From: a virus
IMG/VR virus record: IMGVR_UViG_3300027969_000191
Span: 1 to 40,752 of that record
Length of the DNA stretch: 40,752 bases
Strand: one strand, 5' to 3'
The notes beneath the pieces are model-generated. The model worked only from the letters and a program-made list of their open reading frames with translations, did no database searches and was not told the DNA's origin. Below are positions 1 through 40,752 of this stretch, piece after piece (positions within the stretch are counted from its first letter, which is position 1; the number at the start of each line of letters is the position of its first letter). A program made the translations under genes and the position numbers.

Positions 1-1390
1 CTGTGCCGTTAGCAAGTGTAAGTCCTGAGTTGTTGATTGTTACATCAGTAGAAACAACTTCTTTGGTTGTTGTATTGTATACAGTAACATTACCACCAGT
101 TGCATTGTTAGCACGAATTGGATCAACATAGAATCCATTATTACCGTCTGTGCTGTCATAGATTGATGTGCCATTTGCTAATTGTAATTTACCTTCTTGA
201 GTAAATTGCCAAGCATATATGCTGGCTGCTCTAATTTCAACATTAGCACCTGCATCAGTAACTCTGACATAGTTATTTTCACCACCAAGGAACAAATCAG
301 CACCAGAAGCATCAATTGTACCGCCAGCTCTCAAGTGAATGTGATTTACTTCAGTTGGATCAATTATAATATAACGGTCATCGTTATTAGTTGTATCAGG
401 ATTTAATTCTAGTAAACCATTAGGGTTGTTAATCTGAGCAGAATTTGCTAATTTTAAATCTCTTTCAAAGAAAACAATATTTCCATTTGCTGTAAAAATA
501 CGGTCTGCATTAGACCAGAATTCTACTTCACCGTCTGCTGGTGAGAACATACCGCTATCGAGGCCACCTTCAGTACCAGAGAATGAATAACCACCTACGT
601 TATTACCTTGTGCGGCTAAAAATTGTTTAGCATATATTGAAGCACCGTTAGCAGCAGTAAAAGCCTCTGCAAGTGTGTTTGCATCAATATCAGGTTCATC
701 ACCAATATTAACATTATCAAACAAGTAATAGTTTGATGTACCTGCGTTGCGAACCAAACCAGTTATAACTGTTCCACCTTCACTTCCGTGTTTTGCGTAG
801 AAACCGATATCAACTACGTCACCTGTTGTATTATTTGCAGCTAATTCAATTAAAGAATCTGTTGTTGCGTAGATTGCTGTATTAACATATGTTGTAGTAC
901 CTTGAACAGTCAAGTTACCAGAAATTTGAACGTCTGTTTGAACATTTTGAACAGTACCAACCATTTCCGTATTTGAACGGAATACTGTATTGTCTACTCC
1001 AAATATTACATTACTTGTATCAGGTGCAATATGAGTTGTAATACCATTGGCACCAAAGAACTTTAATGTGCCGTCCACCAAGGACATAGTATTAGAACCA
1101 TCATTTGAATCTAATGATATTGTGGTAGAAATAGTTTCTGTGTAAACATTGGTGACAGCACCATGTGCATCAACAGTAATTACAGGAATACTTGTTGAAC
1201 CACCGTAAGTACCGGCGTCTAAATTACCAAGGTCAGACCATGCACCAATTTCAAGGGATCCTAGTCCGTCAGGAGTACCGATGAATAATGTGTTAGATGA
1301 ATATGAATATCCCAATTCACCGTTGGCTAGGTACGAAGGTGTATTGGCTTCACCTGAGCGTTTAATGAGAATTTGTGTGTTTGAGGCCAT
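1..1390 (-). CDS. Tail fibre / virion structural protein, 3' end cut off by window edge
   Basis: The reading frame opens at ATG 1388-1390 after the ribosome site AAGGAAA and stays open for 463 codons to the left edge, so the C-terminus is missing. The N-terminus (MASNTQILIKRSGEANTPSY) leads into the pattern NGELGYSYSSNTLFIG, which in aquatic T4-like phages marks the virion-attachment end of fibre proteins. It is followed by an AGTYGGST..PVITVDAHG motif near residue 60, also present in the S74 fibre at 2396-3505, and by a beta-rich body. A segment reading TTDSLIELAANNTTGDVVDIGFYAKHG lies around residues 175-205 and is a common fibre-shaft motif. It is the last gene visible in the late minus-strand block. 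Function as a host-recognition fibre is inferred from family and position; the receptor-binding tip lies outside the window. Confidence 0.8.
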   Translation of the reverse strand, partial: MASNTQILIKRSGEANTPSYLANGELGYSYSSNTLFIGTPDGLGSLEIGAWSDLGNLDAGTYGGSTSIPVITVDAHGAVTNVYTETISTTISLDSNDGSNTMSLVDGTLKFFGANGITTHIAPDTSNVIFGVDNTVFRSNTEMVGTVQNVQTDVQISGNLTVQGTTTYVNTAIYATTDSLIELAANNTTGDVVDIGFYAKHGSEGGTVITGLVRNAGTSNYYLFDNVNIGDEPDIDANTLAEAFTAANGASIYAKQFLAAQGNNVGGYSFSGTEGGLDSGMFSPADGEVEFWSNADRIFTANGNIVFFERDLKLANSAQINNPNGLLELNPDTTNNDDRYIIIDPTEVNHIHLRAGGTIDASGADLFLGGENNYVRVTDAGANVEIRAASIYAWQFTQEGKLQLANGTSIYDSTDGNNGFYVDPIRANNATGGNVTVYNTTTKEVVSTDVTINNSGLTLANGT

Positions 1391-1433
1391 CTTGTCAGTT
1401 TCCTTGTTATTATTATTGGTTGGTACTGTTATC

Positions 1434-1446
1434 TTCTATTTATTAA
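1434..1446 (-). promoter_or_regulatory. Late-promoter-like element TTAATAAATAGAA
   Basis: Read on the minus strand this is TTAATAAATAGAA, about 45 bases upstream of the fibre gene starting at 1390 and overlapping the stop codon of the preceding small gene. The identical 13-mer occurs just before gp25 (20902-20914). Its core resembles the T4-family late promoter TATAAATA. The genome is AT-rich, so an isolated ATAAATA means little; the exact 13-base match at two gene starts is the argument. Confidence 0.4.
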
Positions 1447-1712
1447 AACCCGCCACCGTCAATTAAATCTAATATTAAGTTTGCGGAACCACTTTCATCT
1501 CTAAAAACTAAAGTATTTGATGTATTTTCTCTAGTTGCATTATCTACAATCTTAACATAATATTCCCCGCCAATTTTAATGACATTATTGGTGGTATTTC
1601 CAATAAACATTGTATTGGATTTAAAGGAATAGGCAATTTCACCATCAACTAATGATTGTGGTGTATTATTCGCATAAGAGCGAAGTATTTGTATGACTGT
1701 ATTAGAAGCCAT
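1443..1712 (-). CDS. Small fibre-N-terminus paralogue (89 aa), probable virion protein
   Basis: This 89-residue protein begins MASNTVIQILRSYANNTPQS and continues with DGEIAYSFKSNTMFIGNT. It aligns position by position with the first ~40 residues of the large fibre encoded next door at 1-1390. It therefore looks like a stand-alone copy of the fibre attachment domain with a short, different tail (residues ~45-89, ending DLIDGGGF). The ribosome site is AAGGATT. It could be a decoration or adaptor protein, or the remnant of a duplicated fibre whose shaft was lost. It lies between two other small structural genes in one tightly packed minus-strand run. Exact role unknown. Confidence 0.7.
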   Translation of the reverse strand: MASNTVIQILRSYANNTPQSLVDGEIAYSFKSNTMFIGNTTNNVIKIGGEYYVKIVDNATRENTSNTLVFRDESGSANLILDLIDGGGF

Positions 1713-1713
1713 T

Positions 1714-1938
1714 TTAGAAGAATCCTTGGTCTAATGATGGAACTAATGCGCTGACTGATTCCACAATAAAACTATTTGTATTAGCCTGATAGACGATAAC
1801 ATCACCATCATTTTTATTAGCTAAACTTAAATCGGTGGCACTCTTTAGTGTTCTTCCACCATAAGCAAGTGTATTAACTCTTGGGTTGATTGTTGGCCCA
1901 ATTTGAACATTTACTGTTCCTATGACTTGACCTGGCAT
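1714..1938 (-). CDS. Small conserved fibre-module protein (74 aa)
   Basis: A 74-residue protein with the pattern IGTVNVQIG, NPRVNTLAYGGRTLKSATDLSLA and NDGDVIVYQANTNSFIVESV. I recognise this as a short conserved structural protein that accompanies fibre genes in aquatic T4-like phages, but no specific biochemical role is known to me. It is beta-rich with no membrane segment. It starts 2 bases after the stop of the upstream gene (1941-2279) and ends 1 base before the start of the 89-residue gene, so the three small genes are almost certainly co-translated. Confidence 0.7.
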   Translation of the reverse strand: MPGQVIGTVNVQIGPTINPRVNTLAYGGRTLKSATDLSLANKNDGDVIVYQANTNSFIVESVSALVPSLDQGFF

Positions 1939-1940
1939 AT

Positions 1941-2279
1941 TTACCTCGTTACTCTAGGAGATACATCAATAATACCTTCTAAAATTCTTACGGTACTTGA
2001 ATGAATATCATCAACAATAATCGTATCATATACATAACGACCTGGTTTAATTACTGCCGTGTTGGCAGCATCAATTTGCATCGTAATTACACCAGTAGTT
2101 ACATCAATTGAAGTTGAAAAAGTTGCAGCTGCATTTGCGGAATAATAAGATTTACGGAGTTGGCTATACGCTGTGTAACCAGTTAAATCATAAATTTCTT
2201 GGTAGACATCATCAATTAGAACAGAAGCTGAGAAATCACTTCCTGCTTCTAGATAAAGATTTTGATAGGCTGCCGGCAT
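1941..2279 (-). CDS. Small beta-sandwich-like virion protein (112 aa)
   Basis: The 112-residue product shows LYLEAGSDFSASVLIDD, then DLTGYTAYSQLRKSYYS, then a C-terminal IKPGRYVYDTIIVDD..VRILEGIIDVSP. This layout, with a DLTGYTA..Q.R core and PGRYVYD, is typical of small immunoglobulin-like structural proteins found near fibre and baseplate genes of marine phages. The start is supported by AGAGGAT 5-6 bases upstream. It opens the cluster of three small genes after a 116-base intergenic gap that carries a possible late promoter. Probably a fibre or baseplate accessory; the precise function is not known. Confidence 0.7.
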   Translation of the reverse strand: MPAAYQNLYLEAGSDFSASVLIDDVYQEIYDLTGYTAYSQLRKSYYSANAAATFSTSIDVTTGVITMQIDAANTAVIKPGRYVYDTIIVDDIHSSTVRILEGIIDVSPRVTR

Positions 2280-2308
2280 TGTATCCTCTTAAATAAGCCA
2301 TTAATACC

Positions 2309-2319
2309 TATATTTAGTA
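2309..2319 (-). promoter_or_regulatory. Possible late promoter TACTAAATATA
   Basis: In the 116-base gap between the S74 fibre stop and the 112-residue gene, the minus strand reads TACTAAATATA about 30 bases before the start codon. The same 11-mer occurs upstream of the fibre gene at 38989-39987 (40017-40027). It could be a variant late promoter. Evidence is limited to the shared sequence and position. Confidence 0.3.
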
Positions 2320-2395
2320 AGGAGTAAAATCACTTTTTTGGTATTTGAAACTGTCGCAAAAAATTTTAGGGCCGGAACTCAAAAATATGAAATTT

Positions 2396-3505
2396 TTATC
2401 TTTTTTTCAATTCATCAACTTCAGATTTTAATTCTTTGATGGCTTCTATTAATAATGGTATTAATTTTTCATAATGAACAGTTAAATATTGATTATCAAT
2501 TGGTGCAGGTACAACAACTTCAGGTAAAACTTTTTGTACCTGTTGTGCAGAAACTCCAACTTCTTTTTTTACAGTATAACCTAAATCTTGTGCAGTTTGA
2601 TTGGCTTCATAGTAAAAACCAGTTAAGGTTACTAATTTATCTAATGCATTTTCAATATTACCAAGTTTTGTTTTTAATCTATCATCAGAATAGTATGCTG
2701 TAATAGCATTTGTTGCTAAAATTTCACCAGTTGTTGCTGAAGCAGCTGTTCCAACACCAAGTGATGTAAACTGTGGTGTACCTGTTGTTCCTAATCTTGC
2801 CGATGCTAATGTACCTGAAGTAATATTATCAGCATTAGTAGTATTGGTAGTTGCAGAAGCAGCTAATCCTGTAATTAGACTAGATGGTATAGAACCAACA
2901 GTTAAAGTTCCAATTCCTGTTATACCTGTGTATGAACCTGATATTCTGGCAGAAGGTAGTGTACCTGAACTAATGTTGGATGCACTAGTTGTGTCTGTGG
3001 TAGCTGATGTTGCTAAGCCTGTGATTAAACTTGTTGGTATAGAACCAACAGTTAAAGTTCCAATTCCTGTTATACCTGTATAAGAACCAGATAAACGACC
3101 ACCAGGTAAAGTACCTCCTGAAATATTTCCTGCTTGAGTAGTATCAGTAGTTGCTGATGAAGCTAATCCTGTAATTAAACTTGTTGGCACAGAACCTACT
3201 GTTAAAGTTCCAATTCCTGTTATACCTGTATATGAACCTGATAAACGACCAGAAGGTAAAGTGCCTGAAGAAATATTGGCAGCACTTGTTGTATCAGTAG
3301 TTGCTGATGTGGCTAATCCAGTAATACTTGTAGATGCAAATGTTCCTGTAACTTGTGTGGATGCAATACTTGGAGTTGCATTAGCAGCATAAGTGACTCT
3401 ACCTTGTGCATCTACTGTAACAACAGAATGTTGAGTTGTGCCTCCATAAGTACCTGCCGATACTGCGGTATTTGCTAATACAAACGAAGATACTCTTGTA
3501 CTCAT
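2396..3505 (-). CDS. Tail fibre with C-terminal S74 self-cleaving chaperone domain
   Basis: 369 residues. Residues ~15-45 carry the AGTYGGTT..SVVTVDAQGRVT motif shared with the fibre at the left edge. Residues ~60-245 are about four tandem copies of a 50-residue unit (SLITGLATSATTD...SGTLPSARISGSYTGITGIG). The last ~97 residues form a Peptidase_S74 intramolecular chaperone: AYYSDDRLK places Ser273 and Lys278 at the spacing of the Ser-Lys dyad of endosialidase-type chaperones, and a C-terminal helix (ELKSEVDELKKR) follows. By family knowledge the domain trimerises the fibre and then cuts itself off just before Ser273, leaving a mature fibre of about 272 residues. It starts 16 bases after the upstream collar-fibre stop with ribosome site AAGGAAA. 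Probable receptor-contacting or adaptor fibre. Confidence 0.85.
   Translation of the reverse strand: MSTRVSSFVLANTAVSAGTYGGTTQHSVVTVDAQGRVTYAANATPSIASTQVTGTFASTSITGLATSATTDTTSAANISSGTLPSGRLSGSYTGITGIGTLTVGSVPTSLITGLASSATTDTTQAGNISGGTLPGGRLSGSYTGITGIGTLTVGSIPTSLITGLATSATTDTTSASNISSGTLPSARISGSYTGITGIGTLTVGSIPSSLITGLAASATTNTTNADNITSGTLASARLGTTGTPQFTSLGVGTAASATTGEILATNAITAYYSDDRLKTKLGNIENALDKLVTLTGFYYEANQTAQDLGYTVKKEVGVSAQQVQKVLPEVVVPAPIDNQYLTVHYEKLIPLLIEAIKELKSEVDELKKR
2770..3328 (-). repeat. 150-bp in-frame repeats in S74 fibre (about 4 copies)
   Basis: About four tandem 50-codon units with core TGLATSATTDTT and SGSYTGITGIGTL; the fourth diverges after SGTLASARLG. The same unit recurs in the neighbouring 1358-residue protein (4085-4630). 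This is coding repetition in a fibre shaft. Confidence 0.9.
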
Positions 3506-3520
3506 TTATTATTTCCTTAA

Positions 3521-6500
3521 TTAAGCCGTTCTGTTCCACATATAAACTACGATGTACGGTGGTAAGTTTGCGTTTGTTCCTGATTCACCATTTGATGCAG
3601 TATTACCATTGACTGTATGTGTATGGTCTACATCACCACCACCTGTAGCTCCAGAAAAATCATGTGTGTGAGCAGAACTAGTACCAGCAGTTCGGTCAGA
3701 TGCTTGTATGTATGGTGAAAAAGCACCTCCCTCATTTTGGTAACCAGTCGTATAATTACCCCCTGTCGGATCGCTTACATTACCAATTAAATAATTACCA
3801 GTAAATGGAGGGCCATGGTGGTGATCCGAATTGTTGTTGCCTGTAGTATTACTATAGTAATGACTATGACCAATACTTTGCCCACTTGTCGTAATAGATA
3901 CTGTATGGTTGTGACTCACGACAATAGCATCAGCAGTACCACCAGTAGCACCAGCAGTAAATCCACCACCATTACCAATTAATACTCGCCCAGCACCAAA
4001 GGCTACCCATGTACCAAAACCAAACAATGTATTTGGATTTGTAGATACAGTTGATATGTATATTGAACCAATAGGATACAGATAAGATATTCGTCCTGCA
4101 GGTAAAGTACCTGAAGTAATATTATCAGCATTAGTAGTATTCGTAGTTGCTGATGTTGCAAGACCTGTAATTAAACTTGTTGGTATAGAACCAGCTGATA
4201 AAGTACCTACTCCAGTAATACCTGTATAAGAACCGGATATTCTAGCAGAAGGTAAAGTACCTGAAGTAATATTAGTTGCACTTGTTGTATCAGTAGTTGC
4301 AGAAGTGGCTAATCCAGTAATTAAACTTGTTGGTATAGAACCAGCACTTAATGTTCCTACTCCAGTTACACCACTATATGTTCCAGTTAAACGAGCATTA
4401 GGTAATGTGCCTGAGGTAATATTACTAGCATTTGTTGCATCTGTTGTTGCTGAAGTTGCTAAGCCTGTGATTAAACTTGTTGGTATAGAACCAGCACTTA
4501 ATGTTCCTACCCCTGTTATGCCTGTATAAGAACCTGATATTCTAGCAGAAGGTAGTGTGCCTGATGAAATGTTGGCAGCATTAGTAGTATCTGTTGTAGC
4601 TGATGTGGCTAATCCAGTTACCTTACTGTTAGCGAGTGCAGTAATCCAACTTGGATTAGAATATGAACCACTAGTAACTACACCGTTTGTTACTGTGCCT
4701 GCATTACCTGTTACACTTGCAGTAAATGTATAACCTGCATTAGCAGTAGCACCAACAAATGCTGTTGTTGCAATTTGTGTATTACTTGTACCTGTTGTAG
4801 GTGTAGGTGAAGTTGTAACACCAGTAAATGCGGCACCAACAAGTGCAGCTTTTCTACTTTCAAGAGAATCAATTGCTAATTGAATAGTGTTTGCAGTACC
4901 TGGAATAGAACCTGTTACAGGACCATAAGCAATGTTATTTGCATAATATGGATTTACATAATAACCATCAACTTCAAATAATATTGAAGTGCCTGTAGGA
5001 GGAGCGGCACTAAATGTAACAATACCTACACCGCCTGTATTACCACTTGTTTCTGTATATTCTCCAAACTGTCTTACACCGTCAATATAGACTCTTACTT
5101 GTGAAGCACCAGGAGTGTACACACCCGTTGAATATGCAAGACCTGAACCATTTCCTGAGTAGGAGGTTCGTGTTGAACTAATTGCAGTACCTGGTGTTGC
5201 ACCACCACCGCCAGTACCACCACCAGCAGCCCAATAGAAACTACCTGGACCACCTGTTGTCAATACATAACCAGCAGTTGTACCTGTTGGTAATAAAGCA
5301 GTTAGAGCAGAACCAGATGATGAAGCACCCGTACCACCTTGTGCGATTGCAAGTGGTGTTGTTAATGAAAGTCCAGCAAATGTTGGACTTGCAGATGTTC
5401 TTAAATCTTGTGGTGTATTAATAGTTAATGTAGAAGTAGAACCAGTTATTGTAATACCATTGGTACTTGAATATGTTATGACACCTGCTGGACTAGTTGG
5501 TGCAGCTGTACCTGTAGTTCCGACAAATGATTGTGATGAACTATTGGCACGGGTAAACGCAGCCGCTGTATAAGTAGCATCGGCATTAACTATACCATCA
5601 ACATACGATTTAAGGTTTGTATTTGCGGTATCTGTGTATGCTTTGGCAGTAACAAGATTAGCAGCAATTTGTGCATTAGTATAAAGAATGTTATTATTGT
5701 TTGCAGTAACTATACTATCTTGTGTTGTTTTAACAGCTGCTGAAGTTGCTACAGAAGTTGAACTTGTTGATGAAACAGAATCACTTAAATATTCATTAGT
5801 TAAAACTCTATAATAAGTTCCTGATAAATTATTAGCAGTTACATCCCAATATTTGTTTGTTTCATTCCAACGAACATAAGCATTTGCTGCTAAACCTGGA
5901 CCAGTAGTTCTATACACACCAAGACCCGGTGTTGCTATTACTGCTGGATTTGGAGTATTAACACTTAAAACAATAGTTGGTGAATTATAAATTGTGTTAC
6001 CATTAATTGTAAAATCACCAGAAACACTTAAATTGGTTGCAGTTATTAATGGTGATTGTATAGATGTATTGGCAACAATATCTTTAGCATAAGCCGAACC
6101 GCCAACCAATAATGTTTGAGTATTAACAGTCGCTGTATTAACTCTTGTATTAGCCTGAGTTATATCCATAAAACCTGTACCACTTACAGATAGAGTAACA
6201 GTATTTACATTTGTGTTGGCTTGTAAAGTAGTAGTATAAGCTGTATTGGTTACAAATGACGTAGAAGTATTTGTTGAAGAATTAGCTTGTAATCTATCAG
6301 TATGGGTTAAACCAGTAACAGATAATGTTCTGGTGTTAGCAGATGTATTTGCTTGTAAAGTATCAGTAGACGTAACACCAGTTACACTCATAGTTCTAGT
6401 GTTAGCAGATGTATTGGCTTGTAAAATGTCGGTAGAAGTTACACCAGTAACAGATAATGTTCTGGTATTGGCTGATGTATTGGCTTGTAAAACATCAGTT

Positions 6501-7597
6501 CTTGTTGTTTGAGTTACAAATAAATTTTCAATATTAGCTGATGTATTAGCTTGTAAAAATCTAGTTAATGTTGTACCGGTTACAGACAAGGTGGCAGTAT
6601 TAACTCTTGTATTGGCCTGAACTATATCTAATGAACCTGTACCAGTTACACTTAATGTAGCAGTATTTGCTGATGTATTAGCTTGTAGAATATCTGCATA
6701 TGATGTACCAGTTACAAATGATGTAGCAGTATTTGTTGAAGTATTTGCTTGTAAAAATCCAGTTGATGTTATACCAGTAACAGATAATGTAGCCGTATTT
6801 GCTGAAGTATTTGCCTGTAATGTATCAGTATGAGTATAACCTGTTACTGATAATGTTCTGGTATTTGCACTTGTATTAGCTTGTAATCTATCAGTATATG
6901 ACACACCACTTACAGATAATGTACCTGTATTTGCATTTGTGTTTGCTTGTAATGTTTTTGTAAATGTCGTATTAACTACAGATGCAGAATCACGAACAAT
7001 TAATGTGTCTGTATTTGAAAGTGTGTTGGCATAGAAATCATATGTTTTTGTTCTATTTGTAACAATAATATCATGGCCAACAGTTATATCACTTTCAGCA
7101 TCCAAATTTTCTTCAATAACAGTTGTATTAGAAATTAATACATTACCTGTTACATTCATACTATCATTAATTGTAGTATGACCTTCTACTGTCAATGTTC
7201 CACCAATAGTTTCAAAACCAGAAACCGCAAGATTTCCGGCAACTGTTGCATTATTAGCAACATATAGACCAGTACCAGGTCCTTGTGCAATTAAAAGACC
7301 ATTAATATTTGCTTGGCCAGTATTAGTTAAACCTAATATATTATTTGAAAAATAAACTTGTGTTTCTACTGTAAAATTACCTGTAATTCTTCCTGTACCA
7401 GCAAGTATTTGACCTTGAACGAAAGCGTTATTTGCAACAGATAAACCTAATGTTGGTTCATCTAGATATAGTGTACCTGTATTTTTATGGTAATTATTAG
7501 CAGCTAAATCATTATTTTCTTGTACTAATGCATTGGTTGTAGTTACCCAATCACCAAAAGTATTTGCGTAATTTAAAATGGAAACTGTATTAGCCAT
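3521..7597 (-). CDS. Long repeat-rich fibre with gp12-like tail-collar C-terminus
   Basis: 1358 residues. The N-terminal ~215 residues are beta-rich with hexapeptide-like GNL..SG..TIGGTLTVEG repeats. Residues ~215-500 hold 13 copies of a 22-residue repeat (LQANTSANTRTLSVTG...). A middle region has the common fibre motif PLAIAQGGTGAS. Four 50-residue units (SLITGLATSATT...) follow. The C-terminal ~170 residues begin YLYPIGSIYIS and contain FGFGTWVAFGAGRVLIG, then five His clusters (SHNHT, GHSHY, DHHHG, AHTHD, DHTHT), and end PPYIVVYMWNRTA. That end is the phage tail-collar fold of short tail fibres such as T4 gp12, whose HxH motifs bind metal ions. The start overlaps the upstream coiled-coil gene by 8 bases; the ribosome site is AGAAGG. 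Probably the short tail fibre equivalent or a host-binding baseplate fibre. Confidence 0.85.
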   Translation of the reverse strand: MANTVSILNYANTFGDWVTTTNALVQENNDLAANNYHKNTGTLYLDEPTLGLSVANNAFVQGQILAGTGRITGNFTVETQVYFSNNILGLTNTGQANINGLLIAQGPGTGLYVANNATVAGNLAVSGFETIGGTLTVEGHTTINDSMNVTGNVLISNTTVIEENLDAESDITVGHDIIVTNRTKTYDFYANTLSNTDTLIVRDSASVVNTTFTKTLQANTNANTGTLSVSGVSYTDRLQANTSANTRTLSVTGYTHTDTLQANTSANTATLSVTGITSTGFLQANTSTNTATSFVTGTSYADILQANTSANTATLSVTGTGSLDIVQANTRVNTATLSVTGTTLTRFLQANTSANIENLFVTQTTRTDVLQANTSANTRTLSVTGVTSTDILQANTSANTRTMSVTGVTSTDTLQANTSANTRTLSVTGLTHTDRLQANSSTNTSTSFVTNTAYTTTLQANTNVNTVTLSVSGTGFMDITQANTRVNTATVNTQTLLVGGSAYAKDIVANTSIQSPLITATNLSVSGDFTINGNTIYNSPTIVLSVNTPNPAVIATPGLGVYRTTGPGLAANAYVRWNETNKYWDVTANNLSGTYYRVLTNEYLSDSVSSTSSTSVATSAAVKTTQDSIVTANNNNILYTNAQIAANLVTAKAYTDTANTNLKSYVDGIVNADATYTAAAFTRANSSSQSFVGTTGTAAPTSPAGVITYSSTNGITITGSTSTLTINTPQDLRTSASPTFAGLSLTTPLAIAQGGTGASSSGSALTALLPTGTTAGYVLTTGGPGSFYWAAGGGTGGGGATPGTAISSTRTSYSGNGSGLAYSTGVYTPGASQVRVYIDGVRQFGEYTETSGNTGGVGIVTFSAAPPTGTSILFEVDGYYVNPYYANNIAYGPVTGSIPGTANTIQLAIDSLESRKAALVGAAFTGVTTSPTPTTGTSNTQIATTAFVGATANAGYTFTASVTGNAGTVTNGVVTSGSYSNPSWITALANSKVTGLATSATTDTTNAANISSGTLPSARISGSYTGITGVGTLSAGSIPTSLITGLATSATTDATNASNITSGTLPNARLTGTYSGVTGVGTLSAGSIPTSLITGLATSATTDTTSATNITSGTLPSARISGSYTGITGVGTLSAGSIPTSLITGLATSATTNTTNADNITSGTLPAGRISYLYPIGSIYISTVSTNPNTLFGFGTWVAFGAGRVLIGNGGGFTAGATGGTADAIVVSHNHTVSITTSGQSIGHSHYYSNTTGNNNSDHHHGPPFTGNYLIGNVSDPTGGNYTTGYQNEGGAFSPYIQASDRTAGTSSAHTHDFSGATGGGDVDHTHTVNGNTASNGESGTNANLPPYIVVYMWNRTA
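4085..4630 (-). repeat. 150-bp in-frame repeats in collar fibre (4 copies)
   Basis: Four 50-codon units with core TGLATSATTD.TNASNITSGTLP and TGVGTLSAGSIPT lie directly before the collar domain. They are the same family as those in the S74 fibre at 2770-3328, but here the linker is GVGTLSAGS rather than GIGTLTVGS. Copies within one gene therefore resemble each other more than copies in the other gene, which points to local homogenisation. Confidence 0.9.
6098..6955 (-). repeat. 66-bp in-frame repeats, 13 copies, in collar fibre
   Basis: Thirteen 22-residue units with core LQANTSANTRTLSVTG. Copies 4-6 (STNTATSFVT; ..TGTGSLDI; VQANTRVNTATL) are echoed by copies 11-13 (STNTSTSFVT; ..SGTGFMDI; TQANTRVNTATV). 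This suggests that a block of seven units duplicated and then diverged. It is a coding repeat with no spacers, so not a CRISPR array. Confidence 0.85.
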
Positions 7598-7814
7598 TTG
7601 AACCTTCTAATAATTTTAACAATAATTGTTTAATCTCGCACATATCACTTCTTATTTCTGCGATTTCTGACTTAACATTATTTAGTTCTTGTTTTTGGTT
7701 GGATAACATACGCCGTTTCATATTGTAATCTTCAAGGCCAGACACATCTTTATTAATGAGAGCCATTGAATGTGTATCACGAACAAGTTTTGTACCTGGT
7801 ATTTGAACTAACAT
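7590..7814 (-). CDS. Small coiled-coil virion-associated protein (74 aa)
   Basis: Residues 1-35 read MLVQIPGTKLVRDTHSMALI, then NKDVSGLEDYNMKRR, a pattern I recognise from short conserved proteins next to baseplate and fibre genes in T4-like aquatic phages. Residues ~38-70 (QKQELNNVKSEIAEIRSDMCEIKQLLLKLL) form a clear heptad coiled coil, suggesting oligomerisation. It begins 3 bases after the stop of the 2101-residue protein and overlaps the start of the collar fibre by 8 bases, so translation is probably coupled. It could be a trimeric adaptor or an assembly helper for the fibre. Function not established. Confidence 0.75.
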   Translation of the reverse strand: MLVQIPGTKLVRDTHSMALINKDVSGLEDYNMKRRMLSNQKQELNNVKSEIAEIRSDMCEIKQLLLKLLEGSNG

Positions 7815-7817
7815 AGA

Positions 7818-10800
7818 TTAAACCGTTGTATTTACGTTATTTGGAAGAGCAATCACTCTCATATCATTTACAACAGGACAAAATGTATGGTCTGTTGATG
7901 TTAATACAACTTTGATTGCAAACTGACTAAATGAATTATATGTTTGACCGTTTAGACCAGTATAAGAAATAAATCCTTGGTCTACACCACCTGTACCTGG
8001 AGCAAATGTATATTCGTAAGTGCTATCTCTAGTTTGTGAAAATACAGAATCGGAGTTGTTGGTTTTTGTCATCAATTGCCATGAACCATCATCAAACTTT
8101 TGTGTATCATTACGATTTAAAATTTTATAATATACATTAATATCAGTATTTGCTGGACGATATGCAGTTAGATATACATTTAAATCTCCAGAATCAAATC
8201 CAGCATCCAATACAACTTTCTTACTTACATATTTAGCGCTTGCCGGACCACCATTTTTAGAAGTTTCTCCTGTAATTGTAGCTAACGCACCTGAAGCTGA
8301 ACCACCAGAAACACTAACTGTAACTGTTGGTGTTTCAATATATCCAGAACCAGGATTAGTCAAATAGATGTAATCAATTACTCCATTAACCACATTGGCT
8401 GATGCATATGCTTGGTCACCACCAGCAGTTGTTGGTTCTGATATAGTAACAATTGCATTACTGACATTATAATTTGCACCACCATCTATTATACTAATAA
8501 TAGAATTAGACAATTCACAATTATTAATATTCCATCTAATTGCATATACAGATAAACCTGCATCAGAAATGATTGGACTTACTGCATCATCAGTTGTTGA
8601 TAGTTGTGAATATAGCGAGAATGAGGTGTTAGAATTTGCATCTAATTTACGTTCTCCTTTACCATCATTTAGATAGATATCATCTTGTGTTGCGGTACCA
8701 AATCTACCAGGAATAATATTTTGTGAACCAGCCGCAGTATCATTTAATAATGTTGCATTGTAACTATAACTAATTGATGTTGTTGTTGGTGTAAAATCGG
8801 TTGTGGTAATATTAAACGCATCAACATAAACGTCTGTGTTAGCCATTGCATTATAAGTATTTGAAACATTGTTTGCATTTAAATAATATTCTAAAGAACT
8901 ATCAATCAATGTTCTGTTTGGTAATCTATTTGGAACCACATATTGAATGGATGGATTTGCAGTTATATCAAATACACAACGATCCATTACAAACATTAAA
9001 CTTTGATTCTGGTCAGCTGTCCATGTTTGTGAATTCTGTGATATGAATAGAGCACCAACATAAGGAGCAGAACCAATTTTAGTAATTGTAGATGGAATTG
9101 GATCGGTTGGTAAATTCTTAACAGAAGAACTTAATGCGGTATCACCATTTGCAGCTGTCCACAAAGTATATTCACTACTACTTGTTTTAACAATGAAAGC
9201 ATATAATACACCAGGCTGAATATAAAGTGGTGCAGAAAAATCAAATTGTGTATATGCAAGTGGATCTAAAAATTGTGGTGTAGTAGAAACATTAACCTGT
9301 GATGGTGTTTTTGTAACAATAGAATGATCCAATGTTTCACCATTTGGATAACCATTTTGTGTACCAACCATGTAAAGTGTAACAGGTGAATTATCTCCTG
9401 TTGGTTTACCTGAAAAATATAATTTAATTGAATTTAAGAACATACCATTTGGATAGTTGTCTTTAGAAACAATAAATGTCTGTGCAACAGGATCCCATGG
9501 ACTAAATCTTGTTGTAATTTCTGTTGAAGTTGCGTATTGCGTTGAAGTAAATGTACCTTTTGCACCTGAAGGTGAAGCACCAAAATCAACCCGTTGTGAA
9601 GTTGTTTGTAAACCCTCAGAGTAGAATGTACCTTCTGCAAAAGTTGTGGCAGTATCAAAATTAGGAGAATAATATGATTCACTTAAAGGTATATTATAAT
9701 TTGGATTATCATTAATAGAATTATCAAAACGGAACACTCTTTGACCTGTATGGAAATAATTTGGCGGCACACTAAAGATACCATGAAATGCACCTTCTTC
9801 ATTGGTATAAAGTGAATCAATAGAATATATGTTTCCTTTGGTTACTGTTATTGCTGGTGATACAGTAGCAATTCGTGTAGCACCATCATAAGCAGTAATT
9901 AATGTGTTATATTTTGGATTAGAAAGTTGAGTGAAATAAATTCTTTTATCAACATAAAAATCATTAACATCAGATGCCAAAACCGATAATTGAACTGTTG
10001 TTCCTGTAGGATCCATTGTTCCTATAGCATCTCCTGTGCTTTGTCTTACTTGTCCACCATAATGAGCGGTAGAAATAACAATACCAGCATCAGTATTTGC
10101 TTGATAACCACCTGATGTATTATAAAATCCGTTTTGAATTACACCATTTGTTGTATATGTTGTTGTTTGAGCATCAGCTGCAACATATAATCTTGTATTA
10201 GAAGTTGCTGGATAATTATATACACCTAACACACGAGCTGTTGGATAAAATACACCACCAGTATAATAACCAATAACATCATTTTCTGCAAATTTACTTG
10301 ATGTATTCGATAATTCAATAACATTGGCTTTACGAACAAAATTAGTACAATCTGTTTTATCAAAATAAGCATGAATTCTTGTGTTAATTAACATATTTTT
10401 ACCAACAGTAACAATTTCTTGTTGCCTAACATACGGTAATACTGAAATATCAGTAATATATCCATTGTTTAATGCATATGTATTACTGATATTGTTATAA
10501 GGTCCGAGTATATCAGACTTTGCTGAAAGTGTTGTTGTTGTTTGAGTTGTTTGTGTATAACCAACCCTTCCAAAAGGACTTGGATTAATACCATGACCTT
10601 CAACATTAAATGATGATGAAGTTGTTGTACCAGAAATTGCTTTCCAATCACCCGCACTCAATACATTAAGAGAACCTTCGTTTGCTTGAAATACTTGTAA
10701 ATTTGGATCGGTAATTAATAATGCTGGTGCGGCTTTATTATCTACCCAATTATCTACGTTTGGTGATAATATAGTTGTACCTTCTACAATCGAAACCGAA

Positions 10801-13800
10801 AATGGATTTACATTAACTGTGCGTGACGCTAATTGTTGTGTTACGACATTTGCTGATGTGTAAGGTAAACTAAAATAATTTACATAACCATCTGAATTAA
10901 TAGAATAACCTAAACCTGTTTTAGCAGAAGCTGAAATTTTACCCATATTGTAGGCAAGAGCCAACGATTTTAATGGGAAGTTTTCTACTTGTTGTGTTGC
11001 AGTCATCTGCCTTGTTCTACGATTGATAGTGGCAGAATAATCATTGTTAGTTGTATCTGCTGTTGCATAAGAACTAAAGTCATCAACAAGAATACCGTTT
11101 TTGAAACGATTTAATCCAAACGCATCTTGTATTTGTAATGATTGAGTATTTTGCTCAAGCATATTCAATGATGTATAGTATTCAATATTATTAATACGAC
11201 TTTCAATAGCTGCAATATCTTGCATTGTATATCGTTTATGCTTAACTTTAACCATAGAAAGGTCAGAAACAGTACCTCTTGGTGCTTCTGTTGGAATATA
11301 ACCAGTATATGGAGTATGTGTTAGTTCTGCAACTACCAATGATGCATCTGGTTCAGCCGGGAATAATGGTGTAAGTGATGGAGAACCTTCAACAACTTGA
11401 AAACTTCTATCTTTACTTAATACCAATTTATCTCTACGTCCGAGATAATATGTGTAATCTGCACGGAATATTGATAAATCTACCGGTAGATAAGCACCGT
11501 GTATTGGATCACCAGAATTTGCATAACGGTAGATAAAATCTGCTTGAGCATTTTTACGAGCAGGCCTAAAATCAATACAATCTCTTAAAGCATATATTGT
11601 TCCGTGTCGGCTTGTATATTGTGGAATACTTTGATATAATTCTGGTCTAGAAGAATTCAAATAAGAATAAACACTAAAATAACCATCACCACCTGCGTGT
11701 TGATAATAATCAACTAATACTAATAAATTACCAATTGGTTGTGATGCACCAGGTTTTAATGTTATAGTTGCATGGTCATAGAATGAATCTCTTTGGCCAG
11801 GATCAAAGTTATAGTTATTGGTAACATCATTTGATGTATATGACAACATAGCTGCATTTGCTGCTGTTGCAGGATTTTTAGTATCAATAATTTTAACAAT
11901 TCTTTTTACATCTGATAGATATAAACTTTGACTTGAACCTGGAGTTACTAAACCTGCATTTTGAATGTACACTTGACCAAACGAAGTTAAAGCAGTATCA
12001 TCAACTTTGGTATAAGTATTAACTGTTGTGCCTGAAAGATTAACTGCTATTGTATTTGCAGTAATTAAATTTTTAGTTTTAAGAACTGTAGGATTATTAG
12101 CATCTGTGGCATCTACTCTAACAATGACAGTAGCATCAAATTCACTATAAACACTTGATGTAAGAGTTGCTTTAGAAGCAGTACCATTTATTTCTACTGT
12201 TTCTGTTGGAGTAATCCAAGGAACAATATCACCTGAATTTAAACCAGACGATTTAGGATTAGTAACAATTATAGTAAAGTTTTGTCTTACTGTGTCTGTT
12301 GATAGTGTTGAATTGTTTGCACCATAATGGCTCATACCAGTTGGAACATCCAATTCAGCAACAACATCTCCACCTGAAGCTTGAAATTGAACACCACGGA
12401 ATACTTGTTGTGTTGTGTATGATGTATCTGTTAGAGTTGCAACATATGGGTTACCAACAGTAAACAACATTTCTGGAATAGTAGGATTTTCTAAAATTGT
12501 ATCACCTGAAGATAAACCACCAACTCTACTATCTAGGCTAATTGCAGAACTTGCTAGAATATGTCGAGTTGTATTTGCGGACACAACAGCCTCAACATCT
12601 TTAATATCAAAATTCAAAGAAAATGTTGAACTGCTTGTTGGTGTTACAGTCCACGGTTGATTAACTGTTGCGACTTTAGTTGAACCATTATATGCTGTAA
12701 TTGTTCTAAAGTCTCCAGCAGAAACACCAGCTATAATAGAAATGGTTACACCAACATACGCACTATTCATTGCAGAATATGTTGCAGGTAATGTAATTGT
12801 TGATGTTGCACCAGCAACTGCGTTAGCAGAAGGAGAATTTGTATCAATGTCATTTACATATGCTTTATACACATAAGTGTTTGCGTTGGTACCAGTACCT
12901 TGGTCATAAACCAAAGCACGAATATAACCATCACCAACTAAAGTAGCATTATAGGTGGCAGATGAAGTTGTATCAACATTTGCTGTATCTACACAATGTA
13001 AATCAATAGTTTGTGTAGAAGTTACATCAAAGTATCCTGTATTTGCACCACGAACATTATCTAGATAGAAATAAGAACCAAAATCAATGTATACAGGATT
13101 ATTATTATTTGAGCCTGTTGTTCTTGCACGATTAGAAACTAAATCAATTGGTGCTTGGTTTTCTAAACGATATCCTTTAACATATGCAAGGCCTTTACCA
13201 ATAGATATTGTATATTTGGTGAGGTCCTCATTAGTTTTTGGAGTTAATTTGAAATCATTAACAACATAATCACCATTAGTTTCATAATCACGTTTAGCAA
13301 AATAGTCATCAATAACATTATAAACAGAACCGTCAACCATTTTGGCAACAGAACCATCTGTAACACGAACTAACTCAATAAAGTCAGCATCATCACCTAA
13401 AGTTAAAGGTCGTGTATCTAATGTTAAACTAATTTGATAACGGTCTGCACCTGGAGCCTGATAATTTGATGCACCAATAGCTGGATCCAATAAAGAAGAA
13501 TCATCAATGTAGTCTTGTATTGTTTCTGAAATAGTTAAACCAACACGCACACTTGGTGTACTGTCATACTTACTTAATATAATAGTGGAAGGTGAAATTT
13601 GAACAAAATTACCAAGAACGTAAAAAACACCTTGAGCAATAGAAGCAACTGATGAAACACCAGTTGAATCGGCCGCAAGTGCTTTTATAGCTAAATTTGA
13701 ATTAACATCATATACAACATCATCATCAACAAAATGATTACCTGATAGGTAAGAAACCACTAAAGTATCTGGATCGCCGTTTGCAGCTGCAGAAACGGCC

Positions 13801-14123
13801 AATACACGAGCTATTACTGTACCTACATCATTTTGAATTAATAAACCAGTCCATTGTGTTATATCAATAGCTGAATTCAAATATGTGTCTTGAATTTTAA
13901 TATAGTAAACACCAAAGTTTGTTGTTACTTGGCCACCAGTTACAGGTGAATTTTGTTTAAAAATATTATCTGCAAATTTGGTAATTTGGTCTTGTAGAAT
14001 AGTTTGAGATTGTGTTAGTTCTCTTGCTTGAACAGCATAGCCAGGTTTAAAAAGAATTCTATGAAAATTCTTTGTCTGGTCAAAATCATCATAATATGGA
14101 TCTACGTTAAAATTCAGAGGCAT
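7818..14123 (-). CDS. Giant baseplate/tail structural protein with DUF4815-type N-terminus
   Basis: 2101 residues, the largest gene here. The N-terminus (PLNFNVDPYYDDFDQTKNFH, then RILFKPGYAVQARELTQSQTILQDQI) is the DUF4815 signature of large baseplate-associated proteins in marine T4-like phages. The body is beta-rich. Around residues 1870-1950 a DGGANY...A.V.NGVIDYIYLTNPGSGY module occurs, a domain also seen in gp6, gp7 and gp8 of this window. The protein follows gp8 after 10 bases, with ribosome site AAAGGGA, in the place where T4 has gp9/gp10/gp11. It probably fills the baseplate-periphery or fibre-attachment role of those proteins. No enzymatic motif is visible. Confidence is high that it is a structural protein and moderate for the specific role. 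Confidence 0.8.
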   Translation of the reverse strand: MPLNFNVDPYYDDFDQTKNFHRILFKPGYAVQARELTQSQTILQDQITKFADNIFKQNSPVTGGQVTTNFGVYYIKIQDTYLNSAIDITQWTGLLIQNDVGTVIARVLAVSAAANGDPDTLVVSYLSGNHFVDDDVVYDVNSNLAIKALAADSTGVSSVASIAQGVFYVLGNFVQISPSTIILSKYDSTPSVRVGLTISETIQDYIDDSSLLDPAIGASNYQAPGADRYQISLTLDTRPLTLGDDADFIELVRVTDGSVAKMVDGSVYNVIDDYFAKRDYETNGDYVVNDFKLTPKTNEDLTKYTISIGKGLAYVKGYRLENQAPIDLVSNRARTTGSNNNNPVYIDFGSYFYLDNVRGANTGYFDVTSTQTIDLHCVDTANVDTTSSATYNATLVGDGYIRALVYDQGTGTNANTYVYKAYVNDIDTNSPSANAVAGATSTITLPATYSAMNSAYVGVTISIIAGVSAGDFRTITAYNGSTKVATVNQPWTVTPTSSSTFSLNFDIKDVEAVVSANTTRHILASSAISLDSRVGGLSSGDTILENPTIPEMLFTVGNPYVATLTDTSYTTQQVFRGVQFQASGGDVVAELDVPTGMSHYGANNSTLSTDTVRQNFTIIVTNPKSSGLNSGDIVPWITPTETVEINGTASKATLTSSVYSEFDATVIVRVDATDANNPTVLKTKNLITANTIAVNLSGTTVNTYTKVDDTALTSFGQVYIQNAGLVTPGSSQSLYLSDVKRIVKIIDTKNPATAANAAMLSYTSNDVTNNYNFDPGQRDSFYDHATITLKPGASQPIGNLLVLVDYYQHAGGDGYFSVYSYLNSSRPELYQSIPQYTSRHGTIYALRDCIDFRPARKNAQADFIYRYANSGDPIHGAYLPVDLSIFRADYTYYLGRRDKLVLSKDRSFQVVEGSPSLTPLFPAEPDASLVVAELTHTPYTGYIPTEAPRGTVSDLSMVKVKHKRYTMQDIAAIESRINNIEYYTSLNMLEQNTQSLQIQDAFGLNRFKNGILVDDFSSYATADTTNNDYSATINRRTRQMTATQQVENFPLKSLALAYNMGKISASAKTGLGYSINSDGYVNYFSLPYTSANVVTQQLASRTVNVNPFSVSIVEGTTILSPNVDNWVDNKAAPALLITDPNLQVFQANEGSLNVLSAGDWKAISGTTTSSSFNVEGHGINPSPFGRVGYTQTTQTTTTLSAKSDILGPYNNISNTYALNNGYITDISVLPYVRQQEIVTVGKNMLINTRIHAYFDKTDCTNFVRKANVIELSNTSSKFAENDVIGYYTGGVFYPTARVLGVYNYPATSNTRLYVAADAQTTTYTTNGVIQNGFYNTSGGYQANTDAGIVISTAHYGGQVRQSTGDAIGTMDPTGTTVQLSVLASDVNDFYVDKRIYFTQLSNPKYNTLITAYDGATRIATVSPAITVTKGNIYSIDSLYTNEEGAFHGIFSVPPNYFHTGQRVFRFDNSINDNPNYNIPLSESYYSPNFDTATTFAEGTFYSEGLQTTSQRVDFGASPSGAKGTFTSTQYATSTEITTRFSPWDPVAQTFIVSKDNYPNGMFLNSIKLYFSGKPTGDNSPVTLYMVGTQNGYPNGETLDHSIVTKTPSQVNVSTTPQFLDPLAYTQFDFSAPLYIQPGVLYAFIVKTSSSEYTLWTAANGDTALSSSVKNLPTDPIPSTITKIGSAPYVGALFISQNSQTWTADQNQSLMFVMDRCVFDITANPSIQYVVPNRLPNRTLIDSSLEYYLNANNVSNTYNAMANTDVYVDAFNITTTDFTPTTTSISYSYNATLLNDTAAGSQNIIPGRFGTATQDDIYLNDGKGERKLDANSNTSFSLYSQLSTTDDAVSPIISDAGLSVYAIRWNINNCELSNSIISIIDGGANYNVSNAIVTISEPTTAGGDQAYASANVVNGVIDYIYLTNPGSGYIETPTVTVSVSGGSASGALATITGETSKNGGPASAKYVSKKVVLDAGFDSGDLNVYLTAYRPANTDINVYYKILNRNDTQKFDDGSWQLMTKTNNSDSVFSQTRDSTYEYTFAPGTGGVDQGFISYTGLNGQTYNSFSQFAIKVVLTSTDHTFCPVVNDMRVIALPNNVNTTV

Positions 14124-14133
14124 TTTATTCCCT

Positions 14134-15504
14134 TTAGTAACCTAATACAATCTTTATTTGTTCTATACCATCTGGACTTCTAATTACTCCAGACCTATTT
14201 TCTATGTATGACATATATCCAGAGAGTATAATAAAATCTGGAGTATTATAATCTAACAATGTTCTTGTTGTAACAGAACTATTTCCAAAAACAGGAGAAT
14301 TTATTGTCAGAGTTCCTCTTGTATTTATAAGCTTAACTATATTGGTTGATGTATCAAAACTTAATACTGTTCCAACAAAAGTGGCTGTTTGAAAAGTTGA
14401 ACCTTGCCAAATTAATTCGTCACTTACATATTCACCAAAACCTGGTGCCACTATTAAATCTGTTGTTGTTGAATAAATCGAACCGTTTGCAGGATAAGGA
14501 TTTAAACTTACTGTACTTGGATTAATTACAAGGCCAACTTGATAGTATGTAATATCTGTTGGGATTATTCCACTTTCCGAACCATTAAATTCAGAGGTCA
14601 ACATAATATGTGTTGTACCTAATTCAGGACTAGGGTCATAACTATGACCACCAACAGGTGAAGTTGGTGCAATTGCATACGCACCTGAACCTATTGTAGA
14701 AGTAATAGAGACATTTGAGTAAGTATAATTACTACCAGAATTGAGAACTTCAATATTAGTAATTACACCATCTGTAACTTGTGCTGAACCAGTTGCTCCT
14801 GTACCGTCTCCTGTAACAGAAATAGTAATAACTGCATTTGCAGGATCATAACCAGAACCACCATCAATTACGTTGATAACATCAATATTACCTGAACCGG
14901 CTGTAGTAAGTGTTGGATTTGGAATATTTGCACCGAGAGGTACAGGTAACCAATTTACATCCATGAATTTTGTTTTTAATCCTACATCAACAATATACAT
15001 GAAGTGCCATTTATAACCATCAGCACCTACAAATATATTATTTGTGCCATAATTTCCAGGTTCAAAATATGGTTCATCTGTTGATGGCTCACCATTATTA
15101 TTCCACAAACATTTAAAAACTTGGTCGTAACTGTTGATTATATAAAAGTTATTGACTAAAAGACCTGTATTCGGGTTAATTTCAAACATATCAATATCAT
15201 CACGATAATACGCATATACAGTATCAGTTTCCCAATCTATACGTTCAATTACAGGAGAAATGTCGTTTGTCAGAATATGTTTAGCTACAAACATATTTTT
15301 AAATGTTTTTTTGATGTATAATTGGTCTTGAGTTGGTTGAGGAGGATCCGTATCATCGTCCCACGGATCCACTTTAGCTAAAAAAGCATAAATGGATGAA
15401 ATGGGTATATTTGGTTGAGAAGGCAAAACAGCAACCGGAGAATAATAAATTTGTTCTATTTCCGCTAATTTTGCTAAGTCTGTAAGAAGATTTTTATTTG
15501 CCAT
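14134..15504 (-). CDS. gp8: Baseplate wedge protein gp8-like
   Basis: 456 residues, against 334 in T4. Shared features with T4 gp8 include an early F.AKVDPWDDD segment (T4: FGRSEPWS), PVIERIDWETDTVYAYYRDDI, and GADGYKWHFMYIVD (T4: GDGYVWEYLFEI). The extra length is largely a beta module at residues ~205-270 (IDGGSGYDPANAVITISVTG, GDGTGATG, GSNYTYSNVSI), a domain shared with other baseplate proteins here. gp8 bridges gp7 and gp10 in the baseplate wedge. It is located between gp7 and the DUF4815 protein, matching T4 order. AATAAATA lies 8-15 bases before the start and may be a late promoter. Confidence 0.85.
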   Translation of the reverse strand: MANKNLLTDLAKLAEIEQIYYSPVAVLPSQPNIPISSIYAFLAKVDPWDDDTDPPQPTQDQLYIKKTFKNMFVAKHILTNDISPVIERIDWETDTVYAYYRDDIDMFEINPNTGLLVNNFYIINSYDQVFKCLWNNNGEPSTDEPYFEPGNYGTNNIFVGADGYKWHFMYIVDVGLKTKFMDVNWLPVPLGANIPNPTLTTAGSGNIDVINVIDGGSGYDPANAVITISVTGDGTGATGSAQVTDGVITNIEVLNSGSNYTYSNVSITSTIGSGAYAIAPTSPVGGHSYDPSPELGTTHIMLTSEFNGSESGIIPTDITYYQVGLVINPSTVSLNPYPANGSIYSTTTDLIVAPGFGEYVSDELIWQGSTFQTATFVGTVLSFDTSTNIVKLINTRGTLTINSPVFGNSSVTTRTLLDYNTPDFIILSGYMSYIENRSGVIRSPDGIEQIKIVLGY

Positions 15505-15527
15505 AGTGTTTATTTATTCTGATTATA

Positions 15528-18428
15528 TTAGGGTACTGCCGGATAATTAGTGGTTTTTACATATGTTGAATAAATTTTAGCTCCACTAAAATGTCCTGTC
15601 CAGTGAGCTAACCATGGATAAAGTCCACCTGTACCGTAGGCAATTTCACCAATACCCATTGTGTTAAAATAAATCCATTTTGATCCATCCCAATATACAC
15701 GCTCATCACCATATATGTAGTCTGTTTTACCATTAGTTACAGTTGCTGGTTGCATCTTGCGCCAACTTTGACCGCCGTAGAATGGATCACCGTAAGGACC
15801 ATCCATTAAAACCCAAGCTGTTGCATCTGGTTCAGCTGCATTAAGAGGGTCATCTTCACCTATACGAGGTTGTTCGATAGCTATTGCAGTAGATTTAAAT
15901 TTTACTTTAGATTTTAATGCATATCTACCAATCAATTGCATACCAGTTGGATGTAACAAATTCAATAATATATCTCGGTATTTTGCAATTGCTTCTGTTA
16001 CTGTAATTTGATATGTATAATTGTTATATATCTTACTTTGTAGAACGGAAAATGAACTTGGTTGACCAAAAGAATTCAAATATTTTCCTTGACTGATAGT
16101 TAAACCATTCAAAAATATTGCAGTTGCTTTTGCTGTACCATCACCATATCGTCTTATACCATTATTATTATAAAATTCATTATATGCAAAATTAGCCATA
16201 ATAAAAGTCATATTTTTACCATCAATATTCAATGTGGAAGTTGGTACTGGATTAGAATTATAGTTATAGACCCTAATTCTATAAACAGATTCTAATGGAT
16301 TGGCATAAGGTTGTAATAGTTGTACAGAATCATAATATGATATGTAAGTGGCAGTTACAAGGTCGTCGCCTTGATAAACAATATCACCTTTTGTTGGTAA
16401 ATTTCCAATATCAACATTTGTTATTATAATGTCTTGAACTTTTAAAGAAATACTAGGAGCTGCAATGTAATCTTCACCATAATTTGAAATACTGATTGTT
16501 ACAATTTCACCCACATTATCATATTTTGGTTCAAGTATAGCACCTTCACCTAAAATTCCATCAACATAAATTTCTGCATTGCAAGCCTGAACATTGGCTG
16601 AATTTATAGTAAGTGTGGGTAATTGTGTCAAACGATAACCCATACCACCAGTAGGATATTCTCCTGTATCTCCAACATATTCAATATTTAAAATTCGTCC
16701 ATTGGCTGCAACGTTGGTTACATTGGCAAAAGCACCATAACCAGAACCACCAGTAAATATAACCGTATCATTAGCCATATAACCTTCACCACCATCGGTG
16801 ATTTGAATAGGTCCTAATATTCCTAATGAACCTATTGAGTTACCTGCTACATTCCAATATGCGGAATTTAATCCATTATTTGTTATAGGAAGTCTATTAA
16901 TATTATTTTGAACACAAAGGTAACTCAATCCATTATAAGTAACTATATCACCAATCTCATAATTAACTGTACTTGCCCAAATTGAAGGAGTTATATCAGT
17001 TGGATAAGAAGCTATAGCAGTAACTACTGGAATTTTATTAGTAGATATACCTCCACCACCATTTTTTACTAAAATAGATGAGAGTGGGTAAGTTGAAAAA
17101 GATTGCATTGTAAAAGCATCATATAATTTTGTAGTTAAATTAGCAGCCGGAAAATTATAATCCGTAACGATATTATAAGTTAAACCAGTTAAAGTGCCAA
17201 TAGAAGTAGTTATTGGTGAATTACCTGCTGTGTTTAAAGTGAAAGCCGTTACATTTGGCGATGTACCTGTTACAGTAGAAACTTTATAAGTTGTACCTGA
17301 TGTATAACCAGTAATATTTCCAGTACCACCTAATGTACCAGTAATAATAATAAAGTCAGTATTTGCGATGGCAATAGTATCACAACTAAACTGACCAGCC
17401 GTACCTGTAATAGCTATATTTGCAGCTTCATTTGCAGGTAAAATTCCACCAACCCGAATAAATCTTTTTAATGCAATTGTATTTGATGGAATAAAAGAAA
17501 CATTACCTGTTTTAGTTGGATCCGGATTTACAGAACCAACTTCTGCGAGAGCTCCTAACGCATTAGTAATACTTATTACTGTGTTTGGATGTTCTCTATA
17601 ACCATAACCACCAGTTAATACGTTAATACGTTCAATTGCGCCTGTTCTAACTTCACCAACAGTTGCTTCAGCACCAATGCCTGTATTTGAATTTAATCCA
17701 CCATAAGCAATTACTGGATCGCCAGCTGCATATAATAGTCCACGAAAATTTGGATTAATTTTAATTTGACTAATTTGGCCAACAATTTTTGCCCGTAAAG
17801 GTTGACCATCAAATAAAACATCTTGATTGTTACTATCAACAACACGGACAAATTCACCTGATTGAAATAGTCTTTCAATATTGGAGATGAATACTTCTAT
17901 TTTTGTACCTGCATCTATGGTATTTTCTACTGTTGCAATAGATTTTGATGTTTCACCAAACAATCTATAATTATCAATATTCAAAAAGTTTATATCATTT
18001 GTAGCCAGTCGTAAACTTTTGGCAACATACCAAAGACCAGCAGAGGCCTTTAATACCGCATCTTTTGTATAAAATAAATCAAAATCAGAATTATAAAGAA
18101 CTCTGAATAAAAATTGATATGATGCTGGTGTACCTTTAGTTTGATATAACTCTTTAGCAACTTTGGTTGCCAATTTCTTATCAACTAGTGCATCTTTTGG
18201 AAAATAGGGTAAAAAATCATTAGTAAAATATTCTAAAAATTCATTAGTGGTTCTATCAATGTCATCATAGTTTAATAAGTTCTTTGAACCATCAGTAACA
18301 CCACCTTCTTGTTCCATCCACTCATAGTAGGCTTGCAAGAAAGTAACAAATTTTTCATAGTCAGGATTATCCCTAACAAACTCAGGGAGTTGTGAGGGTA
18401 TTAGAAATGAGGTTCTTTGGTCTATCAT
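15528..18428 (-). CDS. gp7: Baseplate wedge protein gp7-like
   Basis: 966 residues (T4 gp7 is 1032). The N-terminus has SQLPEFVRDNPDYEKFVTFL, then QAYYEWMEQEGG and YTKDAVLKASAGLWY, the signature of the large wedge protein in aquatic T4-like phages. Several GGYGY/GGEGY beta modules follow, around residues 275-300 and 555-615. Residues ~484-525 (IWASTVNYEIGDIVTYNGLS ... YWNV) resemble a small carbohydrate-binding module of the CBM5/12 type. The C-terminus is rich in aromatic residues (WVLMDGPYGDPF, VYWDGSKWIYFN, GLYPWLAHWTGHF). Start ATG overlaps the gp6 stop codon by one base (TAATG), so translation is coupled. Assignment rests on order (gp6-gp7-gp8), size and the N-terminal signature. Confidence 0.8.
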   Translation of the reverse strand: MIDQRTSFLIPSQLPEFVRDNPDYEKFVTFLQAYYEWMEQEGGVTDGSKNLLNYDDIDRTTNEFLEYFTNDFLPYFPKDALVDKKLATKVAKELYQTKGTPASYQFLFRVLYNSDFDLFYTKDAVLKASAGLWYVAKSLRLATNDINFLNIDNYRLFGETSKSIATVENTIDAGTKIEVFISNIERLFQSGEFVRVVDSNNQDVLFDGQPLRAKIVGQISQIKINPNFRGLLYAAGDPVIAYGGLNSNTGIGAEATVGEVRTGAIERINVLTGGYGYREHPNTVISITNALGALAEVGSVNPDPTKTGNVSFIPSNTIALKRFIRVGGILPANEAANIAITGTAGQFSCDTIAIANTDFIIITGTLGGTGNITGYTSGTTYKVSTVTGTSPNVTAFTLNTAGNSPITTSIGTLTGLTYNIVTDYNFPAANLTTKLYDAFTMQSFSTYPLSSILVKNGGGGISTNKIPVVTAIASYPTDITPSIWASTVNYEIGDIVTYNGLSYLCVQNNINRLPITNNGLNSAYWNVAGNSIGSLGILGPIQITDGGEGYMANDTVIFTGGSGYGAFANVTNVAANGRILNIEYVGDTGEYPTGGMGYRLTQLPTLTINSANVQACNAEIYVDGILGEGAILEPKYDNVGEIVTISISNYGEDYIAAPSISLKVQDIIITNVDIGNLPTKGDIVYQGDDLVTATYISYYDSVQLLQPYANPLESVYRIRVYNYNSNPVPTSTLNIDGKNMTFIMANFAYNEFYNNNGIRRYGDGTAKATAIFLNGLTISQGKYLNSFGQPSSFSVLQSKIYNNYTYQITVTEAIAKYRDILLNLLHPTGMQLIGRYALKSKVKFKSTAIAIEQPRIGEDDPLNAAEPDATAWVLMDGPYGDPFYGGQSWRKMQPATVTNGKTDYIYGDERVYWDGSKWIYFNTMGIGEIAYGTGGLYPWLAHWTGHFSGAKIYSTYVKTTNYPAVP

Positions 18429-20506
18429 TAACTTTTAGCTGTTACTTTAACTGTAATTGCAGTAGGATCAAAAGGATCAATTGTGATGATTCTATTATAT
18501 GATGATGATATAACTGTTGTTGCTGGATTGATTGTGACTGTCAATTGACCCAAAGCATTATCAACCTGTATTGGCCCAAAATCATTAAGTGTAACTAATC
18601 CAGCTTTATAATCAACAATACCAATATTTTGATTAAATATTGTCTTAACATTAGTTGTAGTATTGTAATAACTTCTTAATGTGCCATAACGACCTTGCAG
18701 GTTAACTACAGCTGCACCTAATTGACCTGTCGTATCATTTGCATTTGGCGTAAGAGTTGCAATTGCACCTGTATAATTATTACCTGATGTTACTACTTCA
18801 ATTTTTTTGATAGTACCAGTAGTATTAATATACGCTTTAGCTGTTGCACCTGTACCATCACCTAAAATTGTGACTGTTGGTGCATATTGATATCCAAAAC
18901 CTGGATTTATGACAGAAATAGATTCTACACCACCTGTTGCTGAAGGAACTTCTTCAATAAAAATACCTTCAATAACAGTTGATTTGTTTATTGGATTTTG
19001 AAATTGAACCGCAGGCGAACTATTAATACCACTCAAGAACATACCTTTAGCTAATTCAACACCATAAAAGAAATTATATGTTTCTGGAGTAGATAAGTTT
19101 GGATAAAACTTTTTCTGTAATTGAACTTTAACTTCATTGGTTACAATAGATGGGTCAGCATTTTGAATTGCTGTCGTTAAATCAGGAGCTGCAAAAGTTG
19201 AATTAAATGTATTTAATGTATTAGTTGCAAAAAAATTAACAGACGAAGTAACTAATTGACTAATTTGATTGGCGGTTAAAGTTGTTTTCTTTGGGTCATA
19301 TACTACATTAACATTCAATTTAACATATGTGTAATCTGGTTCTACAATAGTTGGTTCTACAGTCATAACAGAAATAGGTTTAATTACTTGTTGTATCAAC
19401 CTTTGTTTTTGTGTCTGCGTTAATGAATATGCACCAGTTGGTTTTAAACAAATAAACACTTGGCCATATACTGGTGGGTCATTTTCTTCTCCACCCCATA
19501 CATTAACTGCATCAAAAGAATAACCTAATTCGTTTTGTTGTATTAATGTGATGTAATCTTCTTTAGTTACTGCACGACCTTGTGCTGAATATGACTTTGG
19601 TGCTTGAAATTTAATAGAGGTAATTGATTCTTTATCACCACCTGTTGTGGCAGATGTAATAGGAGTAATAGCGTTGTTTGAATAACCTCCTATTGCATCC
19701 ATTAATACGAAATTGTTTGCATCAGCTGACGCTGTGCCTTGAGTAATAATATAAGAAACTTTTACAATATTACCATCTGATAATTTTTTACCTAAAACAC
19801 CGTCACCAAAATAGATTTCGTAAGTTCCATTTCTACTTTCCTGTATGAAATATACAAGGGATTCTCCGTCTAATTTGAGATATTCGGTTGCAGGTGTATA
19901 AACTTCAGTATAATTGTTGGCACCAGATTTTTGAACAACCACAACCAATGTTGAGGTATCTATTGTTGTTTCTGGTATTTCAAATGTATATGATGGGTTT
20001 GTTACTGAATCAACAGTATAGTTTAATGCTGATGGTTGACCTTGTTTAAGTGTTATATCATTAAATGATGCTGTGTTTGATATAACATTTACAGTCTTTG
20101 AATCGGTTGTAACAAAAGTATAATTAACACCATCAATAGCTTCAGAAAGAAATCTGGTAAATTTTGGTAGTGTTAATGAAGGATCCGTAACTCCATAGAC
20201 ATTTAAATCAATTGTTGCTGAAGGTGCAATTGCAGACTTTGGTGTGTAGTTTAATAACTTGGCATGAGAAACAACAGAACTTCTTTGTAAAGCTGAGTCC
20301 ATAAACATCTCATTGGCAACCATATTCAAATAATACGCATTATATTGTGTGTTGTATGCCAAAATATCTAAAAGAGTAGAAAGTGCAGAACCCTCATAGT
20401 TATAATCTTGTAATACATTTTGTCCTTGCAGATATTGTTTGAGATTGGTTTTAATATCATTAAAATCCAATGCCGTAATCTGAATATTAGAGTTTGCGCC
20501 TGCCAT
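18428..20506 (-). CDS. gp6: Baseplate wedge protein gp6
   Basis: 692 residues (T4 gp6 is 660). The N-terminus contains DFNDIKTNLKQYLQGQNVLQ, YEGSALSTLLDILAYNTQYN and ANEMFMDSALQRSSVVSHAK, all characteristic of gp6, the ring-forming wedge protein related to P2 gpJ. The middle has the SYSAQGRAVTKEDYITLIQQ motif of this family. Residues ~525-600 add a GFGYQYAPTVTILGDGTGAT beta module. It follows gp25 by one base and overlaps the gp7 start by one base, consistent with the gp25-gp6-gp7-gp8 order that reflects wedge assembly. Confidence 0.92.
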   Translation of the reverse strand: MAGANSNIQITALDFNDIKTNLKQYLQGQNVLQDYNYEGSALSTLLDILAYNTQYNAYYLNMVANEMFMDSALQRSSVVSHAKLLNYTPKSAIAPSATIDLNVYGVTDPSLTLPKFTRFLSEAIDGVNYTFVTTDSKTVNVISNTASFNDITLKQGQPSALNYTVDSVTNPSYTFEIPETTIDTSTLVVVVQKSGANNYTEVYTPATEYLKLDGESLVYFIQESRNGTYEIYFGDGVLGKKLSDGNIVKVSYIITQGTASADANNFVLMDAIGGYSNNAITPITSATTGGDKESITSIKFQAPKSYSAQGRAVTKEDYITLIQQNELGYSFDAVNVWGGEENDPPVYGQVFICLKPTGAYSLTQTQKQRLIQQVIKPISVMTVEPTIVEPDYTYVKLNVNVVYDPKKTTLTANQISQLVTSSVNFFATNTLNTFNSTFAAPDLTTAIQNADPSIVTNEVKVQLQKKFYPNLSTPETYNFFYGVELAKGMFLSGINSSPAVQFQNPINKSTVIEGIFIEEVPSATGGVESISVINPGFGYQYAPTVTILGDGTGATAKAYINTTGTIKKIEVVTSGNNYTGAIATLTPNANDTTGQLGAAVVNLQGRYGTLRSYYNTTTNVKTIFNQNIGIVDYKAGLVTLNDFGPIQVDNALGQLTVTINPATTVISSSYNRIITIDPFDPTAITVKVTAKS

Positions 20507-20507
20507 G

Positions 20508-20900
20508 TTATCTATTTCTCTCTAAAAGAAGCGTTACTGTTGTTGGTTGAGTTGCATTTTCTATGTAAAACGATAAAGTTACATTATATGCATTTTGGTC
20601 TGGATTAATAGACACATCTATACTTTTTAACTGAGCTCTTGGTTCATAGTTTTCAATGATTGATTGAATTTCAGATTCTAATGATGAAGCTGTAATAGCT
20701 GTAATCGGTTCAAACAAGAGAGCATCAACATTTGACCCTATTTCGGGACTAAACGGTCTTTCAAAGTGTTTTGTTAATAATAAATTTCTGATAGAACGAA
20801 TAACCGCTTGGCTATCGTAACTCAAAGCAACATCATTCACCACCGGTTTTCTGGTGAACGTAAAATCTATGTCTGAATATATCTTTGTTATGGTTGCCAT
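20508..20900 (-). CDS. gp25: Baseplate wedge protein gp25
   Basis: 130 residues, almost exactly the T4 gp25 size (132). It has the gpW/gp25 family pattern DIDFTF near the N-terminus, SIRNLLLTKHFERPFSPEIG, and the conserved ENYEPRAQL segment. In T4 and in contractile injection systems this protein joins wedge proteins to the sheath and triggers sheath contraction. An AATAAATAG element lies directly before the start codon, so transcription may begin very close to the gene. Located immediately upstream of gp6. Confidence 0.93.
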   Translation of the reverse strand: MATITKIYSDIDFTFTRKPVVNDVALSYDSQAVIRSIRNLLLTKHFERPFSPEIGSNVDALLFEPITAITASSLESEIQSIIENYEPRAQLKSIDVSINPDQNAYNVTLSFYIENATQPTTVTLLLERNR

Positions 20901-20901
20901 T

Positions 20902-20914
20902 TTCTATTTATTAA
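20902..20914 (-). promoter_or_regulatory. Late-promoter-like element TTAATAAATAGAA before gp25
   Basis: Minus-strand TTAATAAATAGAA ends about two bases before the gp25 ATG, identical to the element at 1434-1446. If it is a T4-type late promoter, the gp25 transcript would start at or inside the start codon region, so it may instead be part of an AT-rich leader. Confidence 0.35.
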
Positions 20915-20924
20915 GCTTGTAGGA

Positions 20925-21737
20925 TTAGCTGTATAGGTTATTTTTGAGTTTATCTGTACCAATCAACTGTATTAGTGAATTTTGAGTTGCACCTATATTA
21001 GAAAATTGAAGGAGTGTTTGATAATCGTTAGAAATAGCCAAAGAATTGACATAAAAAGAAATATCACCATTTTTTCTAGTATCAATCAAGGTTTTTAATG
21101 TCTGGACATCAGAAATAATAACATTCATCGCTGAATTAGTGATATTACTTGCATTATTACCATCTAAATCAAGATAAATCGTGTCAAGTAATGTAATATT
21201 ATCGTTGGCTATTACTGTATTACTTGTAATTAAATCAGGACCAATATACAAACTAGTAAAATTACCTAAAATTGGTACATTATTTTGAACCGAATCGGTC
21301 TTATTTGTAATAGTTAAAATTTGTGTACTAACACCCATTGCACTATTTAAATCAGGATATAATGTTGTGTTTGATGACAGAGTAACACCTGATATATTGT
21401 CTGTGTGGGTTTTAAAACTTACAATAGAACTTATTGTTGATGTAGCCAAAGCAGAAAGTATATTTGCACCATCAGCTGCATAAGTAAATATTATATTATC
21501 TGTATTACTGTTTGCTTTAATGCTATTTAAAGTTATTGTTAAATTACTTAATACACTTGTATGTGGATTTTGATAGTATCCTCCAACAGTTGCATCACCC
21601 AACTCTGTGGTTTGCCAAGAACTTAACTGTATATTACTATAAGTTAAATAATTATTAGCACCATTTGAAAGTGCATCAGCCCCATTAAATTTAATGGTGT
21701 CAAAATCATATCCAAGTCTTCCGTATACACTTCCCAT
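20925..21737 (-). CDS. Uncharacterised virion protein between spike and gp25 (270 aa)
   Basis: I do not recognise a named family. The 270-residue protein is rich in Ser, Thr and Asn with alternating beta-type segments (YGRLGYDFDTIKFNGADALS, NLTITLNSI, NVIISDVQTLKTLIDTRKNG) and has no membrane segment, cysteine cluster or catalytic motif. It starts one base after the needle protein stop and precedes gp25 by 24 bases, so it belongs to the baseplate operon. A structural or assembly role near the central spike or wedge is the simplest inference. Confidence 0.7.
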   Translation of the reverse strand: MGSVYGRLGYDFDTIKFNGADALSNGANNYLTYSNIQLSSWQTTELGDATVGGYYQNPHTSVLSNLTITLNSIKANSNTDNIIFTYAADGANILSALATSTISSIVSFKTHTDNISGVTLSSNTTLYPDLNSAMGVSTQILTITNKTDSVQNNVPILGNFTSLYIGPDLITSNTVIANDNITLLDTIYLDLDGNNASNITNSAMNVIISDVQTLKTLIDTRKNGDISFYVNSLAISNDYQTLLQFSNIGATQNSLIQLIGTDKLKNNLYS

Positions 21738-21738
21738 T

Positions 21739-22479
21739 TTAAATTTCCATTGGTTTTGTTGGTGGTGATGTTGCCCATCCTCTATTGCCTATGTGAACGT
21801 GTTGATTAACTTTTAATCTAAACATTGCCACAGAACCAAATATATCAGATACCATTGGAGCAAACATTGAAATACCAGCAGTAATTTTTGTTGCAGCTAT
21901 CATGTAACCTGTAGTTTCAACACTCTTATTTGCAGATACAGATAGGCCTGCTGTAATATTACCAACAGCGGCTATACTTTGTGTTGTTGATACATCGCCA
22001 CGAATATTTAAATCTGCATTGATATTAACAGTTGTGGCTGATAAATTGATAGCACCAGATGCGTTAATATCAAAATCACCTTCAACGGTTTGTTCACAAT
22101 CACCTTTAACGATTTGATTTATATCACCATCAACTTGTTGATATACTGTACCATCAACTTGTTGATATGAATCTCCTTTGACATGAAGAACTGAATCTCC
22201 ATTAATTGTAATATTACATACACCTTGAATTAATACATTTTTATCAGATGCAATAATTTCATAACCTTTACCTACAATTTTATATACAACATCACCATTA
22301 GGATGATATTCGGTAAATGAACCTGCACGGTGCTGAATACGCACCCTCTCTCTAGTTGGAGTGTCATCCATTTGAATTGAATGACCAGATTCGGTTTGTT
22401 GTATATTATTATACGGGTAAACCGGTGGGTAATCTGTATTAGCCGCCGATTCTGGTTCTGTCCATGATAAATCTGCCAT
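21739..22479 (-). CDS. gp5: gp5-like beta-helix needle protein (spike tip), no lysozyme
   Basis: 246 residues. Residues ~90-160 form a run of short repeats typical of the triple-stranded beta-helix of T4 gp5C and VgrG spikes (INGDSVLHVKGDSYQQVDGT, YQQVDGDINQIVKGDCEQTV, EGDFDINASGAINLSAT). Residues 40-65 contain VRIQHRAGSFTEYHPNGDVV, seen at the start of gp5/VgrG needles. The C-terminus has NQHVHIGNRG and ends PTKPMEI. The protein starts with an OB-less region and contains no lysozyme domain. The OB domain is encoded separately at 23147-23440. It overlaps the preceding gene by one base. Inferred role: membrane-piercing spike below the tail tube. Confidence 0.85.
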   Translation of the reverse strand: MADLSWTEPESAANTDYPPVYPYNNIQQTESGHSIQMDDTPTRERVRIQHRAGSFTEYHPNGDVVYKIVGKGYEIIASDKNVLIQGVCNITINGDSVLHVKGDSYQQVDGTVYQQVDGDINQIVKGDCEQTVEGDFDINASGAINLSATTVNINADLNIRGDVSTTQSIAAVGNITAGLSVSANKSVETTGYMIAATKITAGISMFAPMVSDIFGSVAMFRLKVNQHVHIGNRGWATSPPTKPMEI

Positions 22480-23138
22480 TATGGTTTCTCAATCTTTATT
22501 GAAGTAGAAGAACCAGCTGTTGCATTATTAGCTGCTTGGTCTGCCGCCTCAGCATCCAATAACTCTTTAACATCAGCTTTTGTAACTATTACTTTAGCGT
22601 TTGAAATAGCATTTGTAAGGCCTGAAGTGACAGCGGATAAACACTCTTTTAAAAGTGCTGCTATTTTTGCAGGCAAAGAATTAATATAAGCAATTAACTG
22701 TTTACATAGATTGATAAACTTCTCAACTGCTTTTTGGTATTTTTGTATTTTTTTAATATACTTTTTTATCAAATCAACTTTTGCTTTAATTGCTTTGATA
22801 ACAGTTCTAACTTCATCCGCAAACGGAGAACTTGAAGATCCTGCCCATGCAGCTTGTACTGCTGTTCTAATTTTTTCAACTATCTCACTAGTTTTTAAAG
22901 ATGCTAATGCAATACTATATTGTAAATTACCCGAAATATCACAAACGTGTGCTAAATTATCATTAGCGGCACCAACCGATGTATTTGCTACCTGACTTCT
23001 TGAAGCTGCAGGTTGAGTTGGATTACCTGAGGTATTTCCGTCATTTTTATTGACAGTAATAGGTGCATTAGTTTCAACAATTTTACCATTGACAACTTTA
23101 GTTTGAGCAACTATTGGGGGAGATTGTATTTCAGCCAT
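22479..23138 (-). CDS. Helical protein inserted between the two gp5 halves (219 aa)
   Basis: No recognised family. The N-terminal ~65 residues are low-complexity (NKNDGNTSGNPTQPAASRSQ). Residues ~75-190 are strongly helical and basic/amphipathic (VRTVIKAIKAKVDLIKKYIK, KIQKYQKAVEKFINLCKQLI, LPAKIAALLKECL). The end is AEAADQAANNATAGSS. It sits between the OB-domain gene (8 bases upstream) and the needle gene (1-base overlap), exactly where T4 gp5 has its lysozyme domain, but has no lysozyme motif. It may be a hub plug or chaperone for the spike, or an amphipathic membrane-active element. Function unknown. Confidence 0.7.
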   Translation of the reverse strand: MAEIQSPPIVAQTKVVNGKIVETNAPITVNKNDGNTSGNPTQPAASRSQVANTSVGAANDNLAHVCDISGNLQYSIALASLKTSEIVEKIRTAVQAAWAGSSSSPFADEVRTVIKAIKAKVDLIKKYIKKIQKYQKAVEKFINLCKQLIAYINSLPAKIAALLKECLSAVTSGLTNAISNAKVIVTKADVKELLDAEAADQAANNATAGSSTSIKIEKP

Positions 23139-23146
23139 TTAAAATC

Positions 23147-23440
23147 CTATTTTTGTAAACCAGGTAATACACCCATCATAATAGGTGCTTGACCAGACAT
23201 ACCATCCATAAAAAACCCAACAATCCAATCACCAAGACTCGGTGAAGAAAATGTTTTTGAATTGTTTAGAGGCAATAAAGGTTGAGCCCAAGGTAAAGAC
23301 TTTGTTGGTAAATCACTTGTGTTATCTGTGTGCCATCCAAAAATTCTCAATTGGCATCTTCCCATACCCAATGGGTCTGCACGGTTTTCTACAACACCGA
23401 TAAACCAAACAAATCCGTCTTTGCCAATAAAGTTTTCCAT
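23147..23440 (-). CDS. gp5: gp5 N-terminal OB-fold domain as a separate protein
   Basis: 97 residues reading FVWFIGVVENRADPLGMGRC, then QLRIFGWHTD, LPTKSLPWAQPLLPLN, LGDWIVGFFMDG and APIMMGVLPG. This matches T4 gp5 residues ~10-110 (NWFVGVVEDRMDPLKLGRVR; IPTEKLPWM; VYGHFLD; GIVLGTYGG), the OB domain that joins the hub gp27 to the spike. It ends after the OB fold where T4 gp5 continues into lysozyme and needle. It overlaps the gp27-like stop codon by one base, so its partner is made immediately before it. Together with the needle gene it represents a split gp5. Confidence 0.9.
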   Translation of the reverse strand: MENFIGKDGFVWFIGVVENRADPLGMGRCQLRIFGWHTDNTSDLPTKSLPWAQPLLPLNNSKTFSSPSLGDWIVGFFMDGMSGQAPIMMGVLPGLQK

Positions 23441-24822
23441 TAATCTGCAGCTGCCTTCTTCATTTCACTTGTATTAACATTACTATTGTAATTCTTAGGT
23501 GTGCTATCTTTAGCAATTTCTAAAAATGTTTGATATACTGTTGGTTGTATCACATGACGAACCGCAGTAACCAAATATTTACCAGAATAAAATTCATCCA
23601 ACTTTCTTTTATCGGATGGTTTTAAAGAAAGTAGATTAAAATTAATCGTTCTACCTGCTGTAATACCTGAATCTCCAGGAATTCTTATTTTTAATACTGT
23701 ATAGTTAGCCAAAGCAATTTGTGCTGTTCTATTTGGAATGTATGTTTCAACTGCAATATCTTTAGCAACAGAACCTGGTATTTGCTTTATATATGGCGCA
23801 TTGGATTGAAATGAATTACCCGTTGAAACTTTAAATGCCGCATCTGGTGTTTGTTGCTGAGTTAAACCTAATCTATTCACTAAATCATTTGAGACATTAC
23901 CCGGATTTAATGAAACGGCTCTTTTTTTGTAATCTGTATAATTAAAATCTGTTGTCTTAGCCGTTCTAGACATTGGATCCAAAGAAATCAATCTATTTGA
24001 AAAAGTACCAGATTGAATATCATCAACCATATCATAGGTTTTAACAAATTCATAATCAATTACAGTTATTGCTTTTTCTTGAAATGACATTGTTTTATTA
24101 TCTAAATTTTTAGCCTGATATTTGTAAGTAGTATAAATGTTTTGTTTAAACATTGATTGTAACGACCTAAAATAGAAACCATCTTTAGTTTCAAAAAATA
24201 ACATATCAGCACCAATTGAACCAGTCATATTTGGTCTGGCATAATTTGATAACCAGCTAATAGTTTCAAAAGGTTTAAATCGTGGTACAATAAAATCGTA
24301 CATACCAGTTGTTTCTTCAATAGTAGCAATATTCTTTGTTTTAACTTTTAATTTTTCAACCAAAACATCTTTTATAATGGCTGAAATCTTTTGACCATTA
24401 TATGCTTTGCTTATCTTTGTTTGTTCTGAAAGTATCAATTCTTCGGAACAAAAATGTAATGTATAATGTTGAGCAGTCATATTACCAGCAAGTGGCTTTC
24501 TGTCATCTATCTTATATACTCTGAATATTTGTTTGTTTTGATTTGGTGCATTTTTCATTTTACCAAAAGAAATTTCAACAAATTGATTACCGTTTAATTG
24601 TAAAAGTTCAATAAAACCTTGTGCATCAATAATTTTAACGTAACCAGAAACAACAAAGCTATAAATGTCCTCATAATAAGATAATTCAATCAAAATCTTC
24701 TTCATTTCAAATTTTTGACCAGATGCGGTCAAAAAATTCAAAGTTTCTAAAGAATAATCTTGAGTGTAATATGCACCAGGATTTTCTACTTGAGTACGAC
24801 TAGATTGTTCTATTTCTGCCAT
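23440..24822 (-). CDS. gp27: Baseplate hub protein gp27-like
   Basis: 460 residues (T4 gp27 is 391). The layout fits the hub family that includes T4 gp27, P2 gpD and VgrG N-termini: an N-terminal beta domain (ILIELSYYEDIYSFVVSGYV; FVEISFGK), a helical/beta middle with FKPFETISWLSNYARPN and MLFFETKDGFYFRSLQSMF, and a C-terminal beta domain with GKYLVTAVRHVIQPTVYQTF. Direct adjacency to the gp5 OB gene supports a hub that docks the spike. The residues after ~440 (NVNTSEMKKAAAD) are a short polar tail. Assigned from fold pattern and context rather than close sequence identity to T4. Confidence 0.75.
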   Translation of the reverse strand: MAEIEQSSRTQVENPGAYYTQDYSLETLNFLTASGQKFEMKKILIELSYYEDIYSFVVSGYVKIIDAQGFIELLQLNGNQFVEISFGKMKNAPNQNKQIFRVYKIDDRKPLAGNMTAQHYTLHFCSEELILSEQTKISKAYNGQKISAIIKDVLVEKLKVKTKNIATIEETTGMYDFIVPRFKPFETISWLSNYARPNMTGSIGADMLFFETKDGFYFRSLQSMFKQNIYTTYKYQAKNLDNKTMSFQEKAITVIDYEFVKTYDMVDDIQSGTFSNRLISLDPMSRTAKTTDFNYTDYKKRAVSLNPGNVSNDLVNRLGLTQQQTPDAAFKVSTGNSFQSNAPYIKQIPGSVAKDIAVETYIPNRTAQIALANYTVLKIRIPGDSGITAGRTINFNLLSLKPSDKRKLDEFYSGKYLVTAVRHVIQPTVYQTFLEIAKDSTPKNYNSNVNTSEMKKAAAD

Positions 24823-24823
24823 A

Positions 24824-25423
24824 TTATGCCATTAAAGATTCAAATTGTGCTTCCACTTCACCAACATAGTTTACGTTTAATAATTTTATACTTCTATTTT
24901 TTTCATTCTGTTCTAATTCATAATCGTAATAATTAACAGCTCTTTTACTTACTGAAACAGTTACACTACCAGTTGGTAAAGAATAACTTTTGGTTGAAGT
25001 TGCTAAATTATCGTATATATCTTCACTAATAATTGTTGTATTAACAGTAGTTGTAAGTGTAGAAGAATCATACTGTGTATCTATTTCTTCATAATGGTGA
25101 ATTTCTGAATTTATTGGAAATTCAGGACCATATTTGTTTAATAGATATGCTTCAAATACATCATTACTCATTGGCCAACCCCATTGAGGATCCAATACTT
25201 CATTAGCAAACAAAACAATCCAATATCTATATGAATCACCATAATACTTATAAGCGATTATCTCTGGTGTATCACCTTCTTGAATGTTATATTCATAATA
25301 TACCAAAGGATTCTTTAAGAGTTCTGGTATAATACTGGCTCTTGCCATTAAATTGGTCATTAAAATAGAAACGCTATTTTCATCCGTTTTAATTATTTTA
25401 GGTAATGTATTAAAATATTGCAT
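24824..25423 (-). CDS. gp53: Baseplate wedge protein gp53
   Basis: 199 residues (T4 gp53 is 196). The LysM-like core is visible at residues ~42-80: YEYNIQEGDTPEIIAYKYYG, then DSYRYWIVLFANEVLDPQWG and WPMS. gp53 clamps neighbouring wedges and the hub. It begins one base after the gp48-like stop and ends one base before the gp27-like start, in a continuous translational unit. Confidence 0.92.
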   Translation of the reverse strand: MQYFNTLPKIIKTDENSVSILMTNLMARASIIPELLKNPLVYYEYNIQEGDTPEIIAYKYYGDSYRYWIVLFANEVLDPQWGWPMSNDVFEAYLLNKYGPEFPINSEIHHYEEIDTQYDSSTLTTTVNTTIISEDIYDNLATSTKSYSLPTGSVTVSVSKRAVNYYDYELEQNEKNRSIKLLNVNYVGEVEAQFESLMA

Positions 25424-25424
25424 A

Positions 25425-26459
25425 TTAATATCCTTGCTCTATTTTCTCTCTTGTGATGAGTTCTATTTCTTTGAATGAAATGTTTAATGTTGTTTGAACA
25501 GGTGAACCATCAGATGTTGTTGCAAAACCATTTGGAGTATAATTTACATCAATATTTTCAATTACACAAGTTGCAATTTTACTGATTTTAGTATTTTCTC
25601 TACCATTGAACAAAAATTTAACCTTAAACTGTGATGGAGGAATAAAAAACATACCTGCACCACCATTTGCATTTCTTGGTGCAGAATGAACTTTAAATAA
25701 TTTAATAATTTTGGCTACATCATCTGCTTCTTGTCTTGAATATGGTGTAAAAGTAAAAGACATTGTAAATGGCCTAAAATCAATACCTTGAAATAATACC
25801 ATTTGTTGTGGATTAAAAGCATAACCTAAACCACGACCAATTAATTTTGCGGGGCCACTATTCAATGTTTGTGATACGAGGCCTGCAGCTTTACCAATTA
25901 ATGAAAGTCCCATTGGTCCAGATATTTGTGAAGCTGCGTCCATTAAAGTCATACTTGAGTCATATTGAGCACCATATTGAAAATTAATATTATCTGGAAT
26001 ATATAAAGAAATAGTACCAACATTTTTTGTTCTTGGATTAGTAAGATTTAATATTGATGAAACACCAGTATTTCCAGATAATAAATCTCCAGCACTAACA
26101 GCAGTATTTTTAACTGCATCAAAAGCTTTTAAACCTTGATTTTTAAAAGTTTCTACAAGACCATTTTGACCAATTGAATCTTTAATTTCACTACCTTTAT
26201 TTACCGCTGCATTAAAAGTGCTACCAACAGAACCAACAGAATCTATAGCAAATTTTTTAATATCTTCATAGTGTGCAGGATCAATCTCCTCAATTTGAAA
26301 TTGAATGACATGGCCTCTTGTGGCAGACTGCAAATCTCTTGGGTATTGTAAATCGGTTCTACCAAATATATTACCAAATAGTGCTCCTAGTGGGCCTTTT
26401 GTGGCAAGGCCAGGAATTGAAACACCGCCTATTGAAGTTGGAATTGAAATAATGGCCAT
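25425..26459 (-). CDS. gp48: Tail tube cap/baseplate protein gp48-like
   Basis: 344 residues. The N-terminus is ISIPTSIGGVSIPG, followed by YPRDLQSATRGHVIQFQIEE near residue 40, which I recognise from the gp48 tube-cap proteins of T4-like phages. The C-terminal half has the tube-like pattern FRPFTMSFTFTPYSRQEADD and FIPPSQFKVKFLFNGRENTK, ending in TTLNISFKEIELI. Residues ~60-130 are a helical insert. T4 gp48 (364 residues) caps the hub and is the base for the tail tube together with gp54. First gene of the minus-strand baseplate operon, with ribosome site AGGATAA and a CATAAATAC element upstream at 26487-26495. It could also be the gp54 equivalent, but the gene at 27538 fits gp54 better. Confidence 0.75.
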   Translation of the reverse strand: MAIISIPTSIGGVSIPGLATKGPLGALFGNIFGRTDLQYPRDLQSATRGHVIQFQIEEIDPAHYEDIKKFAIDSVGSVGSTFNAAVNKGSEIKDSIGQNGLVETFKNQGLKAFDAVKNTAVSAGDLLSGNTGVSSILNLTNPRTKNVGTISLYIPDNINFQYGAQYDSSMTLMDAASQISGPMGLSLIGKAAGLVSQTLNSGPAKLIGRGLGYAFNPQQMVLFQGIDFRPFTMSFTFTPYSRQEADDVAKIIKLFKVHSAPRNANGGAGMFFIPPSQFKVKFLFNGRENTKISKIATCVIENIDVNYTPNGFATTSDGSPVQTTLNISFKEIELITREKIEQGY

Positions 26460-26486
26460 GGGTTATCCTAAAATTTGATATACATA

Positions 26487-26495
26487 GTATTTATG
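26487..26495 (-). promoter_or_regulatory. Late-promoter-like CATAAATAC upstream of gp48-like gene
   Basis: The minus strand reads CATAAATACTATGTATATC in the 33-base space between divergent gp48 and gp4 genes. The 9-mer CATAAATAC followed by YATG is identical to the core inside the gp32 (33518-33526) and tmRNA (36091-36099) promoters. Here no TTGACA lies upstream, so this copy would work only as a late promoter. It overlaps the start codon of gp4 on the other strand. Confidence 0.5.
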
Positions 26496-26927
26496 GCATA
26501 TTCTGGACGATTCATACCTAAAAATCCTCAAAAGTATATTGGGGACTCTAATAATATTATTTACCGTTCTTCTTGGGAAGCAAAGGTAATGAATTGGCTC
26601 GACCAAAATCCTAGTATTCTGTCATGGGCAAGCGAAGAAATGACCGTACCTTATATATCTCCTGTGGATGGAAGATGGCACCGTTATTTTCCAGACTTTG
26701 TTGTAAAGGTTAGAACCAAAGAAAATACATTAAAAACGATGATGCTTGAGGTTAAACCAAAAAGACAGACGGAAGAACCAGAAAAGAAGAAAAGAATCAC
26801 CAAACAATACATCAATGAGGTTAAAACTTATGGTGTCAACCAATCAAAATGGAAGGCTGCAACAGAGTTTTGCATTGACCGTGGTTGGGAATTCAAAATA
26901 ATCACCGAGGATCATCTTGGACTTTGA
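26493..26927 (+). CDS. gp4: Head completion nuclease-like protein gp4
   Basis: I place the start at ATG 26493 (MAYSGRFIPKNPQKY), giving 144 residues; the longer frame from 26475 adds six residues not seen in the family. T4 gp4 (also called gp50/65) is about 150 residues and completes DNA-filled heads before tail joining. The fold is TnsA-like: Y-RSSWEAKVMNWLD, SWASEEMTVPYISPVDGRWH, then a PD-(D/E)XK-type triad in FPDF (Asp68) and LEVKPK (Glu86, Lys88). It diverges from gp48 and starts the plus-strand cluster, as in T4 where gene 4 neighbours genes 2 and 53. No strong ribosome site precedes it. Confidence 0.88.
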   Translation: MAYSGRFIPKNPQKYIGDSNNIIYRSSWEAKVMNWLDQNPSILSWASEEMTVPYISPVDGRWHRYFPDFVVKVRTKENTLKTMMLEVKPKRQTEEPEKKKRITKQYINEVKTYGVNQSKWKAATEFCIDRGWEFKIITEDHLGL

Positions 26928-26941
26928 GATAAATAATCATT

Positions 26942-27538
26942 ATGGCATCTAAACTTACACAACTAGCAAAACAAAAAACTGCAGCTCAGCTACAGACGAT
27001 GGGTCGTGAATCTATCAAATGGTTAGGTAAAAAGATTTCCAATTTAAGTAATCCTTATGGAATTGCATCAACAGTTAATAGGGAACAATTTAGAACAAAG
27101 AATAGGTTTCATGTTGGTGGGTTATATTACTTCTATTATGACCCTAAAACAAAAAATGACTTACCATATTACGATAGATTCCCTTTGGTATTGGTATTAG
27201 ACATCCAACCAGATGGTTTTAGTGGTTTAAATCTACATTACTTGCCAATCCAATACAGAGTGGCATTTATGGACAAATTGATGGATTACGCCTCCCTTGA
27301 TAAGAATCATGACATAAAGCGTATGAGTGTCAGCTATGACATTCTATCGTCCTCCAGGCGGTTTAAAGAGTTTAAACCGTGTTTTAAGAGATACTTGAAC
27401 GGGTATGTTCAGTCAAAGATACTTGCCGTTCAACCAAACGAATGGGATATTGCGGTATTCTTGCCAATTCAACAGTTTAAAAAGGCACCTGTAACTGAGG
27501 TGTGGCAAGATTCCGAAAACCAAATAAGGAAACACTAA
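26942..27538 (+). CDS. Probable DNA end protector-like (gp2-like) virion protein
   Basis: 198 residues with the motif VGGLYYFYYDPKTKNDLPYY followed by DRFPLVLVLD...GFSGLNLHYLP, a strongly conserved pattern in many phage virion proteins. In T4 the gene next to gp4 is gp2 (gene 64), which caps the DNA ends in the head and protects them from RecBCD. Position and pattern support a gp2-like assignment, but T4 gp2 is longer (274 residues) and I cannot align them directly. The C-terminal ~70 residues are basic (SSSRRFKEFKPCFKRYL), compatible with DNA binding. The stop overlaps the next start by one base (TAATG). GATAAATAA just upstream may be a late promoter. Confidence 0.5.
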   Translation: MASKLTQLAKQKTAAQLQTMGRESIKWLGKKISNLSNPYGIASTVNREQFRTKNRFHVGGLYYFYYDPKTKNDLPYYDRFPLVLVLDIQPDGFSGLNLHYLPIQYRVAFMDKLMDYASLDKNHDIKRMSVSYDILSSSRRFKEFKPCFKRYLNGYVQSKILAVQPNEWDIAVFLPIQQFKKAPVTEVWQDSENQIRKH

Positions 27539-28266
27539 TGGCAGGCACAATTAACGAATTTAAATCTAGTTTCTCAAAAGACTTGGCAAGACCGAGCCGA
27601 TTTGATGTAAACATTCCTGTGCCTTTAACTTTGATACCTTATGTTAAAAATGCAAGAAATTTAGTATATCGTTGTGAAAATGCAAGTTTACCAGGTAGAA
27701 CTTTTGGTGGAATGGCTGAACAGAAGATTGGTTCAAACCCTGTTGAAAAATATCCAACACTAACAACATATAATGATTTAGATTTAACTTTTATCGTTGA
27801 TGATGATATGAGTCAGAGAGTTTTCTTTGATGCATGGATGAATTTTATCAATCCAACATACAATTATAATTTTAGATATAAGAGTGATTATGCAACAGCA
27901 ATCACCATTAATCAATATGACGTAACAAATAATGTTTCATATTCAATTAATTTATATGACGCTTATCCTATTTCTATGAATCAATTAGATTTAGATTGGT
28001 CATCTGATGGACACCACAAACTTGTGGTAACTTTTGCATATACTTATTGGCAAAACAATTCGTTACAAGCCTATGGTATGCAACTTGTTGATGCTGGTTT
28101 GTCTTTGGCTGCTGACATGGTTGGTGGTTTAGGTGGTAATGCAATAGGTGCTTTAGGACAACTTGGTAATAGTTTTTTAAACAGTATATCAAATCCGGAT
28201 CCTGATTTACCAAAGTTTGAAAACCATGCAGGAAGCGATTATCAAGCACCAAATGTAGAAGAATGA
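27538..28266 (+). CDS. gp54: Tail tube-like baseplate protein (gp54/gp19 family)
   Basis: I use ATG 27538 (MAGTINEFKSS), preceded by AAGGAAA, giving 242 residues; a longer GTG-started frame from 27502 lies inside the previous gene. Residues ~15-180 follow the tail-tube fold of T4 gp19 and gp54: RPSRFDVNIPVP, CENASLPGRTFG, YNDLDLTFIVDDDMSQRVFF, DAWMNFINP, and ISMNQLDLDWSSDGHHKLVV before TFAYTYW. T4 gp54 ends its tube domain with a very similar segment. The last ~60 residues are Gly/Ala-rich (GGLGGNAIGALGQLGNS), again as in gp54. It probably begins tail-tube polymerisation on top of gp48; a main tube protein is less likely given the extension and neighbours. Confidence 0.75.
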   Translation: MAGTINEFKSSFSKDLARPSRFDVNIPVPLTLIPYVKNARNLVYRCENASLPGRTFGGMAEQKIGSNPVEKYPTLTTYNDLDLTFIVDDDMSQRVFFDAWMNFINPTYNYNFRYKSDYATAITINQYDVTNNVSYSINLYDAYPISMNQLDLDWSSDGHHKLVVTFAYTYWQNNSLQAYGMQLVDAGLSLAADMVGGLGGNAIGALGQLGNSFLNSISNPDPDLPKFENHAGSDYQAPNVEE

Positions 28267-28293
28267 TTTATTAATTTATTATAGGAGTTAATT

Positions 28294-29019
28294 ATGGCTT
28301 TACCAAAACTTGATGTGCCGACATATGAAATTGAATTGCCGGTTTCAAAGAAGAAGATTAAATACAGACCGTTTCTTGTTAAAGAACAAAGAAACTTGTT
28401 GATGGCGATTGAATCAAATGAATCTGCCACCATACAACAGAATGTAAAAGATATTCTTTATAATTGTACACTAACAGAAAACATTGATATTGAAAAGTTA
28501 CCTATCATTGATGTGGAATTTTATTTTATTAATCTACGAGCTAAGTCTGTTGGTGAAGTTATAGAAACCAAATACAGATGTAATAACATAGTAGGTGAAA
28601 AAGAATGTAATAATGTTATGGAATCAACTATTAATCTATTAGATTTAAAAGTCCAAACTAAAGAAGATGTTTCTCCAGAAATTAAACTTACAGAAAACAT
28701 CAGTATTAAATTAAAATATCCAGAATTTGGTATTGTTAAAGATTCACTTCAATATGATGATGTAACATCTACCGCTTTTAATATGATTGCTGAGAGTATA
28801 GAATATATTTACGATGGTGAACAGTTCTATTATGGTTCAGAGGCAGAACCAGGTGAAATGATTGAGTTTATTGAAGGTATGAACCAGGAACAGTTTAGTA
28901 AAATTGAAAACTTCTTTAATAACTTACCAAAGTTAAAAGAAACGGTTCATATGAAGTGTGGTAAATGTGGGTTTGAGCATAATATAGATGTAGAAGGCCT
29001 TGAAAATTTTTTCGGCTAA
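28294..29019 (+). CDS. gp26: Baseplate hub/assembly protein gp26-like (0-frame product)
   Basis: 241 residues (T4 gp26 is 208). LPVSKKKIKYRPFLVKEQRN and LLMAIESNE near residues 15-45 are typical of the T4 gp26 family. Four cysteines form a likely zinc site (YRC, KEC near residues 91-101 and MKCGKCGF near 222-228). Ribosome site TATAGGAG is strong. The last sense codons are AAT TTT TTC GGC before TAA, which contain the classic -1 slippery heptamer T TTT TTC in the correct phase. The protein is therefore likely made both as this form and as a longer frameshift product. In T4, gp26 is required for hub formation. Here it sits between the tube protein and two tape-measure-like genes, the usual place of tail assembly chaperones. 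Confidence 0.85.
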   Translation: MALPKLDVPTYEIELPVSKKKIKYRPFLVKEQRNLLMAIESNESATIQQNVKDILYNCTLTENIDIEKLPIIDVEFYFINLRAKSVGEVIETKYRCNNIVGEKECNNVMESTINLLDLKVQTKEDVSPEIKLTENISIKLKYPEFGIVKDSLQYDDVTSTAFNMIAESIEYIYDGEQFYYGSEAEPGEMIEFIEGMNQEQFSKIENFFNNLPKLKETVHMKCGKCGFEHNIDVEGLENFFG

Positions 29020-29201
29020 TATTTCGTCATGATAATTTAAAGAATTACTATAAGACTAACTTTTCATTGATACAACACCATAAGTATAGTCTGTCGGAAC
29101 TTGAGAATATGATGCCTTGGGAAAGGGATATTTACGTTTCCATGTTGATTGCGTATATTGAAGAAGAAAACCAAAAGATACGAGAAAGACAGAAGAAATA
29201 G
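28294..29201 (+). CDS. gp26 -1 frameshift fusion product (about 302 aa)
   Basis: A -1 shift at TTTTTTC (29007-29013) changes the frame at Phe240 and adds 62 residues, read from CGG at 29013 to TAG at 29199-29201. The extension reads RLIFRHDNLKNYYKTNFSLI, QHHKYSLSELENMMPWERDI, YVSMLIAYIEEENQ, KIRERQKK. It has no ATG until its 35th codon, so independent translation of the whole segment is unlikely. The LIQHHKYSL..LENMMPWERDIYV pattern looks like the small proteins found just after gp26 in T4-like phages (gp51 position). A purine-rich AGAAGG (28992-28997) lies 9 bases before the slippery site, a distance at which Shine-Dalgarno-like sequences stimulate -1 shifting in dnaX. I see no strong downstream stem-loop. 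Confidence 0.7.
29007..29013 (+). other. -1 ribosomal frameshift slippery heptamer TTTTTTC
   Basis: The sequence T TTT TTC matches the X XXY YYZ rule in the gp26 frame (codons AAT TTT TTC GGC TAA), six bases from the end-of-frame stop codon's preceding codon. After slipping, the -1 frame is open for 62 codons. Confidence 0.75.
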
Positions 29202-29204
29202 TAA

Positions 29205-31037
29205 ATGGATTACGGTAAAGCCAAAGACATACGAAAACAAGGACTTTCTAGCCTCATTACTGAAAATTTAGTGGGAGGCAAAGGCATTGGTTCGTCTTTT
29301 ACTTCTGCAATTTCAGATAGAACCAAAGCAACATTCACAGGCATCAAAGAATCTTTTGACCCACTCAATATCGCTAAGAAAATGACTGGTGGTTCTAAAC
29401 TAGCACCTGCATTACTTGGTAGAATGATGGGTAGAAAACAGGAAGATATAGAACACTTTTCAGGTAAACCAAAAAAATCAAAAGGATTATTTGGTGGACT
29501 ATTTGGTGGCAAAAGTAATGATAGTCGTGAAATGGCAGAATCATTAGGTTCAATTTATAAAGAACTTCAACGTGCATCCGAAGAAAAAAAATTAGATAAA
29601 CAAGAACAAAAAAATAAAGTTGAAGGTCAAGAGGCTGAAGAACAACGGCGTAATAGTGAAATTATTAAGGCAATAATTGGTACAAGAATAAAATCAACAA
29701 AATCCAATAAAGATAAAATTAAAGAAATAAAACAAACAGAAAAAGAAAAACCTTTTCGTGATGAAAAAGGAAGATTTGCTAAGAAACCAACTGAAAAAGA
29801 GTTTGGTAAAGAACCTACAACTCCTAGTGGGCCAACTGGACCTACAGTACCTACAACTAAAGCACCGGCACCATCAGCACCAACAGCACCACCATCTAGA
29901 GCTCCATCGGCCCCGGCACCATCAGCACCAACAGCACCACCATCTAAACCTCCAACAACACCGGCGCCATCAGCGCCAACAGCACCACCATCTAAACCTC
30001 CATCGGCACCGGCTCCTAGTGCGCCAACAGCACCACCATCTAAACCATCAGTACCAACTGCAACACCACAAGCTCCAACATCAATAATACCAAAACCTGC
30101 TGTATCTACAGGAACTAAAATTGCAGCAGGCACAGCAACCGCATTAAAGGGTCGAGCAGCTCAAGTTGCTGTTGCATTGGGAACTTTAGGTATTACGAGC
30201 AAAGCTGCTATTGGTGCCATAGTAGCCACATCAGCAAAAGAATCTGGCCTTGATCCATTTAAACCTGAAGATGGTGTAAAACCTTGGAAAGCAACATTAG
30301 AAAAAAGAGGTGTTGATTATCTTTATTTGAAATTTCCACAATTAGCCAAAGGTGGTCGTGTTGCAAAACAATTAAATATGCCAGATGGTGTTCCTGCTGA
30401 TTATATTAAACAAATTATGGATAAAGGTGATGAAGCATGGTTTACATTAGTATATCCTGGTGGCGCTGATGCATACAAATACAGAGGCCGAGGCCTTATT
30501 CAGATAACAGGAAAAGGCGTTTACAAATCTGTTGGTGATATTATTGGAATTGACCTTGAAAAAGATCCTGATGCAATAACAAGAGATTTTGATACCGCAG
30601 CAAAAGCGACAGGTGCTTATTTGATGAACTCTTTAGGACGTGGAGATTCTAAAAAAGGTTTGGCTGCTTTAAATGCTTTGTCAGATGAAAAAGAATCTTT
30701 AAAGGTGGTAATAGCCAATGTGGCTAGAGGCTTTGCTGGATCCGATAAAGATAAGATTGACAAAATGTTTGATCCTAGTTCAAATCTTGGCAAAACAACA
30801 GCTTCGCAATTGGAAGCTGCAAGCAAATATTCACAACTAGGTTCAGATGCAGCCTCAGGTAAACAAATAGACCAAGCATCCAAAGAAAACAAAGATTTAA
30901 AACAAACAACTAATGACAAACCAGCACCTAGTGTTGTAAATAATTTAAATGTAGATTCAAAAAATTCTTCTTCATCTAGAGAAAAACCAAAAGAAGAAGA
31001 TGACAGACCAGCTTTCTTAAAGAAAGCCAAAGGATAA
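29205..31037 (+). CDS. Tape-measure/hub-like protein with GH19 muralytic domain
   Basis: 610 residues. Residues 1-85 (AKDIRKQGLSSLITENLVGG, FDPLNIAKKMTGGSKLAPAL, LGRMMGRKQEDIEHF) are paralogous to the start of the next gene. Residues ~105-195 are charged and helical. Residues ~215-290 are a Pro-rich linker of PAPSAPTAPPSKP repeats. Residues ~310-540 form a GH19 lysozyme/chitinase-like domain: KESGLDPF (Glu346 probable catalytic), YKYRGRGLIQITGKGVY (427-440), and VIANVARGF. The tail VVNNLNVDSKNSSSS resembles the end of the neighbour. By family knowledge GH19 phage enzymes cut peptidoglycan. Placement between gp26 and late tail genes, far from lysis genes, suggests a virion-bound enzyme that cuts the wall during DNA entry rather than an endolysin. 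It starts 3 bases after the frameshift stop. Confidence 0.8.
   Translation: MDYGKAKDIRKQGLSSLITENLVGGKGIGSSFTSAISDRTKATFTGIKESFDPLNIAKKMTGGSKLAPALLGRMMGRKQEDIEHFSGKPKKSKGLFGGLFGGKSNDSREMAESLGSIYKELQRASEEKKLDKQEQKNKVEGQEAEEQRRNSEIIKAIIGTRIKSTKSNKDKIKEIKQTEKEKPFRDEKGRFAKKPTEKEFGKEPTTPSGPTGPTVPTTKAPAPSAPTAPPSRAPSAPAPSAPTAPPSKPPTTPAPSAPTAPPSKPPSAPAPSAPTAPPSKPSVPTATPQAPTSIIPKPAVSTGTKIAAGTATALKGRAAQVAVALGTLGITSKAAIGAIVATSAKESGLDPFKPEDGVKPWKATLEKRGVDYLYLKFPQLAKGGRVAKQLNMPDGVPADYIKQIMDKGDEAWFTLVYPGGADAYKYRGRGLIQITGKGVYKSVGDIIGIDLEKDPDAITRDFDTAAKATGAYLMNSLGRGDSKKGLAALNALSDEKESLKVVIANVARGFAGSDKDKIDKMFDPSSNLGKTTASQLEAASKYSQLGSDAASGKQIDQASKENKDLKQTTNDKPAPSVVNNLNVDSKNSSSSREKPKEEDDRPAFLKKAKG
29847..30075 (+). 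repeat. Pro-rich linker repeats (PAPSAPTAPPSKP), 4 copies
   Basis: In-frame repeats of about 16 codons with core APSAPTAPPS connect the helical part to the GH19 domain. Probably a flexible spacer. The repeats explain the long open frames seen on the opposite strand here. Confidence 0.9.
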
Positions 31038-31040
31038 AAA

Positions 31041-32513
31041 ATGGCAAAAATGGGATATCAAGACGCTAAAAAAATAAGAGGTCAATCTCTATCCAGTAGG
31101 ATTACAGACCGTTTAGTTGGCGGAGAAAAGATTAGTTCATCTATTGGAAAATCCATTTCAGAAGGCACTAGAGCAAGAATAACTGGCCTAAAAGAAAAAG
31201 TGGATCCATTGAATATCGCTAAGTTTATGATGGGTGGTTCTAAACTTGGTACTGCACTTGCTGGTAGAATGATGGGTAGAAGTCAAGAAGATATAGAACA
31301 TTTTACTGGTTCAAAGAGTAAAGGAAAAGGTACTGAAACTGCAAGTAAATTAGGTAAAGTTGAAGAAGGTGGTTCTTCATTAGACATATTGCATAAAATT
31401 TATAGTTTATTAAGTGAAAACAATTCATCTGAAAAATTGGCCAGAGAAGAAGAAAATAATATGGCTGAAGGTCGTGAAATGGAAAAGAAAAGAAGGCATG
31501 ATGAATTAATTGCCGCTATCAAAGGTATGGGAGGAAAACAAACTGCAACTGTTGTTGGTAAAGATAAAAAAGAAGAAAGTGGTGGTATGTTTGATAGTAT
31601 TATTGATTTCGTTAAAAAAATGATTGATGACATGAAACAATTCATACAACCAATATTAGATATGTTTACTGGTGAATTAATGAAATCATTACTTAGCTTT
31701 GGTCGTTTTCTTTTGGGTAATCCTGCCGTAATTGCTGCAATCGCTTGGGCAATTGGTATGTATAAAGCAAAAGAATTTTTGGATGATAGTGAATATGGTA
31801 AAAGAATGTCTGAAAATGAAGGTAAATTAGCTCAAAAAGCTTTTAAAGAAAAGAAAACAGATTTTACTCAATTAAAATTATCAAAAGATGATGCTCAAGC
31901 AATATTGGATCAACCAGAAGGTAAAGCAAAAACTAGAGATATTGAATCTTTTGGTGGAATAGAAAGAATACAAGCAATTGCTGCCGGCAAACCTGACCCT
32001 GGCGGAAAAAGTTTACAAAAACCTATTGATAATAATACTCCAACAAACCAAACTGCTGAATTTCAAGAAAAAAAATTATCTGTTATGCCAGAGACAGTTG
32101 AACCTAGGCCAACAGCAGGAGGTTTGAAAGGTGATTCAAAGAAAAAAACTTGGGATGAAAAATATGCTCAAAATTATAATCCTGATGGTACAAAGAAAGT
32201 ACCAACGGCAACTCCTGTAACTGCGCCAGCGGCTGCAGCGGCTGCAACTGCACCAGTACCTGCAGCTCCTGTTTCATCAACACCACCACCGCCCGTTTCA
32301 GCACCAACTAGTGCGCCATTAAATGAAAAGGTAAATGAAAATCAAAATTTAAATTTACCACCTACTCCTAATCCAGCACCAGCAACAACAGTTAATAATA
32401 CAAATGTTTCTAATAACAGTAAGCCACAACAAGCAATAGGTAAAATACCATCAGTTAGAAATACAGAGAAAACATTTTCTGATATGATATTATACTCTAC
32501 CAGAGTTGTATAA
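31041..32513 (+). CDS. Tape-measure/hub-like protein with membrane segment
   Basis: 490 residues. Residues 1-90 (AKKIRGQSLSSRITDRLVGG, VDPLNIAKFMMGGSKLGTAL, AGRMMGRSQEDIEHF) match the start of the preceding gene, and similarity extends to the EGREMEKKRRHDELIAAI region. Residues ~180-215 are amphipathic helix, then a hydrophobic segment at ~217-240 (LLSFGRFLLGNPAVIAAIAW, AIGM) able to span a membrane. A Pro/Ala-rich linker (residues ~395-435) and a C-terminal VNNTNVSNNSKPQ plus SDMILYSTRVV follow. Tape-measure proteins commonly carry such helices and enter the host membrane during infection. The role is inferred from this and from position after gp26; T4 has gp28/gp29 nearby. It starts 3 bases after the GH19 gene and ends at the convergent terminator. 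Confidence 0.75.
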   Translation: MAKMGYQDAKKIRGQSLSSRITDRLVGGEKISSSIGKSISEGTRARITGLKEKVDPLNIAKFMMGGSKLGTALAGRMMGRSQEDIEHFTGSKSKGKGTETASKLGKVEEGGSSLDILHKIYSLLSENNSSEKLAREEENNMAEGREMEKKRRHDELIAAIKGMGGKQTATVVGKDKKEESGGMFDSIIDFVKKMIDDMKQFIQPILDMFTGELMKSLLSFGRFLLGNPAVIAAIAWAIGMYKAKEFLDDSEYGKRMSENEGKLAQKAFKEKKTDFTQLKLSKDDAQAILDQPEGKAKTRDIESFGGIERIQAIAAGKPDPGGKSLQKPIDNNTPTNQTAEFQEKKLSVMPETVEPRPTAGGLKGDSKKKTWDEKYAQNYNPDGTKKVPTATPVTAPAAAAAATAPVPAAPVSSTPPPPVSAPTSAPLNEKVNENQNLNLPPTPNPAPATTVNNTNVSNNSKPQQAIGKIPSVRNTEKTFSDMILYSTRVV

Positions 32514-32537
32514 TAAAAAACCCACCTTGCGGTGGGT
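32514..32537 (-). terminator. Strong rho-independent terminator after gp32
   Basis: On the minus strand the stem ACCCACC/GGTGGGT with loop GCAA is followed by TTTTTTA, an ideal intrinsic terminator for gp32 mRNA. On the plus strand the same hairpin is followed by TTCTAAAC, so it may also weakly stop transcription from the converging tail genes. Confidence 0.9.
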
Positions 32538-32559
32538 TCTAAACTAAAGTATTTTAAGT

Positions 32560-33438
32560 TTAATCTTCTTCAGCTAACTTACTGAAATAACTTAAATCAT
32601 CATCATCTGATACCAATGCAGGTTCTTTCTTAGGTGCATCAAAAGTCTTTGCTTTGGTTTGTTCTACGGTCGTCTTTGGTGCCTCACCATTGAGACCTAA
32701 AACTTTATCAAGGCGTTGCTTCAATACATCATAAGTTTTAAACTCCTTCTCACCAGTCATTTCTGCCAAAGAAAATTCAGACTTCCATATCTTCTCTAGT
32801 TCATCATCATCATTAAGTAATGCAGAGGATGATTCAAATTCAGACTTATCATAATTCTGATAGCCTTCTACTTTACGAATCTTCAACTTGAAGTTAGCAC
32901 CTTTCCACATATCAAATGGATTGATTGCTTCTTCGTCAGCAAATTGAGGATTCATTGCTTCTGAAATCTTATCAAAGATTTTCTTACCAAACTTGAACAA
33001 CTTAATTTGTCCTTCGTTTTCTGGATGTTTAGGATCCGAAACGATATACACATTAGTGATATAGTTTAGCTTACGTTTCTGTTTACGAACAACATCTTTG
33101 TTTGCTTCAATACCAGAATTCCATAGTGTAGAATTGTGCTCACATACTGGACATTGTTGATTCTTGGTTGTCAAACAATTATCAATTAACCAACCACCAG
33201 GTCCCTGAAAACCATGTGAGAAGATTTTGACCCAAGGTAATGAATCGTCACCATCAACAGCAGGTGCTGGTAGGAAACGAATAGTAGCCATACCGTTACC
33301 GGCTTTGTCTACTTCTGGTCGCCAGAAATTATCTGACTTCTCTGAACCACCTTCGGTTGTTTGATTTAATGCCTCGATTGCTTTGGATAGCTTATCAAGG
33401 TTGCCAGATTGGCGCTTTAAGTTTGCGAATGAACTCAT
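32560..33438 (-). CDS. gp32: Single-stranded DNA-binding protein gp32
   Basis: 292 residues (T4 gp32 is 301). The N-terminal basic stretch FANLKRQSG corresponds to the cooperative self-binding arm. The zinc site is His75-X12-Cys88-X7-Cys96-Pro-Val-Cys99, as in T4 (His, Cys, Cys, Cys). The OB core includes IRFLPAPAV...LPWVKIFSHGFQ and KLNYITNVYIVSDPKHPENE. The acidic C-terminal tail (SDDDDLSYFSKLAEED) is the usual partner-binding end. It coats single-stranded DNA in replication and recombination. It has its own sigma70-type promoter overlapping the end of gp59, ribosome site AAAGGAAG, tandem repeats in the leader, and a strong terminator downstream, so it can be made alone at high level. Confidence 0.97.
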   Translation of the reverse strand: MSSFANLKRQSGNLDKLSKAIEALNQTTEGGSEKSDNFWRPEVDKAGNGMATIRFLPAPAVDGDDSLPWVKIFSHGFQGPGGWLIDNCLTTKNQQCPVCEHNSTLWNSGIEANKDVVRKQKRKLNYITNVYIVSDPKHPENEGQIKLFKFGKKIFDKISEAMNPQFADEEAINPFDMWKGANFKLKIRKVEGYQNYDKSEFESSSALLNDDDELEKIWKSEFSLAEMTGEKEFKTYDVLKQRLDKVLGLNGEAPKTTVEQTKAKTFDAPKKEPALVSDDDDLSYFSKLAEED

Positions 33439-33453
33439 AGGGTACTTCCTTTC

Positions 33454-33474
33454 GTATAAACGGTGTATAAACGG
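33454..33474 (-). promoter_or_regulatory. Tandem 10-base repeat in gp32 leader (possible operator)
   Basis: The minus strand has CCGTTTATAC twice, separated by one base, immediately upstream of the ribosome site (33445-33452). T4 gp32 represses its own translation by binding its mRNA leader. These A/T-rich tandem units occupy the matching place, but autoregulation here is inference. Confidence 0.45.
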
Positions 33475-33506
33475 AGTGTTTCAAATAATTCTCATAATCA
33501 ACTGCT

Positions 33507-33535
33507 AGTATATCATAGTATTTATGCTTTGTCAA
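33507..33535 (-). promoter_or_regulatory. gp32 promoter (sigma70 type with embedded CATAAATAC)
   Basis: Minus-strand TTGACA (33530-33535), 17-base spacer, TATACT (33507-33512). The spacer contains CATAAATACTATGA, a late-promoter-like core also found in the tmRNA promoter at the same distance from the -10 box. The -35 box overlaps the gp59 stop codon. Confidence 0.85.
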
Positions 33536-34152
33536 GCGTGTTCCTGTATCTTTTCTTTTATTACCTGCTTAAGTTTACCTTTATCATATTCTAAAAATGG
33601 AGTGTATTTTTTAATGATTCTATGCCATGTTGGCCAAACAACATCTTCTGTAATTTGCTTTTCCCATCTTGGCATACAACCAAGAATATCAATCAATATA
33701 CACACCGTTTCTAAAGATATTTTCTTCTGCATTAGTTTGGTGATTAACATTGGCCAACCACCATCAATAGGTTTGAAGTAATCTTCGATGCTCCAAAATT
33801 CAGCACCATCAACACTATCAAATATATAACTTATATCATTCTCAAATGTATATGTCAAGCTTTGAATTCTCTTTTTCCATTTGGTGTAATTATCATCACC
33901 ATCTTGTAACAAATCACCTACCCAATCACCATTACCTTCAATGAAATTGGACACATAAAAGCATTTCAATTCTTCTAAATCATATTTACGAGATAACTTA
34001 TAAAATTGAAACTTACTTTTGTTTGTGGTAAATGTTTGTTTAGATACATTCGTCTTACCATGATACTTAAAGTAATCATAAGAATCGGATGTGAAGTGTA
34101 ATTTCAAAGCATTCCATAATCTGTAAGCTTCAAACCCGGTATTTTCAGTCAT
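33532..34152 (-). CDS. gp59: Helicase loader gp59
   Basis: 206 residues (T4 gp59 is 217). The N-terminal half has FEAYRLWNALKLHFTSDSYD, YFKYHGKT, FQFYKLSRKYDLEELKCFYV and SNFIEGNGDWVGDLL, matching the T4 pattern (VYKLYLMIKQHMNGKYDVIKYN; FFQKLSEKYKLKELALIFIS; NLVANQDAWIGD). The C-terminal half holds ISLETVCILIDIL like T4 ISFETFILLDSFL. gp59 loads the gp41 helicase onto gp32-coated forked DNA, so its position directly before gp32 is meaningful. It starts one base after the gp33 stop, and its stop codon lies inside the gp32 -35 box. Confidence 0.93.
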   Translation of the reverse strand: MTENTGFEAYRLWNALKLHFTSDSYDYFKYHGKTNVSKQTFTTNKSKFQFYKLSRKYDLEELKCFYVSNFIEGNGDWVGDLLQDGDDNYTKWKKRIQSLTYTFENDISYIFDSVDGAEFWSIEDYFKPIDGGWPMLITKLMQKKISLETVCILIDILGCMPRWEKQITEDVVWPTWHRIIKKYTPFLEYDKGKLKQVIKEKIQEHA

Positions 34153-34153
34153 A

Positions 34154-34375
34154 TTATAAAGGCAATTTAGAAGTCTTTTTCAACATATTATTTTCTTGTG
34201 CTTCTTCTCTGATTAATGCTTTGAGTGCGGATGAAATCAAGGTGGATGCCACCTCAATTTCTAATCCAGTTTCTTTACAATGCTCAAGAATTGCATCCAT
34301 TCTGGTACATCTTAATTTTGTGGCTAATTCTTCAATCAATACACTAAAATCTCTAATTTCATCTTTAGTTGGCAT
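34154..34375 (-). CDS. gp33: Late transcription coactivator gp33-like
   Basis: I use ATG at 34373-34375 (MPTKDEIRDF), one base after the endolysin-candidate stop, giving 73 residues; a GTG 18 bases further upstream is possible. The sequence is helical and acidic: LIEELATKLRCTRMDAILEH, CKETGLEIEVASTLI, SALKALIREEAQENNMLKKT. The order gp32-gp59-gp33 is that of T4, where gp33 bridges RNA polymerase and the sliding clamp for late transcription. The pattern MDAI..HC..T.LEIEVA..LI..LK..I..EA...N.L fits gp33 of marine T4-like phages. It is shorter than T4 gp33 (112 residues), with little of the N-terminal extension. Confidence 0.82.
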   Translation of the reverse strand: MPTKDEIRDFSVLIEELATKLRCTRMDAILEHCKETGLEIEVASTLISSALKALIREEAQENNMLKKTSKLPL

Positions 34376-34376
34376 A

Positions 34377-34919
34377 CTATATTTTTCTCTCACTATAAAA
34401 AATGTGATTACCTATTTTTGTTACGACTGGAAGTTTCCAACCGGGTTTTACATAAACTGCATGATAATACATTGCATTTCTTTGTGCTAGTATATCATGA
34501 ACAAAAGGTTCTGTCAAGGCCTTTCTTGCTACAATTAATGATTCTTGCCATTGGTATGGATTCCTAATCATTGTATGAACTGAGGTACACACCCATGAAA
34601 ATTGGCATACAGTAGAACCATTAATATTGTTCTTTTGTTTAACTACACCACAGACAGTATCTAAAAACTTGCCTGAATTAACACGGTTGATTGTAACTTG
34701 TGCTACTGCTAATTTGCCTTCAAATGTTTCGCTTGCTGATTCATAGTAGATGTTTTCAGCCAAGCAGTTTAATTCTTTACTGAATTCTGGACCAATATCT
34801 GCAATCATAACTTGTTGTGCGATATTTCTACTGGTCGGTATTGCAATGTTAATTGTTAATAGTAACAATGAAAATACTACTAATAAAGATGATGTTATTG
34901 TGTGTTTAATACGCATCAT
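34377..34919 (-). CDS. SleB-type cell wall hydrolase, endolysin candidate
   Basis: 180 residues. An N-terminal hydrophobic segment (residues ~9-28, ITSSLLVVFSLLLLTINIAI) acts as a signal peptide or signal anchor. The rest is a Hydrolase_2/SleB-type domain: LNCLAENIYYESASETFEGK, LAVAQVTINRVNSGKF, ...CQFSWVC, and AMYYHAVYVKPGWKLPVVTK. Glutamates near residues 55-67 (AENIYYES.SETFEG) are in the catalytic region of the family. These enzymes cleave peptidoglycan glycan strands. An exported phage version suggests a host-secretion-dependent endolysin, possibly released from the membrane at lysis. Ribosome site AAAGGAG is strong. No holin is recognisable in the window. Confidence 0.82.
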   Translation of the reverse strand: MMRIKHTITSSLLVVFSLLLLTINIAIPTSRNIAQQVMIADIGPEFSKELNCLAENIYYESASETFEGKLAVAQVTINRVNSGKFLDTVCGVVKQKNNINGSTVCQFSWVCTSVHTMIRNPYQWQESLIVARKALTEPFVHDILAQRNAMYYHAVYVKPGWKLPVVTKIGNHIFYSERKI

Positions 34920-35029
34920 ATCTCCTTTTAGATTACGGCCAATACTTTGACCTTGGTCTCCAAGAACTTCTGATATTGTGGAGGGGTTTTGAGGAACTGT
35001 TTTTAAAGAGAACAGTCAAACTCTATTAA

Positions 35030-35737
35030 TTAAAACGTCTTTGATACAGACAATACAGCCGCATTTTTATACAACTTCTGACCGTTTAAGGTGTTAGCTG
35101 TTTGAAATGTTGAAGTCTTGTTGCTGTTAGTATAATACTTGGCAGATACATCGAAGCCAGCAATATTATAACCTAAACCAAAGTTATAATCATTATAATC
35201 CAAAGTTGTGTTGTTAGCAATATCAGTTTTACCTGCGTGAGCGAGAACACTTGCTTTTGTGCCAGCAATTGGATATGCCACATCAGCTTGATAATATCTT
35301 GTACCTCTACTATTACTAGTAGCAAAATAATCACCTAGTGATTGACTTACTTTAACAGAAACAGGACCTTTTGCTACACCAAGATAAACTTCTTTAGTAT
35401 CGTAGTTTGTTTTACCTACAGAAGCTCGTGGATAGAAATAGTTATAAGAACCAACATCTAGTGTTAAGCCTGCAACTTCTTTCTTGTATCCAGCATATAA
35501 GTCACTTTCTAGACCTGAACCATTAGTGTATAATTGTGAACTGACGGATGAATTCCAGTTACCAATATAAACACCACTCTTATCAGCATAGTCAATACCA
35601 CCTTGTAATGCAGGTGCGTTTTGAGTTTGACTGATTCCACGGAACCGGTAATCACTAGTCGCACCCAAGTTTGTTGTTACTTGAGCTTGTACTATACCAG
35701 CACTTAATAATGCCAAAATTAATAGAGATTTCTTCAT
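35030..35737 (-). CDS. Outer-membrane porin of the TorF/Gcw_chp type
   Basis: 235 residues. The signal peptide is MKKSLLILALLSAGIVQA with likely cleavage before Gln19. The mature part (TTNLGATSDYRFRGISQTQN, PALQGGIDYADKSGVYIGNW, DLYAGYKKEVAGLTLDVGSY) matches the TIGR02001/Gcw_chp putative porin family of proteobacteria, and the chain ends in Phe (VLSVSKTF), the classic beta-barrel assembly signal. Alternating-strand composition is evident throughout. It sits directly behind the tmRNA with ribosome site CGGAG and no obvious promoter of its own. Possible roles are blocking superinfection by changing the cell surface, or increasing nutrient uptake during infection; neither is shown by sequence. 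Almost certainly acquired from a bacterial host. Confidence 0.88.
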   Translation of the reverse strand: MKKSLLILALLSAGIVQAQVTTNLGATSDYRFRGISQTQNAPALQGGIDYADKSGVYIGNWNSSVSSQLYTNGSGLESDLYAGYKKEVAGLTLDVGSYNYFYPRASVGKTNYDTKEVYLGVAKGPVSVKVSQSLGDYFATSNSRGTRYYQADVAYPIAGTKASVLAHAGKTDIANNTTLDYNDYNFGLGYNIAGFDVSAKYYTNSNKTSTFQTANTLNGQKLYKNAAVLSVSKTF

Positions 35738-35757
35738 TGTTACTCCGTTGTTGTTTT

Positions 35758-35796
35758 AAAAAATGATGGATGATTCTGTTGCTAAGTTCATCCATC
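35758..35796 (-). terminator. Hairpin terminator at the end of the tmRNA locus
   Basis: Minus-strand stem GATGGATGA/TCATCCATC (9 bp, 14-base loop) is followed by ATTTTTT. It marks the 3' end of the tmRNA precursor. It lies only about 20 bases upstream of the porin start codon, so porin expression would need read-through or another promoter. Confidence 0.85.
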
Positions 35797-35813
35797 GAAA
35801 CTCCGCTTACCTA

Positions 35814-35846
35814 TTAGGCAGCAAGCTTATAACTTTCGTCATTTGC
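35814..35846 (-). other. tmRNA tag-peptide reading frame
   Basis: Resume codon GCA followed by AAT GAC GAA AGT TAT AAG CTT GCT GCC, then TAA and TAG. The product ANDESYKLAA ends in LAA, the ClpX degradation signal. Confidence 0.92.
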
Positions 35847-36079
35847 GGTTACTTAATTTAGTTATTACGCCTTCTCTGGCGATTCTCCATTATTATACTA
35901 ATCAGGCAATCGAATCTATTCACCCCCAACGAAACATACTATGGCACTTTAGAGTTTCTCTGATTGACTTTGGGATACCAGCCCTAATCGTTTTACGGAT
36001 TCTAATATGCTTCGGTGGAGATGGGGAGATTTGCACTCCCGTCTTGCCAAACTTTTTAATAACTTCTACGAATCTTTAC

Positions 36080-36108
36080 AGTATATCATGGTATTTATGA
36101 AAAGTCAA
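36080..36108 (-). promoter_or_regulatory. tmRNA promoter (sigma70 type with embedded CATAAATAC)
   Basis: Minus-strand TTGACT (36103-36108), 17-base spacer, TATACT (36080-36085). The spacer includes CATAAATACCATGA, nearly identical to the gp32 promoter spacer. The predicted start is near 36073, at the acceptor piece. Confidence 0.87.
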
Positions 36109-36132
36109 GTATTTTATTCACTTTTACCATTT

Positions 36133-36945
36133 TTACATATTGGTTATTATACCATTATCTAATTTATCTATAAGGCAACCTCTTGATTTAGAATAAATTG
36201 TTTTATAATTTAAAAAATCATTAGGCAAAGAATTTTTCAGCCATTCTGTTAAACAAATTCTAACTCTTTCAAATCGGTCAGCTTCAAGAATTGGATAATC
36301 TTCTTCAACTTTATAACATCCTCTTTCTAATATTACTAGATTAATATCATCACCAATCTCTGCACCTATTTTCTTACCAACATTAAAATCGTTGCCTGTA
36401 ATGAATAAACATTTTGCATTGGGGAAACTTTGATGTAATCTAAATGCTTGAGCATTGACTCCATTAAAAGTAGTAGAACAAATGTTACCTGCTTTATTTT
36501 CCACAACAAAAACAGGTATGAATCCTTTTTCAGTTTTTATACCAACACCACCATCAACTTTTTTATATTGTATATAACCACTACTATAAACAGTCTCTAA
36601 TACTTTATCGTTTTGTATTAATTGTAAATCAATATCTTTCCATTGTTTTTTTATTTCCAACCTAACAACTTCAAATATTGGTGTCCATAACATTTCAAGC
36701 CAACTAGAATTTTTCTTATTCTGTTTACTGTTGAATATGTTTGTATTCTGTGGTTTCTCTTTATATTTTTCCCACACAAATTTATCGTAAAGTGTTATTC
36801 TTTCAATATATTCATGTGTAGATATTTTGTTGGAAATATAATCGTGCATTGTAATCTCAACACTATCCAACATAGACAATGCAGTTCTTACATAATCATG
36901 GTTCTGATATTTTATTAAATCTTCACGGTGATATTGATAGTTCAT
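36133..36945 (-). CDS. Orphan PD-(D/E)XK restriction-endonuclease-like protein
   Basis: 270 residues. The central motif is Asp131 (KKVDGGVGIK) with Glu149-Asn-Lys151 (PVFVVENKAG), a PD-(D/E)XK nuclease triad arrangement, followed by NAQAFRLHQSFPNAKCLFIT. The general layout resembles type II restriction enzymes. The N-terminal ~100 residues are helical and rich in Tyr, Lys and Asn. No methyltransferase is present in the window. The gene has its own consensus promoter, sits alone between a cupin gene and the tmRNA, and seems more AT-rich than its neighbours. It could degrade host or competitor DNA, or be a selfish nuclease like a homing enzyme. Family assignment is from motif only. Confidence 0.65.
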   Translation of the reverse strand: MNYQYHREDLIKYQNHDYVRTALSMLDSVEITMHDYISNKISTHEYIERITLYDKFVWEKYKEKPQNTNIFNSKQNKKNSSWLEMLWTPIFEVVRLEIKKQWKDIDLQLIQNDKVLETVYSSGYIQYKKVDGGVGIKTEKGFIPVFVVENKAGNICSTTFNGVNAQAFRLHQSFPNAKCLFITGNDFNVGKKIGAEIGDDINLVILERGCYKVEEDYPILEADRFERVRICLTEWLKNSLPNDFLNYKTIYSKSRGCLIDKLDNGIITNM

Positions 36946-36949
36946 AACA

Positions 36950-36985
36950 TATATTATAACTCACCACATAAACAATGTCAAGATA
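36950..36985 (-). promoter_or_regulatory. Promoter of the orphan nuclease gene
   Basis: In the 52-base gap before the nuclease gene the minus strand has TTGACA, a 17-base spacer and TATAAT, a perfect sigma70 consensus. The -10 box is close to the start codon, so the mRNA leader is short. No Shine-Dalgarno sequence is evident. Confidence 0.8.
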
Positions 36986-36997
36986 TTACTTAAATAT

Positions 36998-37417
36998 TTA
37001 CCAAGCTGTTGGTGAAGGTATTTCACATGGCCCATCACAAGATACACTACCATAATCTACTGGACATACAATCTCTAGGTACTCCATATCAGGACTATAA
37101 TCATAAAGATAATGGACGATACCTGGACGCTGTTGGACGCAATCTCCTGCTTCTACCAAGTGTATCTTATCTTCATATAGAAACTTAGCCCAGCCTTTTA
37201 ACATATAAACAATTTGAAACTCTGCTACATGATAATGCCAACCTGTGCCACCAGATTCAGGTGGTAAGTTTGCTCTAGTGATATGTGCTAATACTCTACC
37301 ATTGGTAGCATCAGCAATACCTAAATCTCTATACAGAAAAAAATTTCTAAGGCCACCACTTTTGAATTCGGTGTCTGTAGGTTTGTTATGTATAAACTTT
37401 GTATCGCCTTGTGTCAT
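36998..37417 (-). CDS. Cupin-domain protein
   Basis: 139 residues forming a single cupin barrel. Motif 1 is GWHYHVAEFQIVYMLKG (two His, with Gln at the usual Glu position or Glu shifted by one turn), and motif 2 is AGDCVQQRPGIVHYLYD (third His). The pattern of His residues suggests metal binding. The C-terminus has Cys-rich EIVCPVDYGSVSCDGPCEIP. Small cupins are frequent in marine phages but their substrates are unknown. It follows the secreted nuclease gene after 2 bases with ribosome site TTAGGA, ending an apparent three-gene operon (exonuclease, nuclease, cupin). Confidence 0.85.
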   Translation of the reverse strand: MTQGDTKFIHNKPTDTEFKSGGLRNFFLYRDLGIADATNGRVLAHITRANLPPESGGTGWHYHVAEFQIVYMLKGWAKFLYEDKIHLVEAGDCVQQRPGIVHYLYDYSPDMEYLEIVCPVDYGSVSCDGPCEIPSPTAW

Positions 37418-37419
37418 TA

Positions 37420-38127
37420 CTATTGTCCTAAATTAAATCTCATGCCTGTTGCTTCTTCAACAGCACTCATTGGTACTTGATATTTTGGTAAATCTGCCAC
37501 AGGTAAGGCCGCATTAGGCATCAAGTAAGCCTGAACCTGTTTACTATTTTTCTCTATGATGATTTTATATAATCGTGTTGGCATTCCTAATCCATTACCA
37601 ATCACAGGATGTCCTTGGTCAAAAATACCACCAGATATAATATAGAAATCTGTATTAGGTGCGGCCGCCCATTGGCGTTCCCATGTTTCTAATTGTTTCC
37701 AAATACCACGATTGTTGTTTGCTAATTGTGCGACCATATTACTTAAATAGAAACTTTCACTCATGATAGCATCATTCTGTGTATTGTTACCTGCAGGTGC
37801 CATGTGACCACGGTCATGTGTTTTACCTACAATAGCATAGTCAGCAAGACTAGCAGAACATTGTGGTGTCACCAATGGGTCAGGCCTAAAGTTATCTTTA
37901 CGCTTTGCTGGGCCAGTCATTGCAGCTACTGTCAAATGTTCAAATACTGCTACGGGTGCTTTAACAGAACACCGATGTATCACAGCATAATTCATATGGC
38001 AGATTTCTTGGTCACCTGGTTGTGGTTCGTATTGTGGTGTACCATTAACTGTAAACTGTGGACATTGTTGGTTAATCTGTGCAAAGACAGCAAATGGTAA
38101 TAGTAATACGAATAATAATTTTTTCAT
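37420..38127 (-). CDS. Secreted DNA/RNA non-specific endonuclease (NUC family)
   Basis: 235 residues. Signal peptide MKKLLFVLLLPFAVFA with probable cleavage before Gln17. The catalytic signature THDRGHMAPAGNN places the general-base His at 108; downstream QNDAIMSESFYLSNMVAQ provides the metal-binding Asn region (Asn130), and RGIWKQLETWERQWA is the usual following helix. This is the Serratia nuclease/endonuclease G family. The mature enzyme would be periplasmic or secreted and would cut incoming or extracellular DNA and RNA. Cysteines (about 6) may form disulphides, consistent with export. The start overlaps the upstream exonuclease stop by 4 bases (ATGA), so they are co-translated. Confidence 0.92.
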   Translation of the reverse strand: MKKLLFVLLLPFAVFAQINQQCPQFTVNGTPQYEPQPGDQEICHMNYAVIHRCSVKAPVAVFEHLTVAAMTGPAKRKDNFRPDPLVTPQCSASLADYAIVGKTHDRGHMAPAGNNTQNDAIMSESFYLSNMVAQLANNNRGIWKQLETWERQWAAAPNTDFYIISGGIFDQGHPVIGNGLGMPTRLYKIIIEKNSKQVQAYLMPNAALPVADLPKYQVPMSAVEEATGMRFNLGQ

Positions 38128-38777
38128 TTTTGTTCTCTGTAAAATCTAATCGCCTCAACTAGGCCATCTATATGGTCTTCCGTTTTCTCTATAAAGATAA
38201 GCGGTGGATTATCTTCAACAGCCATGATTACAACTAATTTATTTATAGGTGTACCAATGAGTTCTTCATACATCAAAGCATACGCAGTTGTCTGCCAAAA
38301 GTAATCTAAAATATTCTCTCTTGATTTCATTCTTGCTGATGTTTTAAAATCAATAGACGCCAATTCACCATCGAACTCAGCAATACAATCTACACGACCT
38401 GCCATACCTAATTGAGTTGACCATAAAGCCTGTTCCTGATAGTGTATATTGTTAATACGATTAAGTTCTGGTTTAAGAGCAACAAACATTTCTTTGGCAT
38501 CAGGCATCATATCACCTGTACCTTCGTTGTTTAAGTACCTCTCACATAGTGTGTGAACATTGGTACCACGACCTGTGGCCTTCTTTGAGATTTTGTTGGC
38601 GACTTCTTCACCAACTCTCTTACGCCATGCCATGATGGCTTCTTTTTTCTGAGCACCTAGAACGGTGGTGACAGATGGCAACCTAGTTCCATCAGGTAAA
38701 GAGTAGTATCTTTTACCGTCAGGGAATGTGGTTGATTGGAGGTCTTGCAGAGGTTTTGGTGGGCAATATGTGAACAT
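38124..38777 (-). CDS. RecB-like PD-(D/E)XK exonuclease
   Basis: 217 residues. Motifs are SVTTVLGAQKKEAIMAWRKR, GRGTNVHTLCERYL, Glu115 (YQEQALWS), GRVDCIAEF (Asp130), and ELASIDFKTS (Asp143, Lys145), followed by DYFWQTTAYALMYEE with the RecB-family Gln/Tyr motif. This is the single-strand exonuclease type related to MGME1 found in many T4-like aquatic phages. It probably takes part in DNA recombination, repair or host DNA recycling. A TTGACT-17-TAGGAT promoter-like sequence lies just upstream, although TAGGAT may instead serve as the ribosome site (AGGAT). Confidence 0.87.
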   Translation of the reverse strand: MFTYCPPKPLQDLQSTTFPDGKRYYSLPDGTRLPSVTTVLGAQKKEAIMAWRKRVGEEVANKISKKATGRGTNVHTLCERYLNNEGTGDMMPDAKEMFVALKPELNRINNIHYQEQALWSTQLGMAGRVDCIAEFDGELASIDFKTSARMKSRENILDYFWQTTAYALMYEELIGTPINKLVVIMAVEDNPPLIFIEKTEDHIDGLVEAIRFYREQK

Positions 38778-38838
38778 AATCTAATCCTATCATAAAACAA
38801 TTATATAGTCAAACTGATTTAAACTTCCAGTTATATTA

Positions 38839-38988
38839 TTAATCTGATGGTAATGGAGTGTTACCTTTGGCTATCCATTTAAGATATTCTTGATAGTCTC
38901 TATTATTTACATCCATTGGTATACAAGCACCATCAGATAAACGAACAATATCTTGGCCACCCAAAGGTAAATTTCTTAATTTATACAT
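38839..38988 (-). CDS. Small fibre-partner protein (49 aa)
   Basis: A 49-codon frame: MYKLRNLPLGGQDIVRLSDG, then ACIPMDVNNRDYQEYLKWIA, KGNTPLPSD. The pattern DGA.IP.D..N.DYQ.YL.W...GNTP.P.D is a widespread short protein or domain found after phage tail-fibre genes. It starts immediately after the stop of the fibre gene at 38989 and shares its ribosome-site region (GGAGTTATAA). Presumably a fibre accessory or chaperone. Recognition is from the pattern; function is not proven. Confidence 0.75.
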   Translation of the reverse strand: MYKLRNLPLGGQDIVRLSDGACIPMDVNNRDYQEYLKWIAKGNTPLPSD

Positions 38989-39987
38989 TTATAACTCCGC
39001 ATCTAAAGGGATAGAAATAACAGCCGGCGTATCATTAGCAGTTAAAGCGTAAATATATGATGGATTATAATAATTTATGCCCGCAGTAGCACCATTAGTC
39101 CATGAAGTACCAGTTCCACCTTCCGAATCAATGAGTCCTATTGTTGGAGAAGTTCTCATTTGAGGAAAATCAACAGTAAAAAATTGAGAAACTGATGTTA
39201 CTACAGTATTTTTTCTAAGGAAATATCTTTGACATAAGGCTAATTCTTGACTAAAATGCCTAAAACTAAACGGTGATGCTGAATTACCTTTTTCTAGTTG
39301 TATACCTGTAATATACCAATTAGCACCATTTGTACCTACTAGACTAACTGAGCCTGTTGTTGAAAATTTGCTAGAACCCACCCATGCGCCAGCAGTACCG
39401 CTGAAATTAGAACCTACACCAAGACCGAAAAATACATACATACCAATCGCATTAGTATTTAACCAAGTCCCACTTGTATCACCAGTAATAGTTATTGAAA
39501 TAGTTGTCCAAGTATTGGCTGATGAGATTGAATAACTAAAAGGGTAACTTCTATTTTGTGCGCTATTTAGAATCGCACCACCAAATGTCCCTGTCAATGA
39601 AGAATACACTCTAAAGGATAAAGTTACTGTTGCGGCTGATGCAGTACCCCATGCAAGGTCAATAATATTTGTACCCTCAATTGGCTGACATATTGCAAAA
39701 GTATCGTTTACTCCAACTGTGTGTGCTGATAAAGTATTAACCCTTAAACTGTTTGTAAATCCATTAGGTGCCAAAGATTGTTGTTGAACTGATGCTTTTG
39801 ATGATGCCGTGCAAGAATAAAAATATCTGTCTAGACAGTAATCACCACTATTTGGAATTTTTATGACTCCCAAATTCCGCTGGTCTATTGTCATTCCACC
39901 GTTAATAATTCGGTTTAATCCAATTGCGGATGTTTGTGTTGTTGAATCTGGAAAAAGAACTCCCGAACTATTTAATGTTGTGGCCAT
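38989..39987 (-). CDS. Separate tail-fibre / receptor-binding-like protein
   Basis: 332 residues. The N-terminus (ATTLNSSGVLFPDSTTQTSA) and RIINGGMTIDQRNLG are standard beginnings of phage fibre tips. A beta-sandwich middle has DYCLDRYFYSCTASSKASVQ and QQSLAPNGFTNSLRV, then ITGIQLEKGNSASPFSFRHF and SQELALCQRYF, all recurrent in fibre and carbohydrate-binding-like tip domains. It lies far from the main fibre cluster, among early-type genes, with its own small partner gene. It may be an exchangeable host-range cassette. Ribosome site GAGGT; AATATAAAT just upstream may be a late promoter. Confidence 0.8.
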   Translation of the reverse strand: MATTLNSSGVLFPDSTTQTSAIGLNRIINGGMTIDQRNLGVIKIPNSGDYCLDRYFYSCTASSKASVQQQSLAPNGFTNSLRVNTLSAHTVGVNDTFAICQPIEGTNIIDLAWGTASAATVTLSFRVYSSLTGTFGGAILNSAQNRSYPFSYSISSANTWTTISITITGDTSGTWLNTNAIGMYVFFGLGVGSNFSGTAGAWVGSSKFSTTGSVSLVGTNGANWYITGIQLEKGNSASPFSFRHFSQELALCQRYFLRKNTVVTSVSQFFTVDFPQMRTSPTIGLIDSEGGTGTSWTNGATAGINYYNPSYIYALTANDTPAVISIPLDAEL

Positions 39988-40016
39988 TTTCTACCTCAAT
40001 TTATATTGATTATTAT

Positions 40017-40027
40017 TATATTTAGTA
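40017..40027 (-). promoter_or_regulatory. Possible late promoter TACTAAATATA before fibre cassette
   Basis: The minus strand reads TACTAAATATA overlapping the stop of the 51-residue gene, 30-40 bases before the fibre ATG. The same 11-mer precedes the structural gene at 2279. A second AT-rich box, ATATAAAT, lies closer to the start. Confidence 0.35.
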
Positions 40028-40177
40028 TTCTCTTCCACGGTAGGAGTCCACTATTTGGTACTTCTCATATTCTTTTAGAGACTTTATATACTCTATCAAT
40101 TCTTCCCTAACTCTCTCTTTTCTGCTGTATTCGTAGTATAACCGCTGTTGTTTTGACATCATTCTTTTTTTGCTCAT
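40022..40177 (-). CDS. Small basic helical protein (51 aa)
   Basis: A 51-codon frame starting at ATG 40177: MSKKRMMSKQQRLYYEYSRK, ERVREELIEYIKSLKEYEKY, QIVDSYRGREY. A strong ribosome site (CAGGAGA) stands 5 bases upstream, the best argument that this frame is used. It is highly charged and helical, without a recognised family. It overlaps the 3' part of the 65-residue frame at 40107-40304 in another phase. Confidence 0.65.
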   Translation of the reverse strand: MSKKRMMSKQQRLYYEYSRKERVREELIEYIKSLKEYEKYQIVDSYRGREY

Positions 40178-40304
40178 CAGGTCTCCTGTTATTTTTATTA
40201 TACTTGGATACTTTTTGAGCTTTTACTACGGGGGCAACTTTGGTTTCAAGTTTGACTCCTTTGTAAATTAATAATGCAGGAAGTTTTTCGTTGGAGATTA
40301 CCAT
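40107..40304 (-). CDS. Small basic hypothetical protein (65 aa)
   Basis: Starts MVISNEKLPALLIYKGVKLE and is rich in Lys, ending VILRIQQKRES. It overlaps the end of the 93-residue gene by 7 bases, which supports coupled translation. Its last ~24 codons overlap the better-supported 51-residue gene in a different frame, and its own C-terminal sequence looks less protein-like there. I keep it as a possible real gene. No family recognised. Confidence 0.45.
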   Translation of the reverse strand: MVISNEKLPALLIYKGVKLETKVAPVVKAQKVSKYNKNNRRPDEQKKNDVKTTAVILRIQQKRES

Positions 40305-40579
40305 TCTCTATTCATTTTCGTTTTATGACCAGCTTTCAAGGTGTTACCAGGAACTTGTTCTTTAATACGATTAATTACATATTTTTCAAAGGTTGAATCA
40401 GCTTTCATAGTACCTGGAACAGACATACGATTAGCATCAGAAAATACAGGTAGATTTTTGGCAACAAAGTGTTGTTGTAGATGCGGATTCTCCTCTTTAA
40501 AAGCATCGAGAACCGTGTGGGACATTTTGTGTTCTTCAATTTCATTTGTTTTTGTATTCAAAAAATCATATGACGGCAT
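40298..40579 (-). CDS. Conserved small phage protein, FmdB-like start (93 aa)
   Basis: 93 residues beginning MPSYDFLNTKTNEIEEHKMS, then HTVLDAFKEENPHLQQHF. The MP.YDF.NT.T.E..E..MS...L..F..ENP.L.Q pattern is that of a small protein common in T4-like cyanophages and related phages, distantly reminiscent of FmdB-type regulators but without the zinc-binding cysteines. The C-terminus is basic (GNTLKAGHKTKMNREW). It starts inside the last codons of the partial gene at the right edge. Function unknown. Confidence 0.75.
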   Translation of the reverse strand: MPSYDFLNTKTNEIEEHKMSHTVLDAFKEENPHLQQHFVAKNLPVFSDANRMSVPGTMKADSTFEKYVINRIKEQVPGNTLKAGHKTKMNREW

Positions 40580-40752
40580 AGCAGGACTCTTTCGCTTGTT
40601 TTAACATATCAGTCAACCATTGTGGTCGCTCTCTACTATTTATCTTACCTGACCATGACCATAGGTGTTCTTTATTCATCACATAGTATCTACGATAGGA
40701 ATTAATAGAATCTCCTGCTAATTTACATTCATCAGGCATGGCTGGTGTTGGT
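40566..40752 (-). CDS. Conserved phage hypothetical protein, C-terminal part only
   Basis: The frame is open from the right edge to TGA at 40566-40568. The visible end reads PTPAMPDECKLAGDSINSYR, RYYVMNKEHLWSWSGKINSR, ERPQWLTDMLKQAKESC. The AMP..CK..GD.I.SYR.YY...K..L..W..R..P.W pattern is the C-terminus of a widespread uncharacterised protein of T4-like and other aquatic phages. The start lies outside the window. It overlaps the next gene by 14 bases. Confidence 0.7.
   Translation of the reverse strand, partial: PTPAMPDECKLAGDSINSYRRYYVMNKEHLWSWSGKINSRERPQWLTDMLKQAKESCYAVI

Follow-up and report, generated by a model that had tools for sequence, protein, structure and literature searches.

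A conserved slippery heptamer and a proposed -1 frameshift from gp26 to a gp51-type extension in an uncultured virus

Does the gp26 homologue of this uncultured virus give rise to one protein or, by a change of reading frame near its 3' end, to two? The window, by which we mean the whole stretch of 40,752 nucleotides that was analysed (IMG/VR record IMGVR_UViG_3300027969_000191), carries a gp26 gene whose end overlaps an open -1 frame, and an earlier note on this DNA had proposed that a programmed -1 frameshift fuses gp26 to a gp51-type extension. The following features bear on the question:

27538..28266, + strand: tail tube protein (PF23849, PF06841, phrog_45), the ATG at 27538 being its inferred start
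28294..29019, + strand: gp26 homologue of 241 aa, the proposed short tail assembly chaperone (TAC-N, lambda gpG-like), assigned from PF12322, phrog_150, an AlphaFold2 model and its N-terminal fold
28992..28997, + strand: AGAAGG, a weak candidate for a Shine-Dalgarno-like stimulator, nine bases 5' of the heptamer
29007..29013, + strand: U UUU UUC slippery heptamer in zero-frame phase, its six Ts kept in 97 of 97 loci
29013..29201, + strand: -1 frame extension of 62 codons plus stop, corresponding to the gp51 C-terminal domain and, joined to gp26, giving the proposed long form (TAC-NC, gpGT-like); assigned from phrog_634 (E=5.5e-29), a dN/dS of about 0.12 and hhalign to T4-type gp51
29017..29019, + strand: TAA, the zero-frame stop of gp26, terminating the short form
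29205..31037, + strand: next gene, with a paralogous N-terminus and a GH19-like stretch

The gp26 gene and its surroundings

The assignment of gp26 is strong, with a PF12322 (T4_baseplate) match of E=1.1e-58 and 199 bits against a curated cut-off of 24.5, and a further match to phrog_150. Its 3' end reads GAA AAT TTT TTC GGC TAA, in which TTT TTC are zero-frame codons. The reported placing of T TTT TTC in zero-frame phase, three codons 5' of the gp26 stop, is thus correct (29007-29013), and a slip of -1 does open 62 codons, running from 29013 to a TAG that ends at 29201. On its 5' side the -1 frame is closed by a stop lying three codons before the first post-slip codon. The extension was also said to have no usable start before its 35th codon; none of ATG, GTG or TTG indeed occurs in its early part, but downstream of the slip the earliest candidate start is a TTG at codon 19 (29067), and an ATG is first reached at codon 33 (29109).

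The gene order tube protein, gp26, extension and tape-measure-like genes, which the earlier note had likened to that of other phages, holds on its upstream side, where the tube gene directly precedes gp26. On its downstream side, hhalign showed no similarity of gene 29205-31037 or gene 31041-32513 to the T4 tape measure protein gp29. These two genes share an N-terminus (176 aa, 48% identical) and differ in their C-terminal parts.

Several repeats were seen in the window. Gene 29205-31037 has an Ala/Pro-rich repeat in addition to its GH19-like stretch, and at 29861-30046 lies an in-frame 48-bp tandem repeat of 3.9 copies, encoding APSAPTAPPSKPP-type units and with 24/48-bp periods that keep the frame. 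Elsewhere, a 150-bp tandem repeat forms two arrays (2807-3325 and 4100-4618; 3.5 copies and 78% matches each) in neighbouring minus-strand genes, and their closely similar units suggest repeat-rich fibre or adhesin genes.

Conservation of the heptamer and of the -1 frame

We compared the gp26 3' ends of 97 loci, comprising 80 IMG/VR relatives retrieved by a scan with the extension, 16 phage records and the window, which enters the conservation table twice (as L001 and as window). The phage records span cyanophages, one pelagiphage, KVP40 and another vibriophage, Aeromonas PX29 and P19, Sinorhizobium phiM7, Pseudomonas pf16, Stenotrophomonas Yut3, Rhizobium AF3 and Agrobacterium OLIVR5. This comparison, which had been proposed as a check, found the six Ts and the -1 frame conserved in 97/97 loci. 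All six Ts are present in the same phase in each of the 80 IMG/VR relatives, as TTTTTTC in 79 and TTTTTTT in one, and in the 16 phage records the heptamer lies 2-10 codons from the gp26 stop. It is in phase in the window and in every sampled relative other than T4-type phages and Ackermannviridae. Sequence related to the extension was matched in 639 GenBank phage records.

Given the amino acids and the codon usage of each locus, six Ts in all 35 dereplicated loci would be expected with P of about 10^-17, a value that ignores shared ancestry. Taken singly, the evidence is strongest for phages that otherwise prefer TTC and NNC (such as pf16, AF3, phiM7 and OLIVR5), in which the heptamer is kept against the bias; the TTT:TTC ratio elsewhere in gp26 is 1:13 in pf16, 1:12 in AF3 and 3:11 in phiM7.

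The slip site is a T6 run, and an indel introduced there by sequencing or assembly could in principle split one continuous gene. The same frame arrangement is found in 97 independently assembled loci, finished phage genomes included, and we regard this explanation as refuted by the breadth of conservation. It is also very improbable, in our estimate, that the fusion arises from transcriptional rather than ribosomal slippage. The conserved element is a T run, as such a process would use, but the runs on which RNA polymerase slips usually comprise nine or more A or T, whereas here only six Ts are conserved, usually followed by C and in the phase for tandem slippage.

The -1 frame was then assessed for coding signal. 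Over its first 18 codons the entropies at the three codon positions are 0.46, 0.21 and 1.04 bits, and the dN/dS of about 0.12 equals that in the remainder of the extension. The first -1 residue is Arg in 90 of the 97 loci, encoded by all four CGN codons (CGG/CGT/CGC/CGA), while the gp26 residue overlapping this codon varies (G, V, A, E and others). Because the same base changes keep the Arg of the -1 frame but alter the gp26 residue, selection at this point acts on the -1 frame. Judged from these substitution patterns, selection at the protein level acts on the -1 frame from the first codon onward.

Could the extension instead be a separate small gene, gp51, expressed either by reinitiation just past the stop of gp26 or from some weak start within the frame? 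Public records point this way, since P-SSM2, S-PM2, KVP40, phiM7 and others annotate a gp51 or hypothetical gene, and in KVP40, Yut3 and AF3 an ATG in the -1 frame overlaps the gp26 stop (TAATG or TGATG). In these three phages reinitiation at the gp26 stop could add to the yield of the extension. The window and most relatives, however, have no start ahead of the conserved N-terminal part (67 of the 97 loci lack ATG, GTG and TTG between the upstream -1 stop and codon 8 inclusive), and selection on the codons before any start matches that on the remaining ones. A separate gene would also leave unexplained the six invariant Ts, and the retention of the first Arg through synonymous changes speaks against it too; we consider it improbable. 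Annotation of the extension in public Kyanoviridae records is inconsistent, the names ranging from gp51 to hypothetical, with some records leaving it unannotated; the S-WAM1 record (KU686210.1) gives gp26 a late start.

Signals that might stimulate frameshifting were also examined. The AGAAGG had been compared to the dnaX stimulator; its position nine bases upstream is confirmed, but in the window its pairing to the anti-Shine-Dalgarno sequence (-3.3; synonymous mean, -4.8) is weaker than in random synonymous versions and no stronger than synonymous codon choice would give. Over all loci, upstream Shine-Dalgarno-like pairing is weakly enriched (p about 0.002, among sequences that are related). 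Downstream of the heptamer no unusual RNA structure was found, the folding z-scores scattering around zero. An Rfam search around the slip site returned one match, a sub-threshold human scaRNA, which was rejected.

The Ackermannviridae differ at the junction. Vi01, 3M, BX-1, K357 and 18 IMG/VR loci have a related -1 extension and lack the heptamer; in the 18 IMG/VR loci and Vi01 the junction reads ATT TTC AT[TC] TAA. There, a putative slip of one tRNA-Phe, from UUC to UUU, would be sufficient. The gp26 of the Ackermannviridae type (L090, L100, L101, L106, L117-L134) carries a conserved -1 extension across the stop with no XXXYYYZ heptamer, at ATT TTC, GTT TTC/TTT or CTT TTC junctions.

Relation of the extension to T4 gene 51

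The extension had been likened to gp51 by its position in the gene order, and its identity is borne out by the phrog_634 match and by alignment with T4-type gp51. The latter protein has about 250 aa, and PF12322, which is the gp26 family, covers its residues 1-201. When a virtual fusion of gp26 and the extension was aligned with T4-type gp51 using hhalign, the match ran end-to-end across the junction (probability 99.6, E=2.9e-24, 243 columns). By sequence comparison, T4-type gp51 is therefore a gp26 paralogue with the extension fused to it in one frame. The conservation described above and this alignment together support the programmed -1 frameshift proposed at the outset. The earlier note had named, as evidence that would speak against it, homologues encoding the extension as an independent gene; T4-type gene 51 is independent, but it encodes the whole fusion, which also argues against a separate small gene in the window.

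Genes 26 and 51 are adjacent and divergent in T4 and its relatives, and the gp26 of phages with gene 51, when examined for heptamer and extension, had neither. Because gp51 is a fusion and T4-type gp26 lacks both elements, T4 makes a short and a long product from separate genes, whereas in the window one gene very probably yields both. In a phylogenetic tree, the T4-type gp26 sequences form one well-supported group and the gp51 sequences another; the tree leaves the root and the order of events unsettled.

Proposed chaperone role and relation to known systems

Structure prediction offers a view of function. The AlphaFold2 model of gp26 (pLDDT 85.7) was compared with the PDB over residues 1-90 using VIA-align, which gave 3klu (Z 7.2), 3fgx (7.0), 2ob9 (6.4) and 5ir0 (4.8), followed by a next match at 2.5. 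The HK97 tail assembly chaperone 2ob9 superimposes with an r.m.s.d. of 4.6 over 80 aligned residues at its Z of 6.4. By PDB title a tail assembly chaperone is named for 2ob9 only; we take 3klu and 3fgx to belong to the same family. All these Z values are under 8, and the resemblance of the gp26 N-terminal domain to the tail assembly chaperone fold is accordingly of moderate strength. Foldseek alone found nothing significant for the gp26 model, and the chaperone matches appeared only in the second look with VIA-align. The T4-type gp51 model had no PDB match at a Z of 5 or more and did not retrieve the chaperone structures, and profile sequence searches of the PDB with gp26 and gp51 gave only weak, unrelated matches.

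In a review, T4 gp26 and gp51 are listed among the hub assembly chaperones, gp51 being needed for assembly and absent from the particle (PMC3004832), and the record of Acinetobacter phage Abraxas annotates both proteins as tape measure protein assembly chaperones. The suggestion that gp26 and gp51 be recast as tail assembly chaperones gains support from conservation, paralogy and predicted structure. On account of the chaperone-like fold, the T4 listing and the Abraxas annotation, the lambda gpG/gpGT model (PMC5009743) is the best available mechanism, whose steps we infer for the window. A minority of ribosomes would slip one base back on U UUU UUC, both tRNA-Phe re-pairing on UUU UUU; these ribosomes would read past the stop of gp26 and append 62 residues, so that the long form is a gp26-gp51 fusion. 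Of its two parts, gp26 would probably coat the tape measure protein and the extension would probably recruit subunits of the tube or hub, in line with what has been proposed for lambda gpG and gpGT. In T4 itself and in phages close to it, gene 26 would supply the short product and gene 51 the long one as a one-frame fusion. That the locus encodes a short and long chaperone pair of the lambda gpG/gpGT kind, made by -1 frameshifting, is in our judgement highly probable; the occurrence of slippage, its efficiency and the chaperone function are the parts that we infer.

Like lambda gpG/gpGT, and also P2 E/E', the window combines a short ORF, a slippery heptamer near its 3' end, a -1 extension and an upstream tube gene. 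It differs from lambda in its heptamer (U UUU UUC rather than G GGA AAG), in its larger gp26 domain (241 aa, PF12322) and in a downstream gene without demonstrable tape measure identity. With T4 genes 26/51 it shares a short form, gp26, and a long form in which a gp26-like domain carries the extension, but T4 uses two divergent genes and no frameshift site. The tail assembly chaperone locus of the Vandenendeviridae phage Adele likewise shifts by -1 from TAC-N to TAC-NC at a poly-T motif, and its downstream ORF was formerly annotated as a separate gene, as here; it differs in phage family and in its GTTTTT motif (PMC12846349).

A 2016 review held the G-T frameshift to be widely conserved in long-tailed phages, with T4 as an exception (PMC5009743). 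The earlier note knew of no description for T4-type gp26. However, Vladimirov, Gautam and Davidson (Virology 566:9-15, 2022) identified tail assembly chaperone genes in T4-like phages, according to two later papers (PMC10885494, PMC12846349). That study is cited for poly-T slippery sites in T4-like TAC-N genes (PMC12846349) and for some T4-like phages having one short gene and one long fusion gene (PMC10885494). As far as these citations convey its content, it is very probable that the frameshifted arrangement of T4-like phages is already in print, which makes our finding less of a surprise; relative to the phages of that study as cited there, the window represents an uncultured virus from a cyanophage/pelagiphage-like branch.

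What does this arrangement mean for the T4 superfamily? We see about even chances for a joint reading in which frameshifting on U UUU UUC is the old condition and persists in Kyanoviridae, pelagiphages, Schizotequatrovirus, Angelvirus, Ceceduovirus, Pootjesviridae and others, gene 51 is the frozen product of one duplication, and the Ackermannviridae reach the same fusion by shifting at a non-tandem site (AUU UUC in phages of the Kuttervirus type). Most of the content of this reading may already be in published work. If the frameshift is real, hundreds of cyanophage and T4-like records misannotate or omit the extension, and the gp51 "baseplate hub assembly catalyst" would be the tail of a frameshift product and no separate protein. 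It would also account for the requirement of T4 for both gp26 and gp51, and for the paralogy of the two.

Follow-up and report, generated by a model that had tools for sequence, protein, structure and literature searches.

The stretch of DNA analysed here, called the window throughout, is a 40,752-base virus fragment of a T4-like myovirus. The lineage is aquatic and T4-like, kin to the pelagimyophages and cyanophages; its nearest isolates by gp6 include the Pelagibacter phages Mosig and HTVC008M and the Methylophilales phage Melnitz, at ~40% identity over ~70% of the protein. Because the window is a fragment, presence or absence can be called only for genes inside it, and gp5 is one of these. 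Its minus strand encodes gp48, gp53, a hub protein, the gp5 pieces, gp25 and gp6 (PHROG and Pfam matches), and its plus strand gp4, gp2, the tail tube and gp26, followed by two further genes; after these, gp32, gp59, gp33 and a SleB-type hydrolase lie on the minus strand. Of the two genes that follow gp26, the first occupies what we call the slot, and the products of both are referred to as slot proteins. The occupant of the slot in the window, the ORF at 29205–31037, lies among tail genes, as an initial sequence-only reading had said, with gp26 just before it and a tail gene that shares one of its domains just after. The features used below are as follows.

21739–22479, minus strand: gp5 piece 3, C-terminal spike part (PHROG 430, 1.4e-47; relatives match Gp5_trimer_C/Gp5_C)
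22479–23138, minus strand: gp5 piece 2, middle part, no family match in profile searches
23147–23440, minus strand: gp5 piece 1, OB-type domain (PHROG 694/430; relatives match Pfam Gp5_OB)
23440–24822, minus strand: tail protein at the hub position adjoining gp5 (PHROG 350, 3.9e-79)
27538–28266, plus strand: gp19-type tail tube protein (PHROG 45, 2.6e-41)
28294–29019, plus strand: gp26-type baseplate hub gene, the synteny anchor (Pfam PF12322, 1.1e-58; PHROG 150, 1.1e-64)
29205–31037, plus strand: slot protein, 610 aa, with N-domain, linker, GH19 cassette and C-tail (open frame, profile matches, AlphaFold2 model)
29205–29729, plus strand: N-terminal helical domain, residues ~1–175, common to the next gene (identity, hhalign, model)
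29730–30125, plus strand: linker, Lys-rich then Pro-rich (translation, TRF, low pLDDT)
30126–30869, plus strand: predicted GH19 catalytic domain, residues ~308–555 (profiles, PDB phmmer, model, alignment)
30133–30902, plus strand: exchanged segment, 770 bp (99.6% identical to contig L004)
30870–31034, plus strand: conserved C-tail (SKENKDLK...DDR type) after the cassette (alignments A1 and A3)
31041–32513, plus strand: second slot protein, 490 aa, with the same N-domain, a hydrophobic/helical middle and its own conserved C-terminus
34377–34919, minus strand: separate candidate endolysin, Hydrolase_2 (SleB type), with hydrophobic N-terminus (Pfam PF07486, 8.8e-22)

Elsewhere in the window, a wedge-region protein (15528–18428, minus strand) carries a chitin-binding-type CBM_5_12 domain at residues 484–509 (Pfam 4.5e-6), and a 2101-aa ORF (7818–14123, minus strand) stands where HTVC008M has its VrlC protein, a likeness by position alone.

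Anatomy of the two slot proteins

The sequence-only reading described the slot protein as a GH19 domain joined through a Pro-rich spacer to an N-terminal domain that recurs in the next tail gene, and each of these parts was recovered. The N-domain is 48% identical to that encoded at 31041–32513 over 176 aa (E 4e-35), profile–profile comparison with hhalign gives a probability of 100 (E 5e-50), and both N-domains are modelled as a run of helices, at residues 3–86 and 106–162 in the AlphaFold2 model of the slot protein. The spacer contains tandem repeats at 29862–30046 (TRF; period 48, 3.9 copies), and pLDDT is below 50 over most of the linker; the whole model has a pTM of 0.42. Alignment shows that the C-tail is conserved across the slot family. 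The N-domain of the window's slot protein had no isolate match up to E 1 among 50,697 phage records, and the second slot protein had none at 1e-5.

The GH19 domain is recognised by PHROG 181 (endolysin; 4.8e-9) and in PDB phmmer searches, where the best matches are 4ok7, the SPN1S endolysin (5.6e-6), 2cjl, a chitinase (7.2e-6), and 9eoi (1.1e-5). Pfam PF00182 scores 20.9 bits against a cut-off of 25.5 on the window protein (residues 421–469) and 25.9 bits in the relative L203, and it matches 20 of the 46 members of alignment A1 at E 0.1 or better (best 2.1e-10). A1 includes the second slot gene of L069 but not L062 (239 aa). The AlphaFold2 model of the domain (~308–555; pLDDT mostly 75–93) has the helical, lysozyme-like fold of GH19 enzymes: its nearest structures by VIA are GH19-type (7r6s, Z 14.9, 187 aligned residues; 4ok7, Z 12.0, 181 residues; 8xcl, 11.9; 9eoi, 11.5), and a Foldseek search with the slot protein model gave nothing under 0.001 (best 3e-3). 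Motif alignment predicts the catalytic residues Glu346 (codon 30240–30242) and Glu355 (codon 30267–30269). In spacing and motif, E346/E355 and Q433/T435 match E51/E60 and Q127/T129, the named active site residues of the muramidase PaGH19Lys (PMC12329726), and a Glu at +8 or +9 and the GRG...QxTG motif are retained in all 20 GH19 proteins of A1. On motif and model, the cassette of 29205–31037 is thus predicted to be a muramidase-type GH19 domain.

The second slot protein is a likelier candidate for the tape measure than 29205–31037. Profile searches found no hydrolase on it, comparison of its N-domain family with T4 gp29 gave a probability of 1.8 (hhalign), and profile comparison with gp208 of cyanophage S-CREM2 gave no significant similarity. 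Tape measures correspond to ~0.15 nm of tail length per residue. In S-CREM2 (L233:4984–14055) the two slot proteins total 3021 aa, or ~450 nm, close to the tail length of 418 nm, which would suit a measuring role for both. That 29205–31037 encodes the tape measure itself, tipped with the hydrolase, appears unlikely. The slot protein shares its position with the slot pairs of cyanophages and the annotated tape measure of HTVC008M, and the S-CREM2 slot proteins reach 1565 and 1456 aa in a phage with a 418 nm tail (PMC10665884). However, the confidently helical part of the window protein outside the enzyme covers only ~160 residues (~1–162 in the model), complete slot proteins range from 403 to 802 aa in total length, and the next gene fits the role better.

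Wall hydrolases at the slot and in gp5

T4 gp5 combines OB domain, lysozyme and C-terminal spike in one polypeptide; the window has three gp5 ORFs and no lysozyme. The sequence-only reading spoke of a missing gp5 lysozyme, which holds for the lysozyme but not for gp5, and we rejected a fragment artefact as the source of a gp5 absence since gp5 is within the window. The middle ORF as a hidden enzyme was also rejected, as it matches no PHROG and no cassette HMM. In relatives, gp5 shows the same three-way split or has its OB part fused to either the middle or the C part. Across 212 loci, of which 82 have a complete gp5, our cassette HMMs found no cassette domain in any gp5 ORF. The same HMMs detect the lysozyme of T4 gp5 (1.2e-17) and the GH19 domain inside gp5 of cyanophage BUCT-ZZ01 (5e-39), and thus the absence does not reflect blindness of the profiles. 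The best 25 of 76 Pfam families on relatives' gp5 included no wall hydrolase. When T4 gp5 was used as the query, its lysozyme segment matched slot ORFs only (8 matches), while its OB and C ends matched the corresponding gp5 ORFs; among the cassettes, sequence similarity to the T4 lysozyme is confined to the GH24 type of relatives and does not extend to the window GH19. Some cyanophage gp5 proteins are annotated "tail lysozyme" although they have no lysozyme-type Pfam match (e.g., L096:11784–14042), and such labels are likely a widespread misannotation.

The survey of hydrolases at this position that the first reading had proposed covered 208 IMG/VR loci with gp26, drawn as the best 80 of 292, of 309 and of 591 gp26 relatives and hence biased to near relatives. 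A complete slot protein was present at 147 loci, a cut one at 32, and at 29 there was none before the contig end; removal of identical proteins reduced the 147 to 113 distinct ones. All 113 from these best-80 samples carry a recognised or likely wall-hydrolase domain. Our HMMs class 106 of them: 40 GH19, 39 transglycosylase-like, 13 VgrG3-like, 12 GH24 and two VanY. The transglycosylase-like group, whose profile (A6, built with L086 left out) matches the phiKZ gp144 lytic transglycosylase at 6.8e-9, is a joined class of three sub-clusters at BLAST 1e-10 that are linked only at 1e-5. The L064 protein forms its own class, with weak phmmer matches to the virion protein Gp29 (8.9e-5) and an endolysin (0.02). 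Among the six unclassed proteins, Pfam assigns L138 and L224 to the VgrG3-like family (PF21277) and L170 to SLT, L139 and L159 are close copies of L138, and L191 looks transglycosylase-like, by eye only. Given these classes, glycan strands are the expected target of the slot enzyme at almost every locus. A wall-cutting domain on a tail-cluster protein, with none on gp5, had been suggested for the window and is a rule of the lineage (113 of 113 slot proteins; 0 gp5 ORFs of 212 loci).

Several loci have unusual arrangements. The slot protein of L086 (10909–12861) has two domains, transglycosylase-like and GDSL-lipase-like; L069 (10909–13892) has two slot proteins in tandem, VanY then GH19; and the first slot protein of L065 is VanY. 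In L017 (2207–2944) gp26 appears as two ORFs (108 and 134 aa), either a split gene or a sequence error. Extra ORFs lie among conserved tail and replication genes in L045 (near gp2, 518 aa), L061 (before gp32, 337 aa) and L071 (after gp32, 555 aa); as a guess, these are possibly homing endonucleases.

A slot enzyme was detected in nine of 18 isolates (S-SKS1, S-RIM2, DSL-LC02, ACG-2014f, ACG-2014e, Sf-FP1, S-RIM8, S-CREM2 and S-B68), and in two others gp5 had a peptidoglycan-enzyme match with none detected at the slot. These are BUCT-ZZ01, with GH19 on gp5 and no large gene after gp26, and Melnitz, with a weak M15-type match under the cut-off. In Melnitz (L229:14364–17407) gp5 lies in two ORFs, the second with the M15-type match and the first with a motif that looks similar by eye. 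Neither enzyme was found in seven isolates (P-SSM2, S-SM2, S-B64, P-TIM40, S-WAM2, HTVC008M and Mosig), although the S-SM2 slot gene is annotated as a transglycosylase. Loss of the gp5 lysozyme therefore does not strictly imply a slot enzyme, and we rejected the strict form of the rule. A phage with both enzymes, the case that would speak against the suggested relocation of the wall-cutting function, was not found among the 18. The gp5 scans were uneven: 10 of the 18 isolates were scanned against all Pfam, two of these being judged among the matches listed, and the others by whole-genome scans of selected families or by our own HMMs. SLT was not found in the 16 isolates searched for it, nor the VgrG3-like and PHROG 4067 families in the 10 searched for these.

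S-CREM2 provides virion data. By our HMMs, its gp208, whose gene is separated from gp26 only by a small ORF, contains a GH19 domain (3.6e-26), and gp209 combines a transglycosylase-like domain (8.6e-19) with a GH24 domain. Virion proteomics detected both proteins, by 73 and 71 unique peptides respectively (PMC10665884, Table 3); the authors place both possibly inside the capsid and give a carry-over warning for regulatory proteins (PMC10665884). The S-CREM2 pair resembles the window in its slot after gp26 and its wall-hydrolase domains but differs in that the proteins are much longer, gp5 lies downstream on the same strand and the N-domain family shows no significant similarity. S-CREM2 is distant from the window's clade, whose slot proteins are predicted virion components.

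It is very improbable that the slot protein is an endolysin for late lysis merely located among tail genes. Its sequence is most like phage GH19 endolysins, and the S-CREM2 authors call their slot proteins endolysins (PMC10665884). Against this reading, a separate SleB-type hydrolase is encoded nearby, in the window (34377–34919) and at many related loci, the slot protein bears the domain common to the next tail gene, and the S-CREM2 slot proteins are in virions (PMC10665884). We found no lysis context around the slot gene itself, which lies between gp26 and the shared-domain tail gene with the SleB-type gene separate.

Exchange of the catalytic cassette

The enzyme is an exchangeable cassette, and near-identical phages carry unrelated enzymes, an observation that is new here; no description of slot-enzyme swapping was found in the literature searched, which covered few subscription papers, and the portion of the S-CREM2 report consulted (PMC10665884) describes none. 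In the best-80 samples, enzyme class differs in 11 of 28 non-independent pairs whose gp26 proteins are at least 99.5% identical. Sharing of class falls from 17 of these 28 pairs to 13 of 49, again non-independent, at 90–94% gp26 identity, which equals the chance level of 0.27. In the pairs with at least 99.5% identity, the cassette has a median identity of 39%, against medians of 91–100% for the other genes compared (each gp26 bin capped at 120 pairs); the endolysin, compared in three pairs only, has a median of 91% and values down to 88%. In the four swaps where both SleB-type genes are visible, these are 100% (L027/L035), 97% (L088/L095), 97% (L088/L092) and 96% (L092/L095) identical.

Individual pairs illustrate the exchange. 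Between L009 and L016, gp26, tube, gp2 and gp4 are 100% identical, hub and OB 98%, gp48 82% and gp53 73%, while the cassettes, transglycosylase-like and VgrG3-like, are 23% identical. Between L043 and L044 the compared genes are 97–100% identical and the cassettes, both GH19, 45%. DNA identity often ends at the domain edges, as in L020/L021, where breaks at 11584 and 12201 compare with edges at 11581 and 12208; the left break of other pairs lies in the linker. The window shares with L004 770 bp at 99.6% DNA identity (30133–30902, residues 310–566), almost exactly the modelled domain; elsewhere gp26 is 76% identical, the N-termini are unrelated and other aligned stretches are at 70–78%.

All swap data come from metagenome contigs with nearly identical flanks, in which misjoining at conserved sequence could mimic exchange. 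Such an assembly artefact is highly improbable as the source of the diversity, because combinations recur across IMG data sets (L009/L010, transglycosylase-like; L012/L013, GH19), the segment shared with L004 joins dissimilar genes, the window's version of the slot gene recurs at 100% in contig L003, and slot enzymes differ among isolates too.

Possible causes of the swapping can be inferred from the same comparisons. It is conceivable, if short of an even chance, that swapping is neutral, any glycan cutter sufficing and recombination being frequent: glycan cutting is expected of nearly every class, and the flanks are conserved enough for recombination, but no other compared gene varies like the cassette in near-identical pairs. 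In slightly more distant pairs gp48, gp53, gp5C and a 270-aa neighbour vary too. L059 and L048, with gp26 98% identical, show a second variable spot, their gp5 middle parts being 28%, gp5C 47% and the 270-aa neighbours 32% identical.

That swapping tracks host peptidoglycan chemistry or host shifts is somewhat doubtful. A pelagimyophage study assumed that gp5 differences fit the host wall (PMC7029224), which would favour this cause; the endolysin, however, is 96–100% identical in the four checked swaps though it meets the same wall. In T4, Spackle blocks the gp5 lysozyme but not the T4 endolysin (PMC7677548), and because a swapped entry enzyme beside a constant endolysin recalls this asymmetry, the slot might be a front of phage–phage conflict, at which infected cells or resident phages would make periplasmic inhibitors that are escaped by swapping the whole enzyme fold. 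Such inhibitor escape, an argument by analogy, is in keeping with an entry enzyme that turns over fast while the endolysin stays constant, but we regard it as unlikely at present.

A proposed entry lysin with a replaceable enzyme

With a probability of roughly 0.8, we read 29205–31037 as a virion-associated entry lysin of a T4-like myovirus, with a swappable catalytic cassette and a split gp5 that has no enzyme. This reading builds on the observed gene order, domain content, freedom of gp5 from cassette-type enzymes, cassette exchange and endolysin constancy in four swaps. The slot protein has the mark of a tail lysin, a wall-hydrolase domain on a tail-cluster protein, and peptidoglycan cleavage at entry is the function predicted for its GH19 domain.

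Ejection, site of action, the role of the N-domain and the mechanism of exchange may be envisaged as follows. The N-domain, common to the partner, and the C-tail would hold the slot protein in or on the tail, the shared N-domain assembling it with its partner in tail or hub. Upon tail contraction, the GH19 domain on its flexible linker would reach the periplasm and cut glycan strands locally, opening the way for the tube, while the split gp5 would keep the spike and only pierce. Recombination at the linker and C-tail, whose conservation could supply the homology, would exchange only the cassette, putting in a different GH19 or a domain of the transglycosylase-like, VgrG3-like, GH24 or some other type, with no change elsewhere in the phage.

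The gp5 tail lysozyme of T4 has the same proposed job, its OB and C parts are homologous to those of the window, and its lysozyme is matched by some relatives' GH24 cassettes; in the window, however, the enzyme is a GH19 and is carried by the protein that follows gp26 instead of by the spike, and gp5 is split. In mycobacteriophage TM4, a hydrolase motif on the tape measure aids infection (PMC1796659), but TM4 is a siphovirus and its motif lies inside one long tape measure rather than being an exchangeable domain on a partner protein (PMC1796659). The hub gp15 of A-1(L) has lysozyme, endoglucanase and peptidase domains, an example of myophage entry enzymes at the tail tip (PMC10966104); unlike the window cassette, these are built into the hub protein (PMC10966104). 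Tape measures bearing hydrolase motifs, and hubs bearing enzymes, are thus known, and what is new is the fast, fold-changing exchange. Recent domain shuffling has been reported for endolysins, tail fibres and tail spikes (PMC10684548), and the same broad survey, in the part consulted, saw signs of mosaicism in tape measures, none of which it could confirm as genuine and recent (PMC10684548).

Tail entry lysins being already known, the finding is that in this aquatic T4-like lineage the enzyme is a replaceable cartridge. The swapping is a clear case of recent mosaicism in a protein associated with the tape measure; for this class that survey, as consulted, had no confirmed cases (PMC10684548). 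In phages with an enzyme-less gp5, the slot enzyme may be what cuts the wall. If inhibitor escape holds, it predicts cassette-specific inhibitor genes elsewhere in these genomes. The swapping thereby poses a testable question: does selection act on the entry enzyme via inhibitors, such as those of superinfection exclusion or host lysozyme inhibitors, rather than via wall chemistry?
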